NCBI GenBank assembly: GCA_903904855.1
Contig: CAIVEH010000058.1
Span: forward strand, 1-64,000
DNA from: an uncultured Bacteroidota bacterium
GTDB taxonomy: Bacteria > Bacteroidota > Bacteroidia > Chitinophagales > Chitinophagaceae
Length of the DNA stretch: 64,000 bases
Reading direction: 5' to 3'
Of this stretch, positions 1 through 64,000 are shown piece by piece (position 1 is the stretch's first letter; every line of letters starts with the position of its first letter). Made by a program: the position numbers and the translations under genes. The notes under the pieces are model-generated. The model was given only the letters and a program-made list of their open reading frames with translations. It was not told the DNA's origin and did not search any database.

Positions 1-2
1 CC

Positions 3-131
3 GGACAGTTCAAATCGGATCATGGCGCAGATTGTTTTGTCGTCCTAAGGTCTGTTATTGATACAACCATAAAGGCTGGACAAAATGTTTTGAATGCACT
101 CAGGCTTGTAGCTCTGTATGGGGCTGAATAG
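3..131 (+). pseudogene. C-terminal end of IS66-like transposase (cut by window edge)
   Basis: Reading from base 3 gives an open frame of 42 codons ending in TAG at 129-131, with GQFKSDHGADCFVVLRSVID followed by a hydrophobic tail. This pattern (a short 'S/GxF+S..GA..FA.LRS.I.T' block close to the stop) resembles the C-terminus of IS66-family transposases, from memory of the family. The upstream part lies outside the window, so whether the gene is intact cannot be told. No terminal inverted repeat could be recognised between the stop and the next gene. Another transposase family is possible. Confidence 0.5.
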
Positions 132-322
132 TTACCATTTTTTTAGATGTTTTGTGTTGGGATATTTGAAAGGCCAATAGCTTGATGATGTTGAAGCGTG
201 CTATGGCCACTGAAGCTACATAGATGAAATAAAGCCCGGACAACAATCTTATGGGTTCTATATCAACCTATCTCCTCATCACATCTCTCTTTCTCCTACC
301 TTTACATTGCTTTTTGCTTCAA

Positions 323-1966
323 ATGGAGATTAACAACAGGGATCGGGGGAAGGTATGGCTGCCACTGCTATGTGCACTTGTGCTTATAGCAGGTATGATA
401 CTGGGCTTCAATCTACGGGATACACTGCGCAGCAAAAGGGATATATCGACCGTAATAGCACGAAACGACCGGCTGGATGATATTATAGATCTGGTAGATG
501 AAAAGTATGTAGATACGGTAAACAATAACCTGCTTTATAAAGATGCGGTTTCGGGTATCCTCAAATCGCTGGACCCGCATACGGTATATATACCCGCCGA
601 TGAGGTGGAGGGCGTAAACGAAGGACTGGAAGGCGGGTTTTCGGGTATTGGCGTTGAGTTTTCGGTATTGCGCGATACCATTGAAGTTACAGCAGTGATA
701 GATAAGGGCCCGGCAGCTACTGCTGGTGTGCAGGTTGGCGATCAGCTGATAAAAGTGGAAGATACACTTGTAGCCGGCATACATATAACGTCTGAACGCA
801 TAACGCACCTGCTGAAGGGCAAGCCGCAATCGGTGGTAGCTGTAACTGTTAAGAACAGCGGTGGAGCGCTGAAAACCATGTCGATATCGCGGGGGCTGAT
901 ACCTACCTCCAGCATTGAGGCAAGTATTATGCTCGATGACCATACTGGTTTTATAAAGATCAGCAGGTTCAGCGCCACAACCGCCGGAGAGTTCAAAAAT
1001 GCGCTGAAAAAGCTGCAAACTTCCGGCGCCCGGCAACTGGTTTTAGACCTCAGAGATAATCCCGGCGGCTACCTGGATGCGGCCACCTCTATTGCCGATA
1101 ATTTTCTGGATGGCGACAAACTGGTTGTCTTCACTACCGGATCTCATGCGCCCAAAACAGAATACCGTGCCAAAGAAAAGGGCATGTTCGAGACCGGGCG
1201 GCTGGTGATACTGGTGGATGAAGGTTCGGCATCGGCCAGCGAGATACTTGCAGGCGCCATTCAGGACTGGGACAGGGGTGTGATTATTGGTCGCCGGACC
1301 TATGGCAAAGGGCTGGTACAGGAGCAATATGAGCTACCGGATGGCGCTGCGCTGCGCCTCACAGTGGCCCGGTACTTTACGCCATCGGGCAGGTGCATAC
1401 AGCGTTCGTTTGCACAGGGCAAACAAGCCTATTACCATGACTATGAAAAACGCCTGGAAGATGGCGAGCTTACCGGCAACGACTCGGTGAGCAGCAGTGA
1501 TACCATTCCTTTTTATACCGCCAACCACCGGCTAGTATATGGCGGCGGCGGCATAAAACCCGATGTATATGTGCCCTACGATACCACCCGTTTTTCGCTC
1601 ACATTCCGCAACCTGATCTTCAGCCCCGGACTGAAAACTGTGATCACCGACTACTTTCTGCAAAACAGGTCGCGGCTCAAATACAGCAGTATCAATGAAT
1701 TCACCCGGTCGTTCGACGGGCAGGAACAGATAGCAGGCACCTACCTTGCCAGCCTGGAGCCGGGTCCGAGGAAACTGCTAATAAAGGAACTCGCCAGGCC
1801 GGTGAATAAAGATTTTATGCACCTGCAGATCAAGGCCCGCCTTGCCCGGTTCCTGTTTCAGGATAATGGCTACTACACCTTCAGCGTTCAGGACGATGAT
1901 GTGGTAAAGAAAGCCCTTACTGTAATAGGCAGCGATCTGTACTCAAAGATTATAGGCCGGAAGTGA
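323..1966 (+). CDS. S41 family C-terminal processing peptidase
   Basis: A membrane-anchored serine protease of the CtpA/Prc (tail-specific protease) family, expected to trim or degrade periplasmic proteins. The ATG at 323 is preferred over the ORF-track start at 251, because residues 1-30 then form the usual short basic stretch and one membrane segment (VWLPLLCALVLIAGMILGF). A PDZ domain follows (GIGVEFSV... GPAATAGVQVGDQLIKVEDT), then the S41 catalytic region with the Ser-containing GSASASE motif and the Lys-containing YGKGLVQ motif of the Ser/Lys dyad. At 547 residues it fits the Bacteroidota members of the family. Its 3' end overlaps the convergent HsdR-N-like gene by 24 bp. Confidence 0.93.
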   Translation: MEINNRDRGKVWLPLLCALVLIAGMILGFNLRDTLRSKRDISTVIARNDRLDDIIDLVDEKYVDTVNNNLLYKDAVSGILKSLDPHTVYIPADEVEGVNEGLEGGFSGIGVEFSVLRDTIEVTAVIDKGPAATAGVQVGDQLIKVEDTLVAGIHITSERITHLLKGKPQSVVAVTVKNSGGALKTMSISRGLIPTSSIEASIMLDDHTGFIKISRFSATTAGEFKNALKKLQTSGARQLVLDLRDNPGGYLDAATSIADNFLDGDKLVVFTTGSHAPKTEYRAKEKGMFETGRLVILVDEGSASASEILAGAIQDWDRGVIIGRRTYGKGLVQEQYELPDGAALRLTVARYFTPSGRCIQRSFAQGKQAYYHDYEKRLEDGELTGNDSVSSSDTIPFYTANHRLVYGGGGIKPDVYVPYDTTRFSLTFRNLIFSPGLKTVITDYFLQNRSRLKYSSINEFTRSFDGQEQIAGTYLASLEPGPRKLLIKELARPVNKDFMHLQIKARLARFLFQDNGYYTFSVQDDDVVKKALTVIGSDLYSKIIGRK

Positions 1967-2386
1967 GTCCATCCATTGTATGTTGTCTTTGTTGCTGGCA
2001 TCGGCACAATAGGTCTGGTGGCCATTGGTAAGCAGCCAGTAGCTGCACTGCACTGTGCCCTGGTAGCTGAGCAGCTGATGCAATGTATGCTCGGTAACCG
2101 GCACTTCGGGCGCTTTGCATTCGGCCAGCAGCCAGGGCTTATGAGTGCGGTCGTATACCACGATATCAAACCGCTTGTTGAGTTTGCCCACCGCAATTGA
2201 TTTCTCTACCGCTATCAGGGCTACAGGGTACTGCAGTGTACTGATGAGGTATTGCAACAGGTACTGCCTCACATGCTCTTCGGGGGTTAGTATCACCCAT
2301 TTTTTGCGCACAGGGTCGAAGACGGAAGTTTTGCCCTCGGTCTGGCGTAGTTTCAATTGCAATTTTGAAAAATCAAAAGAGATCAT
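1943..2386 (-). CDS. HsdR N-terminal domain-like protein (restriction-type nuclease fold)
   Basis: A 147-residue protein that matches the stand-alone type I restriction enzyme R N-terminal domain family (HSDR_N_2). The opening pattern FDPVRKKWVILTPEEHVRQ is typical. The core has nuclease-like elements: an acidic residue in RFDIVVYD and the E-x-K pair in LLAECKAP, consistent with a PD-(D/E)xK nuclease fold. No methylase or specificity subunit is nearby, so this is not a complete restriction system, and in Bacteroidota such genes are common singletons of unknown role. The internal ATG at 2386 (MISFDFSKL) is preferred to 2404 because family members start this way. Confidence 0.82.
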   Translation of the reverse strand: MISFDFSKLQLKLRQTEGKTSVFDPVRKKWVILTPEEHVRQYLLQYLISTLQYPVALIAVEKSIAVGKLNKRFDIVVYDRTHKPWLLAECKAPEVPVTEHTLHQLLSYQGTVQCSYWLLTNGHQTYCADASNKDNIQWMDSLPAYNL

Positions 2387-2687
2387 TTGTCTAAAGTAAA
2401 ACAATTATTATTTCCTGTGGCAGGAAGTACTGTTAATACCGAATAGACTATAAAGAACGGCATGAAAAAATCTCACGCTAAGGCGCGAAGGCGCAATATG
2501 CAAATGTCATTTTTAAGGCCGCAAAGAATACCAATGCCGATTTATAATGGTTATTTTGTATAAGCCTTATTTGGTGGATTTGCATCGGGCCGTCTGTCTG
2601 TCACATAAATGCCGATTAAGCTATCTTTCAGATTTCAGGCGGGTACTGATGCTATAGGTATAATTTTGAAAATGCAGAACTATTAGC
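2387..2687. other. Intergenic stretch with a degraded short repeat
   Basis: No gene is seen here. Around 2470-2500 lies ctcacgctaaggcgcgaagg, resembling the widespread intergenic 'CACGCAAAGxCGCAAAGxCGC' type repeat. Related wording on the opposite strand occurs at 55.8-55.95 kb. Confidence 0.4.
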
Positions 2688-2695
2688 TAAATTTG
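2688..2695 (+). promoter_or_regulatory. Bacteroidota -7 promoter box of antitoxin gene
   Basis: TAAATTTG matches the TAnnTTTG consensus of the Bacteroidota primary sigma factor. It lies so close to the ATG at 2698 that the ATG at 2716 is the likelier start. Confidence 0.5.
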
Positions 2696-2715
2696 CAATG
2701 CAATATAATAGGCCA

Positions 2716-2919
2716 ATGACCAGTGCACAACTATACTCACAATTTTCAACACTTCCGGATGCTATGAAAACGGAAGTGGCTGATTTTATTGCCTTTCTGC
2801 AGCAAAAAGCTAAGGTTGAGAAAAAAAGTAAGGATCGTCCATTCGGCATAGCTAAGGGTTTAATTAAAATAGCTGATGATTTTGATGAACCATTGGATGA
2901 CTTCAAAGACTACATGTAA
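2716..2919 (+). CDS. DUF2281-type antitoxin (partner toxin truncated)
   Basis: A 67-residue protein starting MTSAQLYSQF and ending in LDDFKDYM. The N-terminal half is a short helical region (LPDAMKTEVADFIAFLQ) and the C-terminal tail is acidic. This layout is the DUF2281 family found as the antitoxin half of PIN-domain toxin pairs. The stop codon overlaps the start of the downstream toxin remnant (TAATG), the usual arrangement for translational coupling. The ORF-track start at 2698 sits almost on the promoter box, so 2716 was chosen. Because the toxin is reduced to 16 codons, the antitoxin probably has no local partner. Confidence 0.72.
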   Translation: MTSAQLYSQFSTLPDAMKTEVADFIAFLQQKAKVEKKSKDRPFGIAKGLIKIADDFDEPLDDFKDYM

Positions 2920-2969
2920 TGCGCTACCTGCTGGATACACATGCATTTCTCTGGTTTCTGGAAACATGA
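2919..2969 (+). pseudogene. Remnant of VapC-type PIN-domain toxin
   Basis: Sixteen codons, MRYLLDTHAFLWFLET, then TGA. The opening MRYLLDTHxFLWFLE is the canonical first strand of a VapC-family PIN ribonuclease, including the first catalytic Asp. Nothing resembling the rest of a PIN domain follows in any frame before mnmA, about 70 bp away, so the gene was truncated rather than merely frameshifted. Confidence 0.75.
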
Positions 2970-3025
2970 CCCACCTATCTATTATCCTATTCTTATTATC
3001 AATCCGATAATTATTATGTTATCAC

Positions 3026-3033
3026 TAACTTTG
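3026..3033 (+). promoter_or_regulatory. -7 promoter box of mnmA
   Basis: TAACTTTG fits TAnnTTTG. Only 5 bp separate it from the mnmA ATG, so the transcript should have almost no leader. Confidence 0.5.
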
Positions 3034-3038
3034 CGGCC

Positions 3039-4136
3039 ATGAGCAGACAAGGCAAGGTTTTGGTGGCTATGAGCGGGGGTATAGACAGTACTATAGCTGC
3101 GCTGATGCTGCATAACCAGGGTTATGAGGTGGTGGGCATTACCATGAAAACATGGGATTATGCATCGGCAGGTGGAGCTGGGAAGAAAGAAACGGGCTGC
3201 TGCAACCTCGATTCGTTTAACGATGCCCGTATGGCGGCAGTGCAGCATGGGTTTCCGCACTATGTGCTGGATATAAGGGAAGAATTCGGGAGCCATGTGG
3301 TAGAGAATTTTGTAGAAGAATATATAGCTGGCCGCACGCCTAATCCGTGTGTGCTGTGCAATACACATATAAAATGGGCAGCGCTGCTGAAGCGTGCCAA
3401 TGCGCTTGATTGCGAGTTTATAGCCACCGGGCATTATGTAAAGGTGCGGGAAGAAAACAGCCGATATGTGCTCTCCAAAGCCCGCGACCTGACCAAAGAC
3501 CAGAGCTATGTGCTGTGGGGCCTGGGGCAGGATTGCCTCTCAAGAAGTATTTACCCATTAGGAGACCTGCTCAAGACCGAAGTCCGGCAGATGGCTCATG
3601 ATATGGGCTATAAAGAACTGGCTACCAAGGCCGAAAGTTTTGAAATATGTTTTGTGCCTGATAACGACTATCGTGGTTTTCTGAAAAGGAATGTGGAAGG
3701 GCTGGAAGAAAGAGTGAAGGGCGGCAATTTTGTAACGGCCGATGGCAAAGTGGTGGGCAAGCACAACGGCTACCCTTTCTACACCATTGGCCAGCGCAAG
3801 GGACTCGATATTGCATTCGGCAAGCCTATGTTTGTAACCAATATCTTCCCCGATACAAATACCGTGGTGCTTGGCGAAGCCCACGAACTGCAACAGGACG
3901 AAATGACCGTTCGCGGCCTGAATATGGTGAAATATGACACCATAACTCCCGGAATGACCGCTGTTACCAAAATACGCTACCGCGACCCTGGCATGGAAAG
4001 CCTGCTTACGCCAATACCCGGCGGTGTGCATGTAGATTTCCATCATGCGGTGAGCAGTATTGCGCCTGGGCAGTCGGCGGTGTTTTATGAGGGGGATGAT
4101 GTTATATCTGGAGGGATTATACAGAAGGAAATTTAG
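3039..4136 (+). CDS. mnmA: tRNA-specific 2-thiouridylase MnmA
   Basis: Catalyses ATP-dependent 2-thiolation of the wobble uridine U34 in tRNAs for Lys, Glu and Gln. The N-terminal PP-loop is visible as AMSGGIDSTIAAL. Both catalytic cysteines are in their usual settings: NPCVLCNTHIKW (first Cys, about residue 106) and FEICFVPDNDYRGF (second Cys, about residue 205). The family blocks GHYVKV and KDQSYVLW lie between them, and the C-terminal tRNA-binding beta domain follows (YTIGQRKGL...). Length 365 is normal. The gene appears to be monocistronic with its own promoter box 5 bp upstream. Confidence 0.96.
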   Translation: MSRQGKVLVAMSGGIDSTIAALMLHNQGYEVVGITMKTWDYASAGGAGKKETGCCNLDSFNDARMAAVQHGFPHYVLDIREEFGSHVVENFVEEYIAGRTPNPCVLCNTHIKWAALLKRANALDCEFIATGHYVKVREENSRYVLSKARDLTKDQSYVLWGLGQDCLSRSIYPLGDLLKTEVRQMAHDMGYKELATKAESFEICFVPDNDYRGFLKRNVEGLEERVKGGNFVTADGKVVGKHNGYPFYTIGQRKGLDIAFGKPMFVTNIFPDTNTVVLGEAHELQQDEMTVRGLNMVKYDTITPGMTAVTKIRYRDPGMESLLTPIPGGVHVDFHHAVSSIAPGQSAVFYEGDDVISGGIIQKEI

Positions 4137-4295
4137 ATGTTGATAGGCTAATAAATCAGCATTTGAACTAATGAAATTCCATACTCTTAAGTAATAAATA
4201 ATAATATTATTCTATAAATATAGCAATTGTACCTTGAAGTTATTTTGTGGCAATCCCATTTCCCCAACTTTAACCTTTAATAAATCTTTAAAACG

Positions 4296-4303
4296 TACTT
4301 TTG
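4296..4303 (+). promoter_or_regulatory. -7 promoter box of the Kdo8N gene block
   Basis: TACTTTTG fits TAnnTTTG, 18 bp upstream of the ATG at 4322. It shows that the ORF-track TTG start at 4301 lies inside the promoter and is not used. Confidence 0.6.
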
Positions 4304-4321
4304 CACTCTAAATTTTGCAAA

Positions 4322-5533
4322 ATGCCAGGAACTGAATTATTCGGCAGCGAAGAGCGCAAAGAAATCAATGACGTATTGGAAACAGGTATGCTGTTCCGGT
4401 ACAATAACGACCAGCAACGCAATGGTATCTGGAAGGCCCGCGAATTTGAGGCTGAAGTGAGAAAGATAACCGGCGCCAAGTATGCCCATGCAGTTTCGAA
4501 CGGCTCGGCTGCCATAGCTATTGCACTGGCTTCGGCAGGAATAGGTGCGGGAGATGAGGTGATCTGTCCGCCGTTTACGTTTATAGCCAGTATTGAGGCT
4601 GTTTTATGGATTGGCGCTATACCGGTTTTTGCTGAGATTGATGAGACTTTGTGCCTGAGCGCTGAGGGAATCAGAAATGCCATCACCCCTAAAACCAAGG
4701 GCGTATGCCTTGTGCATATGTGCGGCACCATGGCCGATATGGATGGCATTATGGCTGTGGTAAGGGAACATAACCTGATACTGGTAGAAGATGCAGGGCA
4801 GGCTTTCGGGGCTTCTTATAAGGGTACTTCGGTAGGGCTGTTTGGCAAGACAGGTAGTTTCTCTTTCGACTTTTTCAAGATAGCTACTGCGGGCGAAGGC
4901 GGTATCTTTATAACCAATGACGAGGCGACCTATAAAATTGCAGACGCCTACTCCGATCACGGTCATAACCATGTGGGTAATAACAGGGGTATGGAGCAGC
5001 ATCCTGTGCTGGGTTTCAACTATCGTATCAGCGAACTTCATGCTGCTGTGGGACTGGCCCAGACACGCAAAGTGCCGCATATACGCGAGGTGAACAATAA
5101 GCATAAAAAAGCCCTGACCGAAATACTCTCGCAAACTGAAGGAATAACTTTCGCTCACCTATCTGATCCGGATGGTGATTCGGCAACTTTCCTTAACTTT
5201 TTCCTGCCAGATACTGAGACTGCAAAACGCACAGTGGATGAGATGAACAAAGCAGGAATAGGCGGGTTCAACTACTGGTTCCTGAATATGTACCACTTCA
5301 TCAATCAGTGGGACCACCTGAAAACCATGCAGACCGCTTCTAAACTACCCGCACAGGTATTTGGTATGTCGCAGGATTATACCACACTTGAATTGCCAAA
5401 GTCGCAGGAAGTGATAGGCAGGCTGATATCGTTTGGTATCCGCTGTACCTGGACAGATGAAGATGTTGTGGCGCTGGCGAATAATATTGCAACTTGTGCA
5501 AAGAAAGCAATGCAGGTTGCTGTAATGGCTTAA
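4322..5533 (+). CDS. kdnA: DegT/DnrJ/EryC1 aminotransferase, KdnA-like (Kdo8N synthesis)
   Basis: A PLP-dependent sugar aminotransferase of 403 residues. The PLP-binding Lys is in SFDFFKIATAGEGG and the cofactor-binding Asp in LVEDAGQA. The opening MPGTELFGSEE and the FAEIDETLCLS and HVGNNRGMEQHP segments look very like KdnA of Shewanella oneidensis as I remember it. KdnA transfers an amino group from glutamate to the 8-aldehyde of oxidised Kdo to give 8-amino-3,8-dideoxy-manno-octulosonate. The next gene is a KdnB-like dehydrogenase and kdsA, a kdsC-like gene and kdsB follow, which supports this over a generic sugar aminotransferase. The ATG at 4322 is chosen because of the promoter box at 4296. 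Confidence 0.8.
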   Translation: MPGTELFGSEERKEINDVLETGMLFRYNNDQQRNGIWKAREFEAEVRKITGAKYAHAVSNGSAAIAIALASAGIGAGDEVICPPFTFIASIEAVLWIGAIPVFAEIDETLCLSAEGIRNAITPKTKGVCLVHMCGTMADMDGIMAVVREHNLILVEDAGQAFGASYKGTSVGLFGKTGSFSFDFFKIATAGEGGIFITNDEATYKIADAYSDHGHNHVGNNRGMEQHPVLGFNYRISELHAAVGLAQTRKVPHIREVNNKHKKALTEILSQTEGITFAHLSDPDGDSATFLNFFLPDTETAKRTVDEMNKAGIGGFNYWFLNMYHFINQWDHLKTMQTASKLPAQVFGMSQDYTTLELPKSQEVIGRLISFGIRCTWTDEDVVALANNIATCAKKAMQVAVMA

Positions 5534-5910
5534 TAACAATGGCTTTTTACAAAAGAAGTTTTACCACTAAGGGCACGAGGGGAATCACGAAGGGCACAAA
5601 ATTTTATGGATCGATGAGGTGATCGGGGGCACAAAGTTAGTTTTAGGAAAAGTGATTTTTATCCTGTTTTAGGGAACAAAATTAACTAAAGAGTTCAGGA
5701 AACATAGCCCACGGTTTCAACCGTGGGAAAAAAGATAAACAGATGAATTATAACCGTTTCAACGGTTTATTGTTCGCAGGTAAACGGTTGAAACCGTTGT
5801 GTTAATAATGTATTTTTCGCACCCACGGTTGAAACCGTGGGCTATGTAAATAGAATAATTTTTTGGTAAATGAAATTGCCATTTATAGTTTAATTTTTTA
5901 TTCAGGATAC
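5534..5910. other. Long gap inside the Kdo block, mostly a REP-like element
   Basis: No gene is seen. The first half holds 'ccactaagggcacgagg...cacgaagggcacaaa', similar to common degraded Bacteroidota intergenic repeats. The second half is the palindromic element at 5702-5847. Confidence 0.6.
5702..5847. repeat. Composite palindromic REP-like element (family 1)
   Basis: Four short palindromes are nested in one large inverted repeat. The outer arms are a perfect 26-bp inverted pair, acatagcccacggtttcaac... at 5702-5727 and its exact complement at 5822-5847. Each arm is itself a hairpin (CCCACGGTTnnAACCGTGGG). Inner palindromes AACCGTTTCAACGGTT (5752-5767) and AACGGTTGAAACCGTT (5783-5798) lie between them. 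The same words flank the RAYT transposase at 13266 and recur at 57210, so this is a mobilised copy of that family. Confidence 0.9.
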
Positions 5911-6990
5911 ATGCATAAGAATTTCAAGAACATAGATAAGGTTGTTTTCGGCAGGGGCAGCTTCTCGGAGATGGAGGGCATACTGGCTGAGAAACGCAAT
6001 GACAATGACAAGTTCTTTCTTTTTGTAGTTGATAAATATTTTGAAGGAAAGGAACTTGCGAAACGCATACCCGCTGCAACCAATGATGTGGTGCGGTTTA
6101 TAGACGTTGATCCGCATGAGCCGACTACCGATCAGATTGATAGTCTGCGGGATGAAATTTTAGCTGGTCATGGCTTGCCTGCTGGAGTAATTGGCATAGG
6201 CGGTGGCAGCATTATGGATATTGCCAAGGCAGTATCGCTGATGTTTACCAATGAGGGCTCATCTACCCTATACCAAGGATTGAACCTGATCAAAAAACCG
6301 GGTATCTATCACCTGGGGGTACCTACCATTTCAGGTACAGGGGCTGAAGTATCTATGACAGCAGTACTGACCGGGCCAGTAAAAAAACTGGGCCTAAAAT
6401 GCGACTGGACTGTTTTCAACCAGGTAATCTTAGATCCTGAGTTAATCGCTTCTGTACCTGTTGACAAATGGCTGTATACGGGTATGGATACTTACATTCA
6501 CTGTATAGAATCGGAAAACGGCATTAAGAACAACGCCTATAGCCATGCCTATGCTGAACAAGCATTGAAACTTTGCCGGGAGATTTACCTGGGCGATAAT
6601 GCAGGACAGACAGCAGAGAATGATGATAAACTGATGGTGGCCTCTATGATGGGCGGGCTGAGCCTTACCTATTCGGAAGTAGGTGTTTGTCATGCAATGT
6701 CGTACGGGTTGTCAAAGATATTCGGAGAGAAACATTGCTATGCCAACTGTCTGGTATTTCAGCACCTGGATGAATTTTATGGCGAAGGTGTTACAGAATT
6801 GAAGCAGATGCTGGTAAAGCACAATATTACTTTGCCACAGGGCCTGAGCAAAAACTGGAGCGATGCCGAAATAACTGCGATGGCTGAAGTAGCCTACAAC
6901 CTGCCGTTTATGTGGCATCATGCAATTGGTGATGATTGGAAGGAAAAAGTGAATATTGATTTCATAAAGGATTTGTATAAAAGACTTTAA
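5911..6990 (+). CDS. kdnB: Iron/zinc-type alcohol dehydrogenase, KdnB-like (Kdo 8-oxidase)
   Basis: A group III (metal-dependent) alcohol dehydrogenase of 359 residues. The NAD-binding GIGGGSIMDIAKA motif lies near residue 97. Metal ligands can be assigned to the Asp and His in MDTYIHCIES, the His in GVCHAMSY and the His in GEKHCYANC. The opening HKNFKNIDKVVFGRGSF is typical of KdnB, which oxidises C8 of Kdo with NAD in Shewanella so that KdnA can aminate it. The ATG at 5911 (MHKNFKN) is preferred; the ORF-track start at 5863 is a TTG adding an unrelated hydrophobic stretch. It lies 61 bp upstream of kdsA. A different sugar-alcohol substrate cannot be excluded from sequence alone. Confidence 0.8.
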   Translation: MHKNFKNIDKVVFGRGSFSEMEGILAEKRNDNDKFFLFVVDKYFEGKELAKRIPAATNDVVRFIDVDPHEPTTDQIDSLRDEILAGHGLPAGVIGIGGGSIMDIAKAVSLMFTNEGSSTLYQGLNLIKKPGIYHLGVPTISGTGAEVSMTAVLTGPVKKLGLKCDWTVFNQVILDPELIASVPVDKWLYTGMDTYIHCIESENGIKNNAYSHAYAEQALKLCREIYLGDNAGQTAENDDKLMVASMMGGLSLTYSEVGVCHAMSYGLSKIFGEKHCYANCLVFQHLDEFYGEGVTELKQMLVKHNITLPQGLSKNWSDAEITAMAEVAYNLPFMWHHAIGDDWKEKVNIDFIKDLYKRL

Positions 6991-7000
6991 TTAATAACTT

Positions 7001-7033
7001 AAGTGTGCCACACCTTTGAGGTATGGCACACTT
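7001..7033. repeat. Inverted repeat in the kdnB-kdsA gap
   Basis: A perfect 10-bp inverted pair, aagtgtgcca (7001-7010) and tggcacactt (7024-7033), with a 13-base loop ending 18 bp before the kdsA ATG. It could be an RNA hairpin within the operon or a small dispersed repeat. Similar wording (ggtgtggcacacctgtgc) occurs near 62.78 kb. It lacks the T-run expected of a terminator. Confidence 0.6.
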
Positions 7034-7051
7034 CCGGATAAAAAATTTATT

Positions 7052-7888
7052 ATGAGTGCAAAAAAAGTAATGGTTGGCGATATAACCTGCGGTGCAGATG
7101 AATTGTTTCTCATCTCCGGCCCATGTGTTATAGAAGATGAAATGATAATGATGAAAACGGCTGAAAAGCTGAAGGAAGTGAGCGCAAAGCTCAACATTCC
7201 GATCATCTACAAATCATCCTTCCTGAAAGACAACCGCAGCAGCCTGAAGTATTATGATGGCCCCGGACTTGTGGAGGGTATGAAAATACTGGCCAAAATC
7301 AAAGAGCAATTCGGGTTTACCTTGCTTACCGACATCCATTATCCCGATCATGCTGCTCCTGTAGCTGAGGTATGCGATGTGCTGCAGATACCTGCTTACC
7401 TCTGTATGCAATCTGGATTGATGGTTGCTGCCGCCAAAACAGGCAAGGTTGTCAACATAAAGCATGGCCAGTTTCTGGCACCAGATAATATGAAGCACCC
7501 TGTTGCTAAATGCATTGAGTCGGGCAATGATCAGATCATTCTTACTGAGCGGGGCTACACTATGGGCTATAACGACCTGGTGGTGGATCCACGCAGCTTT
7601 TATCATATGGCACAGATAGGTTACCCTGTTGTCTTCGATATTACCCATGCAATCCGAAAATACGGTATACCCAGCGCTGATGCTAAAGGCGGTGCAAGGG
7701 AATTTTTACCAGTATTGAGCCGGGCAGGTGTGGCATCGGGTGTAGATGGTATTTTCATTGAAACCCACCCTGAACCTGAGAAGGCCCTTTGCGATGCAGC
7801 AAGCCAGTTGAGTGTGTATGCGCTGGAAGAATTTTTGAAACCTTTGCTGGAGTTACATGCTATAGAGGTTAAGTATAGAGGTAAATAA
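7052..7888 (+). CDS. kdsA: 3-deoxy-8-phosphooctulonate synthase
   Basis: Condenses phosphoenolpyruvate with D-arabinose 5-phosphate to give Kdo 8-phosphate. The family signatures are clear: FLISGPCVIED near the N-terminus, YKSSFLKDNRSS (PEP and Ara5P binding), LLTDIHYP, VNIKHGQFLAP, and the C-terminal FIETHPEPEKALCDAASQL. Length 278 is normal. The ATG at 7052 is used (MSAKKVMVGD); the upstream ATG at 7016 lies in the loop of the inverted repeat. The Cys-less LLTDIHYP region and other details do not let me decide between the metal-dependent and metal-independent type. Confidence 0.95.
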   Translation: MSAKKVMVGDITCGADELFLISGPCVIEDEMIMMKTAEKLKEVSAKLNIPIIYKSSFLKDNRSSLKYYDGPGLVEGMKILAKIKEQFGFTLLTDIHYPDHAAPVAEVCDVLQIPAYLCMQSGLMVAAAKTGKVVNIKHGQFLAPDNMKHPVAKCIESGNDQIILTERGYTMGYNDLVVDPRSFYHMAQIGYPVVFDITHAIRKYGIPSADAKGGAREFLPVLSRAGVASGVDGIFIETHPEPEKALCDAASQLSVYALEEFLKPLLELHAIEVKYRGK

Positions 7889-7933
7889 CTATTTTTACAA
7901 AAAATCGGTCAATTAAAAAATTAAACAAGCAAT

Positions 7934-8947
7934 ATGGAATTATATCTTGATTCGGCAAACCTGAAAGAAATTGAAGAAGGCTTCAAATTAGGTTTTCTTG
8001 ATGGTTTGACCACCACACCTACATTTATGGTGCGCGAAGGCATTATGGATGTGGACAGCACAATTGTGAAACTGTCGAAAATGGTGCCGGTGCTGCAGAT
8101 TGAAGCGCTGGGCAATACGGCAGAGGATGTGGTAAAAGAAGCCCACCGCCAGCTGGACCTTGGTCTTGATCCTAAAAAGACGGTGTTTAAAATACCGGTT
8201 TCTCTTGAAGGACTTCGTGCATGTAATATGCTGCGCAAGCAAGACCTTATGGTGAATGTGCACCTGGTATATACGCTACAGCAGGCCTATATGGCTATGC
8301 ATGCCGGGGCCAGCTATGTATGCCCACTGGTGGGCCGCCTGCAGGACCAGGGGCACGATGCTCTGGCATTGGTACAGCAGTGCGTTGAGGCTGTACATCA
8401 TTATGGTTATGATTCAAAAATCATGTTCAGCTCGGTACGTACTACAGAGCATGTGCGCAATGCAATCAATATAGGCGTGCATACCATTACCGTGCCGCTG
8501 AAAATACTGAAAGGACTCACTGAAAATAACTTTACAACCATAGGCACCGAACAGTTCCTGAGCGATACCAGGCTCATGACCGTGAAAGTGAAGGAAGCAA
8601 TCAACGGACTGAATCCATTGGTAAGTGAAAACTCCAGCCTAAAGGATGCCATTGTAAAAATGACCGAATTTGGTTTTGGTTGTATTACCGTTACCAACGA
8701 TGATGGCGACATTAAAGGTGTATTTACCGATGGCGACCTGAGACGTTTATTGCAGAAAGATGGTGAGCATATACTGGATAAGAAAATAGGCAGCCTTGAG
8801 TTTAAGTCTCCTATCAGTATAGATGCCAATGCGCTGCTTAATGATGCCAATGCAATTTTCAAGAAGATGAATGTAGATACCATACTGGTAACTGATAATG
8901 GCAAGCCTGCAGGTATGCTGGATATTCAGGACCTTAAAAAATACTAG
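7934..8947 (+). CDS. Fructose-6-phosphate aldolase/transaldolase-like domain fused to KdsD-type CBS pair
   Basis: Residues 1-215 form a small transaldolase/FSA-type barrel. It opens with MELYLD exactly as E. coli fructose-6-phosphate aldolase does and keeps the Schiff-base Lys at residue 86 (TVFKIPVSLEGL). Residues 220-337 are two CBS domains; GVFTDGDLRRLL is the hallmark of the CBS part of KdsD/GutQ arabinose-5-phosphate isomerases. The usual KdsD SIS (isomerase) domain is thus absent and an aldolase fold takes its place. The gene sits directly between kdsA, which needs arabinose 5-phosphate, and a kdsC-like gene. FSA enzymes are known to be able to form D-arabinose 5-phosphate from glycolaldehyde and glyceraldehyde 3-phosphate, so I infer, without proof, a role in supplying that precursor. 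Thr28 and a Leu replace the FSA residues Asn28 and Tyr131, so the chemistry may differ. Confidence 0.85.
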   Translation: MELYLDSANLKEIEEGFKLGFLDGLTTTPTFMVREGIMDVDSTIVKLSKMVPVLQIEALGNTAEDVVKEAHRQLDLGLDPKKTVFKIPVSLEGLRACNMLRKQDLMVNVHLVYTLQQAYMAMHAGASYVCPLVGRLQDQGHDALALVQQCVEAVHHYGYDSKIMFSSVRTTEHVRNAINIGVHTITVPLKILKGLTENNFTTIGTEQFLSDTRLMTVKVKEAINGLNPLVSENSSLKDAIVKMTEFGFGCITVTNDDGDIKGVFTDGDLRRLLQKDGEHILDKKIGSLEFKSPISIDANALLNDANAIFKKMNVDTILVTDNGKPAGMLDIQDLKKY

Positions 8948-8971
8948 AAGTCAGCAGCTTAATAATATTGA

Positions 8972-9682
8972 ATGAATATTACCAATCCGGAACAGATAAA
9001 GAGTTTTTTCAAGGGGAGTTTCCTGGCCAGTCCGGAAACTCTTCTTGCTAAATTACATCACATAAAAGCATTTGTCTTCGACTGGGATGGGGTATTTAAT
9101 GATGGTTTTAAAGATGGTGGTGGATCCAGCCCATTTAATGAAATTGACTCAATGGGCATAAATATGATGCGCTTTAATCATTTTCTGCGAAAGGGAGAAA
9201 ACCCTGTAATGGCCATTATTTCAGGTGAAAAAAACTCTGCTGCACTGGCATTATCGGCAAGGGAGCATTTCCATTCTGTTTATTCGGGAATAAAAAACAA
9301 AAAAGACGCACTGCTGCATTTTTGCACAGCTCATAACATCAAGCCTGAAGAAACCGTTTTCTTCTTTGATGATGTGCTGGATCTTTCGTTAGCGCCCATT
9401 TGCGGTATGCGCATAATGGTGGGCAGGGATTCCAACCCTTTATTCAATAACCTGGTTCAGGTGAATGAAATGGCCGACTATATTACCGCAAATGATGGTG
9501 GCCACAATGCCCTGCGCGAAGCCGCAGAATTAATTATCGGTATAACCGGCAGGTATAACAATACCATTATGCAGCGTGTGGCCTGGTCCGACAACTACCA
9601 GCATTATATTACCGAGCGTAATTCTATTACTACAAAATACTTTACCCATTCCGGAACTGCAATAACTGAACAAATAATCTGA
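8972..9682 (+). CDS. KdsC-like HAD phosphatase (Kdo-8-phosphate phosphatase)
   Basis: A HAD-superfamily hydrolase expected to remove phosphate from Kdo 8-phosphate. Motif I is FDWDGVFNDG (the DxDGVxTDG signature of KdsC), motif II is IISGEK, motif III is the Lys of GIKNKKDAL and motif IV is FFFDDVLDLS. The end (GGHNALREAAELII) matches the KdsC 'GGxGAVRE' segment. At 236 residues it is about 60 longer than typical KdsC, with extra N- and C-terminal extensions. It lies 24 bp after the transaldolase-CBS gene and its stop overlaps the kdsB start (TGATG). An alternative is a phosphatase for another nonulosonate, but the context favours Kdo. Confidence 0.82.
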   Translation: MNITNPEQIKSFFKGSFLASPETLLAKLHHIKAFVFDWDGVFNDGFKDGGGSSPFNEIDSMGINMMRFNHFLRKGENPVMAIISGEKNSAALALSAREHFHSVYSGIKNKKDALLHFCTAHNIKPEETVFFFDDVLDLSLAPICGMRIMVGRDSNPLFNNLVQVNEMADYITANDGGHNALREAAELIIGITGRYNNTIMQRVAWSDNYQHYITERNSITTKYFTHSGTAITEQII

Positions 9683-10425
9683 TGATAGCTGGTATTATTC
9701 CTGCGAGGTACGCCTCTACCCGTTTTCCCGGTAAATCGCTCCTGGATATCAGGGGTAAATCAATGATTCAAAGGGTTTATGAAGAAGCATCAAAAAGCAA
9801 ATCGCTTGACACGCTTGTTGTGGCTACTGATGATGAACGGATTCTGAAACATGTACACTCATTCGGGGGAAAGGCAGTAATGACCGGCCTCAACCACCCA
9901 AGCGGCACTGACCGTTGCCTGGAAGCATTGCTGCAACTGGAAGGCGATTACCAATATGTAATTAATATTCAGGGCGACGAGCCATTTATTAATCCAGCGC
10001 AGATAGATGAACTGGCAGCCATTCTGAAAGATGGCACTGTGGAACTGGCTACCCAGATGATACCGGTTAGCACGCACGAAGAGCTGTTTGATATGGGCGA
10101 GGTAAAAATAGTGCTCAATGATAAAATGGAGGCGCTTTATTTCAGCCGTATGGTGATACCTTATATTAAAGGAGTAGCGCAAACCGAATGGCATCAGCAC
10201 TTCACCTACTACCGCCATGTGGGTATGTATGCCTACCGGAAGGATATACTTGAAAAAATAACCAGGCTCCCAGTGTCATCACTGGAGCAGGCCGAATCGC
10301 TGGAGCAACTGCGCTGGGTGGAGCATGGCTATAAAATAAAATGCGCCATAACCAGGTTCGAAAGCCATTGCATAGATACTCCCGGCGATGTGGAAAAAGT
10401 AATGCGGAGAATGGGATTGGAATAA
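9682..10425 (+). CDS. kdsB: 3-deoxy-manno-octulosonate cytidylyltransferase (CMP-Kdo or CMP-Kdo8N synthetase)
   Basis: Activates Kdo (or Kdo8N) with CTP for transfer to lipid A. The CTP-binding opening IIPARYASTRFPGKSL, the ATDDERI motif and NIQGDEPFI are diagnostic. Length 247 is normal. The start codon overlaps the stop of the preceding kdsC-like gene, so the two are translationally coupled. Given the kdnA- and kdnB-like genes upstream, the natural substrate may be the 8-amino sugar, as for the Shewanella enzyme. Substrate choice cannot be read from the sequence. Confidence 0.95.
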   Translation: MIAGIIPARYASTRFPGKSLLDIRGKSMIQRVYEEASKSKSLDTLVVATDDERILKHVHSFGGKAVMTGLNHPSGTDRCLEALLQLEGDYQYVINIQGDEPFINPAQIDELAAILKDGTVELATQMIPVSTHEELFDMGEVKIVLNDKMEALYFSRMVIPYIKGVAQTEWHQHFTYYRHVGMYAYRKDILEKITRLPVSSLEQAESLEQLRWVEHGYKIKCAITRFESHCIDTPGDVEKVMRRMGLE

Positions 10426-10589
10426 AGAGTAAGTGAAGATTTCATAATAACTGCTGCAATCTTCCTCGTTCTTTTACATTTTCTCTTCGTTGTAAAAGTC
10501 TTAAAATAGTTTACTATTCGCAGATTTTACGCCTCGATAAAAAGAAAAATAACTTCGGAATATCTCAAGAGTTATTATGAAAGCTTCAC

Positions 10590-10597
10590 TAATTTTG
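10590..10597 (+). promoter_or_regulatory. -7 promoter box of aroB
   Basis: TAATTTTG fits TAnnTTTG, 16 bp upstream of the aroB ATG at 10614. It suggests that the aro genes can be transcribed separately from the Kdo block. Confidence 0.5.
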
Positions 10598-10613
10598 ATG
10601 ATCAATCGATCTG

Positions 10614-11651
10614 ATGCTGCAAAAAATAAACTTCCCCTCTGGCTCCGTAAATTTTTTATTCGATAGTTCGTTTGAAGAACTCTGGCAGCATTATGACCAG
10701 CAGCATGTTGTTATCATAACCAACGAGCACATTTCAAAGCTTTATGCACGGCTTTTCAAAGGGCTTAAAATGCTGGTATTACCGGCTTCCGAGAGCAGTA
10801 AAGATCTGCACACCATCGGGTCGCTCTCCCGGCAACTGATAGACCTTAAAGCTACGAGGCAAACGATATTGGTAGGAGTTGGTGGAGGTGTAATCACAGA
10901 TATTACCGGATTTCTCGCATCGGTTTATCTCAGGGGTGTAAGGTTCGGATTTGTACCCACTTCGCTATTGGCCATGGTAGATGCCGCAGTAGGTGGTAAA
11001 AATGGGGTCAACTCAGGGATGCATAAGAATATCCTGGGCACAGTAACGCAGCCATCTTTTATTTTGTATGACACTCGTTTTTTAGACACCCTGCCCGATG
11101 ATGAATGGAGCAACGGATTTGCTGAGATAATCAAATACGCCTGCATTTTTGATGCTGAATTGTTTGAAGACCTTGCAATGCATAATATATCCTATTATCA
11201 GGACGAAGATAACGATGCACTGAATAAACTGATAACACGATGTGTAGACTGGAAGATCAAAACTGTGCAGGAAGATGAAAAAGAATCAGGGATAAGGAAG
11301 TTGCTCAACTTCGGACATACTGCAGCACATGCAATAGAGAATTTGTATGAGATTCCGCATGGCAAAGCTGTAGGCATGGGTATGATCATAGCATGTATGA
11401 TATCTGCCGATGTTTCTGGACTTGAAAAAGTTGTAGTAGAAAAACTGAAAGCCCTGCTGGCGCAATATCACTTACCTGTGAAATTAAAATTCAACGCAGC
11501 AAAGGCCATGGAAATCCTGAAAATGGATAAGAAACGGGTGGACGATAACATAGATTATATAGTACTGGAGAAAACAGGCAAGGCTGTTGTTCATTCACTA
11601 CCATTTGACACGATTGAAAAAGCCCTGATAGCATATGATAGCAACAATTGA
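10614..11651 (+). CDS. aroB: 3-dehydroquinate synthase
   Basis: Second step of the shikimate pathway, converting DAHP to 3-dehydroquinate with NAD and a divalent metal. Visible signatures are VGVGGGVITDITGF (NAD binding), the family block FVPTSLLAMVDAAVGGKNGVN, NGFAEIIKYA with a metal-ligand Glu, and LLNFGHTAAHAIE with the metal-ligand His. Length 345 is normal. It overlaps the next gene, aroA, by 17 bp, so the two are co-translated. A 188-bp gap with its own promoter box separates it from kdsB. Confidence 0.96.
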   Translation: MLQKINFPSGSVNFLFDSSFEELWQHYDQQHVVIITNEHISKLYARLFKGLKMLVLPASESSKDLHTIGSLSRQLIDLKATRQTILVGVGGGVITDITGFLASVYLRGVRFGFVPTSLLAMVDAAVGGKNGVNSGMHKNILGTVTQPSFILYDTRFLDTLPDDEWSNGFAEIIKYACIFDAELFEDLAMHNISYYQDEDNDALNKLITRCVDWKIKTVQEDEKESGIRKLLNFGHTAAHAIENLYEIPHGKAVGMGMIIACMISADVSGLEKVVVEKLKALLAQYHLPVKLKFNAAKAMEILKMDKKRVDDNIDYIVLEKTGKAVVHSLPFDTIEKALIAYDSNN

Positions 11652-12915
11652 ACCCGGGAATATTTCGGGCAGCACAATAGCTCCACCCTCCAAGAGTATG
11701 ACCCAGCGGGTATTTGCAGGGGCATTACTCAATAGAGGTAAGACTATAATTCATGGTGCAGGGAATTCGGAAGATGAACAGGCTGCATTGAATATTATTC
11801 AACAATTGGGCGCTAAGGTTATTTTTAATTCAGGCGGTACAATTGAGATTGAAAGTAATGGCGTTGAGCCAATTTCTGATACAATTAATTGCGGGGAGAG
11901 CGGCCTTGCAGCCAGGCTCTTTATACCTATTGCTGCATTATGCAACAAAGCTATAACCATTACCGGACAGGGCAGCCTATTAAACAGGCCTATGGGCTTA
12001 TATACAGGCATTTTGCCGGAGTTGAATGTTGCCATATCCAATACCCACGGGCATTTACCGGTACACATTAAAGGGCCATTAACTCCTGTTGATATTGCTA
12101 TTGATGGTTCTGACAGTTCCCAGTTTCTGAGTGGTATATTATTTGCATTTTGTTATGCTCAGGCACAGCCAGTAATCTCAATAACGGCACACGATCTTAA
12201 AAGCAAACCATATATAGATATGACACTGGATGTGCTCAAAAAATTTGGCCATTCAGTAATGCATAAAGATTACAAGGAATTTAGTTTATATCGCAGCAAC
12301 CAATCCAATGAAAACAAAATAACAGAAATTTCTGTTGCCGGAGACTGGAGCAGCGCAGCTTTTTTCCTAGTTGCCGCTGCAATTGCAGGTGAAGTTATAG
12401 TATCGGGGTTAGTTGATAACAAGCTGCAAGCTGATAACGCTATATTAGGTGTGCTCCATGATGTTGGAGCAGATGTTTCAGTCAGTGATAACAAAGTCAA
12501 CATCAGAAAACATCGATTGTATGCATTCGAATTTGATGCCACCGATTGCCCCGACTTATTTCCGATCCTGGCAATTCTGGCGGCCTGTTGCAAAGGAGAG
12601 AGTTATATTAAGGGGGTACACAGGCTGTTCAATAAAGAAAGCAACAGGGCAGAAAGCATCAGTGAGATGCTGGAGAATTTTGGTGTTCCTTTTTCTCTGG
12701 AAGATGATTCATTCTGCATCACAGGTGGCAGACAATTGCAGGGTACAGTTATTGATTCGTATCATGACCACAGAATAGTTATGGCTGCCGCAATCGGTGC
12801 ATTGAAAGCAAATGGCCCGGTTGATATTTTGCATGCTGAGTCTGTAAATAAATCTTATCCGGAGTTTTTTAAAACATTGATTTCGTGTGGTGTTACATGT
12901 ACAATACCTCATTAA
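11635..12915 (+). CDS. aroA: 3-phosphoshikimate 1-carboxyvinyltransferase (EPSP synthase)
   Basis: Sixth step of the shikimate pathway, joining PEP and shikimate 3-phosphate. The substrate-binding opening IAPPSKSMTQRVFAGALL, NCGESGLAARLFIPIAAL (the PEP-loop region, normally NxGTxxR/GESGLxxR), DGSDSSQFLSGIL and DYHDHRIVMAAAI are clear. Length 426 is normal. NCGESGLAAR instead of NAGTAMRP marks the glyphosate-insensitive-like loop seen in many Bacteroidota enzymes; any tolerance is inference only. The start overlaps aroB by 17 bp. Confidence 0.95.
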   Translation: MIATIEPGNISGSTIAPPSKSMTQRVFAGALLNRGKTIIHGAGNSEDEQAALNIIQQLGAKVIFNSGGTIEIESNGVEPISDTINCGESGLAARLFIPIAALCNKAITITGQGSLLNRPMGLYTGILPELNVAISNTHGHLPVHIKGPLTPVDIAIDGSDSSQFLSGILFAFCYAQAQPVISITAHDLKSKPYIDMTLDVLKKFGHSVMHKDYKEFSLYRSNQSNENKITEISVAGDWSSAAFFLVAAAIAGEVIVSGLVDNKLQADNAILGVLHDVGADVSVSDNKVNIRKHRLYAFEFDATDCPDLFPILAILAACCKGESYIKGVHRLFNKESNRAESISEMLENFGVPFSLEDDSFCITGGRQLQGTVIDSYHDHRIVMAAAIGALKANGPVDILHAESVNKSYPEFFKTLISCGVTCTIPH

Positions 12916-12950
12916 ACTATCTTATCTAGCAACAGGAATTTCTTTTTACC

Positions 12951-13163
12951 CATAGCCCACGGTTTTAACCGTGGGAAAAATGATACTAGATGCTATGTAA
13001 CCGTTTCAACGGTTTATTGTCTCGCAATAGGCTAAAAGTATATAGGGTGAATTCAAACCATATGGCAAATGGGTTCAACTAAAATCCGCCAATTATTAAA
13101 CCGTTGAAACGGTTAGAATACTTTTATCTTTATTGATCCCACGGTTGAAACCGTGAGCTATGT
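12951..13163. repeat. REP-like palindromic element flanking the RAYT gene, left copy (family 1)
   Basis: Same architecture as the element at 5702: an outer arm catagcccacggttttaacc at the left, an outer arm ending in accgtgagctatgt at the right, and inner palindromes AACCGTTTCAACGGTT (about 12999-13014) and AACCGTTGAAACGGTT (about 13099-13114). It fills most of the 350-bp gap between aroA and the transposase, and no gene is seen in that gap. Confidence 0.85.
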
Positions 13164-13265
13164 ATTTTTACATTCAGAGACACAAGGAACTATGAAAATT
13201 ATCTTATTAAAAAAGTGAATCAAGCACATTTTCGGCTTAATTTTATTATTCTGAATTAAATAAAT

Positions 13266-13697
13266 ATGCCTCATTCATACAATAAAATTTGGGTTCATGC
13301 AATTTTTGCTACAAAGGAGCGACAACTGCTGATTAAATCTGAAAGTGAACAAAAAATTTACGATCACTTGAAGGATCAATTGATTGAAATCGGATGCCCA
13401 GTAAGGATAATAAATGGTATGCCAGAACACATTCATTTGTTATTTTTAATGAATCCTCAAAAAGCAATTGCAGACGTACTAAAACAAATAAAAGGCAACA
13501 CATCTCATTGGATAAATGAGAATAACATTGTTGTTGAAAAATTTGCCTGGCAGACTGGTTATGCAGCATATTCGGTTAGTGAATCCCGGCTCCAAATTGT
13601 TTACAAATATATTTTACAACAAAAAACTCATCATGCTAAACAAACTTTTGCTGAAGAATATGACGAGTTTATTAAGTTTCATGGATTAAAAATATAA
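13266..13697 (+). CDS. REP-associated Y1 tyrosine transposase (IS200/IS605-like, RAYT)
   Basis: A 143-residue single-strand DNA transposase of the Y1_Tnp (HUH) family. The HUH motif is MPEHIHLLFLMNP, and the catalytic Tyr probably lies in IVYKYILQQKTHHAKQTF, with the conserved EEYDEFIKFHGL tail. It is flanked on both sides by palindromic family-1 elements (12951-13163 and 13699-13776), the arrangement expected of a REP-associated transposase that mobilises those repeats. It has inserted between aroA and aroC, in the same orientation. The reading frame is intact, so the enzyme may still be active. No IS605 TnpB or IscB partner is present. Confidence 0.92.
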   Translation: MPHSYNKIWVHAIFATKERQLLIKSESEQKIYDHLKDQLIEIGCPVRIINGMPEHIHLLFLMNPQKAIADVLKQIKGNTSHWINENNIVVEKFAWQTGYAAYSVSESRLQIVYKYILQQKTHHAKQTFAEEYDEFIKFHGLKI

Positions 13698-13698
13698 C

Positions 13699-13776
13699 CA
13701 TAGCCTAAATTTAAACGGTTAAAACCGTTCTAGAATACGGCATTTAAAAACCCACGGTTGAAACCGTGGGCTATGT
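13699..13776. repeat. REP-like palindromic element flanking the RAYT gene, right copy (family 1)
   Basis: Begins catagcc directly after the transposase stop, contains aacggttaaaaccgtt as an inner palindrome and ends with the outer hairpin cccacggttgaaaccgtggg followed by ctatgt. It is a shorter version of the 5702 element. Confidence 0.85.
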
Positions 13777-13839
13777 AAACCAACGAATTTCTTTATTATT
13801 TACGACATCGACACTCAAATTAAATTATAATTAATTAAA

Positions 13840-14838
13840 ATGAACTCATTCGGCAACATTTTCAGGGTTAATATTTTCGGTGAATCTCATGGCAAATGGG
13901 TAGGCGTAACTATTGATGGCTGCCCTGCCGGAATTGATTTGCAGGAATCTGACCTGCAGCCCGACCTGGAGCGCAGGAAAGCCGGTGCAGCAGGCACCAC
14001 GCCCCGCAAGGAAGATGATATGCCTGTTTTTGTAAGCGGTGTATTTAACAACAAAACTACCGGTGCGCCACTAACGATTATTTTTGAAAACAACAATACC
14101 CGTTCTGGCGATTATGAAGCGCTCAGAGACACTCCCCGCCCCGGCCATGCCGATTTTGTGCTGAATAAAAAACACAATGGCTTTAATGACTACCGTGGCG
14201 GCGGACATTCATCCGGTCGATTGACAGTTGCATTGGTTGCGGCAGGAGTAGTGGCAAAAAAAATACTGAAGGGGGTTACCATAAATGCTTCCCTTTCAGA
14301 GGCAGGAGGTAATACAGATATAGAAGCTGCGATAAATAAGGCAATTGACGACCAGGATAGTATTGGTGGTATTGTAAGTTGCAGTGTAAAAGGATTGCCT
14401 GTTGGTATTGGTGAGCCATTTTTCAATTCAATTGAGTCAGTAATAAGCCATGCTGTTTTTTCCATCCCTGCTGTTAAGGGCATTGAATTTGGCAGCGGTT
14501 TTAATGCTGCAAAAATGACTGGAAGCGAGCATAACGATGCATTAGTTAATGATGAGGGCAAGACCCTTACCAATAATGCCGGGGGAATTAACGGCGGAAT
14601 AAGTAATGGCAATGAAATTTACTTCAGGGTTGCGGTGAAACCTACCAGCAGCACGCCACGTGAGCAGCACACATGGAATAATAAATCGCAATCTATAGAG
14701 CCGTTTACAGTTAAGGGCCGTCATGATCTATGTATAGCGTTGCGGGTGCCTGTGGTAGTAGAAGCGGTTACATCAATTGCATTGGCAGACTTGCTGTTAC
14801 ATCATTCCAGATTACATAACCAGGCTAGTATCACTTAA
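13840..14838 (+). CDS. aroC: Chorismate synthase
   Basis: Last common step of aromatic amino acid synthesis: converts EPSP to chorismate with reduced FMN. Signatures are FGESHGKWVGVTIDGCPAG near the N-terminus, DTPRPGHADF and DYRGGGHSSGRLT (both FMN/substrate-binding blocks). At 332 residues it is slightly short of the common 350-360 but has all blocks. It was probably once adjacent to aroA; the RAYT and its palindromes now lie between them. Confidence 0.95.
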   Translation: MNSFGNIFRVNIFGESHGKWVGVTIDGCPAGIDLQESDLQPDLERRKAGAAGTTPRKEDDMPVFVSGVFNNKTTGAPLTIIFENNNTRSGDYEALRDTPRPGHADFVLNKKHNGFNDYRGGGHSSGRLTVALVAAGVVAKKILKGVTINASLSEAGGNTDIEAAINKAIDDQDSIGGIVSCSVKGLPVGIGEPFFNSIESVISHAVFSIPAVKGIEFGSGFNAAKMTGSEHNDALVNDEGKTLTNNAGGINGGISNGNEIYFRVAVKPTSSTPREQHTWNNKSQSIEPFTVKGRHDLCIALRVPVVVEAVTSIALADLLLHHSRLHNQASIT

Positions 14839-14904
14839 CGAACATAACCAGATCAGTCGAAGCAAATAATTGCATAAGTGAAATTGGCCGATTCCAATAT
14901 TAAT

Positions 14905-14912
14905 TATTTTTG
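14905..14912 (+). promoter_or_regulatory. -7 promoter box of the first T9SS cargo gene
   Basis: TATTTTTG fits TAnnTTTG, 50 bp before the ATG at 14963. Confidence 0.4.
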
Positions 14913-14962
14913 CTTTAAACTATTTCTTTTAAATTGAATCTATTATTGTAAAAAACAAAAAC

Positions 14963-16045
14963 ATGAGAAAATTAATTTTACTATCTATTGCAGCAGTTTT
15001 AAGTTTCGGCGCTCATGCGCAAAGAGTTTCAGGTGGGCATATTGCTAAACAGGCCAATCTGAACGCAAACCCTCATAAAGCATCTGCAAAAATCACAAGT
15101 ATTACTGATACTTTAAAGAATACTGTAGCCACAGATACACCTACCCTTTACTATGCTGGAATGACTTCTGATACTGGCTTCCTGTCTGGCATAGATTTTT
15201 ATGGCGATATGGGATATGCAGAGCGTTATGATTTTAACAGTGCCGATAGCAATCTCCAGGTAATTGGCGTGGCAACTCTCTTTGGTGGAACTGTGAACCC
15301 TGCTACTACCAAAAATGTCACATTTTATACCTGGAATGTTGGTCCCCAGGAATTAATAGCCACACATGCCTACAATAGCGGTTTTCCAAACTCAGCTCTG
15401 GATTCAGTTACTGTACCCCTAACAAAACTGGGCATTGCATCGTCTAGCAGTGTACCCGATACTTTTAAAACTTTTATGTTCACAACACCCACAGCTTACC
15501 TGAATAAATCATTTTTTGTAGGCTATCGGATTAATTATGATTTTACGGCACTGGCGGGTGATACCATTGGTGTGTTTACAACCACTCAATATGAAAGAAC
15601 AAGCCCAATATTTACAATTTCCGGAGCAGATACGATTGTTAATAACCAGAATGCCTCAATGTATAATGACGGCACATGGCATGATAATGCAACAGACAAT
15701 TTTATTTTGCCTTATGAGTTTTACATCTATGCGATTGTCAATGTTAAAAATGTTCTGAGTGTAAATGGCATAACCAAAAACAATCTTACATTCTATGGCA
15801 ATTACCCTAATCCTGCTGTTAACAGTACAGATGTTTCTTTAAGCCTGGCTACAAACACAGGAGTTATTTTGCAGGTTACAGATATGACCGGAAGAGTAAT
15901 CAATACTATTAAACAAGCTAACCTGCCAGCTGGTCATCAAACAATCAATATCAATACTTCAAACATGCCGGCAGGAGAATATATTTACCTGCTCCGCACA
16001 ACCGAAGGTGATGGATTTGGAGGGAAACTGACAGTAATTAAATAA
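14963..16045 (+). CDS. Secreted T9SS type A sorting-domain protein
   Basis: A 360-residue exported protein of unknown function. It has a Sec signal peptide (MRKLILLSIAAVLSFGAHAQ) and ends in a type IX secretion sorting domain: FYGNYPNPAVNSTDVSLSL..., MTGRVINTIKQANLPAG and a final GGKLTVIK. The central 230 residues carry no motif I recognise. The protein is paralogous to the next gene: both share 'F..G.VNPA.T..V.F..W', 'YNS.FPN..LDSVT.P.T.LGI' and 'FFVGY..NY' segments. A rho-independent terminator follows at 16064. Confidence 0.88.
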   Translation: MRKLILLSIAAVLSFGAHAQRVSGGHIAKQANLNANPHKASAKITSITDTLKNTVATDTPTLYYAGMTSDTGFLSGIDFYGDMGYAERYDFNSADSNLQVIGVATLFGGTVNPATTKNVTFYTWNVGPQELIATHAYNSGFPNSALDSVTVPLTKLGIASSSSVPDTFKTFMFTTPTAYLNKSFFVGYRINYDFTALAGDTIGVFTTTQYERTSPIFTISGADTIVNNQNASMYNDGTWHDNATDNFILPYEFYIYAIVNVKNVLSVNGITKNNLTFYGNYPNPAVNSTDVSLSLATNTGVILQVTDMTGRVINTIKQANLPAGHQTININTSNMPAGEYIYLLRTTEGDGFGGKLTVIK

Positions 16046-16063
16046 CCTGAAATGGATATTATC

Positions 16064-16095
16064 AAAATCCCCGCCCGATAACGGACGGGGATTTT
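16064..16095 (+). terminator. Rho-independent terminator
   Basis: AAAATCCCCGCCCG and CGGACGGGGATTTT form a 14-bp stem with one mismatch and a 4-base loop, followed by a T-rich stretch. It lies 18 bp after the stop at 16045 and could work in both directions. Confidence 0.85.
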
Positions 16096-16254
16096 GCTTT
16101 ATGAAGGTTGTAATCAATCTGTATAAGTTGTTTCTGAAAAAAAAAACAGTATTAGACTGGTCCTTCAAAAGGACTATTAACGCAGTTTTATGAGTGCAAT
16201 GCCGCCCAATTCCTGAATGATACGTATTTTTAATGCCAATTTTAAAATCAAAGA

Positions 16255-17406
16255 ATGAGAAATTTTTTTATACTGATAATAGCTGTCCTTTTTAGTTTTT
16301 CTACATTTGCTCAAAGAGTTAAAAATATTCAGGAGCAAAGTATCCAATGGGTAAACTCTGGTGAGGCTAATCTGTTACAGGGAATGCCTTCAGCCAGAAC
16401 TACAGCTATTGGCGACACTTTTACACTTTCTCATACGCCGGCCAGCGATACTATCACCACTTATACTGTGGGTCACAACAGTGGTTACGTTACCGGCACC
16501 AACCTATGGAATGACAAAGCTTTTGCAGAGCGATATGATTTTAATGGGTCAGATAGTTCTGTTGAGGTATTGGGTGTTTTTGCTTTGTTTGCCGGAAAGG
16601 TAAATCCAGCTTCTACTCAAACTGTCAATTTCAATGTTTGGGGTACAACCTACCCTGTAGCCATTAGTGGTTCACTAATCTACAATAGTTTCCCAAATAC
16701 AATTCTCGATTCAGTTACAGCTCCTGTCACTACACTAGGAATCGGAACAACTATAGATACTTTGAAAAAGTTTCTTTTTGCTTCACCCACCACATTTTTA
16801 CCAAGTTCCTTTTTTGTTGGTTACAGCATGAACTACTTTTTTGATACTGCTACCGGCTCCACTCTGAATGGTGATAACTTCGGGTTGGCCTGTTCAAAAA
16901 AAGGGGAGAGATATCCTGCTGGTCCTGCTGGTTTGTATACATTGGAATACAATGCTAACCCTGGAATTGATACTACCCTGGATACCATTTTAAATGTCCA
17001 GAATGCAACACAGGGCTCAGATAATACATGGTACGATAACTACACTCAAAACGATTCAATCAAAAACAATCTGGCTATATACCCGATAGTAGCTATCGGG
17101 CATACAATTGCAGGCGTCGGCAGTATCACCAGAAATAGTCTTACCTTCTTTGGTAATTATCCAAATCCAGCAACTGACTACACCAATATCCGGTTTTCAT
17201 TAAGTACAGTTAATTCTGTTACCATTATGATCACCAATATGTCTGGCCAATTAATAAAAACCATTCAGAAAAATAATCTATCCACAGGTGAGCATCTTAT
17301 CAATGTAAACACCTCTGAATTACCCGCAGGAGATTATCTGTACCTGATCCATACATCAGGAGGAGATGGCGTTGCCGGAAAGATGAGTAAGTTAAATTAT
17401 CCGTAA
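16255..17406 (+). CDS. Secreted T9SS type A sorting-domain protein (paralogue of preceding gene)
   Basis: A 383-residue exported protein with signal peptide MRNFFILIIAVLFSFSTFAQ and a C-terminal type IX sorting domain (FFGNYPNPATDYTNIRFSL, MSGQLIKTIQKNNLSTGEH, GDYLYLIHTSGGDGVAGKM). The middle aligns with the gene at 14963 through shared segments such as AERYDFNGSDSSVEVLGV and ILDSVTAPVTTLGIGT, so the two are a tandem duplication that has diverged. Function is unknown. Such pairs are often surface or secreted proteins of similar role, but nothing specific can be claimed. Confidence 0.87.
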   Translation: MRNFFILIIAVLFSFSTFAQRVKNIQEQSIQWVNSGEANLLQGMPSARTTAIGDTFTLSHTPASDTITTYTVGHNSGYVTGTNLWNDKAFAERYDFNGSDSSVEVLGVFALFAGKVNPASTQTVNFNVWGTTYPVAISGSLIYNSFPNTILDSVTAPVTTLGIGTTIDTLKKFLFASPTTFLPSSFFVGYSMNYFFDTATGSTLNGDNFGLACSKKGERYPAGPAGLYTLEYNANPGIDTTLDTILNVQNATQGSDNTWYDNYTQNDSIKNNLAIYPIVAIGHTIAGVGSITRNSLTFFGNYPNPATDYTNIRFSLSTVNSVTIMITNMSGQLIKTIQKNNLSTGEHLINVNTSELPAGDYLYLIHTSGGDGVAGKMSKLNYP

Positions 17407-17481
17407 CACCGATAATTACTTACTTCAGTATAAATATTGCTACCCTCAATAATCATATAGCCTTGGCTCGTTTAGGTAAGT

Positions 17482-18900
17482 TTATTGCAGTAGCTTTTCA
17501 ATCTGAGCAATAAGTTCATCAGAAGCAAATGGACTTATTACATGATCCACGTTTGCAAACCTGCCCTCTTTATCTATCAGGTAATGGCAGGGTATACTTT
17601 CTGCTTCATATTTCTTTACTACATCCGCCTCTCTGCCTTTTTCCAGATGTGTGTTAATACCATCGGCAGTAAATGCTTTTACAGCGCCTTTCCATATTGC
17701 CTCATCTTCATCTATCGATACGTATACAAATGCAACTGCCTTGCCCTTAAAATGATCCCTTACAATCTGAGCATTTTTCATTTCACCTATGCATGGCACA
17801 CACCCCCTCGACCAGAAGTCTATATAAACCACTTTACCCTTCAGGGCCGATAGCTTCATTTTAGCTCCATCAGGAGTGGTGATATCAAAATCTATTTCGG
17901 GCTTACCGGGGGTTGTTAACCTTCTTTGCTCTATTGCTTCCCGCAGTATTGCAAGGTTTTTACTTTGTGGGAAATGTGCTTTATAGGCAGCAAACTCATG
18001 CTCTACCTGCCCCATCCGGGTATGAGACAGTGAGTTATAAATATGGTGGCCTACAAGAAATTCAGCGGTTAAAGGCGGCATTTCCCGATATACCCTGGCA
18101 AATACAGAATCCTGCCATTCATCAGTCTCCATCTTTATCTTTTTCCGGGCATTTTCACCAGATAATCTTGATGAAAAAAAGTTATTAAGGTATGCTCTAT
18201 AGGACCCCATTGGCAGAAGCTTATCGTCAAACATTGCGGGAATACTGTCTGTAATGTCATATAATTCAGCAGGAATATCTTTTACACTCATGCTTTTCTG
18301 CCTGATTGATTCATGCCTGAATGGATACATATGCATGGTGTACCATACCTCATACTGGTTCGCCTTTCTTATATAGCCGGTAAAAGTTTCCGGCAGGCTT
18401 TTGGCGTTTTTATCTATGTACTTATCCTCATCTTCTATAAGCTTTTTCAGTGCAGCCTTATATTCTTCAGGTTCTTTAAAACCCAGCAGTTGGGCATGAT
18501 TGTCCACAGAGCGGGTGTTATGTTTCTCCCGCACACATTTTGCCAGGTAGTTGGCAATATCACTCCCCTTACCTTCATAGTGCAGTGTGCTATCAAAGTT
18601 AGCTGCATCAACAGTTAAGACCAGATCGGCATCTGGTTCTGCATAAATTTCTGTTTCTTCTTTACCGTTTGAAATTCTCAGGTTGGTATATCCTTCAGGA
18701 ATACTAAATGCCAAACTGAAGTCTCCATTGTCTAATTTAGCTTTATACACAATGGGCTTGTATACAATAGCGGGCAGGCTGTAGCTTATTTTAACAGAGT
18801 CGGCAAGCTGATTCTTAATATGCCCTTTCAGGTGAAAATTGTCTTTGGCAGAGGCGCATATGCCAGGGGCGACAAGCAACAGAAGGATCAGGTTTTTCAT
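17482..18900 (-). CDS. TlpA-type thioredoxin-fold protein (periplasmic disulfide reductase-like)
   Basis: A 472-residue exported protein. The signal peptide is MKNLILLLLVAPGICASA. The first 100 residues look like the DUF4369-type beta domain that often precedes thioredoxin folds in Bacteroidota. The middle is helical and of unknown role. The last 140 residues form the AhpC-TSA/thioredoxin domain with DFWSRGCVPCIGEM, giving a CVPC active site, followed by VYVSIDEDEAIWK and the cis-Pro region ESIPCHYLID. The expected role is thiol-disulfide exchange in the periplasm; the substrate is unknown. It is convergent with the T9SS gene at 16255. Confidence 0.87.
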   Translation of the reverse strand: MKNLILLLLVAPGICASAKDNFHLKGHIKNQLADSVKISYSLPAIVYKPIVYKAKLDNGDFSLAFSIPEGYTNLRISNGKEETEIYAEPDADLVLTVDAANFDSTLHYEGKGSDIANYLAKCVREKHNTRSVDNHAQLLGFKEPEEYKAALKKLIEDEDKYIDKNAKSLPETFTGYIRKANQYEVWYTMHMYPFRHESIRQKSMSVKDIPAELYDITDSIPAMFDDKLLPMGSYRAYLNNFFSSRLSGENARKKIKMETDEWQDSVFARVYREMPPLTAEFLVGHHIYNSLSHTRMGQVEHEFAAYKAHFPQSKNLAILREAIEQRRLTTPGKPEIDFDITTPDGAKMKLSALKGKVVYIDFWSRGCVPCIGEMKNAQIVRDHFKGKAVAFVYVSIDEDEAIWKGAVKAFTADGINTHLEKGREADVVKKYEAESIPCHYLIDKEGRFANVDHVISPFASDELIAQIEKLLQ

Positions 18901-19042
18901 GAGCTCATATTTATGAAGGATTACTAAAAATATGATTTTATCTGTAAATCACACAATAAATAACCTTATTAAATAAGCAGATCAAAACCTAAACTGCAAA
19001 CATTACATTCTGAAATAAATACGTCATAGTTTGGGATTAAAA

Positions 19043-20368
19043 TCAGAGTTGAAAAAGAATAGGTAAATAAAAATAGGCTGCAACGGGCTTACCTTTTATT
19101 GTTCCGGGCTTCCAGTCGGGCATTGTACGAATAACCCTGAGCGCTTCCTCTCCTAAAGAGATATCTGGAGTCCTTACAATTTCCGGATTAACAATTTTCC
19201 CATTTTCATTTACTATAAAATGAATGACAACCCTTCCCTGAATCCCCTTTTTCTTCGCATCCTCAGGGTATTTCAGATTGTCGGCCAAGAATTTAGGAAC
19301 ATCAAAATTTGATTCAGGCTTTCTGTCCATCCCGTCCAAAGAATTATAAACGCGATGCTCGTTTACTGCAAGTTTACCATCCCTTGTTACAGTATCATAA
19401 ATCGTGTCATAATCCTTATGAATCAGGCTGGGATCGTGCTCCTTAACCGGAGGATTGACTGCTGTTAATGCATCAGCTTGACTCTTGGTTGATTCAATGC
19501 CGTTTTGCTGGTTGATTTTATTCTCTTTTGGGTTACAGCTCTGCATATAAATTAAACATAAAAAACTAAGCATGGTGGCTGCACCAATTTTAAATAGGGT
19601 TAAAAATCTCGCTGCCTGCCCTAAAGGGCTTTTTTGAAGCATCATAATTCTGCGTTTTAAGGGGTGAATAATAAATGAATGTATAATTGAGAATGACTGC
19701 GTTTGAAAAACTGACGACAACAGTAATTGTGAATACATTGCTTTATCCGCATTTACCAGTTCATCGGCCTGAAATTCATGTACCTGTTGTAGTTCTTTTT
19801 TAATCCACATCAGCAATATATTAGGCCATATAAATGCTTGAAGTGAAGTTAGCAGAAGCATATCGCGGGTATGATTCAGTTGAATATGCGCACATTCATG
19901 TGCCAGTATGGTATCGTTGATTGCATTATCAGGAAAGAATATATAGCTGCCAAAACTACCCGGCCCGAAGTCCGGAGCTATTATCAGTTTATATGCGCCA
20001 TGGTCCACCTGCTGGTTATTCCTTATCAGTTGCCAAATTCGAAAACCCTGCCAAAATTGCCACACAAGAATAATACCGGCTACAAGTAAATAAGCAACAG
20101 GGAACCAGCCCACATTATTGCGAAATGCATCTGTATGCTTACTCCCGGAGACTATAATTGCTGGCAGATAAAATTGCAGCATAGCTTCATTTTGCAACTG
20201 CGGGCTATACCTTTCCGGCAAATGTATCAAGGGCATTATTAATGGAATAACTGCCGATGATATCAGGTAATATCTGCTCAGTTGATACAATGGCCTGTTG
20301 CGCAGAAACATGATATAAATGGCCAGCATAGCCATTGTGTATAGGATTACCTGAAATAAGTACAACAT
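19043..20368 (-). CDS. BlaR1-like M56 metallopeptidase with C-terminal TonB domain
   Basis: A 441-residue membrane protein. The first 100 residues hold three or so membrane segments. The M56 zinc-peptidase motif is ILAHECAHIQLNH, with the downstream Glu in HEFQADELVN. A further membrane segment follows (AATMLSFLCLIYMQSC). The last 100 residues are a TonB C-terminal-like domain (YPEDAKKKGIQGRVVIHFIVNENGKI...). In Bacteroidota, M56-TonB fusions are commonly paired with a BlaI-type repressor, as here: the repressor gene ends 6 bp upstream. The model is that sensing triggers the peptidase, which inactivates the repressor. The signal is unknown; no beta-lactamase gene is in the window. Confidence 0.9.
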   Translation of the reverse strand: MLYLFQVILYTMAMLAIYIMFLRNRPLYQLSRYYLISSAVIPLIMPLIHLPERYSPQLQNEAMLQFYLPAIIVSGSKHTDAFRNNVGWFPVAYLLVAGIILVWQFWQGFRIWQLIRNNQQVDHGAYKLIIAPDFGPGSFGSYIFFPDNAINDTILAHECAHIQLNHTRDMLLLTSLQAFIWPNILLMWIKKELQQVHEFQADELVNADKAMYSQLLLSSVFQTQSFSIIHSFIIHPLKRRIMMLQKSPLGQAARFLTLFKIGAATMLSFLCLIYMQSCNPKENKINQQNGIESTKSQADALTAVNPPVKEHDPSLIHKDYDTIYDTVTRDGKLAVNEHRVYNSLDGMDRKPESNFDVPKFLADNLKYPEDAKKKGIQGRVVIHFIVNENGKIVNPEIVRTPDISLGEEALRVIRTMPDWKPGTIKGKPVAAYFYLPILFQL

Positions 20369-20374
20369 AAGCGC

Positions 20375-20755
20375 TTATTTTTTAGTTGAATTATTTTTCA
20401 GTTCTTTCAGTATGCTTTCCAGGTCCTCAATGCTTATATCTTTCTCTTTCGCAAAAAAGGAAAACATATTGGAATACGACCCTTCGAAATATCCTTTTAC
20501 AAATTGCTTCATCGACCGCCTCGTATAGTCTTCTTTCTTCACCAATGGGTAATACCTGTTCGATTTACCGAACGATTCAAAAGAAACTACCCCTTTATCA
20601 CAGAGTATTTTTATGATGGTAGATATGGTATTATAATGAGGTTTAGGTTCTGGCAGTTCGTCTACAATCTCTTTTACAAATGCTTTGTCTAGTTTCCATA
20701 ATACCTGCATTATTTCTTCTTCGGCTTTCGTCAGTGGTTTGAATGGTGTTTTCAT
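20375..20755 (-). CDS. BlaI/MecI/CopY family transcriptional repressor
   Basis: A 126-residue winged-helix repressor. The family pattern is clear: LTKAEEEIMQVLWKL at the N-terminus, then HYNTISTIIKILCDKGVVSFE (recognition helix and wing), RYYPLVKKEDYTR, and a C-terminal dimerisation helix region. It is transcribed ahead of the BlaR1-like gene with only 6 bp between them. Two palindromes of the TAGT...ACTA type lie 20-54 bp upstream of its ATG and probably are its own operators. Confidence 0.93.
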   Translation of the reverse strand: MKTPFKPLTKAEEEIMQVLWKLDKAFVKEIVDELPEPKPHYNTISTIIKILCDKGVVSFESFGKSNRYYPLVKKEDYTRRSMKQFVKGYFEGSYSNMFSFFAKEKDISIEDLESILKELKNNSTKK

Positions 20756-20774
20756 ATCTGCTTCAACTAAATTT

Positions 20775-20809
20775 TTAGTAAACCTACTAACTTTTTAGTT
20801 TACAAACTA
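20775..20809 (-). promoter_or_regulatory. Candidate BlaI-type operators (two palindromes)
   Basis: TTAGTA-AACC-TACTAA (20775-20790) has perfect 6-bp arms. TAGTTT-AC-AAACTA (20796-20809) has perfect 6-bp arms. They lie in tandem just upstream of the repressor gene. BlaI/MecI operators are known to contain TAGTA/TACTA-type arms, so autoregulation of the repressor-peptidase operon is likely. Surrounding copies of CTTTTTAGTT suggest further half sites. Confidence 0.65.
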
Positions 20810-20908
20810 ATTTTTTAGTTATAATTTCAAAAATTCTTTTTTTCACTCCCGGTTTTACCCATTAAATTGCTACTCTCCTGTTTTTATAATGCCTTTAGCA
20901 GAATAGTT

Positions 20909-20916
20909 TATTTTTG
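20909..20916 (+). promoter_or_regulatory. -7 promoter box of waaA
   Basis: TATTTTTG fits TAnnTTTG. It lies 35 bp upstream of the preferred ATG at 20952. Confidence 0.5.
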
Positions 20917-20951
20917 CACCGCTTTACCATTTGGCTTTAATCAGTTGCTAT

Positions 20952-22277
20952 ATGAAAAACACCGGAAGTAATAGAGTTGAGGCTGATGGTTCAAAGGGTA
21001 ATTCATTACCGCGCCGCTTGCTGATGCTCTTTCTTTACGATTTTTTCCTTTCCCTTTATGTAATTGCAATAAAGGTTTATGGCTTATTCAACGGGAAGGC
21101 AGGCAAATGGATTAGCGGAAGAAAAGACTGGGAACAAAACTATACCCAGCTACTTAAAACTGTGGAAAAGAGAATCTGGTTTCATTGTTCATCGGTAGGT
21201 GAATATGAGCAGGCAAAACCAGTTATTGAAGCTTTAAAACAGCAATATCCTGATCATAAAATAGCTGTAACTTTTTTCTCCCCTTCAGGCTTCGAGGCCT
21301 GCAAGAAGACACCGCTTGTTGACTACATACTTTATCTTCCTCCCGACAATAATGCTAATGCCCAAACTTTCATTAATCTGATTCATCCGGCGTTAGCTGT
21401 CTTTGTAAAATACGAATTCTGGTATCACTATCTCGCCGAACTGAAAAAGCAAGGAATACCCACAATAATTGTTTCTGGGGCTTTCAGGCCTGAGCAGCCT
21501 TTCTTTAAGTGGTATGGTGGCCTGTTCCGGGATATGCTCACCTGCTTTGATTTCTTTTTCCTGCAGGATGAACAATCTTCTCTTGATCTGAATAAAATCG
21601 GCATCGATACAAACATTACCATCTCCGGCGATACCCGCTACGACAGGGTTTCAGCTATTGCTAAAAGCATCACACCTATATCAGCTATCGAACAGTTCAA
21701 AGGCTCAAACAAAGTACTAATTGCCGGCAGCAGCTGGCCTGCAGATGAAGAGGTAATTCTTGCCTGCCTGCCCATCCTCCCTGCCAACTGGAAATTAATC
21801 ATTGCACCTCATGAAATCGACGAACCGCACATACGCAAAATACAAAAGCTCTTCGGGAGCCAATCCATCCTTTTTTCCGAGCTGGATGACGAATACACCG
21901 GCTTCGATAAGCGGATACTGATCATTAACAATATTGGTATGCTCTCCCGCCTTTATGCCTGTGGCGATATAGCTTTTGTAGGCGGCGGATTTTATAAGGG
22001 AGGCATCCACAACATATTGGAGCCAGCAGTCTTTGGAGTACCTGTTATTTTCGGTCCGGTTTATCAAAAATTTGTTGAGGCAAAAGAAATGGCTGCATTG
22101 GATATTGTCTTTCCTGTAAAAGACAAAGGCGAATGCGCCATCAGACTTAAAAAGCTCATCAATGATGATGCTTACCATCAATCTATTCATAATTCTTTAC
22201 TGGCTTTCATGAAACAACATACCGGTGCAACCAATACCATAATGGATGTGATAAAAGCAAAGAAATGGCTGGAATAA
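20952..22277 (+). CDS. waaA: 3-deoxy-D-manno-octulosonic-acid transferase (Kdo transferase)
   Basis: A membrane-associated GT30 glycosyltransferase that moves Kdo, or here perhaps Kdo8N, from its CMP form onto lipid IVA. The N-terminus has one membrane segment (LLMLFLYDFFLSLYVIAIKVYG). Family blocks are WFHCSSVGEYEQAKP (the acceptor-side Glu), FVKYEFWYHYL, ISGDTRYDRV, IIAPHEIDEPHI and FVGGGFYKGGIHNILEPAVFG. Length 441 is slightly longer than usual. The ATG at 20952 is preferred over 20931 because family starts are short and basic before the membrane segment. It completes the Kdo pathway encoded 11-16 kb upstream. Confidence 0.93.
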   Translation: MKNTGSNRVEADGSKGNSLPRRLLMLFLYDFFLSLYVIAIKVYGLFNGKAGKWISGRKDWEQNYTQLLKTVEKRIWFHCSSVGEYEQAKPVIEALKQQYPDHKIAVTFFSPSGFEACKKTPLVDYILYLPPDNNANAQTFINLIHPALAVFVKYEFWYHYLAELKKQGIPTIIVSGAFRPEQPFFKWYGGLFRDMLTCFDFFFLQDEQSSLDLNKIGIDTNITISGDTRYDRVSAIAKSITPISAIEQFKGSNKVLIAGSSWPADEEVILACLPILPANWKLIIAPHEIDEPHIRKIQKLFGSQSILFSELDDEYTGFDKRILIINNIGMLSRLYACGDIAFVGGGFYKGGIHNILEPAVFGVPVIFGPVYQKFVEAKEMAALDIVFPVKDKGECAIRLKKLINDDAYHQSIHNSLLAFMKQHTGATNTIMDVIKAKKWLE

Positions 22278-22356
22278 TCTGATCTGATCCTGGATTTGCA
22301 AATCTGCCTGAAAAATTATTTTGTTTCCATTTTTTGTTTTTTACGTACAGAATAAA

Positions 22357-22364
22357 TAACTTTG
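22357..22364 (+). promoter_or_regulatory. -7 promoter box of the PIN toxin-antitoxin pair
   Basis: TAACTTTG fits TAnnTTTG. A TTTTG element lies about 20 bp upstream (near 22332-22336), matching the Bacteroidota -33/-7 spacing. The antitoxin ATG follows 20 bp downstream. Confidence 0.6.
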
Positions 22365-22384
22365 TCGTATAAAATAGTGGTATT

Positions 22385-22639
22385 ATGGATGCCAAGGTAA
22401 CTTTAAGTTTTGATGCAAACATTATAGATAAGGCCAAGAACTATGCCGAAAGTCAGGGCATAAGCCTCAGCAGGCTTACCGAAATCCTGTTGCGCAAAGC
22501 CACTCATGGAGGATATCGGGAAATTGAAGATATTCCTATAGCCAGTTGGGTTACCACATTATCCGAAGGTGAATCTGAATATATCACTCCACGGAAGCGG
22601 AAAGACACCAAAAAGGAATATTATAACAGTAAAAAATGA
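22385..22639 (+). CDS. DUF6364-type antitoxin (ribbon-helix-helix)
   Basis: An 84-residue protein with the opening KVTLSFDANIIDKAKNYAESQGISLSRL, a typical ribbon-helix-helix DNA-binding pattern (a beta strand followed by two helices) as found in DUF6364 antitoxins. The basic C-terminal tail (PRKRKDTKKEYYNSKK) probably contacts the toxin. The stop overlaps the toxin start (ATGA), so the pair is co-translated. It is expected to repress its own operon with the toxin. Confidence 0.83.
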   Translation: MDAKVTLSFDANIIDKAKNYAESQGISLSRLTEILLRKATHGGYREIEDIPIASWVTTLSEGESEYITPRKRKDTKKEYYNSKK

Positions 22640-23052
22640 GGTTCTTTTTAGACGCCAATATCCTGATATCTGTACTTAATAAGGAGTTTCCTCAATATAC
22701 CTATACATCCAGGATACTTAGTATGACTGAGGAAAATAAATCAGTTACCCTGGTAACAACAAATATTTGCCTTGCCATTGCTTTTTATTTTGCAGAAAAA
22801 AAACATGGTGAAGTTCAGGCAAAAAAGAAAATCGGACTTTTAGTTGAGCATCTTGATATAGCTGATTGTGGTAACAGGGAAGCTATTTCAGTTATGCAAA
22901 ACAAGAAAATACACGATTTTGAAGATGGCCTCCAATATTATGCAGCTTTACACTCCAACTGCAACTGCATTGTAAGCAATGATCAGGACGACTTTTATTT
23001 TTCAGATCTTCCCGTTTATAATGCAGAACGCTTTTTCAGAAAGTATGTGTGA
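22636..23052 (+). CDS. PIN-domain toxin (VapC-like ribonuclease)
   Basis: A 138-residue PIN-domain protein. The catalytic acidic residues can be placed in MRFFLDANILISVLN (first Asp), TTNICLAIAFYFAEKK region (Glu/Ala variation; family often has Glu here), IHDFEDGLQYYAA (Asp-Phe-Glu-Asp) and IVSNDQDDF (last Asp). It belongs to the PIN subgroup usually paired with DUF6364 antitoxins. Unlike the broken pair at 2.7-3.0 kb, this one is complete. A bidirectional terminator follows at 23139. Confidence 0.87.
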   Translation: MRFFLDANILISVLNKEFPQYTYTSRILSMTEENKSVTLVTTNICLAIAFYFAEKKHGEVQAKKKIGLLVEHLDIADCGNREAISVMQNKKIHDFEDGLQYYAALHSNCNCIVSNDQDDFYFSDLPVYNAERFFRKYV

Positions 23053-23138
23053 CCAAAACCCATACTGCTCCTGTTTTCCAATGTATAGCAGCTGATTTAC
23101 TGTTGAATCTTTTTCCAACCAAATATGTGTAAATGAAT

Positions 23139-23166
23139 AAAGCCGCTACATTTCTGTAACGGCTTT
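23139..23166. terminator. Bidirectional terminator between PIN toxin and TPR gene
   Basis: AAAGCCGCTAC and GTAACGGCTTT form an 11-bp stem (one wobble position) with a 6-base loop, A-rich on one side and T-rich on the other. It lies between two convergent genes. Confidence 0.8.
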
Positions 23167-23198
23167 GTTCTTTTATTTAGTATCATTATTTGATCAGA

Positions 23199-24449
23199 TT
23201 ACAGGCTGTCATATTTCTTTTTCACTTCCCCATACTTATCCATTTTACTGAGCCTTGAATAAATATCCATAAGCGCTTTTAAAGTGTTCTTATACGTATT
23301 TTTCTCGTCGGCCTTCAGGTCCTTCTGACTGCCATATACACTATTCGCTTTCTCAAAATAAGGACTGGCTTTTGCAAAGAATCCATCTCTTTGCGCCTTC
23401 AGATTGTCGTATTTTTTCATGTCAGCGTCCGTTGAACCGGTTATCGCATTCATCTGATTATTCACATCTGTGGCCTGGTTAAAATAAAGAGCGCCAAAAT
23501 TGTAGTTGAATGACGGATTTTCGGGAGCTAATTTAAGGGCCTTTTGATAGGCATCTTCCGATTTTGTATAATAATCAGCAGAGTTGGCAGGCTTCTTACC
23601 ATCTTTAGGACTGGCCATACCAAGATAAGTAGTAGCTATGTTAAACTGAATCTCTGCATTATTAGGATCCTTTGCTGCAGCATCTTCCAGTTTTTTTACT
23701 ATTTCATCGTCCTTGCCTGCTGAAATATAATAATTCAACTCCTTGTTCCTGATAAATACATCATCCGGAAATTCTTTCCTTCCCTCCTGTATAGCTGCCA
23801 GTTCTTCGTCTTTTTTATTCAGTTTTTCCAACGCATCAACCAGGCATTCGTAAATGTTTGATTTTTTGGTTATCGGATTATTTTTCACTTTGGTAAGCAT
23901 CGGTACAGCTTCTTCATATTTCATCTGGTAATAAGCGCTGTTTGCCAAGGTCTGCATTGCCTCTGCAGCAATTGTGTCTACAGTCTTTTGCTGCGTGGCA
24001 GTGAGCTTATCAAACCTTTTCATATCACGGATCTTAAGCACTATTTTCATAGACTCAGTCGCCTGATCCAGGTTTTTGTTATTGTATGCTGTGGCCCCAT
24101 CATTATAATACAGAAAAGCAGCTATACCCAGCAATTGATCAACCGTACTTTTTTCATACTCTGGTTTCAATTCTATGAGCTTAAATAAAGAAGCAGTTGC
24201 TTCCTTGAAGGGATTTGCAGCCTTATATTTATCTACATTCTGCAGACTATAATAAATCTGTGCTTTCACAAACAATGCTTTGGGTTTCTCCTTGGTTTCA
24301 CTGTTACCCATTGCTTTATCTATATCCTCCTTAGCCTCGTCGTAGTTCTTGCTTTGAAGAGCTACCCCTGCTGAGGTAACATACGTATCCTGAGCCATGC
24401 TATTCAGGGAGAGCGCTAAGGCGGCTAATATCATTACAGCTTTTTTCAT
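23199..24449 (-). CDS. Periplasmic tetratricopeptide-repeat protein
   Basis: A 416-residue exported protein with signal peptide MKKAVMILAALALSLNSMAQ. Several TPR-like helix pairs are visible, the clearest being DPNNAEIQFNIATTYLGMA and SEDAYQKALKLAPENPSFNYNFGALYFNQA. TPR proteins are scaffolds for protein-protein contact, and this sequence does not reveal the partner. It lies 65 bp downstream of gyrA on the same strand and may be read through from it. It is similar in layout to many Bacteroidota TPR proteins of unknown role. Confidence 0.83.
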   Translation of the reverse strand: MKKAVMILAALALSLNSMAQDTYVTSAGVALQSKNYDEAKEDIDKAMGNSETKEKPKALFVKAQIYYSLQNVDKYKAANPFKEATASLFKLIELKPEYEKSTVDQLLGIAAFLYYNDGATAYNNKNLDQATESMKIVLKIRDMKRFDKLTATQQKTVDTIAAEAMQTLANSAYYQMKYEEAVPMLTKVKNNPITKKSNIYECLVDALEKLNKKDEELAAIQEGRKEFPDDVFIRNKELNYYISAGKDDEIVKKLEDAAAKDPNNAEIQFNIATTYLGMASPKDGKKPANSADYYTKSEDAYQKALKLAPENPSFNYNFGALYFNQATDVNNQMNAITGSTDADMKKYDNLKAQRDGFFAKASPYFEKANSVYGSQKDLKADEKNTYKNTLKALMDIYSRLSKMDKYGEVKKKYDSL

Positions 24450-24514
24450 ATCACTAAGCTTTAATTTGCGGATTGCTTTTTATTTACTGATTCTATTTAG
24501 TTAGTCTGTATTAT

Positions 24515-27208
24515 TTATTCAGCCGGTTGTTCTGTTGCAGTTTCTTCTCCGGTATTTGTCGCATCACCATCTTCAGCAGTTAAATTGCTTTCGGTTTCCT
24601 CATCAGTTTCCTGATCTGCAATACGGGCAATAGCCGCTATTTTATCCCCTTCATCAATGTTTATCAGTTTCACTCCCTGGGTTGCTCTTCCTGCCTCACG
24701 GATGGCTGCTACTTTCATTCGGATGGTTACACCCGATTCGCAGGTTATCATGAGGTCATCTTTTTCTTCCACACCCATCAGGCCCACCAGCGCTCCGGTC
24801 TTTTCAGTTATATTTATCGTCTTTACACCTTTACCGCCCCTGTTGGTAACCCTGTATGAAAGCAGGTACTTCTCATCGCCTATAAGTACCATATTCGATG
24901 GGTCAGCCTCGGTGATGCTGTCTGTGGTTTCTGTAGCTTCTTCACCTTCTGCTTTCTCTGCCTTATCAGCCTTTAAAAGGAATGGTGTTCGCTTTCCTAA
25001 TCCCTTTTCAGATACCACGAGTATTTGCTTGTTCACATCATCTTTCGATACGCAAAGCATACCAATTACTTCATCAGTATTCTCATCAAGTTCTATACCG
25101 AATACCCCTATAGCGCCACGGCCGGTAGCCCTTACCTTATCCTGTGGGAAGCAAATCGCCCTGCCCGATTTTACAGCCATCATGATGTAATAACCTTCCA
25201 TAGTAAGAGATACATCCAGCAACTGGTCGCCCTCTTCAATGGTTATTGCAATGATTCCATTGGCACGCGGACGGCTGAAATCAGCAAGGTTTGTTTTCTT
25301 TATTATACCTCTCTTTGTGCAGAGTACCACATAATGGGAATTTACAAACTCCTCATCTTCCAGTTGCGGCACATCTATTACAGTTCTGATCTTATCATCA
25401 GCAGGTATCTGAATCATATTCTGAATCGCCCTGCCCTTGCCGTTCTTATCTGCTTCTGGTATCTCATATACCTTCAGCCAGAAACACCTGCCCTTCTCTG
25501 TAAAGAACATCAGCGTATGATGTGTTGATGCTACAAACAGATGCTCAATATAATCTTCATTCCTTGTTCTGCCTCCCATGGCGCCACGTCCACCGCGGCG
25601 CTGCGCCCTGTATTCGGCGTTCGAAGTCCTCTTGATATAGCCAAGATGTGAAATAGTAATTACCACATCCTCCTTCTCTATCAGGTCTTCAATACGCATT
25701 TCATTAGCCATGTATTGGATCTCGCTCTTGCGCTCATCTCCAAACTTCTTCTTTACATCTATCAGTTCGTCTTTTATGATCTGGAATCTAAGGCCTCTGT
25801 CATTCAGTATTTCATCGAGGTGAGCTATCAGTTTCATCAGTTCGGCATGTTCTTCACGTATTTTCTCACGCTCCATACCTGTGAGGCGCTGCAGACGCAG
25901 TTCCAGCACGGCTTTGGCCTGTATCTCGGTCATCCCGAATTCAGTTATCAAACCATCCTTGGCTATTTCAGGGTTGGCCGAATTGCGGATCAGTTTTATC
26001 ACCTCATCCAGGTGATCAAGAGCTATTAGATAACCCTCCAGTATATGAGCGCGTTTTTTAGCCTCACGCAGTTCATATTGGGTGCGGCGCACAACAACCT
26101 CATGCCGGAAGTTGATAAATTCAGAAATCAGGTCCTTGAGGTTCAGTGTGCGGGGCCGGCCATGAACCAGCGCCACATTATTGATACCGTATGATGTCTG
26201 CAGTTCACTGTATTTATACAGCTGGTTGATAACAACCTGAGCAACTACATCTTTACGAAGCTCAACAACAACACGGGTGCCTTCTTTATTCGATTCGTTC
26301 CCAACGTGTGTCACGCCATCAATAATTTTGCCGTTCACTAGCTGGCCTATTTTATCGGCCAGTGCATCGCGGCTTACCTGGTAAGGCACCTCATGTATTA
26401 CAATCGTTTCCTTGCCTGTCTTACTTGTTTCCACATTCACCCTGCCACGCAGCACTACCCTGCCCCTGCCGGTCATAAAGCCCTGCTTTATGCCCTCAAT
26501 GCCGTATATAATTCCCCCTGTAGGAAAATCGGGAGCCTTTACGTGCTTCATCAGCTCCTCAATCGTAATGTCGTTATTGTCAATGTACGCCAGGCAACCA
26601 TCCACAACTTCATTCAGGTTATGGGGCATCATATTAGTAGCCATACCCACTGCAATACCTGATGAGCCATTCAGCAGCAACGATGGTAGCCGTGTTGGCA
26701 ATACCGTTGGTTCTTCCAGCGTATCATCAAAGTTCAGTGTAAAATCAACTGTTTCCTTCTCAATATCCTCCATCATGGCCTCGCCCAGCCGAAGCATACG
26801 AGCCTCTGTATACCTCATTGCCGCCGGATTATCTCCATCCTGGCTTCCGAAGTTTCCCTGGCCATCCACCATCATATACCTCATACTCCAGGGCTGTGCC
26901 ATACGCACCATTGCATCATACACGCTCACATCGCCGTGCGGATGATACTTACCCAACACCTCACCCACAATACGGGCACATTTTTTATGGGGTTTATTAA
27001 ATGTATTTCCAAGCTCATGCATCGCAAAAAGTACCCGGCGGTGCACAGGTTTCAATCCATCCCTAACATCAGGCAAAGCACGCCCCACAATCACCGACAT
27101 AGAATAATCTATGTAGGCGGTCTTCATCTGCTCTTCAATATTGATTTGTATGATTTTATTCGTCTCCGGTGCATCCTGCGGCAAAAGTCCTTCGTTGTTT
27201 TGATCCAT
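24515..27208 (-). CDS. gyrA: DNA gyrase subunit A
   Basis: The breakage-rejoining subunit of DNA gyrase, introducing negative supercoils with GyrB and ATP. The catalytic Tyr is in AAMRYTEARM (about residue 135). The quinolone-resistance region is KYHPHGDVSVYDAMVRMAQP, with Val at the site that is Ser83 in E. coli (residue 94 here) and Asp87 conserved. The GyrA box that distinguishes gyrase from topoisomerase IV is AQRRGGRGAMGG, a close form of QRRGGKG, and the C-terminal DNA-wrapping propeller follows. Length 897 includes an acidic, Glu/Thr-rich tail. A promoter box lies 26 bp upstream. Confidence 0.96.
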   Translation of the reverse strand: MDQNNEGLLPQDAPETNKIIQINIEEQMKTAYIDYSMSVIVGRALPDVRDGLKPVHRRVLFAMHELGNTFNKPHKKCARIVGEVLGKYHPHGDVSVYDAMVRMAQPWSMRYMMVDGQGNFGSQDGDNPAAMRYTEARMLRLGEAMMEDIEKETVDFTLNFDDTLEEPTVLPTRLPSLLLNGSSGIAVGMATNMMPHNLNEVVDGCLAYIDNNDITIEELMKHVKAPDFPTGGIIYGIEGIKQGFMTGRGRVVLRGRVNVETSKTGKETIVIHEVPYQVSRDALADKIGQLVNGKIIDGVTHVGNESNKEGTRVVVELRKDVVAQVVINQLYKYSELQTSYGINNVALVHGRPRTLNLKDLISEFINFRHEVVVRRTQYELREAKKRAHILEGYLIALDHLDEVIKLIRNSANPEIAKDGLITEFGMTEIQAKAVLELRLQRLTGMEREKIREEHAELMKLIAHLDEILNDRGLRFQIIKDELIDVKKKFGDERKSEIQYMANEMRIEDLIEKEDVVITISHLGYIKRTSNAEYRAQRRGGRGAMGGRTRNEDYIEHLFVASTHHTLMFFTEKGRCFWLKVYEIPEADKNGKGRAIQNMIQIPADDKIRTVIDVPQLEDEEFVNSHYVVLCTKRGIIKKTNLADFSRPRANGIIAITIEEGDQLLDVSLTMEGYYIMMAVKSGRAICFPQDKVRATGRGAIGVFGIELDENTDEVIGMLCVSKDDVNKQILVVSEKGLGKRTPFLLKADKAEKAEGEEATETTDSITEADPSNMVLIGDEKYLLSYRVTNRGGKGVKTINITEKTGALVGLMGVEEKDDLMITCESGVTIRMKVAAIREAGRATQGVKLINIDEGDKIAAIARIADQETDEETESNLTAEDGDATNTGEETATEQPAE

Positions 27209-27233
27209 ATTCAGATATTGGTAAAAATATGCG

Positions 27234-27241
27234 CAAATATA
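27234..27241 (-). promoter_or_regulatory. -7 promoter box of gyrA
   Basis: On the minus strand this reads TATATTTG, matching TAnnTTTG, 25 bp before the gyrA ATG. Confidence 0.55.
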
Positions 27242-27442
27242 AGGTTTTATGACCGTATTTATTAGTTAAAAACAACTAATCCAGCCATTAATTCCAATTG
27301 TGAATAACCTTGTGGATTGCGTATTTTAATAGACGAAAAACCGATTGGAAATCTTGGGTATTCCCTTCAAATATAAATTTACCTAACGCAAATTTCCTGT
27401 AACACAAATTATCAAAACCCAGGTGACACTCTGACCCTGACT

Positions 27443-27470
27443 TGCCATAAATGCATAATCATTTATGGCA
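27443..27470. repeat. Perfect inverted repeat upstream of gyrA
   Basis: TGCCATAAATG and CATTTATGGCA are exact complements with a 6-base loop. There is no clear T-run on either side, so it may be an operator or a weak terminator rather than a standard rho-independent terminator. Confidence 0.6.
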
Positions 27471-27579
27471 TAGCTATACTATATTCCATTAAAACATCCC
27501 GTGATCGATTCGATTGTTGCCTTAGGAAATAACAACAACAGATTATATGTAATGCACCAAACGGCAATTAATCTTACAC

Positions 27580-30500
27580 CTACCTTATCAATGTCACATT
27601 TCCCGATTTATGGAAGGTCTTGCCATCAATGCTTACTGCTTCTACCTGGTAAACATACACATCGTAAGGCTGCGGCTTACCATTAAAGTTGCCATCCCAG
27701 CCGTCATTGATGTTGGTCGATTCATAGACCTTATTACCCCACCTGTTATATATCCTGAAGAAATTCAATGAGGAAATACCTCTTTGCAGGATATACAGTT
27801 TATTGTTGATACCGGCATCCGGTGTAAAGGCATTAGGCAGTGTAACCAGGCCTGAAATATCAATGTATACATTTATAGAATCAACCGCTCTGCAACCCCA
27901 TGAGGTAGTACCGTATACTGTATACTTTGTACTGATTTCAGGGCTTATCAACGGATCAGATACATAGGCATTGCTGAGGCCCGATGGCGGAAACCATTCA
28001 AATGAAGAACAGTTTGTCTGGGAATTAATCTGGTAGCTTTCCCCCGGATACAGTTTTACCGAATCACCCAGGTTTAACACCGCAGCAGGTTGTATTACAA
28101 TGCGGGTTTTAACAGTATCAAGGCAGTTGAACTGGCTCTTCACTATTGCCGTATATGCCTGCGAAGTGATACAATGCGCCCATGGGCTTGGAGCCATGGA
28201 ATCGCTCAGGTATTTACCCGGATGCCACCTGTAAGATACACCCCCTGTTGGTTTCAACTGCACCGAATCTCCCGGACATAAATTATAGCTTGTATCCAGA
28301 CTGGCGAAGTTGCCCGGATGAACAATTATCATAGCTGAATCGCCGCTCGTACAGCCTGCTGGTGTAGAAACTACCAGATAAATTTTACCATCGTTTCCCG
28401 GAGTAAATACCACGTTCTGAATGGTAGTGTCATTGAGGTAAGTTCCGGGGCTCCATTTGAAAATATAATGCGTGTACCAATTTGGTTGCACATTCGCGTG
28501 AAGGTGCAGTGTATCATATTGGCAGATCGATTGGTTGCCGCCCATATATACTATCGGATAGGGCTGAACGTCTATTAAAAATGAATCCTTTTTCTCAGGG
28601 CAGCCAGCCAGGTAAATGTGTACTACATATTCTGCCGAAGTATCAGGTGTAATCATCGGGCTGGAAGTCGTACTCGCAGGTATCCCGGCCGTAGGTAACC
28701 ACTGAAAAGTTGCCCCCGGAGCTGCGGTAAGTTTTGCCTGAACAGATTTGCCTCTGCAGATAGCCGTATCAATATTGCCCAGTGTAAAGGTGTCGTAAAT
28801 AATCGCTACATGAATGGTGTCTGATGAGGAGCAACCCGCAACTGTAACTTTAAGCCAGTAGGTACCCGTCGTATCAACAATTATGGTATCTGCGGTGCCT
28901 CCGTTACTCCATAAGTAATTAGGTAAAGTATAAGTAACCAAAGACTGCAAAGTATCCGGTTTTGGAATGCAATTGGTGAGATCCGGCCCCAGGTTTACTA
29001 CCGGGAATGGAGAGAGCAAGACATGAATACTGTCTGTAACCACACATCCATTATCTAACCGGAGCCAGTAAGTTCCCGTGGCTGAAACATGAATTGAATC
29101 TCCTGTGCTGCCTGTACTCCACAAATAAGTGGTTCCTGTTGGTTGAGTTGATGCTAAAATAATAGAATCTCCCATACAGAATGCAGTGTCATTACCAAGA
29201 AATACAATGGGCAATGGGATATAATTTACTTTAAAAGTGTCAATGCGTGTAGCACAGTGTTTACTGTCGTAGACCCAGTAAATTCCGCTGGCAGCTGCTG
29301 AAATGGAAATAGTTGAAGCTCCTGTATTCCACAAATAGGAAACATAGCCAGCTGTACCTGTCAGTGTAATCGGTGCCGATGCTATACACAGTGTAGTATC
29401 CCTGTTGCTGGTAGTGGTATCGGGTACTTTAATAGCCACATATACACTATCCTTGGCAACACATATCTCCCTGAAAGAAATGTCATCCAGAACAAAATCG
29501 TTCCCGGAGGATGTTGTATTCAGATCATAAATGCAAATTGTCGCCACAGTATTAACACCACTATTCCATACCTGAAAGAAATTGGTCCAGGTACCTGGGG
29601 GGCTGCTGATAGTAGTAGGTGTGCCGATTAATACACCATTGATTTTAAACTGAAGAATAGGAACATCAGGTGGCACAGTTACTGATGATGAATTGGCTAT
29701 CCATGCCGAAAAATCATAGTCAGTATTTGGCAATACCGGTATAGTTTCGCACCATACATCTGTTGGGGTTGGCCCGCCGTTAATGATCATCATATTCCCT
29801 GTTCCAGTGGTATGGTCTCCAAATGATGTAAATCCGCTATGCACCAGATTCGGATTAGTGTAAACTGAATAATCCCCTTCCAGCAATACTGTGCTTGGAG
29901 GAGCTGACCACGTATATGAACTGGTAAATCCAACATTTCCAAGACTAAAATCTCCATTGGAGACAAGATTAAAAGGTATCAGCGACTGAACAGTAATATC
30001 ATAATAACCTGATGTAGCAGGAGCTGTCAGTACTGGAGTAAGTATCGTAGTAGATGATAATCCCGTAGCCGGCGTCCATGTAATTCCCATTACTGAATCC
30101 GTTCCTGTAAGTACTGCAGGCAGAGTTACCAGATCTCCTGCACATGGATGCAAACTATCAGGCAGGCTCACATTATTGCATGTGAAGGTACATGTATAGC
30201 TGGCACAACTCAGATAGCTTTCAGATACTAATGAATTCAGACCACCGGTTGAAGCAACTGTACCATATATTTCCAGGCCTGTTGGATTGGATTCTACAGT
30301 TGGATCATTATAGTTATTCTCAATAACATTTAAATAATGGGTACCTGCTGCAAGGTAAACTGTGTATGTCAGATGTGAAAATGAAGTAAAATGCGGGGAT
30401 GATGGTGTACCAGATTCTGAAAAAGGAAGAATTGTGCCATCTATATCCATTGTCGAAATATAGTTATCATCAGCAATCCAGATATCCAATTTTATGGAAT

Positions 30501-30915
30501 CAGCCACACACATTCTGAAAGGCCTTCTCAGGGTCATATTATAAGGAGTTCCGGCAGGACCAGTTCCATCAGTTGTATATGTATTTGAATTAAGGCACGT
30601 AATCCATCCTCCGGGATTGGCGGGCGGATCAACAATCCATGCGCCAACTGGTGTCACAATATCTGCATTGGCACCCGGTACTACTTCAATCAATCCGGTA
30701 CCCATTAGTGCAATAGCTGTTGCAACACTTGGGCTTTCCGCAGCAACCAGCCAATGTGGATCATGCACCGGAGGCGCTCCATTGGCTCCGGGAGTTATCC
30801 CCAGACCGGTTATTGGATCATAGCCAGTATTAATAACAAGAGAACTTGTAAGGCACTGGGCATTCATAATGAATGACAAGCAAATAAAAACCAGCAGGAG
30901 CAAATATTTCTTCAT
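27580..30915 (-). CDS. Large secreted protein with gliding-motility-associated C-terminal domain (T9SS type B)
   Basis: A 1111-residue secreted protein. The signal peptide is MKKYLLLLVFICLSFIMNAQ. A central carbohydrate-binding-like segment (NGDFSLGNVGFTSSYTW...) is followed by several Ig/PKD-like modules with the recurrent pattern YLWSTGSTGDSIHVSATGTYW. The end is the CHU_C / T9SS type B sorting domain: LPNAFTPDAGINNKLYI, FFRIYNRWGNKVYES, GWDGNFNGKPQPYDVYVY and the final GNVTLIR. Such proteins are exported by the type IX system and many are adhesins or SprB-like surface proteins in gliding bacteria. The exact ligand is unknown. Confidence 0.9.
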   Translation of the reverse strand: MKKYLLLLVFICLSFIMNAQCLTSSLVINTGYDPITGLGITPGANGAPPVHDPHWLVAAESPSVATAIALMGTGLIEVVPGANADIVTPVGAWIVDPPANPGGWITCLNSNTYTTDGTGPAGTPYNMTLRRPFRMCVADSIKLDIWIADDNYISTMDIDGTILPFSESGTPSSPHFTSFSHLTYTVYLAAGTHYLNVIENNYNDPTVESNPTGLEIYGTVASTGGLNSLVSESYLSCASYTCTFTCNNVSLPDSLHPCAGDLVTLPAVLTGTDSVMGITWTPATGLSSTTILTPVLTAPATSGYYDITVQSLIPFNLVSNGDFSLGNVGFTSSYTWSAPPSTVLLEGDYSVYTNPNLVHSGFTSFGDHTTGTGNMMIINGGPTPTDVWCETIPVLPNTDYDFSAWIANSSSVTVPPDVPILQFKINGVLIGTPTTISSPPGTWTNFFQVWNSGVNTVATICIYDLNTTSSGNDFVLDDISFREICVAKDSVYVAIKVPDTTTSNRDTTLCIASAPITLTGTAGYVSYLWNTGASTISISAAASGIYWVYDSKHCATRIDTFKVNYIPLPIVFLGNDTAFCMGDSIILASTQPTGTTYLWSTGSTGDSIHVSATGTYWLRLDNGCVVTDSIHVLLSPFPVVNLGPDLTNCIPKPDTLQSLVTYTLPNYLWSNGGTADTIIVDTTGTYWLKVTVAGCSSSDTIHVAIIYDTFTLGNIDTAICRGKSVQAKLTAAPGATFQWLPTAGIPASTTSSPMITPDTSAEYVVHIYLAGCPEKKDSFLIDVQPYPIVYMGGNQSICQYDTLHLHANVQPNWYTHYIFKWSPGTYLNDTTIQNVVFTPGNDGKIYLVVSTPAGCTSGDSAMIIVHPGNFASLDTSYNLCPGDSVQLKPTGGVSYRWHPGKYLSDSMAPSPWAHCITSQAYTAIVKSQFNCLDTVKTRIVIQPAAVLNLGDSVKLYPGESYQINSQTNCSSFEWFPPSGLSNAYVSDPLISPEISTKYTVYGTTSWGCRAVDSINVYIDISGLVTLPNAFTPDAGINNKLYILQRGISSLNFFRIYNRWGNKVYESTNINDGWDGNFNGKPQPYDVYVYQVEAVSIDGKTFHKSGNVTLIR

Positions 30916-31092
30916 CTTCCGGGTTTTAACAATTGTTCCTATGTATAAGACAGGTATGAATCAAATTAAGTTGGTACAATTAAAATAATAAAGACCTTTC
31001 AAAAATAAACATTTAATCTGATTAATGCAAATGAAATTCATATAACTGCGAGGCAAATTTTCCTCTGCTGCAATTTTAATTGATTCGCTAGC

Positions 31093-31100
31093 TACATTTG
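31093..31100 (+). promoter_or_regulatory. -7 promoter box of the MFS gene
   Basis: TACATTTG fits TAnnTTTG and overlaps the ORF-track TTG start at 31098. The ATG at 31113 is therefore the likely start, with a very short leader. Confidence 0.55.
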
Positions 31101-31112
31101 CCAATCCTGCCA

Positions 31113-32312
31113 ATGAAATACATCACTACTCTATACAAAAATGCTTACAGCGGACTATCTCCGTCCACCTGGTGGCTTTCTCTTGTCCTGGTAATCAACA
31201 GGAGCGGAACCATGGTAGTACCATTTATGACTTTATACCTTACCCAATCCAAACATTACAACATTGCAAAGGCAGGCACGGTTATGGCCATGTTTGGCGC
31301 GGGGGCAGTCTGCGGTGGGCTGCTTGGTGGCAAACTAACCGATAAGCTGGGTTTTTATAATGTGCAGATAGCAGGCCTTGTTTGCGGCGGCTTTATGTTC
31401 CTTATACTCGGTAATATGGATCAATACCCTGCCATACTTGCCTGCACATTTCTGCTGGCATTGCTGAATGATACTTTCAGGCCGGCCAATGCCACAGCAG
31501 TTGCACATTACAGCAAAGAAGAAAACAGGATCCGCTCATTTTCATTGAACCGCCTGTCCAATAACCTTGGCTGGGCAGTAGGTGGCGCCGCCGGAGGCAT
31601 TATTGCCGCCCGCAATTACCACCTGCTTTTCTGGATCGATGGTATTACCAATATTTTAGCTGCCATTTTATTACTGATCGTCTTATCTCCTTCCCGGAAC
31701 GCCACTACACCCGCCCATAAAGACCGGCAGAAAGCCGTCGCTACCCGCCTGCCCTACCAGGACACCGGCTATCTTTTGTTTATAGTGTTTACCATTCTGT
31801 TTGGCTGTATGTTTTACCAGATGTTTGCCACCCTCCCAGTATTTTTTAACCAGAAACTCCACTTATCCCCTGCCCATATAGGTATGGTTATGGCGCTGAA
31901 CGGAATATTGATTGTACTATTTGAAATGGCGCTCATTTACAAACTCGAACCCAGAAACATCCATATCAGCATCATAACCACCGGCGTTCTGGTATTGGGC
32001 CTTTCCTTTGTTACCTACAACCTGCTTCCCGGCACCTTTATCCTGGCATTGTTTGCCACCACATTACTTACAGCCGGCGAAATGCTCGCCATGCCCTTCA
32101 TGAACCTGATGTGGGTCAAACGCACCGACAATACCAACCGGGGCCAGTATGCAGGGCTATACACAGTAGCCTGGTCAATTGCACAGGTGGCAGGCCCGTT
32201 TGCCGGCACACAAATCGCCCAGCACTACAGTTTCAACCTGCTCTGGTGGCTGCTTGGCGGCCTCAGTGTATGCCTGGCCATAGGCATAAAACTAATTCGG
32301 ATGAAGGCATAA
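31113..32312 (+). CDS. MFS transporter
   Basis: A 399-residue inner-membrane protein with about 12 predicted membrane segments. The loop after the second segment contains GGKLTDKLGFYNVQ, a form of the MFS A-motif (GxLaDrxGrr). It resembles drug/proton antiporters of the YdeE/YfcJ kind (opening WWLSLVLVINRSGTMVVPFMTLYLTQ is typical of this subfamily). The substrate cannot be deduced. The ATG at 31113 (MKYITTLYKNAY) is used because the promoter box covers the upstream candidate start. Confidence 0.9.
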   Translation: MKYITTLYKNAYSGLSPSTWWLSLVLVINRSGTMVVPFMTLYLTQSKHYNIAKAGTVMAMFGAGAVCGGLLGGKLTDKLGFYNVQIAGLVCGGFMFLILGNMDQYPAILACTFLLALLNDTFRPANATAVAHYSKEENRIRSFSLNRLSNNLGWAVGGAAGGIIAARNYHLLFWIDGITNILAAILLLIVLSPSRNATTPAHKDRQKAVATRLPYQDTGYLLFIVFTILFGCMFYQMFATLPVFFNQKLHLSPAHIGMVMALNGILIVLFEMALIYKLEPRNIHISIITTGVLVLGLSFVTYNLLPGTFILALFATTLLTAGEMLAMPFMNLMWVKRTDNTNRGQYAGLYTVAWSIAQVAGPFAGTQIAQHYSFNLLWWLLGGLSVCLAIGIKLIRMKA

Positions 32313-32795
32313 GAAAGGTTTTGTTGGCCCGGTTAAAGAATAGCTATGCAGCTTCAGTGGCCATAGCACGTTTCAGGTGCGGATATCTATAAGGCCTGCC
32401 AATCAAACCATCACAAAACATACAAAAAAATGATGGTCACTGCGACGAAGGAAGCATCCTCAGGTTACGCTGGCAATAACCCGCGCACATCCGGAAAAAA
32501 TGCTAAATACTGACTAGCCGGATATCCAACTCCCCTCCTGTTTTTAGATTAACGTCTACTCACATCATTTATTTCTAATTATCACAAAAATGCCCCGATA
32601 GAGTGGCCTTTCAGTTTGTAGCATATCACACATTTCTTTGCCCAACACTCACCGTAATGGACTAACAAATACGCATAGGTGTAGGGACATGGTTCACCCC
32701 TGCCCTATTTTGTGGCTCCTCAAAAACAGACCTCCCACAACATTCGTTGCAGCAATCAATCATGCCGGCATTTGCACTGGCAACAGGTCAAATTC
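32313..32795. other. Gap without recognised genes
   Basis: About 480 bp between the MFS stop and the convergent T9SS protein. No gene, hairpin terminator or repeat could be supported. The ORF at 32638-32847 has no recognisable features and runs into the antisense of the next gene. Confidence 0.5.
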
Positions 32796-34880
32796 CTATT
32801 GCTTCACAAACTTCCACTCTTCAATGCCGTTTATTTTTACAAAGTAAACACCTGCAGTAAGTTGCGATACGTCTACCTGCACCTCCTTGTCGTCATAATT
32901 GCGGGCAAAGACAGTTTGGCCGAGCAGGTTCATAATTGCCACCTTGGTAATGGTCTGATCTGCGGTTATCGTCAGCGTTTTCGAAACAGGATTAGGATAA
33001 AACAACACGCGGCCCTGATTGATATTGCTGATACCCACACCGTGGCATTTATGTATTGTTAGTGTATCGGTGGCTATGCAGCCATCGGTAAGGGAATATT
33101 TGATCACAACAGTACCTGTACCTGCCGCATGAACGATACCCGATACCGAACCCACAGTAGCCAAAGCTGTATTGCTGCTGGTCCACATGCCTCCGGGCGA
33201 TGGGTCGGATAAAGTGATTGCAGAATCCAGGCAAACGGTTGTAGGGCCGGTAACAGGGGCGGGGGCGGCAATTACGTTTACTGTCTGTACCTCAAAGCCC
33301 GTATTGCCAAGCTGGTAGGTAATAGTTGCTGTGCCGGTAGCTGCACCCACAAGGAGTCCTGAGGTATTGCCGACGGTGGCAATGGCAGGGTTACTGCTGC
33401 TCCAGTAGGTACAGGAGAATGCCGATGTCAGTAGGGTGTCCTCTCCCCGGCAAAGGGTCAGCGGCGCCAGGGTGGCGAGTGGCGTTTTAGTAAACGGATA
33501 GGAATATTTAGCCATTACCAGCGCCTCATAGGTAGTGGAGCCATATATCGGCACCAGTGTGTCTGCACCAAATATTACCGGGCTTATGAAGTCATCTCCA
33601 TAATATACATTCCCGTTATTATCTACAGCTACACAATCCTGGTCATCACCCCCACCCATCCCCGGGTGCACCGTATTGAGGTGATTGCCTGCCGTATCGT
33701 ATTCAACGAGGTATGCATCGCCTATTGTTACCATCCATAAATGGCCATTATTATCTGCCGCAACGCTCCCGGCATACTCGGCAACCATAAAAGTGTCTTC
33801 ATGGCGTCCCCAAAGCGCATGTCCAAGCGAGTCGAATTTGATCAGAAAATAATCAGGATACCATATTGTGGGTGTAGTGGGCATAATCACACTGCCGAAA
33901 CCCAGCGAATCAAGATAGCCTCCCGCCATGTACACATTGCCCCATTTGTCGGTAGTTATGCAGTTCACCCGGTCCTGGTCATGGCCTATTGAACCCCTGA
34001 TCCATTTCTGATTGCCCAGGGCATCATATTTTGCAATAAAGGGGTACTGTACGCTGGCCGCGGTGGGATTGAAAAGGGTATCGCCACCGAAAATCAAAGT
34101 GTCGGAAAAATAAACACCGCCTACATACAAATCGCCCTGCGGCGAGGCTGCAATACAGTTTACAAAATCCGATGATCGTCCGCCAAAGCTCTTCGCCCAT
34201 ACCACCTCACCTGCGGGGTTAAATTTGGCCACAAACACATCGCATGTATCGGGACTCGTGCCCGAATTGTGCACTACCAACGTGCCGCCAATGGTATCTG
34301 TTGCCCCGTCAAATATTCCTGCCACATAGGGATTGCCCGCCTGGTCCACACTCAGGCCACTGGGGCCAATATTAGCTGTTATAGGGTCGTTGCCCATATG
34401 CCCCACATTTTTGATCCAGTCAACATGACCCGACGAATCCATCTTCACCAATACATACATACCGTAGCTCACTGAATAGTCACTGACAATCTGGCTGCCC
34501 GACTGCACTGTGCCATAGTAATAAACGCCATAGAAGTAGTTGTTGCCGCATTGGTCTGCAGCCATACTGAACATTTGAAGGCTATTGCCGTTGATATGGA
34601 TCATCCAGCGCTTATGTCCGGCTGAGTCAGCACTCACTACAACGACCTTCACCGTGTCGAAAGGATTGATGAGCGTATCATGGCCCCAGATTACCGTCCC
34701 CTCTATTTGTCCGGCTTCATATATGTTCCCCATAGGATCCACTGTTATTGGCCAGGCTTCGCTAAAGGTACCGGGGTTGACCAGCACTTTCGCCCATTTC
34801 GGTGTAACCTGTGCATCAGCTTCCCCGGGGACAAAAAAACAAGCAAGCAGAATGATAAGAATAACGGGATATTTTGTCAT
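32796..34880 (-). CDS. Secreted beta-propeller (SBBP-like) protein with Ig-like repeats and T9SS type A domain
   Basis: A 694-residue exported protein. The signal peptide is MTKYPVILIILLACFFVPGEADA, so the ATG at 34880 is preferred over 34940. Residues about 35-450 hold repeated units with the pattern 'D..GN.Y..G.....FG.....' such as VDQAGNPYVAGIFDGATDTIG and FVAKFNPAGEVVWAKSFGG, the SBBP/beta-propeller type. Two Ig-like (BIG2-like) repeats follow (GGMWTSSNTALATVGSVSG). The type A sorting domain is last (VLFYPNPVSKTLTITAD... VYFVKINGIEEWKFVKQ). The Ig-like repeats are the same kind as those in the giant protein at 38892. Role unknown, secreted or cell-surface. Confidence 0.88.
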   Translation of the reverse strand: MTKYPVILIILLACFFVPGEADAQVTPKWAKVLVNPGTFSEAWPITVDPMGNIYEAGQIEGTVIWGHDTLINPFDTVKVVVVSADSAGHKRWMIHINGNSLQMFSMAADQCGNNYFYGVYYYGTVQSGSQIVSDYSVSYGMYVLVKMDSSGHVDWIKNVGHMGNDPITANIGPSGLSVDQAGNPYVAGIFDGATDTIGGTLVVHNSGTSPDTCDVFVAKFNPAGEVVWAKSFGGRSSDFVNCIAASPQGDLYVGGVYFSDTLIFGGDTLFNPTAASVQYPFIAKYDALGNQKWIRGSIGHDQDRVNCITTDKWGNVYMAGGYLDSLGFGSVIMPTTPTIWYPDYFLIKFDSLGHALWGRHEDTFMVAEYAGSVAADNNGHLWMVTIGDAYLVEYDTAGNHLNTVHPGMGGGDDQDCVAVDNNGNVYYGDDFISPVIFGADTLVPIYGSTTYEALVMAKYSYPFTKTPLATLAPLTLCRGEDTLLTSAFSCTYWSSSNPAIATVGNTSGLLVGAATGTATITYQLGNTGFEVQTVNVIAAPAPVTGPTTVCLDSAITLSDPSPGGMWTSSNTALATVGSVSGIVHAAGTGTVVIKYSLTDGCIATDTLTIHKCHGVGISNINQGRVLFYPNPVSKTLTITADQTITKVAIMNLLGQTVFARNYDDKEVQVDVSQLTAGVYFVKINGIEEWKFVKQ

Positions 34881-35281
34881 AAAGTGGGATGTTAACAAGT
34901 ATATAAAAGACAACCCTTGATTACAAAAGGTTGGGTTCATCCAGAATTAAAGCTAGTCTTTAGTGCGATCTCAACAAATAAATTCTGAATCCTCCACCGG
35001 CACAATCTTAAGCAAAGCAAACTGCATGGCCGTATTGGGAATGCCTGTTATACTCCCCAAGGGATAAAAAAGTGAACTTCCAAATGGGCTTTGCGCCTTC
35101 TTTGCGCGAGTCATTGTGCATTACTGGCCAGAATTAATGTAATAGTTTAGCCCATGTATAGTAACAACCCTCAGCATAATCAAAAACCTAATTTGTTTAT
35201 CTTAATTTTTATGTTCATTACCTTTACAACCAGTACAGAGCAGCTCCTACCCGGAAACCCTGTACTATAAAAAATCAGAAG
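34881..35281. other. Gap between divergent T9SS protein and mutase genes
   Basis: About 400 bp with no gene seen; it must hold both promoters, but no good TAnnTTTG box with proper placement could be assigned. Confidence 0.45.
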
Positions 35282-36835
35282 GTGGATAGCAAAAAAATCA
35301 GTACCGATTCAGGGATAGAAATCAAGGAATTATATTGTCAGCCAGTGAAAATGGATGAACTCCCAGGGCAGTTCCCATTCACCAGGGGCGTGCACGCTGC
35401 CATGTACCGCGACCGGCTCTGGACCATGCGGCAATATGCGGGTTTCAGCACCGCCGAAGAGTCTAATAAAAGGTACCACTTCCTGCTGGGTCAGGGTGTC
35501 AACGGTCTTTCAGTGGCATTCGATCTGCCCACCCAGATAGGCTACGATTCCGATCACCCTATGTCAGAAGGCGAGGTGGGTAAAGTTGGTGTTGCCATAG
35601 ATTCGCTCCAGGATATGGAACTGCTGTTTAAAGATATCAGGCTCAGTGATATCTCCACCTCCATGACCATTAATTCCACTGCATTTATTCTCCTGGCTCT
35701 ATACATAGCATTAGCTAAAAAGCAGGGCGCCGATATAAAAAAGATATCCGGAACCATTCAGAATGACATACTGAAAGAGTACGCAGCAAGAGGCACTTAT
35801 ATCTACCCTCCTACCCCTTCCATGCGGCTCATCACCGATATATTTGAGTATTGCAGTAAGGAGGTACCAAAGTGGAATACCATCTCCATATCAGGTTACC
35901 ATATCCGCGAGGCAGGCTCAGATGCGGTGCAGGAGCTGGCATTCACATTGGCTAACGGCAAAACCTACCTTCAGGCAGCCATCACCAAGGGGCTGGATAT
36001 AAATGTATTTGCACAGCGGCTGTCCTTTTTCTTCAATGCACACAACAATTTGTTTGAAGAAGTCGCCAAATTCAGGGCTGCAAGGCGTATGTGGGCACAG
36101 ATCACCAAATCATTAGGAGCAACCGACCCTCGTGCCCAAATGCTGCGGTTTCATACCCAGACAGGCGGAAGCACGCTTACTGCACAGCAACCTAAAAACA
36201 ATATTGTTCGGGTAGCCCTCCAGGGATTGTCGGCCGTATTAGGTGGCACTCAGTCATTGCATACCAATGGTTATGACGAAGCGCTTTCGCTGCCTACCGA
36301 AGAGGCCGCATCAATAGCCCTGCGCACCCAGCAAATACTGGCCTACGAAAGCGGTGCAACCGATACTGTAGATCCGCTGGCCGGCTCCTTTTATGTCGAA
36401 TCGCTGACCAATGAAGTTGAAGCTGCAGCATGGAAGCTGATTGAAAAAATTGATGCAATGGGTGGCTCGGTAAAAGCCATTGAGCACCATTTTATGCAGG
36501 ACGAAATTGCCCGTTCAGCATATGCCTACAACAAGGCTATTGAAGATGGCAGCAAGGTAATTGTAGGTGTGAATAAATTCACCTCCGATGAAATGAGCAA
36601 GCCACCCGGCTTCAAGATCAATGATTCCATACGCATTGCGCAATCAGAAAAACTGGCTAAGCTCAGGGCAGAACGGAATAACGAAGTAGCCTCAGCCTGT
36701 CTGGCAACTATTAAGGCAAAAGCTACGACTACCGAAAACCTGATGCCTGCTGTAATAGATGCTGTTGAAAATCTCTGCACACTTGGAGAGATAGCCGATA
36801 CTTTGAGAAGTGTGTGGGGAGAGTATAAGGGGTAG
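35282..36835 (+). CDS. Methylmalonyl-CoA mutase family catalytic subunit (no B12-binding domain)
   Basis: A 517-residue (beta/alpha)8-barrel acyl-CoA mutase. Diagnostic blocks are [94 protein letters not shown] and [16 protein letters not shown]. The Arg of AARGTYI, which in methylmalonyl-CoA mutase binds the substrate carboxylate, is kept. The residue that is Tyr89 in the Propionibacterium enzyme appears as His (residue 38). The C-terminal cobalamin domain (DxHxxG) is absent, so a separate B12 subunit must be encoded elsewhere. The GTG at 35282 is the only start that keeps the conserved N-terminus; a later ATG at 35351 would just precede it. Confidence 0.9.
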
Positions 36836-36871
36836 ACTACAGTATAATATTATGGAGGTTAAACTTTGACC

Positions 36872-37669
36872 ATGAGATACCGGTTAATCATACTGACATT
36901 GTTTGCGCTTTCGGGTATTTATTGTTGCCGGAATGACTCCCATGATAAGCCAATCCAGATAAACCATAAACAAGTCATTACTTCAATGCTTTATAAACAT
37001 GACAGTATCAGGCATCGCGCTAAGAAACAATCTATGCCTGAGTTAGAAAATAATTTATTCCCAAAACCTAAGAATCCCCATCAGATATTATCAACTGATG
37101 CAAAATTTTACGGTGAGCACCTGCTTAAAGGTTACACTAAAAAATTAAGGTATTATTTTGATAAGTACGAGGATTCATCAAATGGTGTCCGCATTTACAT
37201 GGATACAACCTTAATAAAATATTTCGAAGGTGTAAAAGAATTAGGCTATCTTAATCGGGATAAAATCAAAGATTCAGTTTTTGTTTTGCCTGAACTGAAT
37301 ATTATTGAAGATGGTCAATCATACTATTTTTCTGATACCACCATTCCGCGCCTGCACACTGAATCATTTTGCTGTCACCCTGATAATATGTTTCTTGTCG
37401 GCGACATAGATGAAGATGGAATCAGCGAAGTTGGACTTTTTGTTTCAGCTTGTACTAGCAGGTATAAAGTGCTGTATGTATATTCATTAAAAAACAATAA
37501 ATGGAAGGAAGTTGGTAATGTATGCTTTGATATATTTTACGAAAAGCCTAATAAAGAAAAGAGAGTTAGAAAAATAGGTAAAAGGAAATTTGAAATGCTG
37601 GAGATTTCTGCTTGTGTATCAGACAAAAAATATGCCGGTAAGCCTCATTGGAGAAAATTTTCTTTTTAG
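36872..37669 (+). CDS. Hypothetical lipoprotein
   Basis: A 265-residue putative lipoprotein. The N-terminus MRYRLIILTLFALSGIYCC has a lipobox-like SGIYC. Near residue 180 is FLVGDIDEDGISEVGLFV, resembling the calcium-binding DxDxDG pattern of FG-GAP/VCBS repeats. No family could be assigned. The ATG at 36872 is preferred to the TTG at 36866. It lies 36 bp after the mutase gene on the same strand and ends 14 bp from the convergent DUF3810 gene. Confidence 0.72.
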   Translation: MRYRLIILTLFALSGIYCCRNDSHDKPIQINHKQVITSMLYKHDSIRHRAKKQSMPELENNLFPKPKNPHQILSTDAKFYGEHLLKGYTKKLRYYFDKYEDSSNGVRIYMDTTLIKYFEGVKELGYLNRDKIKDSVFVLPELNIIEDGQSYYFSDTTIPRLHTESFCCHPDNMFLVGDIDEDGISEVGLFVSACTSRYKVLYVYSLKNNKWKEVGNVCFDIFYEKPNKEKRVRKIGKRKFEMLEISACVSDKKYAGKPHWRKFSF

Positions 37670-37683
37670 TGACCTGATAAGTA

Positions 37684-38808
37684 CTATGGCACAACTATTA
37701 ACCCGATTTCGCTTTTATTCCTTTTCTGCTCCAGCAGCCATGCACTCACCACAACATTGCCATAGCTCCGTATGCCATCTTTCTGATCCTGCATTTTCAG
37801 GTAGTTGTCATATAGTTGAGTACTATACCGGGCATAGTCATTCTGGTACTTTTTACTTATCTGGTCCAGGGTATCTATATGAGCTTTAGTCAGTTTATTG
37901 AGCATGGAGTCAAACTCCTTTGCCTTGGCCGAATCTCTCCTGTAAAGCCGGTTATTGGCATACAGCCATATATTCAGGTACGCTGAATACCGGAAAGTGC
38001 TGTCTGGCGTTGTGGTACCTAATGCATACGCCATCAGGTTTGCATCCTCTTCCGATGCAATACCTGCCTGGTGTGCCATTTCGTGGCATATAAGGAAGGG
38101 CATGGTAAATGCCGGCAGTTCAGCATCTATCTGGCCCTCCCCGGTAAAAGGGTTGTAATATCCCTCCACTCCCAGCCTCCTCATGAAATAACCAAAAAGT
38201 CCGGGCTTGATCTTCAATCCGTAATGCTTCACCTTACTATCTGTATAAGTTCTGTAAATTGCTTCTGCCTTATGGTCTGTTTCAATGAGTGAAAGGGAAT
38301 GATAACCCGGTGCATATTCATTGAGTTTGTCAACCAGTATACGATTAAACGCAATCAGGTTTTCCAGCGATTTCTTTTTCCGCTCAGCCTTTTCAATTTC
38401 AGTTTGTGGTGGTGGTATCTGGTGTATAAGACCCCATTCCTGCAGTAAGGAAGGTTTGTAGTAATTAGCGCCCCACCCTGTAATAAATAACAGGTAAAAG
38501 AAAAGTATAGTCTTGATAGTTCTGATGACAGAATTAGCCAACAATACTTTAGCGGCCCTGAAGCGAATAATATACCTGACCCACTTTATAACAGTTACAA
38601 GAGCCCATACTCCTCCTGCTATATATAAAACATCGCCAATGCTGAAAGGCAAATGCCCCAATAGCAATCCCCGGAATGTTTGAAACGGATAAAAAATATA
38701 TTGGTCATAACCTGCAATTATACCTGAGTAATACGGCAGCAAAAAATAAACCAGGCAGGAAATAACTAGTAACAATACCAGACTGATCCATTTTCCTTTC
38801 TGATTCAT
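37684..38808 (-). CDS. DUF3810 family membrane protein with HExxH motif
   Basis: A 374-residue membrane protein of the DUF3810 family. Two or three membrane segments lie in the first 130 residues (WISLVLLLVISCLVYFLLP; TILFFYLLFITGWGANYY). The remaining part contains MPFLICHEMAHQAGIASEEDAN, an HExxH zinc-peptidase-like motif, and GYYNPFTGEGQIDAELP just upstream, typical of this family. The biochemical role is not established. The ATG at 38808 is only 4 bp after a TATATTTG promoter box, so the longer start at 38877 is unlikely. Confidence 0.85.
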   Translation of the reverse strand: MNQKGKWISLVLLLVISCLVYFLLPYYSGIIAGYDQYIFYPFQTFRGLLLGHLPFSIGDVLYIAGGVWALVTVIKWVRYIIRFRAAKVLLANSVIRTIKTILFFYLLFITGWGANYYKPSLLQEWGLIHQIPPPQTEIEKAERKKKSLENLIAFNRILVDKLNEYAPGYHSLSLIETDHKAEAIYRTYTDSKVKHYGLKIKPGLFGYFMRRLGVEGYYNPFTGEGQIDAELPAFTMPFLICHEMAHQAGIASEEDANLMAYALGTTTPDSTFRYSAYLNIWLYANNRLYRRDSAKAKEFDSMLNKLTKAHIDTLDQISKKYQNDYARYSTQLYDNYLKMQDQKDGIRSYGNVVVSAWLLEQKRNKSEIGLIVVP

Positions 38809-38812
38809 TGAA

Positions 38813-38820
38813 CAAATATA
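38813..38820 (-). promoter_or_regulatory. -7 promoter box of the DUF3810 gene
   Basis: Read on the minus strand: TATATTTG, 4 bp from the ATG at 38808, which implies an almost leaderless mRNA. Confidence 0.55.
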
Positions 38821-38838
38821 GTATAACCACTTGCAAAT

Positions 38839-38866
38839 GAAACGGGGAGCTAATGCCCCCCGTTTC
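38839..38866 (-). terminator. Hairpin terminator after the giant gene
   Basis: GAAACGGGGAGC and GCCCCCCGTTTC form a 12-bp stem with one mismatch and a TAAT loop, 25 bp after the stop of the giant gene. The following stretch on the minus strand is only moderately T-rich. Confidence 0.65.
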
Positions 38867-38891
38867 TTAAAAAACATATCATTGATACAGA

Positions 38892-41800
38892 TTATTGCTC
38901 AACAACCATATGGAATACTTTGCTCTCAGTAGCTGATTGCACATTTACCATATACATGCCATTGGCAAGACCGCTGTTCATCTGTACTTTCTCATCAATA
39001 ACACCATTATGTGCTATCACCTTGCTGGTGTAAATAACCTGGCCAAGCACATTGGTTACTTCTATTGATATTTCCTGATCATCTATTGAAGAAAGCGTAC
39101 CCTTGATTGTAAATGTTCCGTTATTAGGATTTGGAACCAGGCGTATATCGCCGGTCATTGTGCTAACTGGTTTCACACTTACGTTGCTTGAATGAACGGT
39201 AAATGAACTTCCACCTATCAGGTAACCACATGCATTACTGTCAGATACCTGGCAAGCTACTACATCCTGATCGTTAAGCGTGGTAGAGTACAGAACCGAA
39301 GTACTAGCACCAGTAAGTTCTACACCATTAATAGACCACCTGTAAACCGGAGCAGCGCCTGGATTAGTAACAGTAGCTGTAAGTGTGTCATTGTAAAGCA
39401 CTGTACCCACATTAGCACCTGAATTCAGGCTGATTGTAACCACTGGAGCCAGACTTGTCTGTGTATTGAAAGTAAGATTGTTACTCAATACTGTAGATGC
39501 AGTTACGCACTGATAGCTGCTGGTCATAGTACAGAACAGTATATCGCCATCTGTTGGTATGTAGGTAAATGTATTACCGCTGCCTACTGGTACACCACCC
39601 AGTTTCCATGAATAAGAAGGAGTAGTACCACCATTAACCGGTGTAGCAGTTATATCAACTGTTGTACCCTGACATACTGTTGTTGAAGGTGAAGCTGCAA
39701 TCGTTACTGAAGGAGTAACATCAGGTCTTACAGTCATCGTTACAGAACCATTGGCAGTAGCTGGCAGCGGACAAGGTTCGTTACTTGTCATCATTACACT
39801 GATAACATTGCCGTTTGATGGAACGAATGTATAAGAACTGCCTGTTGCTCCTGTTAAGATACCATTCACAGACCATGAGAATGCTGGAAATGCACCCCCA
39901 TTAACTGTAAGTGCAGAGAAGGTAACAGTTGTACCTGTACATACTGTATCACCCACACCTGTAGCAACTGTTACAGAAGGAATAACAGAAGGCATGGTAG
40001 TTACTACAGCTGTACCTGTCATGTTTGAAGAACATGTAGTAGTCGAATTAACAGCCATTACACTGTAAGTACCCGCAGTATGTAGTCCGAAGCTGATAGC
40101 AGCGCCTGTACCGGCAACAGATCCCGGAATCAGGGAAGTACCATTGTATAACTGATAATTAACACCTGCATCAGATCCACTCAATCCTACAGGCAAACCA
40201 GCTGTACTTGCGCAATAAGCGCCACCACCTGTTACTGCATATACTGAAGGTAATGAGCTTATAGAAACAACCACACTACCTGCCATTGCATTTGTACAAC
40301 CGGTAGCTGTATTTGATGCACTTACTGTATAAGTACCTGCAGCAGTTACCAGGCCAAAATTAATAGAGCTTCCTGATCCTGAAACCGGAGCCAACACATT
40401 TACAGTACCCAGTTTCAACTGATAAGTAATACCAGATGCTGTACCGCTTAAGCCAACATTAACACCTGTTCCACCTGTGCAGTAATTACCACCACCTGTT
40501 ACAGTAAAGGCAGCAGGTAACGCATTAACTGATACAGTAACTGAACCTGTCATTGGAGCGCTGCAAGATGTAACCGGATTAGTAGCTAATATAGTATAGG
40601 TGCCTGGTGTAGTCTGAGGACCAAAATCAAGTGAACTGCTATACGAATGTGTAGTTCCTACAGCTACACCATCAAGGTATAACTGATAGAAACAAGGAGA
40701 ATCCATGGCGCTGATGCCAACATGAGAACCAGCAGAACCTGCGCAGAAACTTCCACCACCTACAACAGTATAAGCTGTTGGCAACGGATTAACTGCTACC
40801 GATGCACTGCTGAGCATATTGTTGGTACAGCCGGTTGATGAATTTGTAGCTACAACTGTAAAGGTACCGCCAGTTGTCTGAGGACCAAAATTCAGTGAAT
40901 AGCCTGTACCTGCCATTGTAGCTACAGATGAAGAACCTCTCCACAACTGGTAGTTAACACCGGCATCAGATCCGCTCTGGAACACTGGTACACCTGCACC
41001 GCCTGCGCAGAAACCGCCGCCACCTGAAACTGTGTAAAGCGCTGGTAAAGAATTAATAACTACAGATGGAGTATCGTTCATAGTACTGTAGCATGTTGTT
41101 GCAATGCTGGTAGCAACTACTTTATAAGTACCTGCTGATGTCTGCAGACCATAATTGATAGTGAAACCAGTACCTGATACCGAACCACCCACTGGTACTG
41201 CACCGAGATACAACTGATATTGAGTACCAACATCAGATCCGTTCAGAGAAATGTTAACACCTGAACCACCCAGGCAATAACCTGTTGAGCTTGCAATTAC
41301 ATTGTAAGATGTAGGTAAAGGACTGATTCCTATCGATGGGCTGCCTACCATGTTAATGCTGCAACCTGTAGATGCATCTGTTGCTGTTACGAAATAAGTA
41401 CCAACAACTGATTGATATCCGAAATCAAGGCCTGTACCGGTACCTGCTGTTGGAGCGCCCAGCGGCAGAATACCACGATACAATTGGTAATTGATTCCCA
41501 TTGTAGAATTGCTGAGTCCGATATGCTGACCAAGGCCGCCCGGGCAATAATTGCCACCACCGGTAACTGTATCAACAATTGGCAACGGATTAACAATAAT
41601 GCTAACACTGCCGGTCATATTGCTTTGGCAGAGTGTAGTAGTATTGGTACCGGTAACAGTATATGTTCCTGCTGCCGACTGTAAGCCAAAGTTAATTGCA
41701 CCTGCACCACCTGCCTGAGGTAAGCCGGTTGCAATACCGTCTTTATATAACTGGTAGCTGATTCCTGATGCAGAACCTGAAAGGCCAACATTCAGGCCAG

Positions 41801-44800
41801 TACCGCCTGCGCAATAAGAACCGCCTCCTGTAACTACATAAGTAGAAGCTGGTAATGGATTAACAGATACCGATGTGCTGCCAGCCATTGTAGAAGTACA
41901 TGAAGTAACACTATTGGTTGCTACTACTGTATATGTTCCTGGTGCTGTCTGGTTGCCGAAATTCAACAATCCTGTTACACCGCCAAATGGAGCGCCAACT
42001 GGTGAACCTCCGAGTTTCAGCTGGTAGTTGATACCTGCATCTGAAGAAGAAAGCGTAACCGGAACTCCTGCACCGCCTGCACAGAATGAACCGCCACCAC
42101 CTACATTATAAACCAATGGAAGTGCGTTAACAGATATGGACTGGCTTCCGCTCATTGAATTGATACAGCCGGTAACTGAGTTGGTACCGATAACAGTATA
42201 TGCACCGCCACCTGTAAATGTGCCAAAGCTCAATGCGCTGCCAGTACCTGCCAATGCCGGACCAGTCATTACACTACCCAGATATAACTGATAGCTGATA
42301 GTAAGATCCGAATTGCTCAATCCTACAGGAAGACCTGCGCCACCTGCGCAATAGCTGCCACCACCGGTAACATTATAAGCAGTTGGTAAAGGATTCAGTG
42401 ATACGGTTACACTGCTTGTCATGTTATTAGAGCAACCGGTAAGCATACTTGTTGCAATAACTGTATAAGTACCAAGTGCAGTTTTATTACCAAAATCAAG
42501 TGGAGAACCTGTACCAGACATAGGTAAACCGGATGTTGAAGCACCAACATAAAGTTGATAATTAACCCCTGAAACTGAACCGCTGAGTTGCACATCAGAT
42601 CCTGTTCCACCTGTGCAATAGCCACCACCACCTGTTATTGTAAAGGCTGTTGGCAATGCATAGTTGGAAACTACAGCAGTTCCTGTCATATTGCTGCTGC
42701 ATGTTGTTGTTGGATTTACAGCCTTAACGGTATAAGTACCGATGCCGGTTTGTAATCCAAATGTTACAGGAACACCTGTTGTTCCTGCAACTGAAGAACC
42801 TACAGGCGCACCTGAAAGGTAAAGTTGATAATTAATACCAGTGCTGCCGGTATCTACTCCTATCACTCTGCCTGTTCCGCCTGGGCAATAAGCGCCACCA
42901 CCTGTTACAGTATGAATTGAAGGAAGTGGATTAATTGAGATCAGCACACTGCCCGTCATTGTTGATGTACAACCTGAAGAAGTCCTTGTTGCAACTACAG
43001 TATAGATACCAGTACCAGTCTGGAGGCCAAAGCTGATTGCGCTTCCTGTTCCGGTTACTGATGGCAGACCGGTAGAAATACCTGCTAAATAAAGCTGGTA
43101 ACTTACACCTGTATCTGAGCTGCTTAATCCAACAGAAGTACCTGAAGTACCTGTACAATAGCCACCACCACCTGTTACGGTATAAAGCGCTGGAGCCAAT
43201 AATTTATTGATAATTGCGCTGCCGGTCATTGTAGCAGTACATCCGGTAGCAGTACTTGTAGCACGGGCAATAAATGTATCGCTTAAGCCTACAGAAATTG
43301 TTCCGAAGCTGATAACACCACCTGTACCCGCAACTGCAGCACCTATTAAAGTACCATCATTAGGATCAAGTAACTGATAATTTACGCCTGTTACCGATCC
43401 GCTGAGGCCTACCGGTACACCGGCAAGTCCTGCACAATAGTTACCGCCGCCTGTAACTGTAAATACAGCAGGTGCAGTAGTAATAGATACGGTAGCAGCG
43501 CCTGTCATAGTATTGGTACAGCCGGTTACAATATTGGTACCTATAACGGTATAAGTACCTGTAGAAGCCTGAATACCCATATCAAGTGAAGAACCTGTTC
43601 CTGTTCCTAAAACAGCTGAACCGGTAGATACACCTAGATTATACAACTGGTAGGAAACGCCTGCCTGAGAATTGCTTATAGTAATATCTACACCAGTGCC
43701 GCCTGCGCAATAGCTGCCACCCGAAGAAACAGTATATGCTGTTGGCAGAGGATTGGTTGTTACAGTCACAAAGGCTGGTACCATTGGATTAGTACAAAGT
43801 GTGGCAATGTTTGTTGCAACAACATTATAGTTACCTGCTGTCAGTGGTCCGAAAACAAGCGGAGCACCTGTACCATTAACCGGTGTACCTATGGCTAATG
43901 ATGTAGTAGTATTATATAACTGATATCTAATACCAGCGTCTGAATTATTAAGTGTCAATGTAACTCCTGTTCCACCTAAGCAGTAAGTAGAAACTGTGGT
44001 TGGTGCGAGTGTATATTGGGTAGGCAAAAGAGCAACACTAACTGTAGCGCTACCAATCATATTGCTTACGCAATTGGTTGTAGTATTGGTAGCTGTAACT
44101 GTATACGTTCCTGCTGTATTTTGTAGCGGGAACGTAATAGTTGATGGAACTGTAGCAAGTCCGGCTATAGTAGACTGAAGTGTTGCTCCGTTGAATAACT
44201 TGTAGTTATAACCTGAATAGGTTGTATCTACAGCAATTGCAACTCCTGTACCTCCGATACCACATACTACGCCACCACTACCTGTGGTAATATGAGTAAC
44301 TGGTGGCAATGGATTAATTGTAACCGTAACACTGGTTCCGGTTACACTGGTACAACCTGTAACAGTATTGGTAGCTCTTACAGTATATGTTCCTGCTGCA
44401 AGCACTGAACCTAAAGGTAACAGAGCGCCGGTACCTGTAAAGGCAGTACCAAAATTTGAACCTCCTAGCAGTATCTGATAGCTGGTTAATGTCTGGGATC
44501 CGCTCAAAGTCAGTGGAACACCAGTACCACCTGCGCAATAAGCGCTTGATGTACCTGTAAAGCCAAGGGTAAATACTGTAGGTGCCACACCGGCTGTAAC
44601 CGCTGCTGAGCCAAGCATGGTATTACTACATCCTGTAGTAGCATTCAATGCAGTAATTGTATAAGTAGCATTGGTAGTTAAAAGTCCGTAGCTGAGGGCC
44701 GAACCGGTAGTACCTGGTAAAGTAACCGAAGTTCCTCCTACCAGTGTATAATTCACACCAGTCTGAGAGTTACTTAAACCTACAGGAACGCCTGTACTAC

Positions 44801-47800
44801 CAGGACAGTTAATACCACCACCGGTAACTGTGTATGCTGTTGGCAATGGATTAACCAATATAACAGAAACGCCTGTCATATTATTAACACAACCTGTAGT
44901 GTTATTGGTTGCAACTACAGTATAATTACCACCGGCAGTCATCGTGCCGAAGGAAATGGCGCCGCCTGTTCCTGTTACCAGCGCTCCTGGCAGTAAAGTT
45001 CCATTCAGGTATAATTGATAACTGTATGAAGTTCCACCAGAAACTGGCTGTGAACTTGAGAGACCAACTGCAAAACCAGTGCCACCTGCACAATAAGCTC
45101 CGCCACCTGTCATGTTAAATGCTGTTGGAAGGACTGATAAAGCAACAGTTGCTGATCCGCCCATGGCTTGTGTGCAACCTGTAGTTGTATTGGTAGCTAC
45201 TGCTGTATAAGTAGTGGCTGTAGTCTGTATTCCAAATGATATTGGTGAACCTGTACCTGCTACCGGACTTCCTACAGCAGTACCACCATTCATTAATTGA
45301 TAACTGATTCCTACATCTGAACCACTTAAACCAACAGCAACACCGGTTGAACCTGCGCAATAAGCGCCGCCACCGGTAAGTGTATAAATATTAGGCAATG
45401 CATTAACTGTACCTGAAGTTGTTGCAATACAACCTGTAGGTAATGTATAAGTAAGGCTAACAGTTCCTGCTGCTACACCACTCATAATTCCTGTAAAGCC
45501 GCCAATAGTAGCTATTGCAGTATTGCTGCTGTTCCATGAACCGCCTGCAGAGGCATCTGAAAGTGTTGTTGATGAACCTACACAGACATTCAATGTACCT
45601 GTAATTGCTGCAGGTAATGGATTTACGGTAACAGGATATACAACATTACATCCGATAGGAGCTAAAGTATAAGATATTACAGTTGTACCTGGGGTAATTC
45701 CGGATACAACACCTGTTGTTGATATACTTCCGACAGCAGGCAGACTGCTTGTCCATGTACCACCTGAAGTACCATCTGCAAGCGCAGTAGTAAGGCCAAG
45801 ACAAACTGTTGGATTTCCTGTAATTACGGCAGGAGTTGGATAAACTGTAACTGTCTGTGTTACAAAACAACCTGCTGGTAATGTATAGGTAATAGTTACT
45901 GTACCTGCTGATACGCCTGTTACCACGCCTGTTGCAGAAACTACTGTGGCTATAGCAGTATTAGAACTTGTATATGAACCACCGGTTGTAGCATCGTTTA
46001 AAGTTGTACTAAGACCGGTACATACTGTAAATACACCGGTTATTGCTACTGGTTGTGGATTTACAGTTTCTACCATAGTTGTAAAGCAACTACCTGGAGC
46101 TGGTAAAGTGTAAGTAATTGTAGGAGTACCTACAGCCACACCTGCAACAACTCCCAGGCCGGAAATAGTAGCCAGTGAAGTGTTGCTGCTGCTCCATGAG
46201 CCGCCGCTTACACCGTCAGTTAGTGTAGTGGTAAGGCCTACACATACAGTATTTGAACCTGATATAGCTGCTGGTGATGGATAAACCGTTGTACCGGCAG
46301 TTATCAGACATGTTGTAGGCAATGTATAAGTAATCGTTGCTGTACCTGCTGTTACACCGCCCACAATTCCTGTTCCTGTACCTACAGTTGCAACTGCTGT
46401 GTTACTGCTGGTCCATGTTCCACCTGCGGTAGCATCAAACAATGTAGTTGTAGCTCCTGCACATACGGTAGCGATACCGGTAATTGCTGGTGGAATTGGG
46501 TTAACTGTTATCGGATAAGTTGTCAGACAGCCTGTTGGCAGTGTATAAGTAATAACAGGATTACCTGCTGCAACACCCGTTACAACACCGGTTAAAGCAA
46601 CAACGCTTCCAAGTGTGGCATTGCTGCTGCTCCATGTACCGCCTGTTGTAGCATCGGTCAATGAGGTGGTTAATAATACACACACACTGGCTGTACCCGT
46701 AATGGCCGCTGGTAATGGATTAACCGTGAATGGGAAAATTACAAAACAACCTGCTGGTAAAGTATAAGTGATATTACAACTACCGAAAGCAACACCGGTT
46801 ACTGTACCGGTTCCGGCACCCACTGTAGCAACAGCAGTATTGCTGCTTGTCCAGGTACCACCGGTAACCGTATTTGCCAATGTTGTGGTAAGACCTACGC
46901 ACACATTATTTGTTCCTGTTATAGCTGCTGCTACCGGATTAACGGTAACAGTATATGTTGTAAAGCAACCTGCCGGTAATGTATAAGTAATACTTACTGT
47001 ACCTGCTGCAACACCTGTTACAACACCGCCGGCAGATATTGTGGCAATAGCTGTATTACTGCTGGTCCATGTACCGCCGGTAGTTGCATCAGCCAGTGTA
47101 GTTGTTAAACCAACACATACTGTGGCAGTACCTGTAACAGCTGCAGGAGTAGGATTTACCGTAAATGATTCAGTAACATTACATCCTGCTGGAAGTGTAT
47201 ATGTCAGATTAGTAATACCGGCCAATACTCCGGTAACAATACCGGTACCGCCACCTATTGTAGCTACTGTAGGTGTTGAACTTGTCCATACACCACCTGC
47301 TGTAAGATCAATTGCAGTTATTGTAAGGCCTACGCAAACTGAAGCAGGACCTGTAATAGCAACCGGAGTTGGATTAACTGTTATATTAAAGGTAGCAAAG
47401 CAACCTGTAGTCAATGTATAAGTAATTGTTGGTGTACCTGCCGCGATACCATTTACGATACCTGATGATACGCCAACTGTAGCAATCAATGCATTGCTGC
47501 TAGACCAGTTACCACCACCCGTAGCATCGGCCAGTGTAATTGCTGAACCGGCACATACTGTTGTCAGTCCTGATATTGCAGCCGGGTTAGGATTAACCGT
47601 TACAGTTGCACTGATCGAACAGCCTGTTGGTAATGTATAAATAATATTTGCAGTTCCAAATGCAACACCGGTTACAACGCCTGTGCTTGCACCTACTGTT
47701 GCAACTCCCGGGGTAGAGGTAGTCCATGTACCACCTGTTGAAGTGTTAGCAAGTGTAGTAGTTGTGCCTGGGCATAAGAACATTGTTCCTGTAATAGATG

Positions 47801-50800
47801 CTGGCAATGGATTGATTACCACTGTCTGGCTACCCGACATTGTGCTTTGACATAAAGTAGTAGTGTTGGTACCTATTACGGTATAAACTCCTGCAGTTGT
47901 CTGAGAACCGAAAGTAATTGCTGCACCAGACCCAACAACCGGGCTTCCGGTAGAAACTCCACTCACATAAAGCTGGTAGCTTACACCAGTCTGAGAACTG
48001 GATAATCCTACAGCAACACCAGAACCACCTGCGCAATATGGGCCACCGCCTGTAACCGTAAATGTATTGGTTGGCAATGGATTTGTAAATATTGTTGCAG
48101 AACCTGACATGTTACTTCCGCAACCGGTTGTTGCGTTGGTTGCAGTAACAGTATAAGTTCCTACAGTAGTAATAGCACCAAAGTCAAGACCTGCGAATGT
48201 ACCGGCAAGTGGAGTACCCACTGTAGTAGCGCCAAGCCATAATTGATAATTAATACCACCGGTAGAATTGGACAGGAATACATGTGATCCTGTACCACCA
48301 ACGCAATAACCACCGCCGCCGGTTACAGTATAAACTGTTGGCAGAGGATAAACTGTAAATGTGGATGTATTATTGGATAACGGTACACTTGTACAGGTTA
48401 ATGCATTTGAGATACCTGTAATAGTTACTGTGGTAGAGCCTGTAGCTATCAGTGAACCTAAAGGAATATTAAATGTACCAGTTGTAGCGCCCATTGTCAG
48501 GGTAGCTGTAGCGCCTGTTACGGCATTGGCTCCCGACAGGTTGTAGGTAACCGTGAAGGTACCTGCACCAAGCGATGAAGATGCAATAGTAACTACGCTG
48601 CCCACGCCTACGCATAGTGACGTTGCTACTGTTGAAGTGAATGAACTGATATTTGGTACTGGGTTAACTGTAATTGTATAAGAAGCAGTACAACCTGCGC
48701 CTAATGTATATGTCATATTTACTACGCCAGCTGCAACACCGGTAACAATACCGGTACCGGGTGCGATAGTAGCTGTTGCGGTATTACCGCTGCTCCATAC
48801 ACCACCTGAGGTAGCATCATTTAAAGTAATATTTGAACCTGCGCAAACTACAGTTGGACCTGTAATAGCCGACGGTGTAGGATTAACCACAACTGGTGTG
48901 ATTACATAACAACCGGTAGGCATAGTGTAGGAGATGTTTGGTGTACCAACTGCTATACCAGATACTATACCAGTACCAGCTCCCACAGTCGCCATTGCCG
49001 GATTGGTTGATGACCAGGTACCGCCTGCGAGTGTGTTACTTAATACTGTTGTTGCACCTACGCATACACTGGCTGTACCAGTTGATGCCGGAGGATTCGG
49101 ATTGACAACTACCGCCTGTGTAACATAACAACTGCCTAATGTATAAGATATAATTGGTGTACCTGCACCAACCCCTGTAACAACAGTAGATGCCGAAGGA
49201 CCGGCCACTACCGATGCTTCAGATGTATTGCTGCTGCTCCATGTACCGGCAAGAGTGGCACTTGCTAAAGTTGTAGTGAATCCTGTACATACTGTAGCAA
49301 CGCCTGTAATAGCTGAAGGAGTCTGGTTAACTGCAACACCATAAGTAGCATAGCACCCTGTTGCAAGTGTATAAGACATAGTTGGTGAACCTACTGCAAC
49401 TCCGGTAACTACACCTGTACCTGCTCCAATCGTTGCCTTGGTTGCATCACTGCTGCTCCAGGTACCTCCGGAAGTAATATCTGCCAGGCCAATTGTCTGG
49501 CCGGTACATACTGATGTCGCACCTGTGATAGCTGCCGGGTTCGGATTAACTGTAATCGGAGTAGTTACATAACATCCTGTTGCTGGTATCGTATACGTAA
49601 TAAGCGGAATGCCTGATGCAATACCGGTCAAGACTGTTGATGCGCTTGGGCCAATTACAACCGCAGCCAGAGAAGCATTACTGCTGGTCCAGTTACCTGT
49701 AGATGTTGCATCTGTAAGTGTAATATTAAAACCAACACAAACATTTGTTGGTCCTGCAATTGCTACCGGAGTCTGGTTAACAACAATACTCTTTGTTGCC
49801 AGACAGCCTGTAGGTAATGTATAAGTAATAGTAGGACTACCTGGAGTGATACCACCAACAATTCCGGTGGCTGCACCAACAGTTCCCTGTGCAGCATTGC
49901 TTGAAGACCAGGTACCGCCTGTTGTTATTGTTGAAAAAGTTGTAGTGTAACCGGTACAAACACTTGCTGCACCTGAAATAGCTGCAGGATTTGGATTAAC
50001 AGTTACAGGCGTTGTAGTAAAACATCCCGTAGGTAAGGTATAGGTTATTATTGGTGTACCTGCAGAAATACCTAAGATAACATTTGAAGTGCCTGCACCA
50101 CCTGTGGTTGTAGCTTCAGAACTGTTGCTGCTGGTCCATGTTCCTGCAGGAGTAGTTGCATCAGCCAGAGTAGTCGTCAGGCCGATACACACATTGGTTG
50201 TTCCGGTTATAGCTGCCGGATTAGGGTTAACTATAATTGTAGTAGAATTGGAACATCCGCTTGGTACTGTATATATTATTGTAGCGGTACCATTGCTTAC
50301 ACCTGTTACTGTACCTGTACCAGCGCCCACTGTTGCGAATGCAGGATTACTGCTGCTCCATATTCCACCGGTTGTAGCATCTGTTAATGTTGTAGTAGCC
50401 CCTACACATATTGATGAACCTGCGGGAGTCGGTGCTGGTGGAGTCTGATTTACTGTAACTGGCTGGGTTGTATAACAACCTGTTGCGTTTATCTGATAAG
50501 TTATTGTTGGTACTCCTGCTGCAAGTCCACTTACAACACCACCGGCTGTAACTGTTGCCATAGTACCATTACTGCTGCTCCATGTTGCAGGTCCGGCAGT
50601 TGCGTCTGTCAGTGTTGTAGTAAATCCGGTACATACATTAAAGGTACCGGAGATAGCGGCCGGTAATGGATTTACCACAACTGTTGCCTGGTTCAAACAT
50701 CCTGTAGGTAAAGTATATATAATATTAGGTGAGCCTGCCAATACTCCTGTTACAATCCCTGTAGTCGCGCCAACAGTTGCCTTGGTAACATCACTGCTGC

Positions 50801-53800
50801 TCCAGGTTCCACCTGATGTGGCCTCGGTAAGCACAGTTGTTGATCCAACGCATACTGCCAGTGTACCACCCGGTACTGCCGGATTAGGATTAACTGTAAC
50901 TGGCGTTACTGTATAACAGCCGGTTGCTACAATTGCATAAGTAATATTTGGTACGCCTGCTGCAACACCGGTTACTATATTACCTGCAACAGTTGCAAGT
51001 GAAGTATTGCTGCTGGTCCATGTTGCAGGGCCGGGGGTAGCATCCGATAGTGCTGTTGTAAGTCCTACGCACACATTCTGTGTACCTGTTATTGCAACTG
51101 GTGTCTGGTTGACAACTACTGTTGCTACAGCATAACAACCTGTGCCAAGTATATATGATATTGTTGCTGATCCTGTTGCTACTCCGGTTACAACACCGGT
51201 AGCTGCATTTACTGTTGCCTTGGTAGGGTCACTTGTACTCCATGTACCACCACCGGTAGCATTACTCAAGGTTGTGGTAGCTCCGGTACAAACAGCCAGA
51301 GTACCTGTTATTGCACCCGGATTGGCATTATCAACAAATGAAGTTGTTGCAGAACATCCTGTTGCAGTAACTGTATAAGATATATTAGCAGTACCTGCAC
51401 TTACGCCCGTAACAAGTCCACCAGCTGAAACTGTAACGATAGCGGTATTGCTCGAACTCCATGTTGCAGGACCGGCACTACCGTCGCTTAATAAACTGGT
51501 ACCGGTACCACATACATTTGTAGTTCCTGTAATTGGTAAAGGATTTGCATTTACAGCTACCACCTGGGTAACAGCACAACCGGTAGGCAGCGTATAAGTA
51601 ATGGTAGGACTGCCAGGTGCAACACCTGCTACAATACCTGTACCGGCACCTACTGTGGCCCATGACGGGTTACTGCTGGTCCATACGCCGCCACCGCCAT
51701 CTGTAAGAACTATGGTCGAACCCACACACACCTGGGAAGCGCCCGATATCGCAGAAGGCAAGGGATTTACAGTTACTGTTGCTGCTGAAAAACAACCGGA
51801 ACCTAATGTATAGGTAATATTGGTTGTTCCTGCTGTAAGTCCGTTTACTAAGCCACCCAATGCAGTAATTGTTGCTACTGCAGGGGCGCTGCTAGTCCAG
51901 GAACCGCCAGCTGGTGATGATGCAAGAGTTGTATTTCCACCTACGCAAATCCCGGTTGTGCCGGATATTGCACCTGGTGTTGTATTCACAACTATCGACT
52001 CTGTAGCGAAACATCCTGTTGCTGTATTTGTAAAAGTAATTGTTGGTGTACCTGCAGAAAGACCTGTTATAAGACCTGTGCCCGAAACTATCGATGCCTG
52101 GCTGGTATTGCTGCTGGTCCATGTCCCAGGAGTTGATGCATCGGTCGCGCTTATTGCCGATCCAACGCAGACTGTTGTTGGGCCGCCAATTGCAGCCGGA
52201 TTATTATTAATGGTCATTGGCCATAAGGCGTAACAACCCGAAGGTAATACATATGATATGGTTACAGCTCCTGCTCCTACGCCGGTTACTACTCCGGTTC
52301 CCGACACGACTGTAGCCTTTAAAGGGTCGCTCGTGCTCCAGGTACCGCCGCCTGTTGTATTGGTTAATGTTGTAGTAGCGCTCACACATAATGTGCTTGC
52401 ACCTGTTGTAGCCACTGGTGTCTGGTTAACTGTATATGACTGAATTGCATAACATCCTGTTGCAGTAATAGTATAAGAAATGTTCGGAACACCTATCGAT
52501 ACTCCGCTAACCGTGGTTGAGGTACTTGGACCGGCAACTACAGTAGCAAGTCCTGTATTACTGCTGCTCCAGGTTCCACCTGCTGTTGCATCGGTTGCTG
52601 TATTCGTCATTCCGGTACAAACTGTAAACGGAGAACCCGATATTGCAGCTGGGTTAGCATAAACGTTGAATGCTTGAGTAGCATAACAACCGTTACTGGC
52701 AGTGTAGGTAATATAAGGTGCTCCCGCAGCAATTCCGGTAACTGTACCGGCTCCGGCACCTGAGGCTATTACTGAACCAAGTAGCGCATTACTGCTCGAC
52801 CAGGTACCGCCTGCGGTCAGGTCCGTAAGTACAGTACTGTAAGTCATACACACACTCGATGCTCCGGCGATGGCATTCGGAGTAGTATTAACAGTGACAG
52901 GCTGATAAACCGCACATCCGCTTGGTACTGTATAAGTAATTGTTGGGATACCTGCCAAAATACCATTTACATTGGCTGTACCTGATCCTGGTGCACCTGT
53001 TGCAGAAACTGTTGCCAGTGATCCGTCACTTGAACTGAATATACCACCTGTCGTACCGCTTGCTACTGGTATGGAAAGCCCTGTACATACAGTAAATGCT
53101 GGAACTATTGCCGGACCGGTTATTGGCAGAGGTGTGCTAAATACAGTCATTGGAAATGTACTGAAACATCCTGTACTAGCTAATGTATAGGAAATGGTAA
53201 CAGTTCCGTTACTTACTCCGGTAACAACACCTGTACCGTTTACAGTAGCAACAAAAGCATTGCTGGTGGACCATGTAGTACCGCCACTTGAAGTAAGGCC
53301 TGTTGGGTATGGTGCTGATGCACCAGTACAAACAGTAGGGCTACCAGTTATGCTGGTTGGTGCTGCTGCTACAGTTACCTGGGCATATGCAAAACAAGTA
53401 TTGGGAAGTGTATAAGTAATATTAGAAGTTCCTGCACTTACACCGGTTACAGTTGTAATACCGGAAGTACCACCCGTAAAGCTAAAAAATATATTCGCTG
53501 GGCTATATGTTCCACCTGAAGTACCATCAGTTACTGTAATTGTTGCACCGTTAGCGCAAACTGTACTGGGTACAGTTATTGGTAATGGATACGCCATATT
53601 TGTGAAGGTGATGTTTGTCGTAGTGCTGCCAAATCCGTCAGTAACTGTTACCTGGATCGTTTCAGACCCTATATAGCCTGTATTTGGTGTATAAGTTACT
53701 CCTACCGGAGTGGTATTGGTTGAGACACCTACCAGTGCTGTAGGGCCATAGGGCAAATTTGCAATTGAGCCATGAGTTGGCGGAACAGTTAATGTCCAGG

Positions 53801-54032
53801 TAAAATTTGCTGCGCCTGTATTGTCATGCGCAGTTAACAAGGAGGTGATATCCGTTCCTCCTGCATTCGCACATAACGTATAGGTTTGTGCACCTCCGTT
53901 ATTGAAGATTGGTTGGGCTATAGCCTGAACGCCAAACAACATCATACCTGCCAAAAACAGGGTTCTCATGATCCTGCTTTTTACATTGTTTACCGCATTG
54001 TGTTGTTCAGTGTAAAGATTCCTTGATGTCAT
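38892..54032 (-). CDS. Giant secreted Ig-like repeat protein with T9SS type A sorting domain
   Basis: A 5046-residue secreted protein, the largest gene in the window. The signal peptide is MRTLFLAGMMLFGVQAIAQ, preceded by a 21-residue extension; the ATG at 53969 is an alternative start. One cadherin-like domain (about residues 45-150) comes first. Then come about 22 copies of an Ig-like (BIG2-like) repeat with the pattern 'ITGxxxVCxGxTTxLxDATxGGTWSSSN' and 'VTGVxAGxxxITYTLPTGC', one different module, two repeats of a second type, about 11 more of the first, and about 20 of the second type ('VTGGGxYCAGGTGVxVGLSxS' with 'YQLY' and 'GTYTVVATN'). Three Ig/PKD-like modules and the sorting domain (LVPNPNNGTFTIKG ... 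GMYMVNVQSATESKVFHM) end it. Each repeat has two conserved Cys, perhaps a disulfide. Likely a cell-surface adhesin or filament; inference only. Confidence 0.93.
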   Translation of the reverse strand: MTSRNLYTEQHNAVNNVKSRIMRTLFLAGMMLFGVQAIAQPIFNNGGAQTYTLCANAGGTDITSLLTAHDNTGAANFTWTLTVPPTHGSIANLPYGPTALVGVSTNTTPVGVTYTPNTGYIGSETIQVTVTDGFGSTTTNITFTNMAYPLPITVPSTVCANGATITVTDGTSGGTYSPANIFFSFTGGTSGITTVTGVSAGTSNITYTLPNTCFAYAQVTVAAAPTSITGSPTVCTGASAPYPTGLTSSGGTTWSTSNAFVATVNGTGVVTGVSNGTVTISYTLASTGCFSTFPMTVFSTPLPITGPAIVPAFTVCTGLSIPVASGTTGGIFSSSDGSLATVSATGAPGSGTANVNGILAGIPTITYTVPSGCAVYQPVTVNTTPNAIAGASSVCMTYSTVLTDLTAGGTWSSSNALLGSVIASGAGAGTVTGIAAGAPYITYTASNGCYATQAFNVYANPAAISGSPFTVCTGMTNTATDATAGGTWSSSNTGLATVVAGPSTSTTVSGVSIGVPNISYTITATGCYAIQSYTVNQTPVATTGASTLCVSATTTLTNTTGGGTWSTSDPLKATVVSGTGVVTGVGAGAVTISYVLPSGCYALWPMTINNNPAAIGGPTTVCVGSAISATDASTPGTWTSSNTSQASIVSGTGLITGLSAGTPTITFTNTATGCFATESIVVNTTPGAISGTTGICVGGNTTLASSPAGGSWTSSAPAVATITALGGLVNGLTAGTTNITYTLGSGCFSAATVTVNPLPSAISGASQVCVGSTIVLTDGGGGVWTSSNPSWATVGAGTGIVAGVAPGSPTITYTLPTGCAVTQVVAVNANPLPITGTTNVCGTGTSLLSDGSAGPATWSSSNTAIVTVSAGGLVTGVSAGTANISYTVTATGCSATTSFVDNANPGAITGTLAVCTGATTTLSNATGGGTWSTSDPTKATVNAATGVVTGVATGSATISYILGTGCYAVATVVVNQTPVAITGTQNVCVGLTTALSDATPGPATWTSSNTSLATVAGNIVTGVAAGVPNITYAIVATGCYTVTPVTVNPNPAVPGGTLAVCVGSTTVLTEATSGGTWSSSDVTKATVGATTGIVTGVLAGSPNIIYTLPTGCLNQATVVVNPLPAAISGTFNVCTGFTTTLTDATAGPATWSSSNGTMATVTAGGVVSGLAAGVPTITYQINATGCYTTQPVTVNQTPPAPTPAGSSICVGATTTLTDATTGGIWSSSNPAFATVGAGTGTVTGVSNGTATIIYTVPSGCSNSTTIIVNPNPAAITGTTNVCIGLTTTLADATTPAGTWTSSNSSEATTTGGAGTSNVILGISAGTPIITYTLPTGCFTTTPVTVNPNPAAISGAASVCTGYTTTFSTITTGGTWSSSNAAQGTVGAATGIVGGITPGSPTITYTLPTGCLATKSIVVNQTPVAIAGPTNVCVGFNITLTDATSTGNWTSSNASLAAVVIGPSASTVLTGIASGIPLITYTIPATGCYVTTPITVNPNPAAITGATSVCTGQTIGLADITSGGTWSSSDATKATIGAGTGVVTGVAVGSPTMSYTLATGCYATYGVAVNQTPSAITGVATVCTGFTTTLASATLAGTWSSSNTSEASVVAGPSASTVVTGVGAGTPIISYTLGSCYVTQAVVVNPNPPASTGTASVCVGATTVLSNTLAGGTWSSTNPAMATVGAGTGIVSGIAVGTPNISYTMPTGCYVITPVVVNPTPSAITGPTVVCAGSNITLNDATSGGVWSSGNTATATIAPGTGIVTGVAAGVVNMTYTLGAGCTASYTITVNPVPNISSFTSTVATSLCVGVGSVVTIASSSLGAGTFTVTYNLSGANAVTGATATLTMGATTGTFNIPLGSLIATGSTTVTITGISNALTCTSVPLSNNTSTFTVYPLPTVYTVTGGGGYCVGGTGSHVFLSNSTGGINYQLWLGATTVGTPLAGTFAGLDFGAITTVGTYTVTATNATTGCGSNMSGSATIFTNPLPTNTFTVTGGGPYCAGGSGVAVGLSSSQTGVSYQLYVSGVSTGSPVVGSGAAITFGSQTTAGVYTVIGTNTTTLCQSTMSGSQTVVINPLPASITGTMFLCPGTTTTLANTSTGGTWTTSTPGVATVGASTGVVTGVAFGTANIIYTLPTGCSISATVTVNPNPAAISGLTTVCAGSAITLADATGGGNWSSSNALIATVGVSSGIVNGIAAGTPTITYTLTTGCFATFNITVNPTPVAITGPASVCVGLTITAIDLTAGGVWTSSTPTVATIGGGTGIVTGVLAGITNLTYTLPAGCNVTESFTVNPTPAAVTGTATVCVGLTTTLADATTGGTWTSSNTAIATISAGGVVTGVAAGTVSITYTLPAGCFTTYTVTVNPVAAAITGTNNVCVGLTTTLANTVTGGTWTSSNTAVATVGAGTGTVTGVAFGSCNITYTLPAGCFVIFPFTVNPLPAAITGTASVCVLLTTSLTDATTGGTWSSSNATLGSVVALTGVVTGVAAGNPVITYTLPTGCLTTYPITVNPIPPAITGIATVCAGATTTLFDATAGGTWTSSNTAVATVGTGTGIVGGVTAGTATITYTLPTTCLITAGTTVYPSPAAISGSNTVCVGLTTTLTDGVSGGSWSSSNTSLATISGLGVVAGVAVGTPTITYTLPAPGSCFTTMVETVNPQPVAITGVFTVCTGLSTTLNDATTGGSYTSSNTAIATVVSATGVVTGVSAGTVTITYTLPAGCFVTQTVTVYPTPAVITGNPTVCLGLTTALADGTSGGTWTSSLPAVGSISTTGVVSGITPGTTVISYTLAPIGCNVVYPVTVNPLPAAITGTLNVCVGSSTTLSDASAGGSWNSSNTAIATIGGFTGIMSGVAAGTVSLTYTLPTGCIATTSGTVNALPNIYTLTGGGAYCAGSTGVAVGLSGSDVGISYQLMNGGTAVGSPVAGTGSPISFGIQTTATTYTAVATNTTTGCTQAMGGSATVALSVLPTAFNMTGGGAYCAGGTGFAVGLSSSQPVSGGTSYSYQLYLNGTLLPGALVTGTGGAISFGTMTAGGNYTVVATNNTTGCVNNMTGVSVILVNPLPTAYTVTGGGINCPGSTGVPVGLSNSQTGVNYTLVGGTSVTLPGTTGSALSYGLLTTNATYTITALNATTGCSNTMLGSAAVTAGVAPTVFTLGFTGTSSAYCAGGTGVPLTLSGSQTLTSYQILLGGSNFGTAFTGTGALLPLGSVLAAGTYTVRATNTVTGCTSVTGTSVTVTINPLPPVTHITTGSGGVVCGIGGTGVAIAVDTTYSGYNYKLFNGATLQSTIAGLATVPSTITFPLQNTAGTYTVTATNTTTNCVSNMIGSATVSVALLPTQYTLAPTTVSTYCLGGTGVTLTLNNSDAGIRYQLYNTTTSLAIGTPVNGTGAPLVFGPLTAGNYNVVATNIATLCTNPMVPAFVTVTTNPLPTAYTVSSGGSYCAGGTGVDITISNSQAGVSYQLYNLGVSTGSAVLGTGTGSSLDMGIQASTGTYTVIGTNIVTGCTNTMTGAATVSITTAPAVFTVTGGGNYCAGLAGVPVGLSGSVTGVNYQLLDPNDGTLIGAAVAGTGGVISFGTISVGLSDTFIARATSTATGCTATMTGSAIINKLLAPALYTVTGGGGYCTGTSGTSVGLSSSDTGVSYQLYLAGISTGLPSVTGTGSAISFGLQTGTGIYTVVATRTSSGCTSTMTGSVLISINPLPSIHTVTGGGAYCPGGTGRVIGVDTGSTGINYQLYLSGAPVGSSVAGTTGVPVTFGLQTGIGTYTVKAVNPTTTCSSNMTGTAVVSNYALPTAFTITGGGGYCTGGTGSDVQLSGSVSGVNYQLYVGASTSGLPMSGTGSPLDFGNKTALGTYTVIATSMLTGCSNNMTSSVTVSLNPLPTAYNVTGGGSYCAGGAGLPVGLSNSDLTISYQLYLGSVMTGPALAGTGSALSFGTFTGGGAYTVIGTNSVTGCINSMSGSQSISVNALPLVYNVGGGGSFCAGGAGVPVTLSSSDAGINYQLKLGGSPVGAPFGGVTGLLNFGNQTAPGTYTVVATNSVTSCTSTMAGSTSVSVNPLPASTYVVTGGGSYCAGGTGLNVGLSGSASGISYQLYKDGIATGLPQAGGAGAINFGLQSAAGTYTVTGTNTTTLCQSNMTGSVSIIVNPLPIVDTVTGGGNYCPGGLGQHIGLSNSTMGINYQLYRGILPLGAPTAGTGTGLDFGYQSVVGTYFVTATDASTGCSINMVGSPSIGISPLPTSYNVIASSTGYCLGGSGVNISLNGSDVGTQYQLYLGAVPVGGSVSGTGFTINYGLQTSAGTYKVVATSIATTCYSTMNDTPSVVINSLPALYTVSGGGGFCAGGAGVPVFQSGSDAGVNYQLWRGSSSVATMAGTGYSLNFGPQTTGGTFTVVATNSSTGCTNNMLSSASVAVNPLPTAYTVVGGGSFCAGSAGSHVGISAMDSPCFYQLYLDGVAVGTTHSYSSSLDFGPQTTPGTYTILATNPVTSCSAPMTGSVTVSVNALPAAFTVTGGGNYCTGGTGVNVGLSGTASGITYQLKLGTVNVLAPVSGSGSSINFGLVTAAGTYTVSASNTATGCTNAMAGSVVVSISSLPSVYAVTGGGAYCASTAGLPVGLSGSDAGVNYQLYNGTSLIPGSVAGTGAAISFGLHTAGTYSVMAVNSTTTCSSNMTGTAVVTTMPSVIPSVTVATGVGDTVCTGTTVTFSALTVNGGAFPAFSWSVNGILTGATGSSYTFVPSNGNVISVMMTSNEPCPLPATANGSVTMTVRPDVTPSVTIAASPSTTVCQGTTVDITATPVNGGTTPSYSWKLGGVPVGSGNTFTYIPTDGDILFCTMTSSYQCVTASTVLSNNLTFNTQTSLAPVVTISLNSGANVGTVLYNDTLTATVTNPGAAPVYRWSINGVELTGASTSVLYSTTLNDQDVVACQVSDSNACGYLIGGSSFTVHSSNVSVKPVSTMTGDIRLVPNPNNGTFTIKGTLSSIDDQEISIEVTNVLGQVIYTSKVIAHNGVIDEKVQMNSGLANGMYMVNVQSATESKVFHMVVEQ

Positions 54033-54429
54033 AGTCTTTTGCTTTAGATAAAAAAATTAATTACCTCTTTTTATACATCTCCAGTTAATAATTGCACTAA
54101 TAAACAGGCACAAAATGATACACCTTCTGCATCATTTTTAACCTGCCTTTATACAATTTTGGGACTAAGATAGTTTAAATTATTTTTAAAAAATAGATTT
54201 TGGCAAAAAAAATTAACCACACTGTCTTTAATCGGGTGATTTAGTAAAAGTATGACCCGTTTCAATCGTTTCTGAATCGCGTAAATAGTGACTGATTCAG
54301 TATTTTTAACATTCAATATATTGAATTATATTTATTTCGTGTGCCAAAAAAAATTACTAAACATTAAATTATACATATAAGTGAACCTATACTCCCAATG
54401 ATTAAATTTGTACTCATTAATAGAAATTT
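54033..54429. other. Divergent promoter region of the giant gene and gldB
   Basis: About 400 bp, A+T-rich, with no gene. The gldB box TAAATTTG lies at 54403-54410. No convincing box could be found for the giant gene. Confidence 0.5.
54403..54410 (+). promoter_or_regulatory. -7 promoter box of gldB
   Basis: TAAATTTG fits TAnnTTTG, 19 bp upstream of the ATG at 54430. Confidence 0.55.
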
Positions 54430-55527
54430 ATGAAAAAAATCAACTGGGGCAGATTATCCCATTTTATGCGATTGAGAACTTTTTCTTCAGGCCTTATCCT
54501 CATTTCATTATTTTGTTTTTCTGGTTGCGGAAATTCTGGTGAACAAATTCCAGATGTATCAAATATTACAATAAATCTACAAACATATCGTTTCGATAAA
54601 GATCTTTATGCTATCGACACTAATCATATTGGCCTGGGCCTGCAAAAGCTAAATGAAAAATATCCCGACTTCCTTAATTATTACCTCGACACAGTAAGAC
54701 AATATGGCATCCATAGCAATTTCTCGGATACTGCAAAAGGTGGTATCGACAGCCTCAGAATCGATCTGACTTTCAAAGATTTTGTAGGGCTGCAGGATAC
54801 TATTATTAAGTACTACCCCGACAATAAGGATATCGACAAAGATCTGACTGATGGCTTCCGGTTTATGAAATACTATATTCCGGATTGTTCTATACCACGC
54901 ATTTTTTATCTTAACATGGGTTTAAGTAAATGGTCTTCCTTCCCGGTCGACAACAAAACCATCTGTGTTGGCCTCGATATGTTTCTTGGCGACCAATACC
55001 CCTTCTACCGGTCAATTGGTGTACCCGGCTACATGTTACCTCATTTCCGCAGGAAATACCTCCCTGTTTCGGTACTCAATACAGTTTACCAGACTATCCA
55101 TCCCTTCAGGCAAGACGATAAAACACTGCTGGATCTGATGATACAAAGAGGCAAAGAGCAATTTTTCCTCCATAAAGTACTCCCCCACCTGCCCGATTCT
55201 GTAATTTTCGGCTTTACCCAAATTCAGCTGAAATGGTGCAATGAAAACGAAAATATGGTTTACAACTTCTTCATTCATCAGAAGCTGCTATATAATAAGG
55301 AAGGGCATAGCATACTTCCTTACGTTTACGATGGCCCTTTTGCCAAAGATATGGAAGCCCCGTCCGACCCGGTAAAATACACACCTGGCAATATAGGTAC
55401 CTGGCTCGGCTACCGCATTGTTTGTGCCTGGATGGGCCAGCACCCGAAAACAACTCTTGAAGAATTGCTGAATCAACAGACAGACCCTGCCCGATTCCTG
55501 GAAGAAGCTAAATACAGGCCTAAGTAA
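54430..55527 (+). CDS. gldB: Gliding motility lipoprotein GldB
   Basis: A 365-residue lipoprotein. The N-terminus has a signal segment ending in the lipobox LFCFSGC. Family-typical features are the early segment VSNITINLQTYRFDKDLYAID, the central GIHSNFSD... FMKYYIPDCSIPRIFYL and FPVDNKTICVGLDMFLG, and the C-terminal GPFAKDMEAPSDPVKYTPGNIGTWLGYRIV. GldB is needed for gliding and connects with the type IX secretion/gliding machinery in Flavobacterium. Here it fits with the many T9SS cargo genes, though non-gliding Bacteroidota also keep gldB. The promoter box supports the start at 54430. Confidence 0.9.
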   Translation: MKKINWGRLSHFMRLRTFSSGLILISLFCFSGCGNSGEQIPDVSNITINLQTYRFDKDLYAIDTNHIGLGLQKLNEKYPDFLNYYLDTVRQYGIHSNFSDTAKGGIDSLRIDLTFKDFVGLQDTIIKYYPDNKDIDKDLTDGFRFMKYYIPDCSIPRIFYLNMGLSKWSSFPVDNKTICVGLDMFLGDQYPFYRSIGVPGYMLPHFRRKYLPVSVLNTVYQTIHPFRQDDKTLLDLMIQRGKEQFFLHKVLPHLPDSVIFGFTQIQLKWCNENENMVYNFFIHQKLLYNKEGHSILPYVYDGPFAKDMEAPSDPVKYTPGNIGTWLGYRIVCAWMGQHPKTTLEELLNQQTDPARFLEEAKYRPK

Positions 55528-55673
55528 TAATAGAAAACGAGGATACATAGATTTACACGGCTTCTTTGTCTTAGTGATGTTGATTAAATAAAGTATATTT
55601 CAACTTGAGTTCGACGCATTTTTCTCACAAAAAACATAATTATTATCGTATTTGCAGGTTATTATGCATCACA

Positions 55674-55702
55674 AGATTAGAACTTTTCAAAAGTTCTAAT
55701 CT
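55674..55702. repeat. 29-bp near-perfect palindrome
   Basis: AGATTAGAACTTTT, one C, then AAAAGTTCTAATCT: 14-bp perfectly complementary arms. It looks like a dispersed REP-type unit rather than a terminator, because no T-run follows and the gldB stop is about 150 bp upstream. Confidence 0.8.
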
Positions 55703-55804
55703 AACCACAAGACCTGATGCAAATAATTGAAAATGAAAATAGTATCATCGAGCTAATGTTATTTTATACTATAGTCTGCATAAAACTCTGCTATAAACTT
55801 ATTG

Positions 55805-55950
55805 ATGGCTTTGTGGCTTTCTTACCGAACCTTGTTTATAGTTTAAACCGCATAAAATTATGCATTGCAATCTTTGATGGCTTTGCGGTCTTGCTTTTAT
55901 ATAATACCTATTATCAATTGATTGGTTTGCGGCTTTGCGGCTTTGCGTGA
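55805..55950. repeat. Degraded GGCTTTGCGG repeat tract
   Basis: Three to four copies of 'tgatggctttgtggcttt', 'tgatggctttgcggtctt' and 'gcggctttgcggctttgcgtg' are spaced about 65 bp apart. Confidence 0.55.
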
Positions 55951-56084
55951 AACTTATCATTGCACAATTTTACACAGCGAGCAGTATTATACCACCGGTT
56001 TGCGACTTTTGGTAATATTATTCATTTCTCCTATTCATATAATAATTGCTGTACTTTCCTGGTTGAAAATTCATTTCATTTTTT

Positions 56085-56092
56085 TACTTTTG
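56085..56092 (+). promoter_or_regulatory. -7 promoter box of the DUF3078 gene
   Basis: TACTTTTG fits TAnnTTTG; a TTGAAA element lies about 20 bp upstream (56063-56068), matching the -33/-7 layout. Confidence 0.55.
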
Positions 56093-56145
56093 CACCCCGT
56101 TAGAAAAACGAATACTCAAATCAATTGCTTAACTGTAATTTAATT

Positions 56146-57084
56146 ATGAAAATAAATATATTATTTATTATCACTTCATGCATGATAATAAGCCAGGCTC
56201 ATGCTCAGATCAAAAAAGTAGATGAGATTAAGAAATCACTCGAAACAACCAATAAAGACACCGTTGCATGGATGCATGGTGGCGTACTCAATGCCGGCAT
56301 AAATGAAGGTTTTCTGCACAACTGGGCTGCCGGAGGCGAAATTGCGTCCCTCACTCTAAATGGTGTTTTCCATGGATACCTCAATTACCTGCATCATCGC
56401 AATGTGTGGAGCAATAACCTCGATCTGAATTATGGCCTTAATTACGCTTACTCCACTGGTTTTCTCCCTCACAAAACAGACGACCGTATAGATTTTACAT
56501 CCAAGTATGGTATCAGGTACGATTCTTCTAAAAATATCTTTTTTACCGGCCTGTTCAATTTTAAATCTCAGTTCACCAAAGGGTATGATTATACCCGTTC
56601 CCACTGGGATTCAGCAGCAGTATCCAACTTCTTTTCACCCGCTTATTTTACTACTGCAATTGGTATGGAGTACCGGAAGGGAAGCGATGTGTCTCTCTTC
56701 CTTTCTCCTCTTGCCGGCAGGTTAACCATGGCATCAAAATTTTATACAAGTCAGTCCGATCAGGGTGCTTTTGGTGTACCTAAAAACAAAACAGCCTACT
56801 ATCAGTTTGGTGCTTATTTTTCAGGCCGATACCAGGCCAGTTTAAGTAAAAAAGTAGTTTATAAAGCCAGGTTAGACTTATATTCCGATTATCTGGCCAA
56901 GGATACAAAAGACTCAACAGGAAAAGTTATTAAAAAAGACAGCCCGGCTAACATAAGTATGCTACTAGATAATTTTGTATCATGGAAAATATCAAAGTAC
57001 CTTAACCTGACTTTTGGCCTCACCCTGGCATATGATAATAATATACCTTACACAAAAACGCCCACACCCCACTACTGGCCCTAA
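56146..57084 (+). CDS. DUF3078 family outer-membrane protein, frameshifted at the 3' end
   Basis: A 312-residue exported protein of the DUF3078 family, expected to be an outer-membrane beta-barrel. The signal peptide is MKINILFIITSCMIISQAHAQ. Alternating aromatic strands (NLDLNYGLNYAYSTGF, LFNFKSQFTKGYDYTRS) are typical. The frame as written ends early in TPHYWP. If one C is removed from the CCCC run at 57067-57070, the reading continues for another 33 codons to a stop at 57169 and ends in FTLGLEYKF. A terminal Phe preceded by such a strand is the normal end of an outer-membrane barrel, so the intact gene should run to 57169. The ATG at 56146 is chosen for its signal peptide. Confidence 0.82.
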   Translation: MKINILFIITSCMIISQAHAQIKKVDEIKKSLETTNKDTVAWMHGGVLNAGINEGFLHNWAAGGEIASLTLNGVFHGYLNYLHHRNVWSNNLDLNYGLNYAYSTGFLPHKTDDRIDFTSKYGIRYDSSKNIFFTGLFNFKSQFTKGYDYTRSHWDSAAVSNFFSPAYFTTAIGMEYRKGSDVSLFLSPLAGRLTMASKFYTSQSDQGAFGVPKNKTAYYQFGAYFSGRYQASLSKKVVYKARLDLYSDYLAKDTKDSTGKVIKKDSPANISMLLDNFVSWKISKYLNLTFGLTLAYDNNIPYTKTPTPHYWP

Positions 57085-57169
57085 CGCCAACCAGGAAATA
57101 CCCGGCAATAATATAGGATGGCTCCAGATAAACCAGGTGTTCACACTCGGCCTGGAATATAAATTCTAA
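57067..57169 (+). other. Out-of-frame remainder of the DUF3078 gene
   Basis: Read from 57071 this gives TTGPNANQEIPGNN and then GWLQINQVFTLGLEYKF, then TAA at 57167-57169. It is the missing last barrel strand, displaced by one base at the C-run. Confidence 0.8.
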
Positions 57170-57209
57170 GAATAAAATACAATGAGCTTATAATAAAATT
57201 ATAATTCCC

Positions 57210-57280
57210 CATAGCCCACGGTTTCAACCGTGGGCTTGTAATAATAGGCTTTACATAACGGTTTTAACCGTTTACAAGCA
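57210..57280. repeat. REP-like palindromic element (family 1, short)
   Basis: Starts catagcccacggtttcaacc, contains the CCCACGGTTTCAACCGTGGG hairpin and AACGGTTTTAACCGTT. Related to the elements at 5702 and 12951. Confidence 0.8.
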
Positions 57281-57459
57281 ATTAAATAATCTTTGAATCG
57301 ATAATAGTATAGGTATTGGGTTACTCCAACTTTGTCAGATACAACGTTGGGCTTTATTTTTTGAACTATTAAGTTTCTGCCATTGTATTTAATACCCTAT
57401 TTTTGCTTTGACGATTTTTTTCAGGCAAATAGATACAAGGTTTAATCCAAAGCTATTAA

Positions 57460-57562
57460 TTGATGGCCATGAAAGGGACTAATACATCAGCGACAGGTGA
57501 AGCCCCTCGAAATAGATATTAAACAAAATAAGCCCTGAAAGGGCGTAATATATTTAGCAACG
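57460..57562. repeat. Second REP-like family (GCCCTGAAAGGGC)
   Basis: Contains the palindrome GCCCTGAAAGGGC (57532-57544) and a degenerate relative (gccatgaaagggac, from about 57465). This type is common in intergenic regions of Bacteroidota. Confidence 0.6.
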
Positions 57563-57581
57563 CTCTTAAACTTAATAAAAT

Positions 57582-57589
57582 TACTTTTG
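57582..57589 (+). promoter_or_regulatory. -7 promoter box of scpA
   Basis: TACTTTTG fits TAnnTTTG, 59 bp before the ATG at 57649. Confidence 0.5.
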
Positions 57590-57648
57590 CACGAATAAAT
57601 CTGATTTAAACTTTAGACTAAATACTAAAGACTTTAGACTCCAAAAAA

Positions 57649-58449
57649 ATGGCCGTATCATACCAGATAAAACTCCCGCAGTTCGAAGGCCCCTTCGACC
57701 TACTCTTGTTCTTCATTGAGCGGGATGAGCTGGACATTTACAATATCCCAATCGCAAAAATCACCAATGAATTTCTCAGTTATATTCACTCGCTTGAAAC
57801 GCTGAATATTGAGCTGGCAAGTGAGTTTATTTTGTTTGTATCCACCCTCATGCGTATCAAAGCACGCATGTTGTTGCCACGCAGAGAACTCGATGCACAG
57901 GGCAAAGAAATTGATCCCCGCCAGGAACTGGTGGATAAAATTCTGGAATACAAACGGTTTAAAGAAGCCTCCGAAACAATGATGGTTATGGAAGCCGACC
58001 GTCTCATGCAACAAAAGCGCGGCAATATCCATGCCGAAATGGGAGGCCTGAGCGAAACCTACTCCGAAGGTACCGAGATCCAGACTGTAACCATGTACAA
58101 GCTGCTCCAGGCCTACGAAAAAGTGATAAAAAGGTTCAACGAGCGCATGAACAAACCACAGCATGTGGTGGTAAAATACAATTACAGCCTGGAGGGTCAG
58201 CGCACATGGCTCATCGACAGTTTGCGTGAAACCAAACGCGTACCGTTCGAAATATTGTTTGCAAGTTGTCAGAACCGTATTCATGCCATATTCACGTTTC
58301 TGGCAATGCTTGAATTGATACAGCAAAAATACCTCGCAATACTTATAGGCACAGGCCGCAATAATTTTATAGTAGAGTGGAGCGATGAAGCCGAAACAAC
58401 ACCAGCCCCCGAAACAGAACTTCCCGATTCCGAAAATCTGGCACAATAA
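57649..58449 (+). CDS. scpA: Segregation and condensation protein A
   Basis: The kleisin subunit of the SMC-ScpA-ScpB condensin, which compacts and segregates the chromosome. Its typical opening is YQIKLPQFEGPFDLLLFFIERDELDIYNIPIAKITNEFLSYI, followed by LASEFILFVSTLMRIKARMLLPR, and the C-terminal winged-helix region (FLAMLELIQQKYLAI). Length 266 is normal. scpB is not adjacent; a repeat-rich stretch follows instead. The leader before the ATG carries a TAAAGACTTTAGACT tract similar to that before the gene at 63030. Confidence 0.93.
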   Translation: MAVSYQIKLPQFEGPFDLLLFFIERDELDIYNIPIAKITNEFLSYIHSLETLNIELASEFILFVSTLMRIKARMLLPRRELDAQGKEIDPRQELVDKILEYKRFKEASETMMVMEADRLMQQKRGNIHAEMGGLSETYSEGTEIQTVTMYKLLQAYEKVIKRFNERMNKPQHVVVKYNYSLEGQRTWLIDSLRETKRVPFEILFASCQNRIHAIFTFLAMLELIQQKYLAILIGTGRNNFIVEWSDEAETTPAPETELPDSENLAQ

Positions 58450-58465
58450 TTGTACTACATCATTT

Positions 58466-58480
58466 GCCGCCATATGCGGC
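58466..58480. repeat. Short hairpin after scpA
   Basis: GCCGC-CATAT-GCGGC, 16 bp after the scpA stop. No T-run follows, so termination is uncertain. Confidence 0.45.
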
Positions 58481-59211
58481 ATAAATCTCCCCTAAAACTG
58501 TCGGACAGAAAGATGGGGATTTTTTATATCGCCAAATTCATAACCACTTGCATCTATCATACTGGAAGAAAGTAAAGCGTGCCGGAAATAAGTAGATTTG
58601 AGGTCCATGCAACTTGCATCTATCCGGCCTCATCGGCAAAATATCCTGAAGAATAGTTTACCCTGATGTATCGAAGGGAGGAGCATGGTTCAAATGAGAA
58701 TTATTTTTAAAAATTAAACACCACCCAAAAACAGAATTCGTGTAGAGACGCATTGAATCCGACTAACCCGCGCCCATCAGGAAATGATAATAATAATACA
58801 ACCATCAGGAAGCACTCTCCCGGTTCGCAACAGACTCCCCTCCTTTCTTCAAGGAGGGGTGGCGAAGCCGGGGTGGTTCTTTCCTGTTTTTTCCCGGATC
58901 CCGAAGCATTTCGGGAAGGAGGGGACCGGTTGAACGAGGCGAATGCCGAGTGCAACCAGGGGTGGTCAACCCGCGCCTATCAGGAAGCACTCTCCCGGTT
59001 CGCAAACTCCCCTCCTGTTTTTAGGAGGGGACCGGTTGAACGAGGCGCATGCCGAGTGCAACCAGGGGTGGTCAACCCGCGCCCATCAGGAAACCCTCTG
59101 CCGGTTCTCAACGGACTCCTCCATACTTTAAAACAATTATGCTAAATCCCTATCCCAACCTCACACCCATAACAATAGCCTAATGCATGGCCCCCCTTTA
59201 GGGGACGGGGG
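58481..59211. other. Repeat-rich gap without genes
   Basis: Contains the tandem repeats at 58763-59113. The ORF listed at 58753-59145 is a reading through those repeats (PRPSGN... repeated) and is not taken as a gene. Confidence 0.65.
58763..59113. repeat. 106-bp tandem repeat with partial third copy
   Basis: Two near-identical units start at aggagggg (58917) and aggagggg (59023), each containing ggaccggttgaacgaggcg and ggtggtcaacccgcgcc. A partial copy (aacccgcgcccatcaggaa and cactctcccggttcgcaa) precedes them at 58763-58830. Between them lies aaggaggggtggcgaagccgg, a wording common in Bacteroidota intergenic DNA. Confidence 0.8.
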
Positions 59212-60261
59212 TTACGTCTCCTCATCAAAATATATCTTATAAAAACTCTTCCCCAGCTTCGCATCAAACCCCTTCTCAATGAGGCTCTTATCACCATGTA
59301 TATACACATGAAAATTCTTGTCCAGCTTCAGCACGCTCTTAAATACCCTTGCCTGCTTCTTCACAGCGCTGTTGCTTATCTCAAAATTATCCTCCAGCTC
59401 CACACCCGTATCCTGCACATACTCTTCCTTATATTTTGTAAATGATTTGATCACCTCCTTGTCCTCAAATACCATCTCGAGGAAACTGTCTTCTTCAAAA
59501 GCCGCATTCTTTTTAAAGTACTCCACAGTCTTGTTCAGATAGCTGATCTTGTCTGTTTTATTCACCTCATACTCCTGCTCCAGTTGGTTCGTCACAAAAT
59601 TTTTGCAGGCATCCAGGTAGTGTTGTGTAGCATGGTAGTTGTCGTTCGAAGGAGTTATTTTCAGAAACTCATTTTTCCAGTACAGAGCCTCCTCGCCGCG
59701 GCTCACCGCATCCACCACAGCCACTACATACCCACCTTCTTTATTGGTGTTCAGTATCAGGCAGCCCTTATCCAGTTTGTTGATGTTTACCCCCTCCTCA
59801 ATAGCCAGCAGATAATCGCTCCCATCAAACTCCGGCTTCAGAAAGGTATCCCTGTTCTCCGACTTAAAAATCCCAATCGCATCCAGCTCCACACCATCCA
59901 GCAGGCAGTTCTTGAAATAAGCTACATACAGTTCTCCGTTCTTAATTTTCGGATGAGCAGATGATTCATACAGCAGCTTCCCAATCTCTTTCGACTCCTT
60001 CACAAACCCCTTAGGCCCACCAAAAATATTCCGCGCCACCGTATATATCTCATTCAGCTCAATGTTGGTCACATGCGTGAAATTATACAGCGGTACCTCC
60101 ACAAACGACTTCAGGAAATAATCTGTAAGCACCTTCGCCAGGTCCGGCTGATGCTGCAGGTCTATCGTATTGTCCGACAATTTATACCCCTCGTCCAGCG
60201 ACTTATTCCCCACCCTGTGGACGATAATTTTATTGAGATTTATTTTTAGAAATTCGAGCAT
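59212..60261 (-). CDS. Nucleoid-associated protein (NdpA/YejK family)
   Basis: A 349-residue protein of the 37-kDa nucleoid-associated protein family (PF04245). The start MLEFLKINLNKIIVHRVGNK is the family's typical opening, and the segments LLAIEEGVNINKLDKGCLILNT and YVVAVVDAVSRGEEALYWKNEF fit its central part. Function in Bacteroidota is not established; E. coli YejK binds nucleoid DNA. The ATG at 60261 is preferred over 60294. The first about 25 codons are duplicated at 62293-62377, where they start another ORF. Confidence 0.85.
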   Translation of the reverse strand: MLEFLKINLNKIIVHRVGNKSLDEGYKLSDNTIDLQHQPDLAKVLTDYFLKSFVEVPLYNFTHVTNIELNEIYTVARNIFGGPKGFVKESKEIGKLLYESSAHPKIKNGELYVAYFKNCLLDGVELDAIGIFKSENRDTFLKPEFDGSDYLLAIEEGVNINKLDKGCLILNTNKEGGYVVAVVDAVSRGEEALYWKNEFLKITPSNDNYHATQHYLDACKNFVTNQLEQEYEVNKTDKISYLNKTVEYFKKNAAFEEDSFLEMVFEDKEVIKSFTKYKEEYVQDTGVELEDNFEISNSAVKKQARVFKSVLKLDKNFHVYIHGDKSLIEKGFDAKLGKSFYKIYFDEET

Positions 60262-60271
60262 GATTATTCTT
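60185..60271. repeat. Direct repeat, copy 1 (5' end of ndpA-type gene)
   Basis: About 85 bp nearly identical to 62293-62377 in the same orientation, covering the first codons and the start region of the nucleoid-associated gene. A few substitutions and one 2-base indel separate the copies. Confidence 0.88.
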
Positions 60272-60313
60272 TTATAGAATCCGGGTAAATACAAGAGTTA
60301 ATTTAATCAGCAG

Positions 60314-60634
60314 CTATCGAAGTTGCAGATAGGCTTTTAATTTAGAATCAACCTCATTCTGAATAATGGAATTAATAAACCCAAGCCTTCCCATTACGAG
60401 GGTTTTATCAAGTGTGGCAATTTTTGAAATCCTTAAAAGGGATTGTTTTCTGATGCCGTTTTGTTTATCAGGATGGAGTACTGCATCAGTGGGTTCTTTC
60501 CACTTTAATTGGGTGGTAATGAAAACGACAGTTAGTTCATTTGCCGACTCAGCTATAACTAATGCAGGTCTTAATTTATTTCCTGAAAGATCAGAAAAAG
60601 GAAAAACAATAAGTATTACATCCCCTTTCTGCAT
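60314..60634 (-). CDS. MazF/PemK family toxin (endoribonuclease)
   Basis: A 106-residue member of the MazF/PemK family. The opening QKGDVILIVFPFSDLSGNKLRPALVI is diagnostic of the fold, followed by TTQLKWKEPTDAVL and KQSLLRISKIATLDK. It overlaps the upstream antitoxin gene by one base (start/stop at 60634). It should act as an mRNA interferase when free of antitoxin. It lies inside the segment bounded by the ndpA direct repeats. Confidence 0.9.
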   Translation of the reverse strand: MQKGDVILIVFPFSDLSGNKLRPALVIAESANELTVVFITTQLKWKEPTDAVLHPDKQNGIRKQSLLRISKIATLDKTLVMGRLGFINSIIQNEVDSKLKAYLQLR

Positions 60635-60858
60635 CAGTATTTTTCTATCAGGTCATCAAGAGTGTACAATTCTTCCTCATCATGCAGAAACGCGAAAGCG
60701 TCTGAGTTTTCCACAATCCTTTGTATTCCTTTTTGTAATTGTTCGTCCTCCGTTTTCTTTACCATAAAATCAGCAAAATCAGCCACTTCCTCACCAGCAG
60801 ACTCAGGAAGTCTGTTTAGTGCATTAATTGTTTTTTCAATTATTTCAGCTCTCGACAT
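60634..60858 (-). CDS. Antitoxin of the MazF/PemK-type pair
   Basis: A 74-residue, acidic protein whose stop overlaps the toxin start. The N-terminal half, EIIEKTINALNRLPESAGEEVADFADFMV, resembles the DUF2281-like helical region found in antitoxins, and the C-terminal tail LHDEEELYTLDDLIEKY is acidic, as expected for the toxin-neutralising part. The family is not assigned with certainty; the pairing with a MazF-type toxin is from context. Confidence 0.78.
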   Translation of the reverse strand: MSRAEIIEKTINALNRLPESAGEEVADFADFMVKKTEDEQLQKGIQRIVENSDAFAFLHDEEELYTLDDLIEKY

Positions 60859-60919
60859 TTCGGTTTCTTAATAACCAAATTTACGTATAAATCTGAATAT
60901 AGACAACCTTCTGCTTACA

Positions 60920-61031
60920 CCTTCAACTCGTTCTCGTTTATAACGAGAATGCACCGGTTGTGCGTTTGTAACGCACGACCTGCGAATAGATACCTCGCAA
61001 CACTAAAATTCAGATCGCCTTTCCCAAAACA
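60920..61031. repeat. Third REP-like family, copy 1
   Basis: Two hairpins, TTCTCGTTTATAACGAGAA and GTGCGTTTGTAACGCAC, lie side by side with ACCGGTT between them, then aaaattcaga and cgcctttccc. Matches copies at 62450-62552 and 62634-62722. Confidence 0.8.
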
Positions 61032-61138
61032 TTCTTCAGCAACACATCCGAAGTTACATCGTAAGGATTGCCGATCCCAGCGGCTGTTGCAGGCCCGCCG
61101 TCTCCAGCATAATATTCACTTCCATCTCCAGCTACAGT
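61010..61138 (-). pseudogene. Remnant of an NHL-repeat protein gene
   Basis: Minus-strand frame, from an in-frame stop at about 61141 down to TGA at 61010: reads AGDGSEYYAGDGGPATAAGI followed by GNPYDVTSDVL and KNVLGKAI. GDGGPATAAGIGNPYDV is a standard NHL (beta-propeller) repeat pattern. Only one or two repeats remain and there is no start codon, so it is a fragment. The last codons coincide with the repeated tail shared by the third REP-like family. Confidence 0.7.
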
Positions 61139-61494
61139 TTAAATCATCTGTGCTGTCAGTGGCCAGGGTAGCAACATTAATAGAGAGTAGAAAATGTGCC
61201 TCATAAATATAAATTTGTTTGTTATTAAAGTAAATTAAATTACATGAATGGAGATAGCTTTTCAAAAAATAAATCGCTCCTATTAATCCATTTAATATTT
61301 TGATTGCAACAGTATTTGCAACTACTATTGGTATTACCCCGGCGCACAGTTCCTGCGCCATTTTACGGTCATTTTTATAGAGTATTTATTTATAATATAA
61401 ATAATTATTACATGTTTATTGATTTTACCCAAACAAATCCTGATGACAGTTTCCGTGGTTTTAATAAACTTATTTCAAGCATTTTAGCAAAAAT

Positions 61495-61965
61495 CTATTT
61501 GTTCATTATTTCTTCAAGCAACCCTGCTGTATCAATACCATTAAATTCCCTTTCCGCATATAGATTAATAGGACTATAGCTGTCCTTTCCAAAAAATGAA
61601 ATCGTTATTATTCCTGTGTAGTTTCCATCCTTATAAAACCTCATCGAACATTTGTACAACATTTTATCATCTATTCGAATAATACTATCATTCGTTCTTA
61701 TGCTATCAGTAGAGATCAGACCATTACTATTACTAACAATGTAAATAGCATCATCTATATTATGTAACACATAATTTACTTGGGTATTATCTCGATCAAC
61801 AAAAAGATGCTTTAGGGAGTCAATTTCTCTACTTTTTAGCTGATCGATTAATGTCATAAATGCTTGCCTCCTCTTAAAATCAGCTTTTTTAAGTCTGTCA
61901 GAGCAGCTTAAACAATAAAAAAGAAGTGCTATAAATAGAAAAATGTAAAATTTATTATTTATCAT
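61495..61965 (-). CDS. Hypothetical lipoprotein, possible partner (immunity-like) of the upstream ORF
   Basis: A 156-residue putative lipoprotein. The signal segment is MINNKFYIFLFIALLFYCLSC with a lipobox-like YCLSC. The rest is a charged alpha/beta sequence with no family I recognise. The start lies 3 bp after the stop of the unknown ORF at 61969, so the two are probably co-translated. An exported or periplasmic partner next to an ORF shaped like a toxin C-terminus is the layout of toxin-immunity pairs, but this is inference from layout only. It uses A+T-rich codons compared with neighbouring housekeeping genes. Confidence 0.7.
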   Translation of the reverse strand: MINNKFYIFLFIALLFYCLSCSDRLKKADFKRRQAFMTLIDQLKSREIDSLKHLFVDRDNTQVNYVLHNIDDAIYIVSNSNGLISTDSIRTNDSIIRIDDKMLYKCSMRFYKDGNYTGIITISFFGKDSYSPINLYAEREFNGIDTAGLLEEIMNK

Positions 61966-61968
61966 GTG

Positions 61969-62367
61969 TTAATTTTTAGGAATTGGGTAATTCTTAGTTT
62001 TCAATATTTTATTGCCAATTGCTTTAACTGCTTGGTTGTAAATTGATTTTTGTTCAGTACTCATCCCTTCTTTGTAGTTGCTAGGTGCGGTACCATCGGT
62101 TACATAATTTATAAGATCTGCCCTAAAATTGCCTGCCTCATTTATTTTGCCGATCGCTTTAAGAGCACTGGTTAATTTTGGATCATTTATAGTCTTGTCC
62201 ACTAAATTAGTAGCGGTGTAAAATCCGTTTCGCAATTTTGGTTCTTGATATACAATGGCAAATGTAGATACATTGCCTGTGATAGTATTTTTTACCCCTC
62301 CCAGCGACTTATTCCCCACCCTATGGACGATAATTTTATTAAGATTGATTTTTAGAAATTCGAGCAT
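61969..62367 (-). CDS. Unknown ORF with N-terminus copied from the nucleoid-associated gene
   Basis: A 132-residue ORF. Residues 1-22, MLEFLKINLNKIIVHRVGNK plus SL, are identical to the start of the nucleoid-associated protein at 60261. After that the sequence is unrelated (GGVKNTITGNVSTFAIVYQE...), because the DNA copies lose phase at a 2-base indel and then diverge. The remaining 110 residues, ending GNKILKTKNYPIPKN, match no family I know; their size and the following lipoprotein fit a detached C-terminal toxin-type domain. Whether it is expressed from the borrowed start is unknown. It is translationally linked to the lipoprotein gene (3-bp gap). Confidence 0.65.
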   Translation of the reverse strand: MLEFLKINLNKIIVHRVGNKSLGGVKNTITGNVSTFAIVYQEPKLRNGFYTATNLVDKTINDPKLTSALKAIGKINEAGNFRADLINYVTDGTAPSNYKEGMSTEQKSIYNQAVKAIGNKILKTKNYPIPKN

Positions 62368-62377
62368 GATTATTATT
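62293..62377. repeat. Direct repeat, copy 2 (5' end of ndpA-type gene)
   Basis: About 85 bp matching 60185-60271. It supplies the start codon and first 22 codons of the ORF at 61969-62367. Confidence 0.88.
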
Positions 62378-62449
62378 ATTGAATTCGAATATTTTTGAGG
62401 TGAAGATAGTCACCAAAAGATGATTTTGGCATTAGTACAATAGTTATGT

Positions 62450-62552
62450 TTCAACTGGTTCTCGTTTTTAACGAGAATGCACCGGTTGTGCGTTTGTAAC
62501 GCGCGACTGCACATAGCTACCTTACAAAAATAAAATTCAGAACGCCTTTCCC
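62450..62552. repeat. Third REP-like family, copy 2
   Basis: GGTTCTCGTTTTTAACGAGAA, ACCGGTT, GTGCGTTTGTAACGCGC and then aaaattcagaacgcctttcc. One arm base differs from the perfect hairpin. Confidence 0.8.
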
Positions 62553-62633
62553 ACTAGTCCAAGCAATCCCGCTTGGTCTTAATTCATGCAAGAGTCCCGC
62601 TTGCGTAATAACTGTTAAATCTTCTCGCTGACT

Positions 62634-62722
62634 ATTAGAATGCACCGGTTGTGCGTTTGTAACGCACGACCGGCGCATAGCCACCGTACATTACTAAAAT
62701 TCAGAACGCCTTTTCCAAAACC
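62634..62722. repeat. Third REP-like family, copy 3
   Basis: The first hairpin is degenerate (cgctgactattagaa), the second is intact (GTGCGTTTGTAACGCAC), followed by actaaaattcagaacgcc. On the minus strand the flanking part reads out as ...TLLLWKVLEKAF and a stop, like the tail of copy 1. Confidence 0.75.
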
Positions 62723-63029
62723 TTCCACAGCAATAAAGTCGAAGTTTCCTCCAAGGTGTGCTTCACCTTCTTCTGGTGTGGCACACCTGTGCTAGACTCT
62801 CAACTAACCTCCAACTCATTCCATCATTCCCCAAACCACAAATAAAGCCAACCAATTTGTCATTCGACCAATTACTGTTGAATATTATGTCAAAAAGTAA
62901 AATTAAATCCTTTTTATTTGGATAAATAAACCTTTTATCTTACATTTACTGCCATTTATTTTGGAATACCTGAATACACTTCATTGGAATAAACTAACTA
63001 CTAAATACTTTATACTAAAGACTAAAAAA

Positions 63030-63821
63030 ATGAAACACGAACAACTGCAGCAAGCTGAGGCTCTCTACATGCAGACCAACCTCCCCAAATCCGAAATCGC
63101 CGATAATCTCGGCATCAGCCGCACCACCCTCTACACATGGGCGCAGGAATACGACTGGGACCGCCTTAAATCCAATGCCAGGAATATGCCAACGCTTATG
63201 GCCGAGAACATGTACATCCTCCTCGGCCATAAGCTCAATAGTGTTCTGGCCGCCTACGATAATGGCAGAATCGTCCCGCTCAACGATCTGAGTATGATCT
63301 GCAAACTCACCAATGCTGTTCATAAGCACACCAACCGCAGCACCATCAACGAAACCATGGAGCTACGGATGCATTTCATGGACTATGTGAAGGCGCAGGA
63401 ACCATCAATGGTCGCTTCCGTGCAGCCGCTTATTGACGGCTTCATCCGCTCCCGTGCAAAAACCAAACCCGGAAGGCCCAATGTTCTTTTGCCGGTAAAA
63501 GCTCAAACAGAGAATAAAACACCCAATGATCAGGATTTGCTGCAGGCTATAGATGATATCAAAGCCCGTACTCAAAATGGGTCAGCAAGCCAAAAGGCAA
63601 CCAATATAACAGAGCAGCCACAAGACTTAGAAGCAATAAATAAATTCCTGGACCTGGCCGACCAATACATAGCACAGCGCCCCGAATTCACTGTTGATCA
63701 GTCTGCAACCTCGCAAATAAATACACCTGTTTTGAACAAAGCCAGCAACCTCAACCGTGCTCAGCGTCGCGAACTCGAAAGAATAGCCAAAAAGAAAAAT
63801 CAACAGAAACAGGCGGCATAA
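63030..63821 (+). CDS. Helix-turn-helix protein, phage terminase small-subunit-like
   Basis: A 263-residue protein. The N-terminal 45 residues form a helix-turn-helix (KSEIADNLGISRTTLYTWAQEYDWDRLK) of the type seen at the start of phage terminase small subunits and Mu-like gp27-type proteins. The middle (about 60-135) is helical. The C-terminal tail is basic (NRAQRRELERIAKKKNQQKQ). No large terminase or other phage gene is visible before the window end, so the phage assignment is tentative. The ATG at 63030 is preferred over 62961 because it follows the leader tract and starts directly before the HTH. Confidence 0.6.
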   Translation: MKHEQLQQAEALYMQTNLPKSEIADNLGISRTTLYTWAQEYDWDRLKSNARNMPTLMAENMYILLGHKLNSVLAAYDNGRIVPLNDLSMICKLTNAVHKHTNRSTINETMELRMHFMDYVKAQEPSMVASVQPLIDGFIRSRAKTKPGRPNVLLPVKAQTENKTPNDQDLLQAIDDIKARTQNGSASQKATNITEQPQDLEAINKFLDLADQYIAQRPEFTVDQSATSQINTPVLNKASNLNRAQRRELERIAKKKNQQKQAA

Positions 63822-63851
63822 TCTGCCAGGGCTGTTGCAAGGCCGCACACT

Positions 63852-63928
63852 GAAACTGAACACTGTACGGAAATTGTCCACTTTTTACCCCCAAAAAATT
63901 GATAATCAATACAAAAATGTTCAGTTTC
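63852..63928. repeat. Spaced inverted repeat near the window end
   Basis: GAAACTGAACA (63852-63862) and TGTTCAGTTTC (63918-63928) are exact complements separated by 55 bp. It could be an element end or chance; the downstream sequence stops at the window edge. Confidence 0.4.
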
Positions 63929-64000
63929 TAATGGAGCATAGGTTGTAAAAATAACCCTAATTCTTACTCCCTCATCTTACGTTAGAAATAGGAACTACTA

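Follow-up and report, generated by a model that had tools for sequence, protein, structure and literature searches.

Most Gram-negative bacteria cannot do without Kdo synthesis, the first step of which is usually credited to a single enzyme type, KdsD. For 8-amino-Kdo (Kdo8N), Gattis et al. in 2013 reportedly described a kdnA-kdnB-kdsB cluster in Shewanella oneidensis (work cited in PMC5125639). The sugar was called a hallmark of Shewanella in a 2019 structural study (PMC6357163). The locus analyzed here lies in a Bacteroidota genome (G000), within a stretch of 64,000 nt (the window), whose ORF list contains six co-oriented genes at 4322 to 10425 on the + strand, as the first-pass annotation had described; structure and family matches support the order that it proposed, kdnA, kdnB, kdsA, an aldolase-CBS gene (aldCBS), a kdsC-like gene, and kdsB. 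The locus resembles the S. oneidensis cluster in that KdnA and KdnB are orthologues by score, residues, and tree and KdsB is part of the cluster. Unlike in S. oneidensis, the kdn genes are joined to kdsA-aldCBS-kdsC-kdsB in a member of the Bacteroidota, KdsB is an ordinary-scoring KdsB, and KdsD is missing. The gene order is not due to chance, because the same cluster was found again in dozens of relatives. We think it probable that the cluster makes CMP-activated Kdo8N for the LPS inner core and that aldCBS replaces a lost KdsD, supplying arabinose 5-phosphate (A5P).

The product of kdnA (4322 to 5533, + strand), a putative 8-amino-3,8-dideoxy-octulosonate aminotransferase (EC 2.6.1.109) of the DegT/DnrJ/EryC1/StrS family, scores 429 bits against S. 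oneidensis KdnA (PDB 5k8b) and at most 178 bits against the next of all solved structures; it is 47% identical to the S. oneidensis enzyme over 388 aa, and the PLP lysine is kept (SFDFFK aligned to SFDSVK of 5k8b). The kdnB product (5911 to 6990, + strand), a putative Kdo C8-alcohol dehydrogenase/oxidase of the group III Fe-ADHs, scores 410 bits against S. oneidensis KdnB (PDB 5k8c), to which it is 52% identical over nearly the full length, with all four metal ligands (Asp, His, His, and His) conserved; among solved structures, the best non-KdnB chain reaches 96 bits. A further score of 400 bits is to 3rf7, whose deposition names it an iron-containing alcohol dehydrogenase and which we take to be a second Shewanella KdnB. 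On phylogenetic trees, KdnA groups with 5k8b apart from ArnB and KdnB groups with the Shewanella protein apart from FucO; ArnB and FucO are distant outgroups, and the score gap weighs more than the trees. The score gaps, the percent identities, the conserved catalytic residues, and the trees thus bear out the kdnA-like and kdnB-like calls of the first-pass annotation, and the phylogeny that it had asked for places the dehydrogenase and the aminotransferase with Shewanella KdnB and KdnA, not with enzymes for other sugars. As judged from sequence comparison, the relationship of kdnA and kdnB to the Shewanella genes is genuine. Because these calls hold, with catalytic residues kept, Kdo8N is the best prediction for the LPS of this genome; if present, it might alter the charge next to lipid A, as the first-pass annotation suggested.

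Many other genomes carry kdn genes as well: within the family, 97 of 150 genomes, representing 72 of 103 genera, have kdnB, as do 22 of 297 genomes from a sample across the phylum. KdnB proteins fall into clade I, at least 70% identical to the KdnB of the window, whose genes adjoin kdnA ahead of kdsA, and clade II, about 40 to 55% identical to it, whose genes are near kdsB. Clade II includes a kdnA-kdsB-kdnB triplet in three genomes (G214, G281, and G438), plus a fourth (G117) on a partial locus, and kdnB without nearby kdnA in many Flavobacteriaceae-like and Chitinophagaceae genomes. Since many relatives have no kdnA near kdnB, kdnB alone is no proof of Kdo8N. In a scan of GTDB genomes, 490 relatives were found, and we used the best 80; nearly all of these are Bacteroidota by title, and they include Flavipsychrobacter and Taibaiella. 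Among these best 80 of 490, kdnA and kdnB occur at 44 loci, always as a pair. Of two isolates, Chitinophagaceae bacterium IBVUCB1 has kdnAB, and LGM1 has an aldCBS cluster with no kdnAB close by. One record (L129), titled an Azovibrio restrictus MAG, has a locus that resembles the others and may be mis-binned; the carrier group as a whole consists of soil and water Bacteroidota.

The DegT aminotransferases and the Fe-ADHs each form a large family, and the many Bacteroidota in which a KdnB homologue sits beside kdsB with no kdnA near might use it in another role; KdnA and KdnB could therefore act on a non-Kdo sugar, with no Kdo8N made. We consider this improbable, because the next solved members score 250 and 310 bits lower and because kdnA and kdnB cluster with kdsA, kdsC, and kdsB at most of the 44 loci that carry the pair.

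kdsA (7016 to 7888, + strand; the start is likely ATG 7052) encodes a putative Kdo-8-phosphate synthase that exceeds the NF003543 and TIGR01362 cutoffs. The kdsC-like gene (8972 to 9682, + strand) encodes a divergent HAD phosphatase, the putative Kdo-8-phosphate phosphatase, which scores 56 bits against the NCBIfam KdsC model (cutoff, 208 bits); the HAD residues D37, D39, G85, K110, D133, D134, and D137 are shared with E. coli KdsC in 69 relatives. The kdsB product (9682 to 10425, + strand) exceeds several KdsB cutoffs, has KdsB relatives in the PDB, and is here probably a CMP-Kdo8N synthetase rather than a CMP-Kdo synthetase. No KdsB positions separated loci with kdnAB nearby from the other loci, in whose genomes kdnAB may sit elsewhere. 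A second KdsB, 38% identical, is encoded on another contig of the genome; either KdsB may activate Kdo or Kdo8N, and the LPS might therefore contain both sugars. The Kdo transferase gene waaA, which had been placed about 10 kb downstream, was found at 20931 to 22277 (+ strand), 10.5 kb past the cluster; its product matches Pfam Glycos_transf_N and, under the cutoff, the NCBIfam WaaA models. The 377-base gap between kdnA and kdnB contains palindromic repeats, CCACGGTT..AACCGTGG, at 5709 to 5840 (no strand assigned), with 7 matches against 0.04 expected in the whole window, and the six genes therefore need not share one transcript. No RNA families were matched in the window by Rfam.

One claim failed: the first-pass annotation had called the gene set complete, and KdsD, the A5P isomerase, is absent from the genome. 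The KdsD/KpsF model (SIS plus CBS domains) did not find KdsD in G000 even at an E value of ≤1e-3; its sole matches were the CBS pairs of aldCBS and of a second ORF of ∼517 aa, which is probably IMP dehydrogenase. aldCBS, which had been named without comment and looks like a KdsD replacement, sits between kdsA and kdsC, next to kdsC as KdsD is in E. coli. Like KdsD/KpsF, its product has a KdsD-like CBS pair, and it occurs where KdsD does not.

Among the 150 genomes of the family, 130 have KdsD and 14 have aldCBS. KdsD is absent from 12 of the 14 carriers and from 8 of the 136 noncarriers (Fisher p, 6e-11, a value that overstates independence, as most carriers are in one clade). In the genus sample, KdsD is found without aldCBS in three genomes (G003, G008, and G012), and nine others have a CBS protein of ∼340 to 370 aa and no KdsD. 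A 356-aa CBS match in G008 was considered as a second aldCBS and rejected; because its gene belongs to a sugar-acid cluster that includes a KdsB-like nucleotidyltransferase, we counted G008 as having KdsD without aldCBS. Of the 8 noncarriers without KdsD, one (G215) also has no KdsB, consistent with the lack of Kdo. Two others (G195 and G253) have KdsB and neither KdsD nor aldCBS; thus, they must either have another source of A5P or be incompletely assembled. Among the best 80 of the 490 relatives, a set of aldCBS carriers that partly overlaps the 150-genome survey and is not phylogenetically independent, KdsD scored over the cutoff in 5 (2/50 plus 3/30), which may reflect contamination or redundancy. 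Lone aldCBS carriers, e.g., L182, L188, and L191, have no KdsD and keep KdsB. Incompleteness cannot account for all KdsD absences, because the complete chromosome CP075895.1 (L141) has kdsA-aldCBS-kdsC-kdsB and no KdsD match.

Most carriers are Chitinophagaceae near Flavipsychrobacter and Taibaiella, and the pattern could be an accident of ancestry, a single KdsD loss and aldCBS gain that occurred in the common ancestor for unrelated reasons. This seems to us quite unlikely. aldCBS is present and KdsD absent in genomes from two other families (G392 of f28 and G432 of f30), and the opposite state is found within f30, where G492 carries kdnA-kdnB-kdsA-kdsC-kdsB without aldCBS and has KdsD elsewhere; both states also occur inside four tool-labeled genera (g1, g13, g72, and g85). 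A role of aldCBS in amination was dropped, as the gene is kept in carriers without kdnB. Three such genomes (G131, G226, and G135) have no kdnB yet contain kdsA-aldCBS-kdsC, with kdsB elsewhere, which ties aldCBS to Kdo rather than to amination.

aldCBS (7934 to 8947, + strand) encodes two domains. Residues 1 to 214 (7934 to 8575, + strand) form a transaldolase/FSA-type TIM barrel (Pfam TAL_FSA) with Schiff-base Lys86; the best PDB matches of this domain are 1vpx, 3s0c, and 3r8r, its identity to transaldolases is about one third, and a fold search with the structure model of the protein (pLDDT, 85.5; pTM, 0.59) agrees with a transaldolase barrel. The remainder (8576 to 8947, + strand) is a CBS pair that resembles the C-terminal CBS pair of KdsD, and we propose that it is a regulatory domain. 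Its best PDB and NCBIfam matches are arabinose 5-phosphate isomerases, and among the genomic CBS pairs compared it is closest to those of KdsD from G003, G008, and G012, of the same genus. On a tree of CBS pairs, aldCBS stands beside KdsD, not nested inside it, with moderate support. The TIGR00393 match covers the CBS pair only, and the SIS sugar isomerase domain is missing; in contrast to KdsD/KpsF, aldCBS has a transaldolase-fold domain in place of the SIS domain, implying different chemistry.

Like the FsaA/TalC family (E. coli FsaA; Thermoplasma acidophilum TAL, PDB 3s0c), aldCBS has a TIM barrel, a Schiff-base lysine, and the phosphate-binding Arg/Ser. Asp6, Glu57, Lys86, Asn108, Arg135, Ser167, and Arg169 are common to transaldolases and all 16 aligned carriers. 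Unlike in that family, the CBS pair is fused, the gene lies in a kds operon, and the pocket residues N28, T110, S130, and F132, which are N, T, S, and F in 28/28 TalC proteins from the order, are replaced by T, H, C, and L (N28T, T110H, S130C, and F132L) in 16/16 carriers. Gln59 and Tyr131 of FsaA are not kept, aldCBS having Glu57 and Leu132. T110H and F132L depart strongly from every characterized transaldolase or FSA pocket. From the established transaldolase mechanism, the kept residues serve Schiff base formation and phosphate-end binding and the changed residues serve contacts to the dihydroxyacetone end and the catalytic water. The pattern fits an enzyme that has kept a phosphorylated acceptor and would use a different, probably shorter donor. 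On its domains and residues, aldCBS is not to be filed as a KdsD, TalC, or FSA, because each of these assignments fails on a defining feature. We found no literature linking a transaldolase-CBS protein to Kdo.

The fold of aldCBS and its one-third identity to transaldolases would also suit an ordinary Kdo8N operon in which aldCBS serves the pentose phosphate pathway as a regulated housekeeping transaldolase and A5P comes from an unrecognized isomerase elsewhere, and the two genomes with KdsB and neither KdsD nor aldCBS point the same way. We regard this explanation as unlikely: a distinct TalC-like gene is present on contig C23 of the genome, the four replaced pocket residues are invariant in transaldolases and changed in every aligned carrier, and aldCBS swaps with KdsD, not with TalC.

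From the orthology, the residues, the gene order, and the absence of KdsD, all shown here, we infer every reaction of the pathway in which aldCBS replaces KdsD. KdsA and the KdsC-like phosphatase would yield Kdo, which KdnB is predicted to oxidize at C8; KdnA would then put an amino group on the oxidized C8, KdsB would activate Kdo8N, and WaaA would join the sugar to lipid A. KdsD, which converts ribulose 5-phosphate to arabinose 5-phosphate, would have been lost, with aldCBS in its stead. The latter may have arisen from a retooled transaldolase domain placed before a KdsD-type CBS pair, which probably controls the enzyme. We see roughly even chances that A5P is made by a class I (Schiff-base) aldolase instead of an SIS-type isomerase, the new enzyme having taken over from KdsD in several lineages of Bacteroidota.

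D-Arabinose 5-phosphate corresponds to D-fructose 6-phosphate lacking C1, and thus the transaldolase barrel, which forms the C3-C4 bond of fructose 6-phosphate, can also form the C2-C3 bond of A5P. In one route, the Schiff-base lysine would add glycolaldehyde to glyceraldehyde 3-phosphate, giving arabinose 5-phosphate. Free glycolaldehyde is scarce in cells, a point that weighs against simple aldol addition. In the other route, ribose 5-phosphate would be epimerized via the same intermediate by retro-aldol and aldol steps, with no need for free glycolaldehyde. E. coli FsaA in vitro converts glycolaldehyde and glyceraldehyde 3-phosphate to arabinose 5-phosphate only (PMC9947464), and it cleaves A5P with a KM of 0.65 mM and a kcat of 3.6 per s (PMC6900487). 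Epimerization of ribose 5-phosphate may be considered as an alternative because TalB F178Y, given the same substrate pair, makes both A5P and ribose 5-phosphate (PMC9947464).

The cluster appears to be a variant of the Kdo8N pathway, and aldCBS filling the gap left by KdsD suggests an unrecognized source of A5P. If true, the displacement of KdsD by a transaldolase-fold enzyme would mean that nature has a second way to make arabinose 5-phosphate, and aldCBS would be an arabinose 5-phosphate aldolase of natural origin, which groups that build synthetic pathways say is missing; an enzyme whose affinity for glycolaldehyde is much higher is called for (PMC9947464). The presence of kdnAB in Bacteroidota predicts that Kdo8N may occur there, outside Shewanella.

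Among the relatives, homologues of KdnB, the Kdo C8 oxidase, occur either close to kdsB or solitary in Flavobacteriaceae-like loci (L235-L238, L240, L241, and L246) and in seven others (L228-L231, L244, L245, and L247); kdnA is absent from the locus stretch in all of them. A frequent gene order at these loci is kdsB, HAD phosphatase, kdnB, acyltransferase. At four relatives' loci (L114, L115, L117, and L121), kdsB immediately follows aldCBS, the transaldolase-fold and CBS-pair gene, and no kdsC-like gene was found in these aldCBS-kdsB clusters. In L114, a close homologue (9563-9976) of the small PIN-domain-like protein that adjoins waaA in the window (22636-23052) is inserted between kdsA and aldCBS. 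Two genomes, G195 and G253, have KdsB and lack both KdsD and aldCBS, which may reflect a further arabinose 5-phosphate source or assembly gaps.

The window also contains a single open reading frame of 5046 residues (38892-54032, minus strand) and 7 copies of the palindrome CCACGGTT..AACCGTGG versus 0.04 expected (12957-13769, 5709-5840, and 57216-57233). Three of the seven flank an IS200-like Y1 transposase (13266-13697), and together they look like a REP/RAYT pair.

The source genome, G000, encodes a second KdsB (contig C118; locus L222, 3578-4318), with 38% identity to the window KdsB. This 9.5-kb contig matches the window contig in G+C; it is possibly contamination, or else, possibly, Kdo and Kdo8N are activated separately in this organism.
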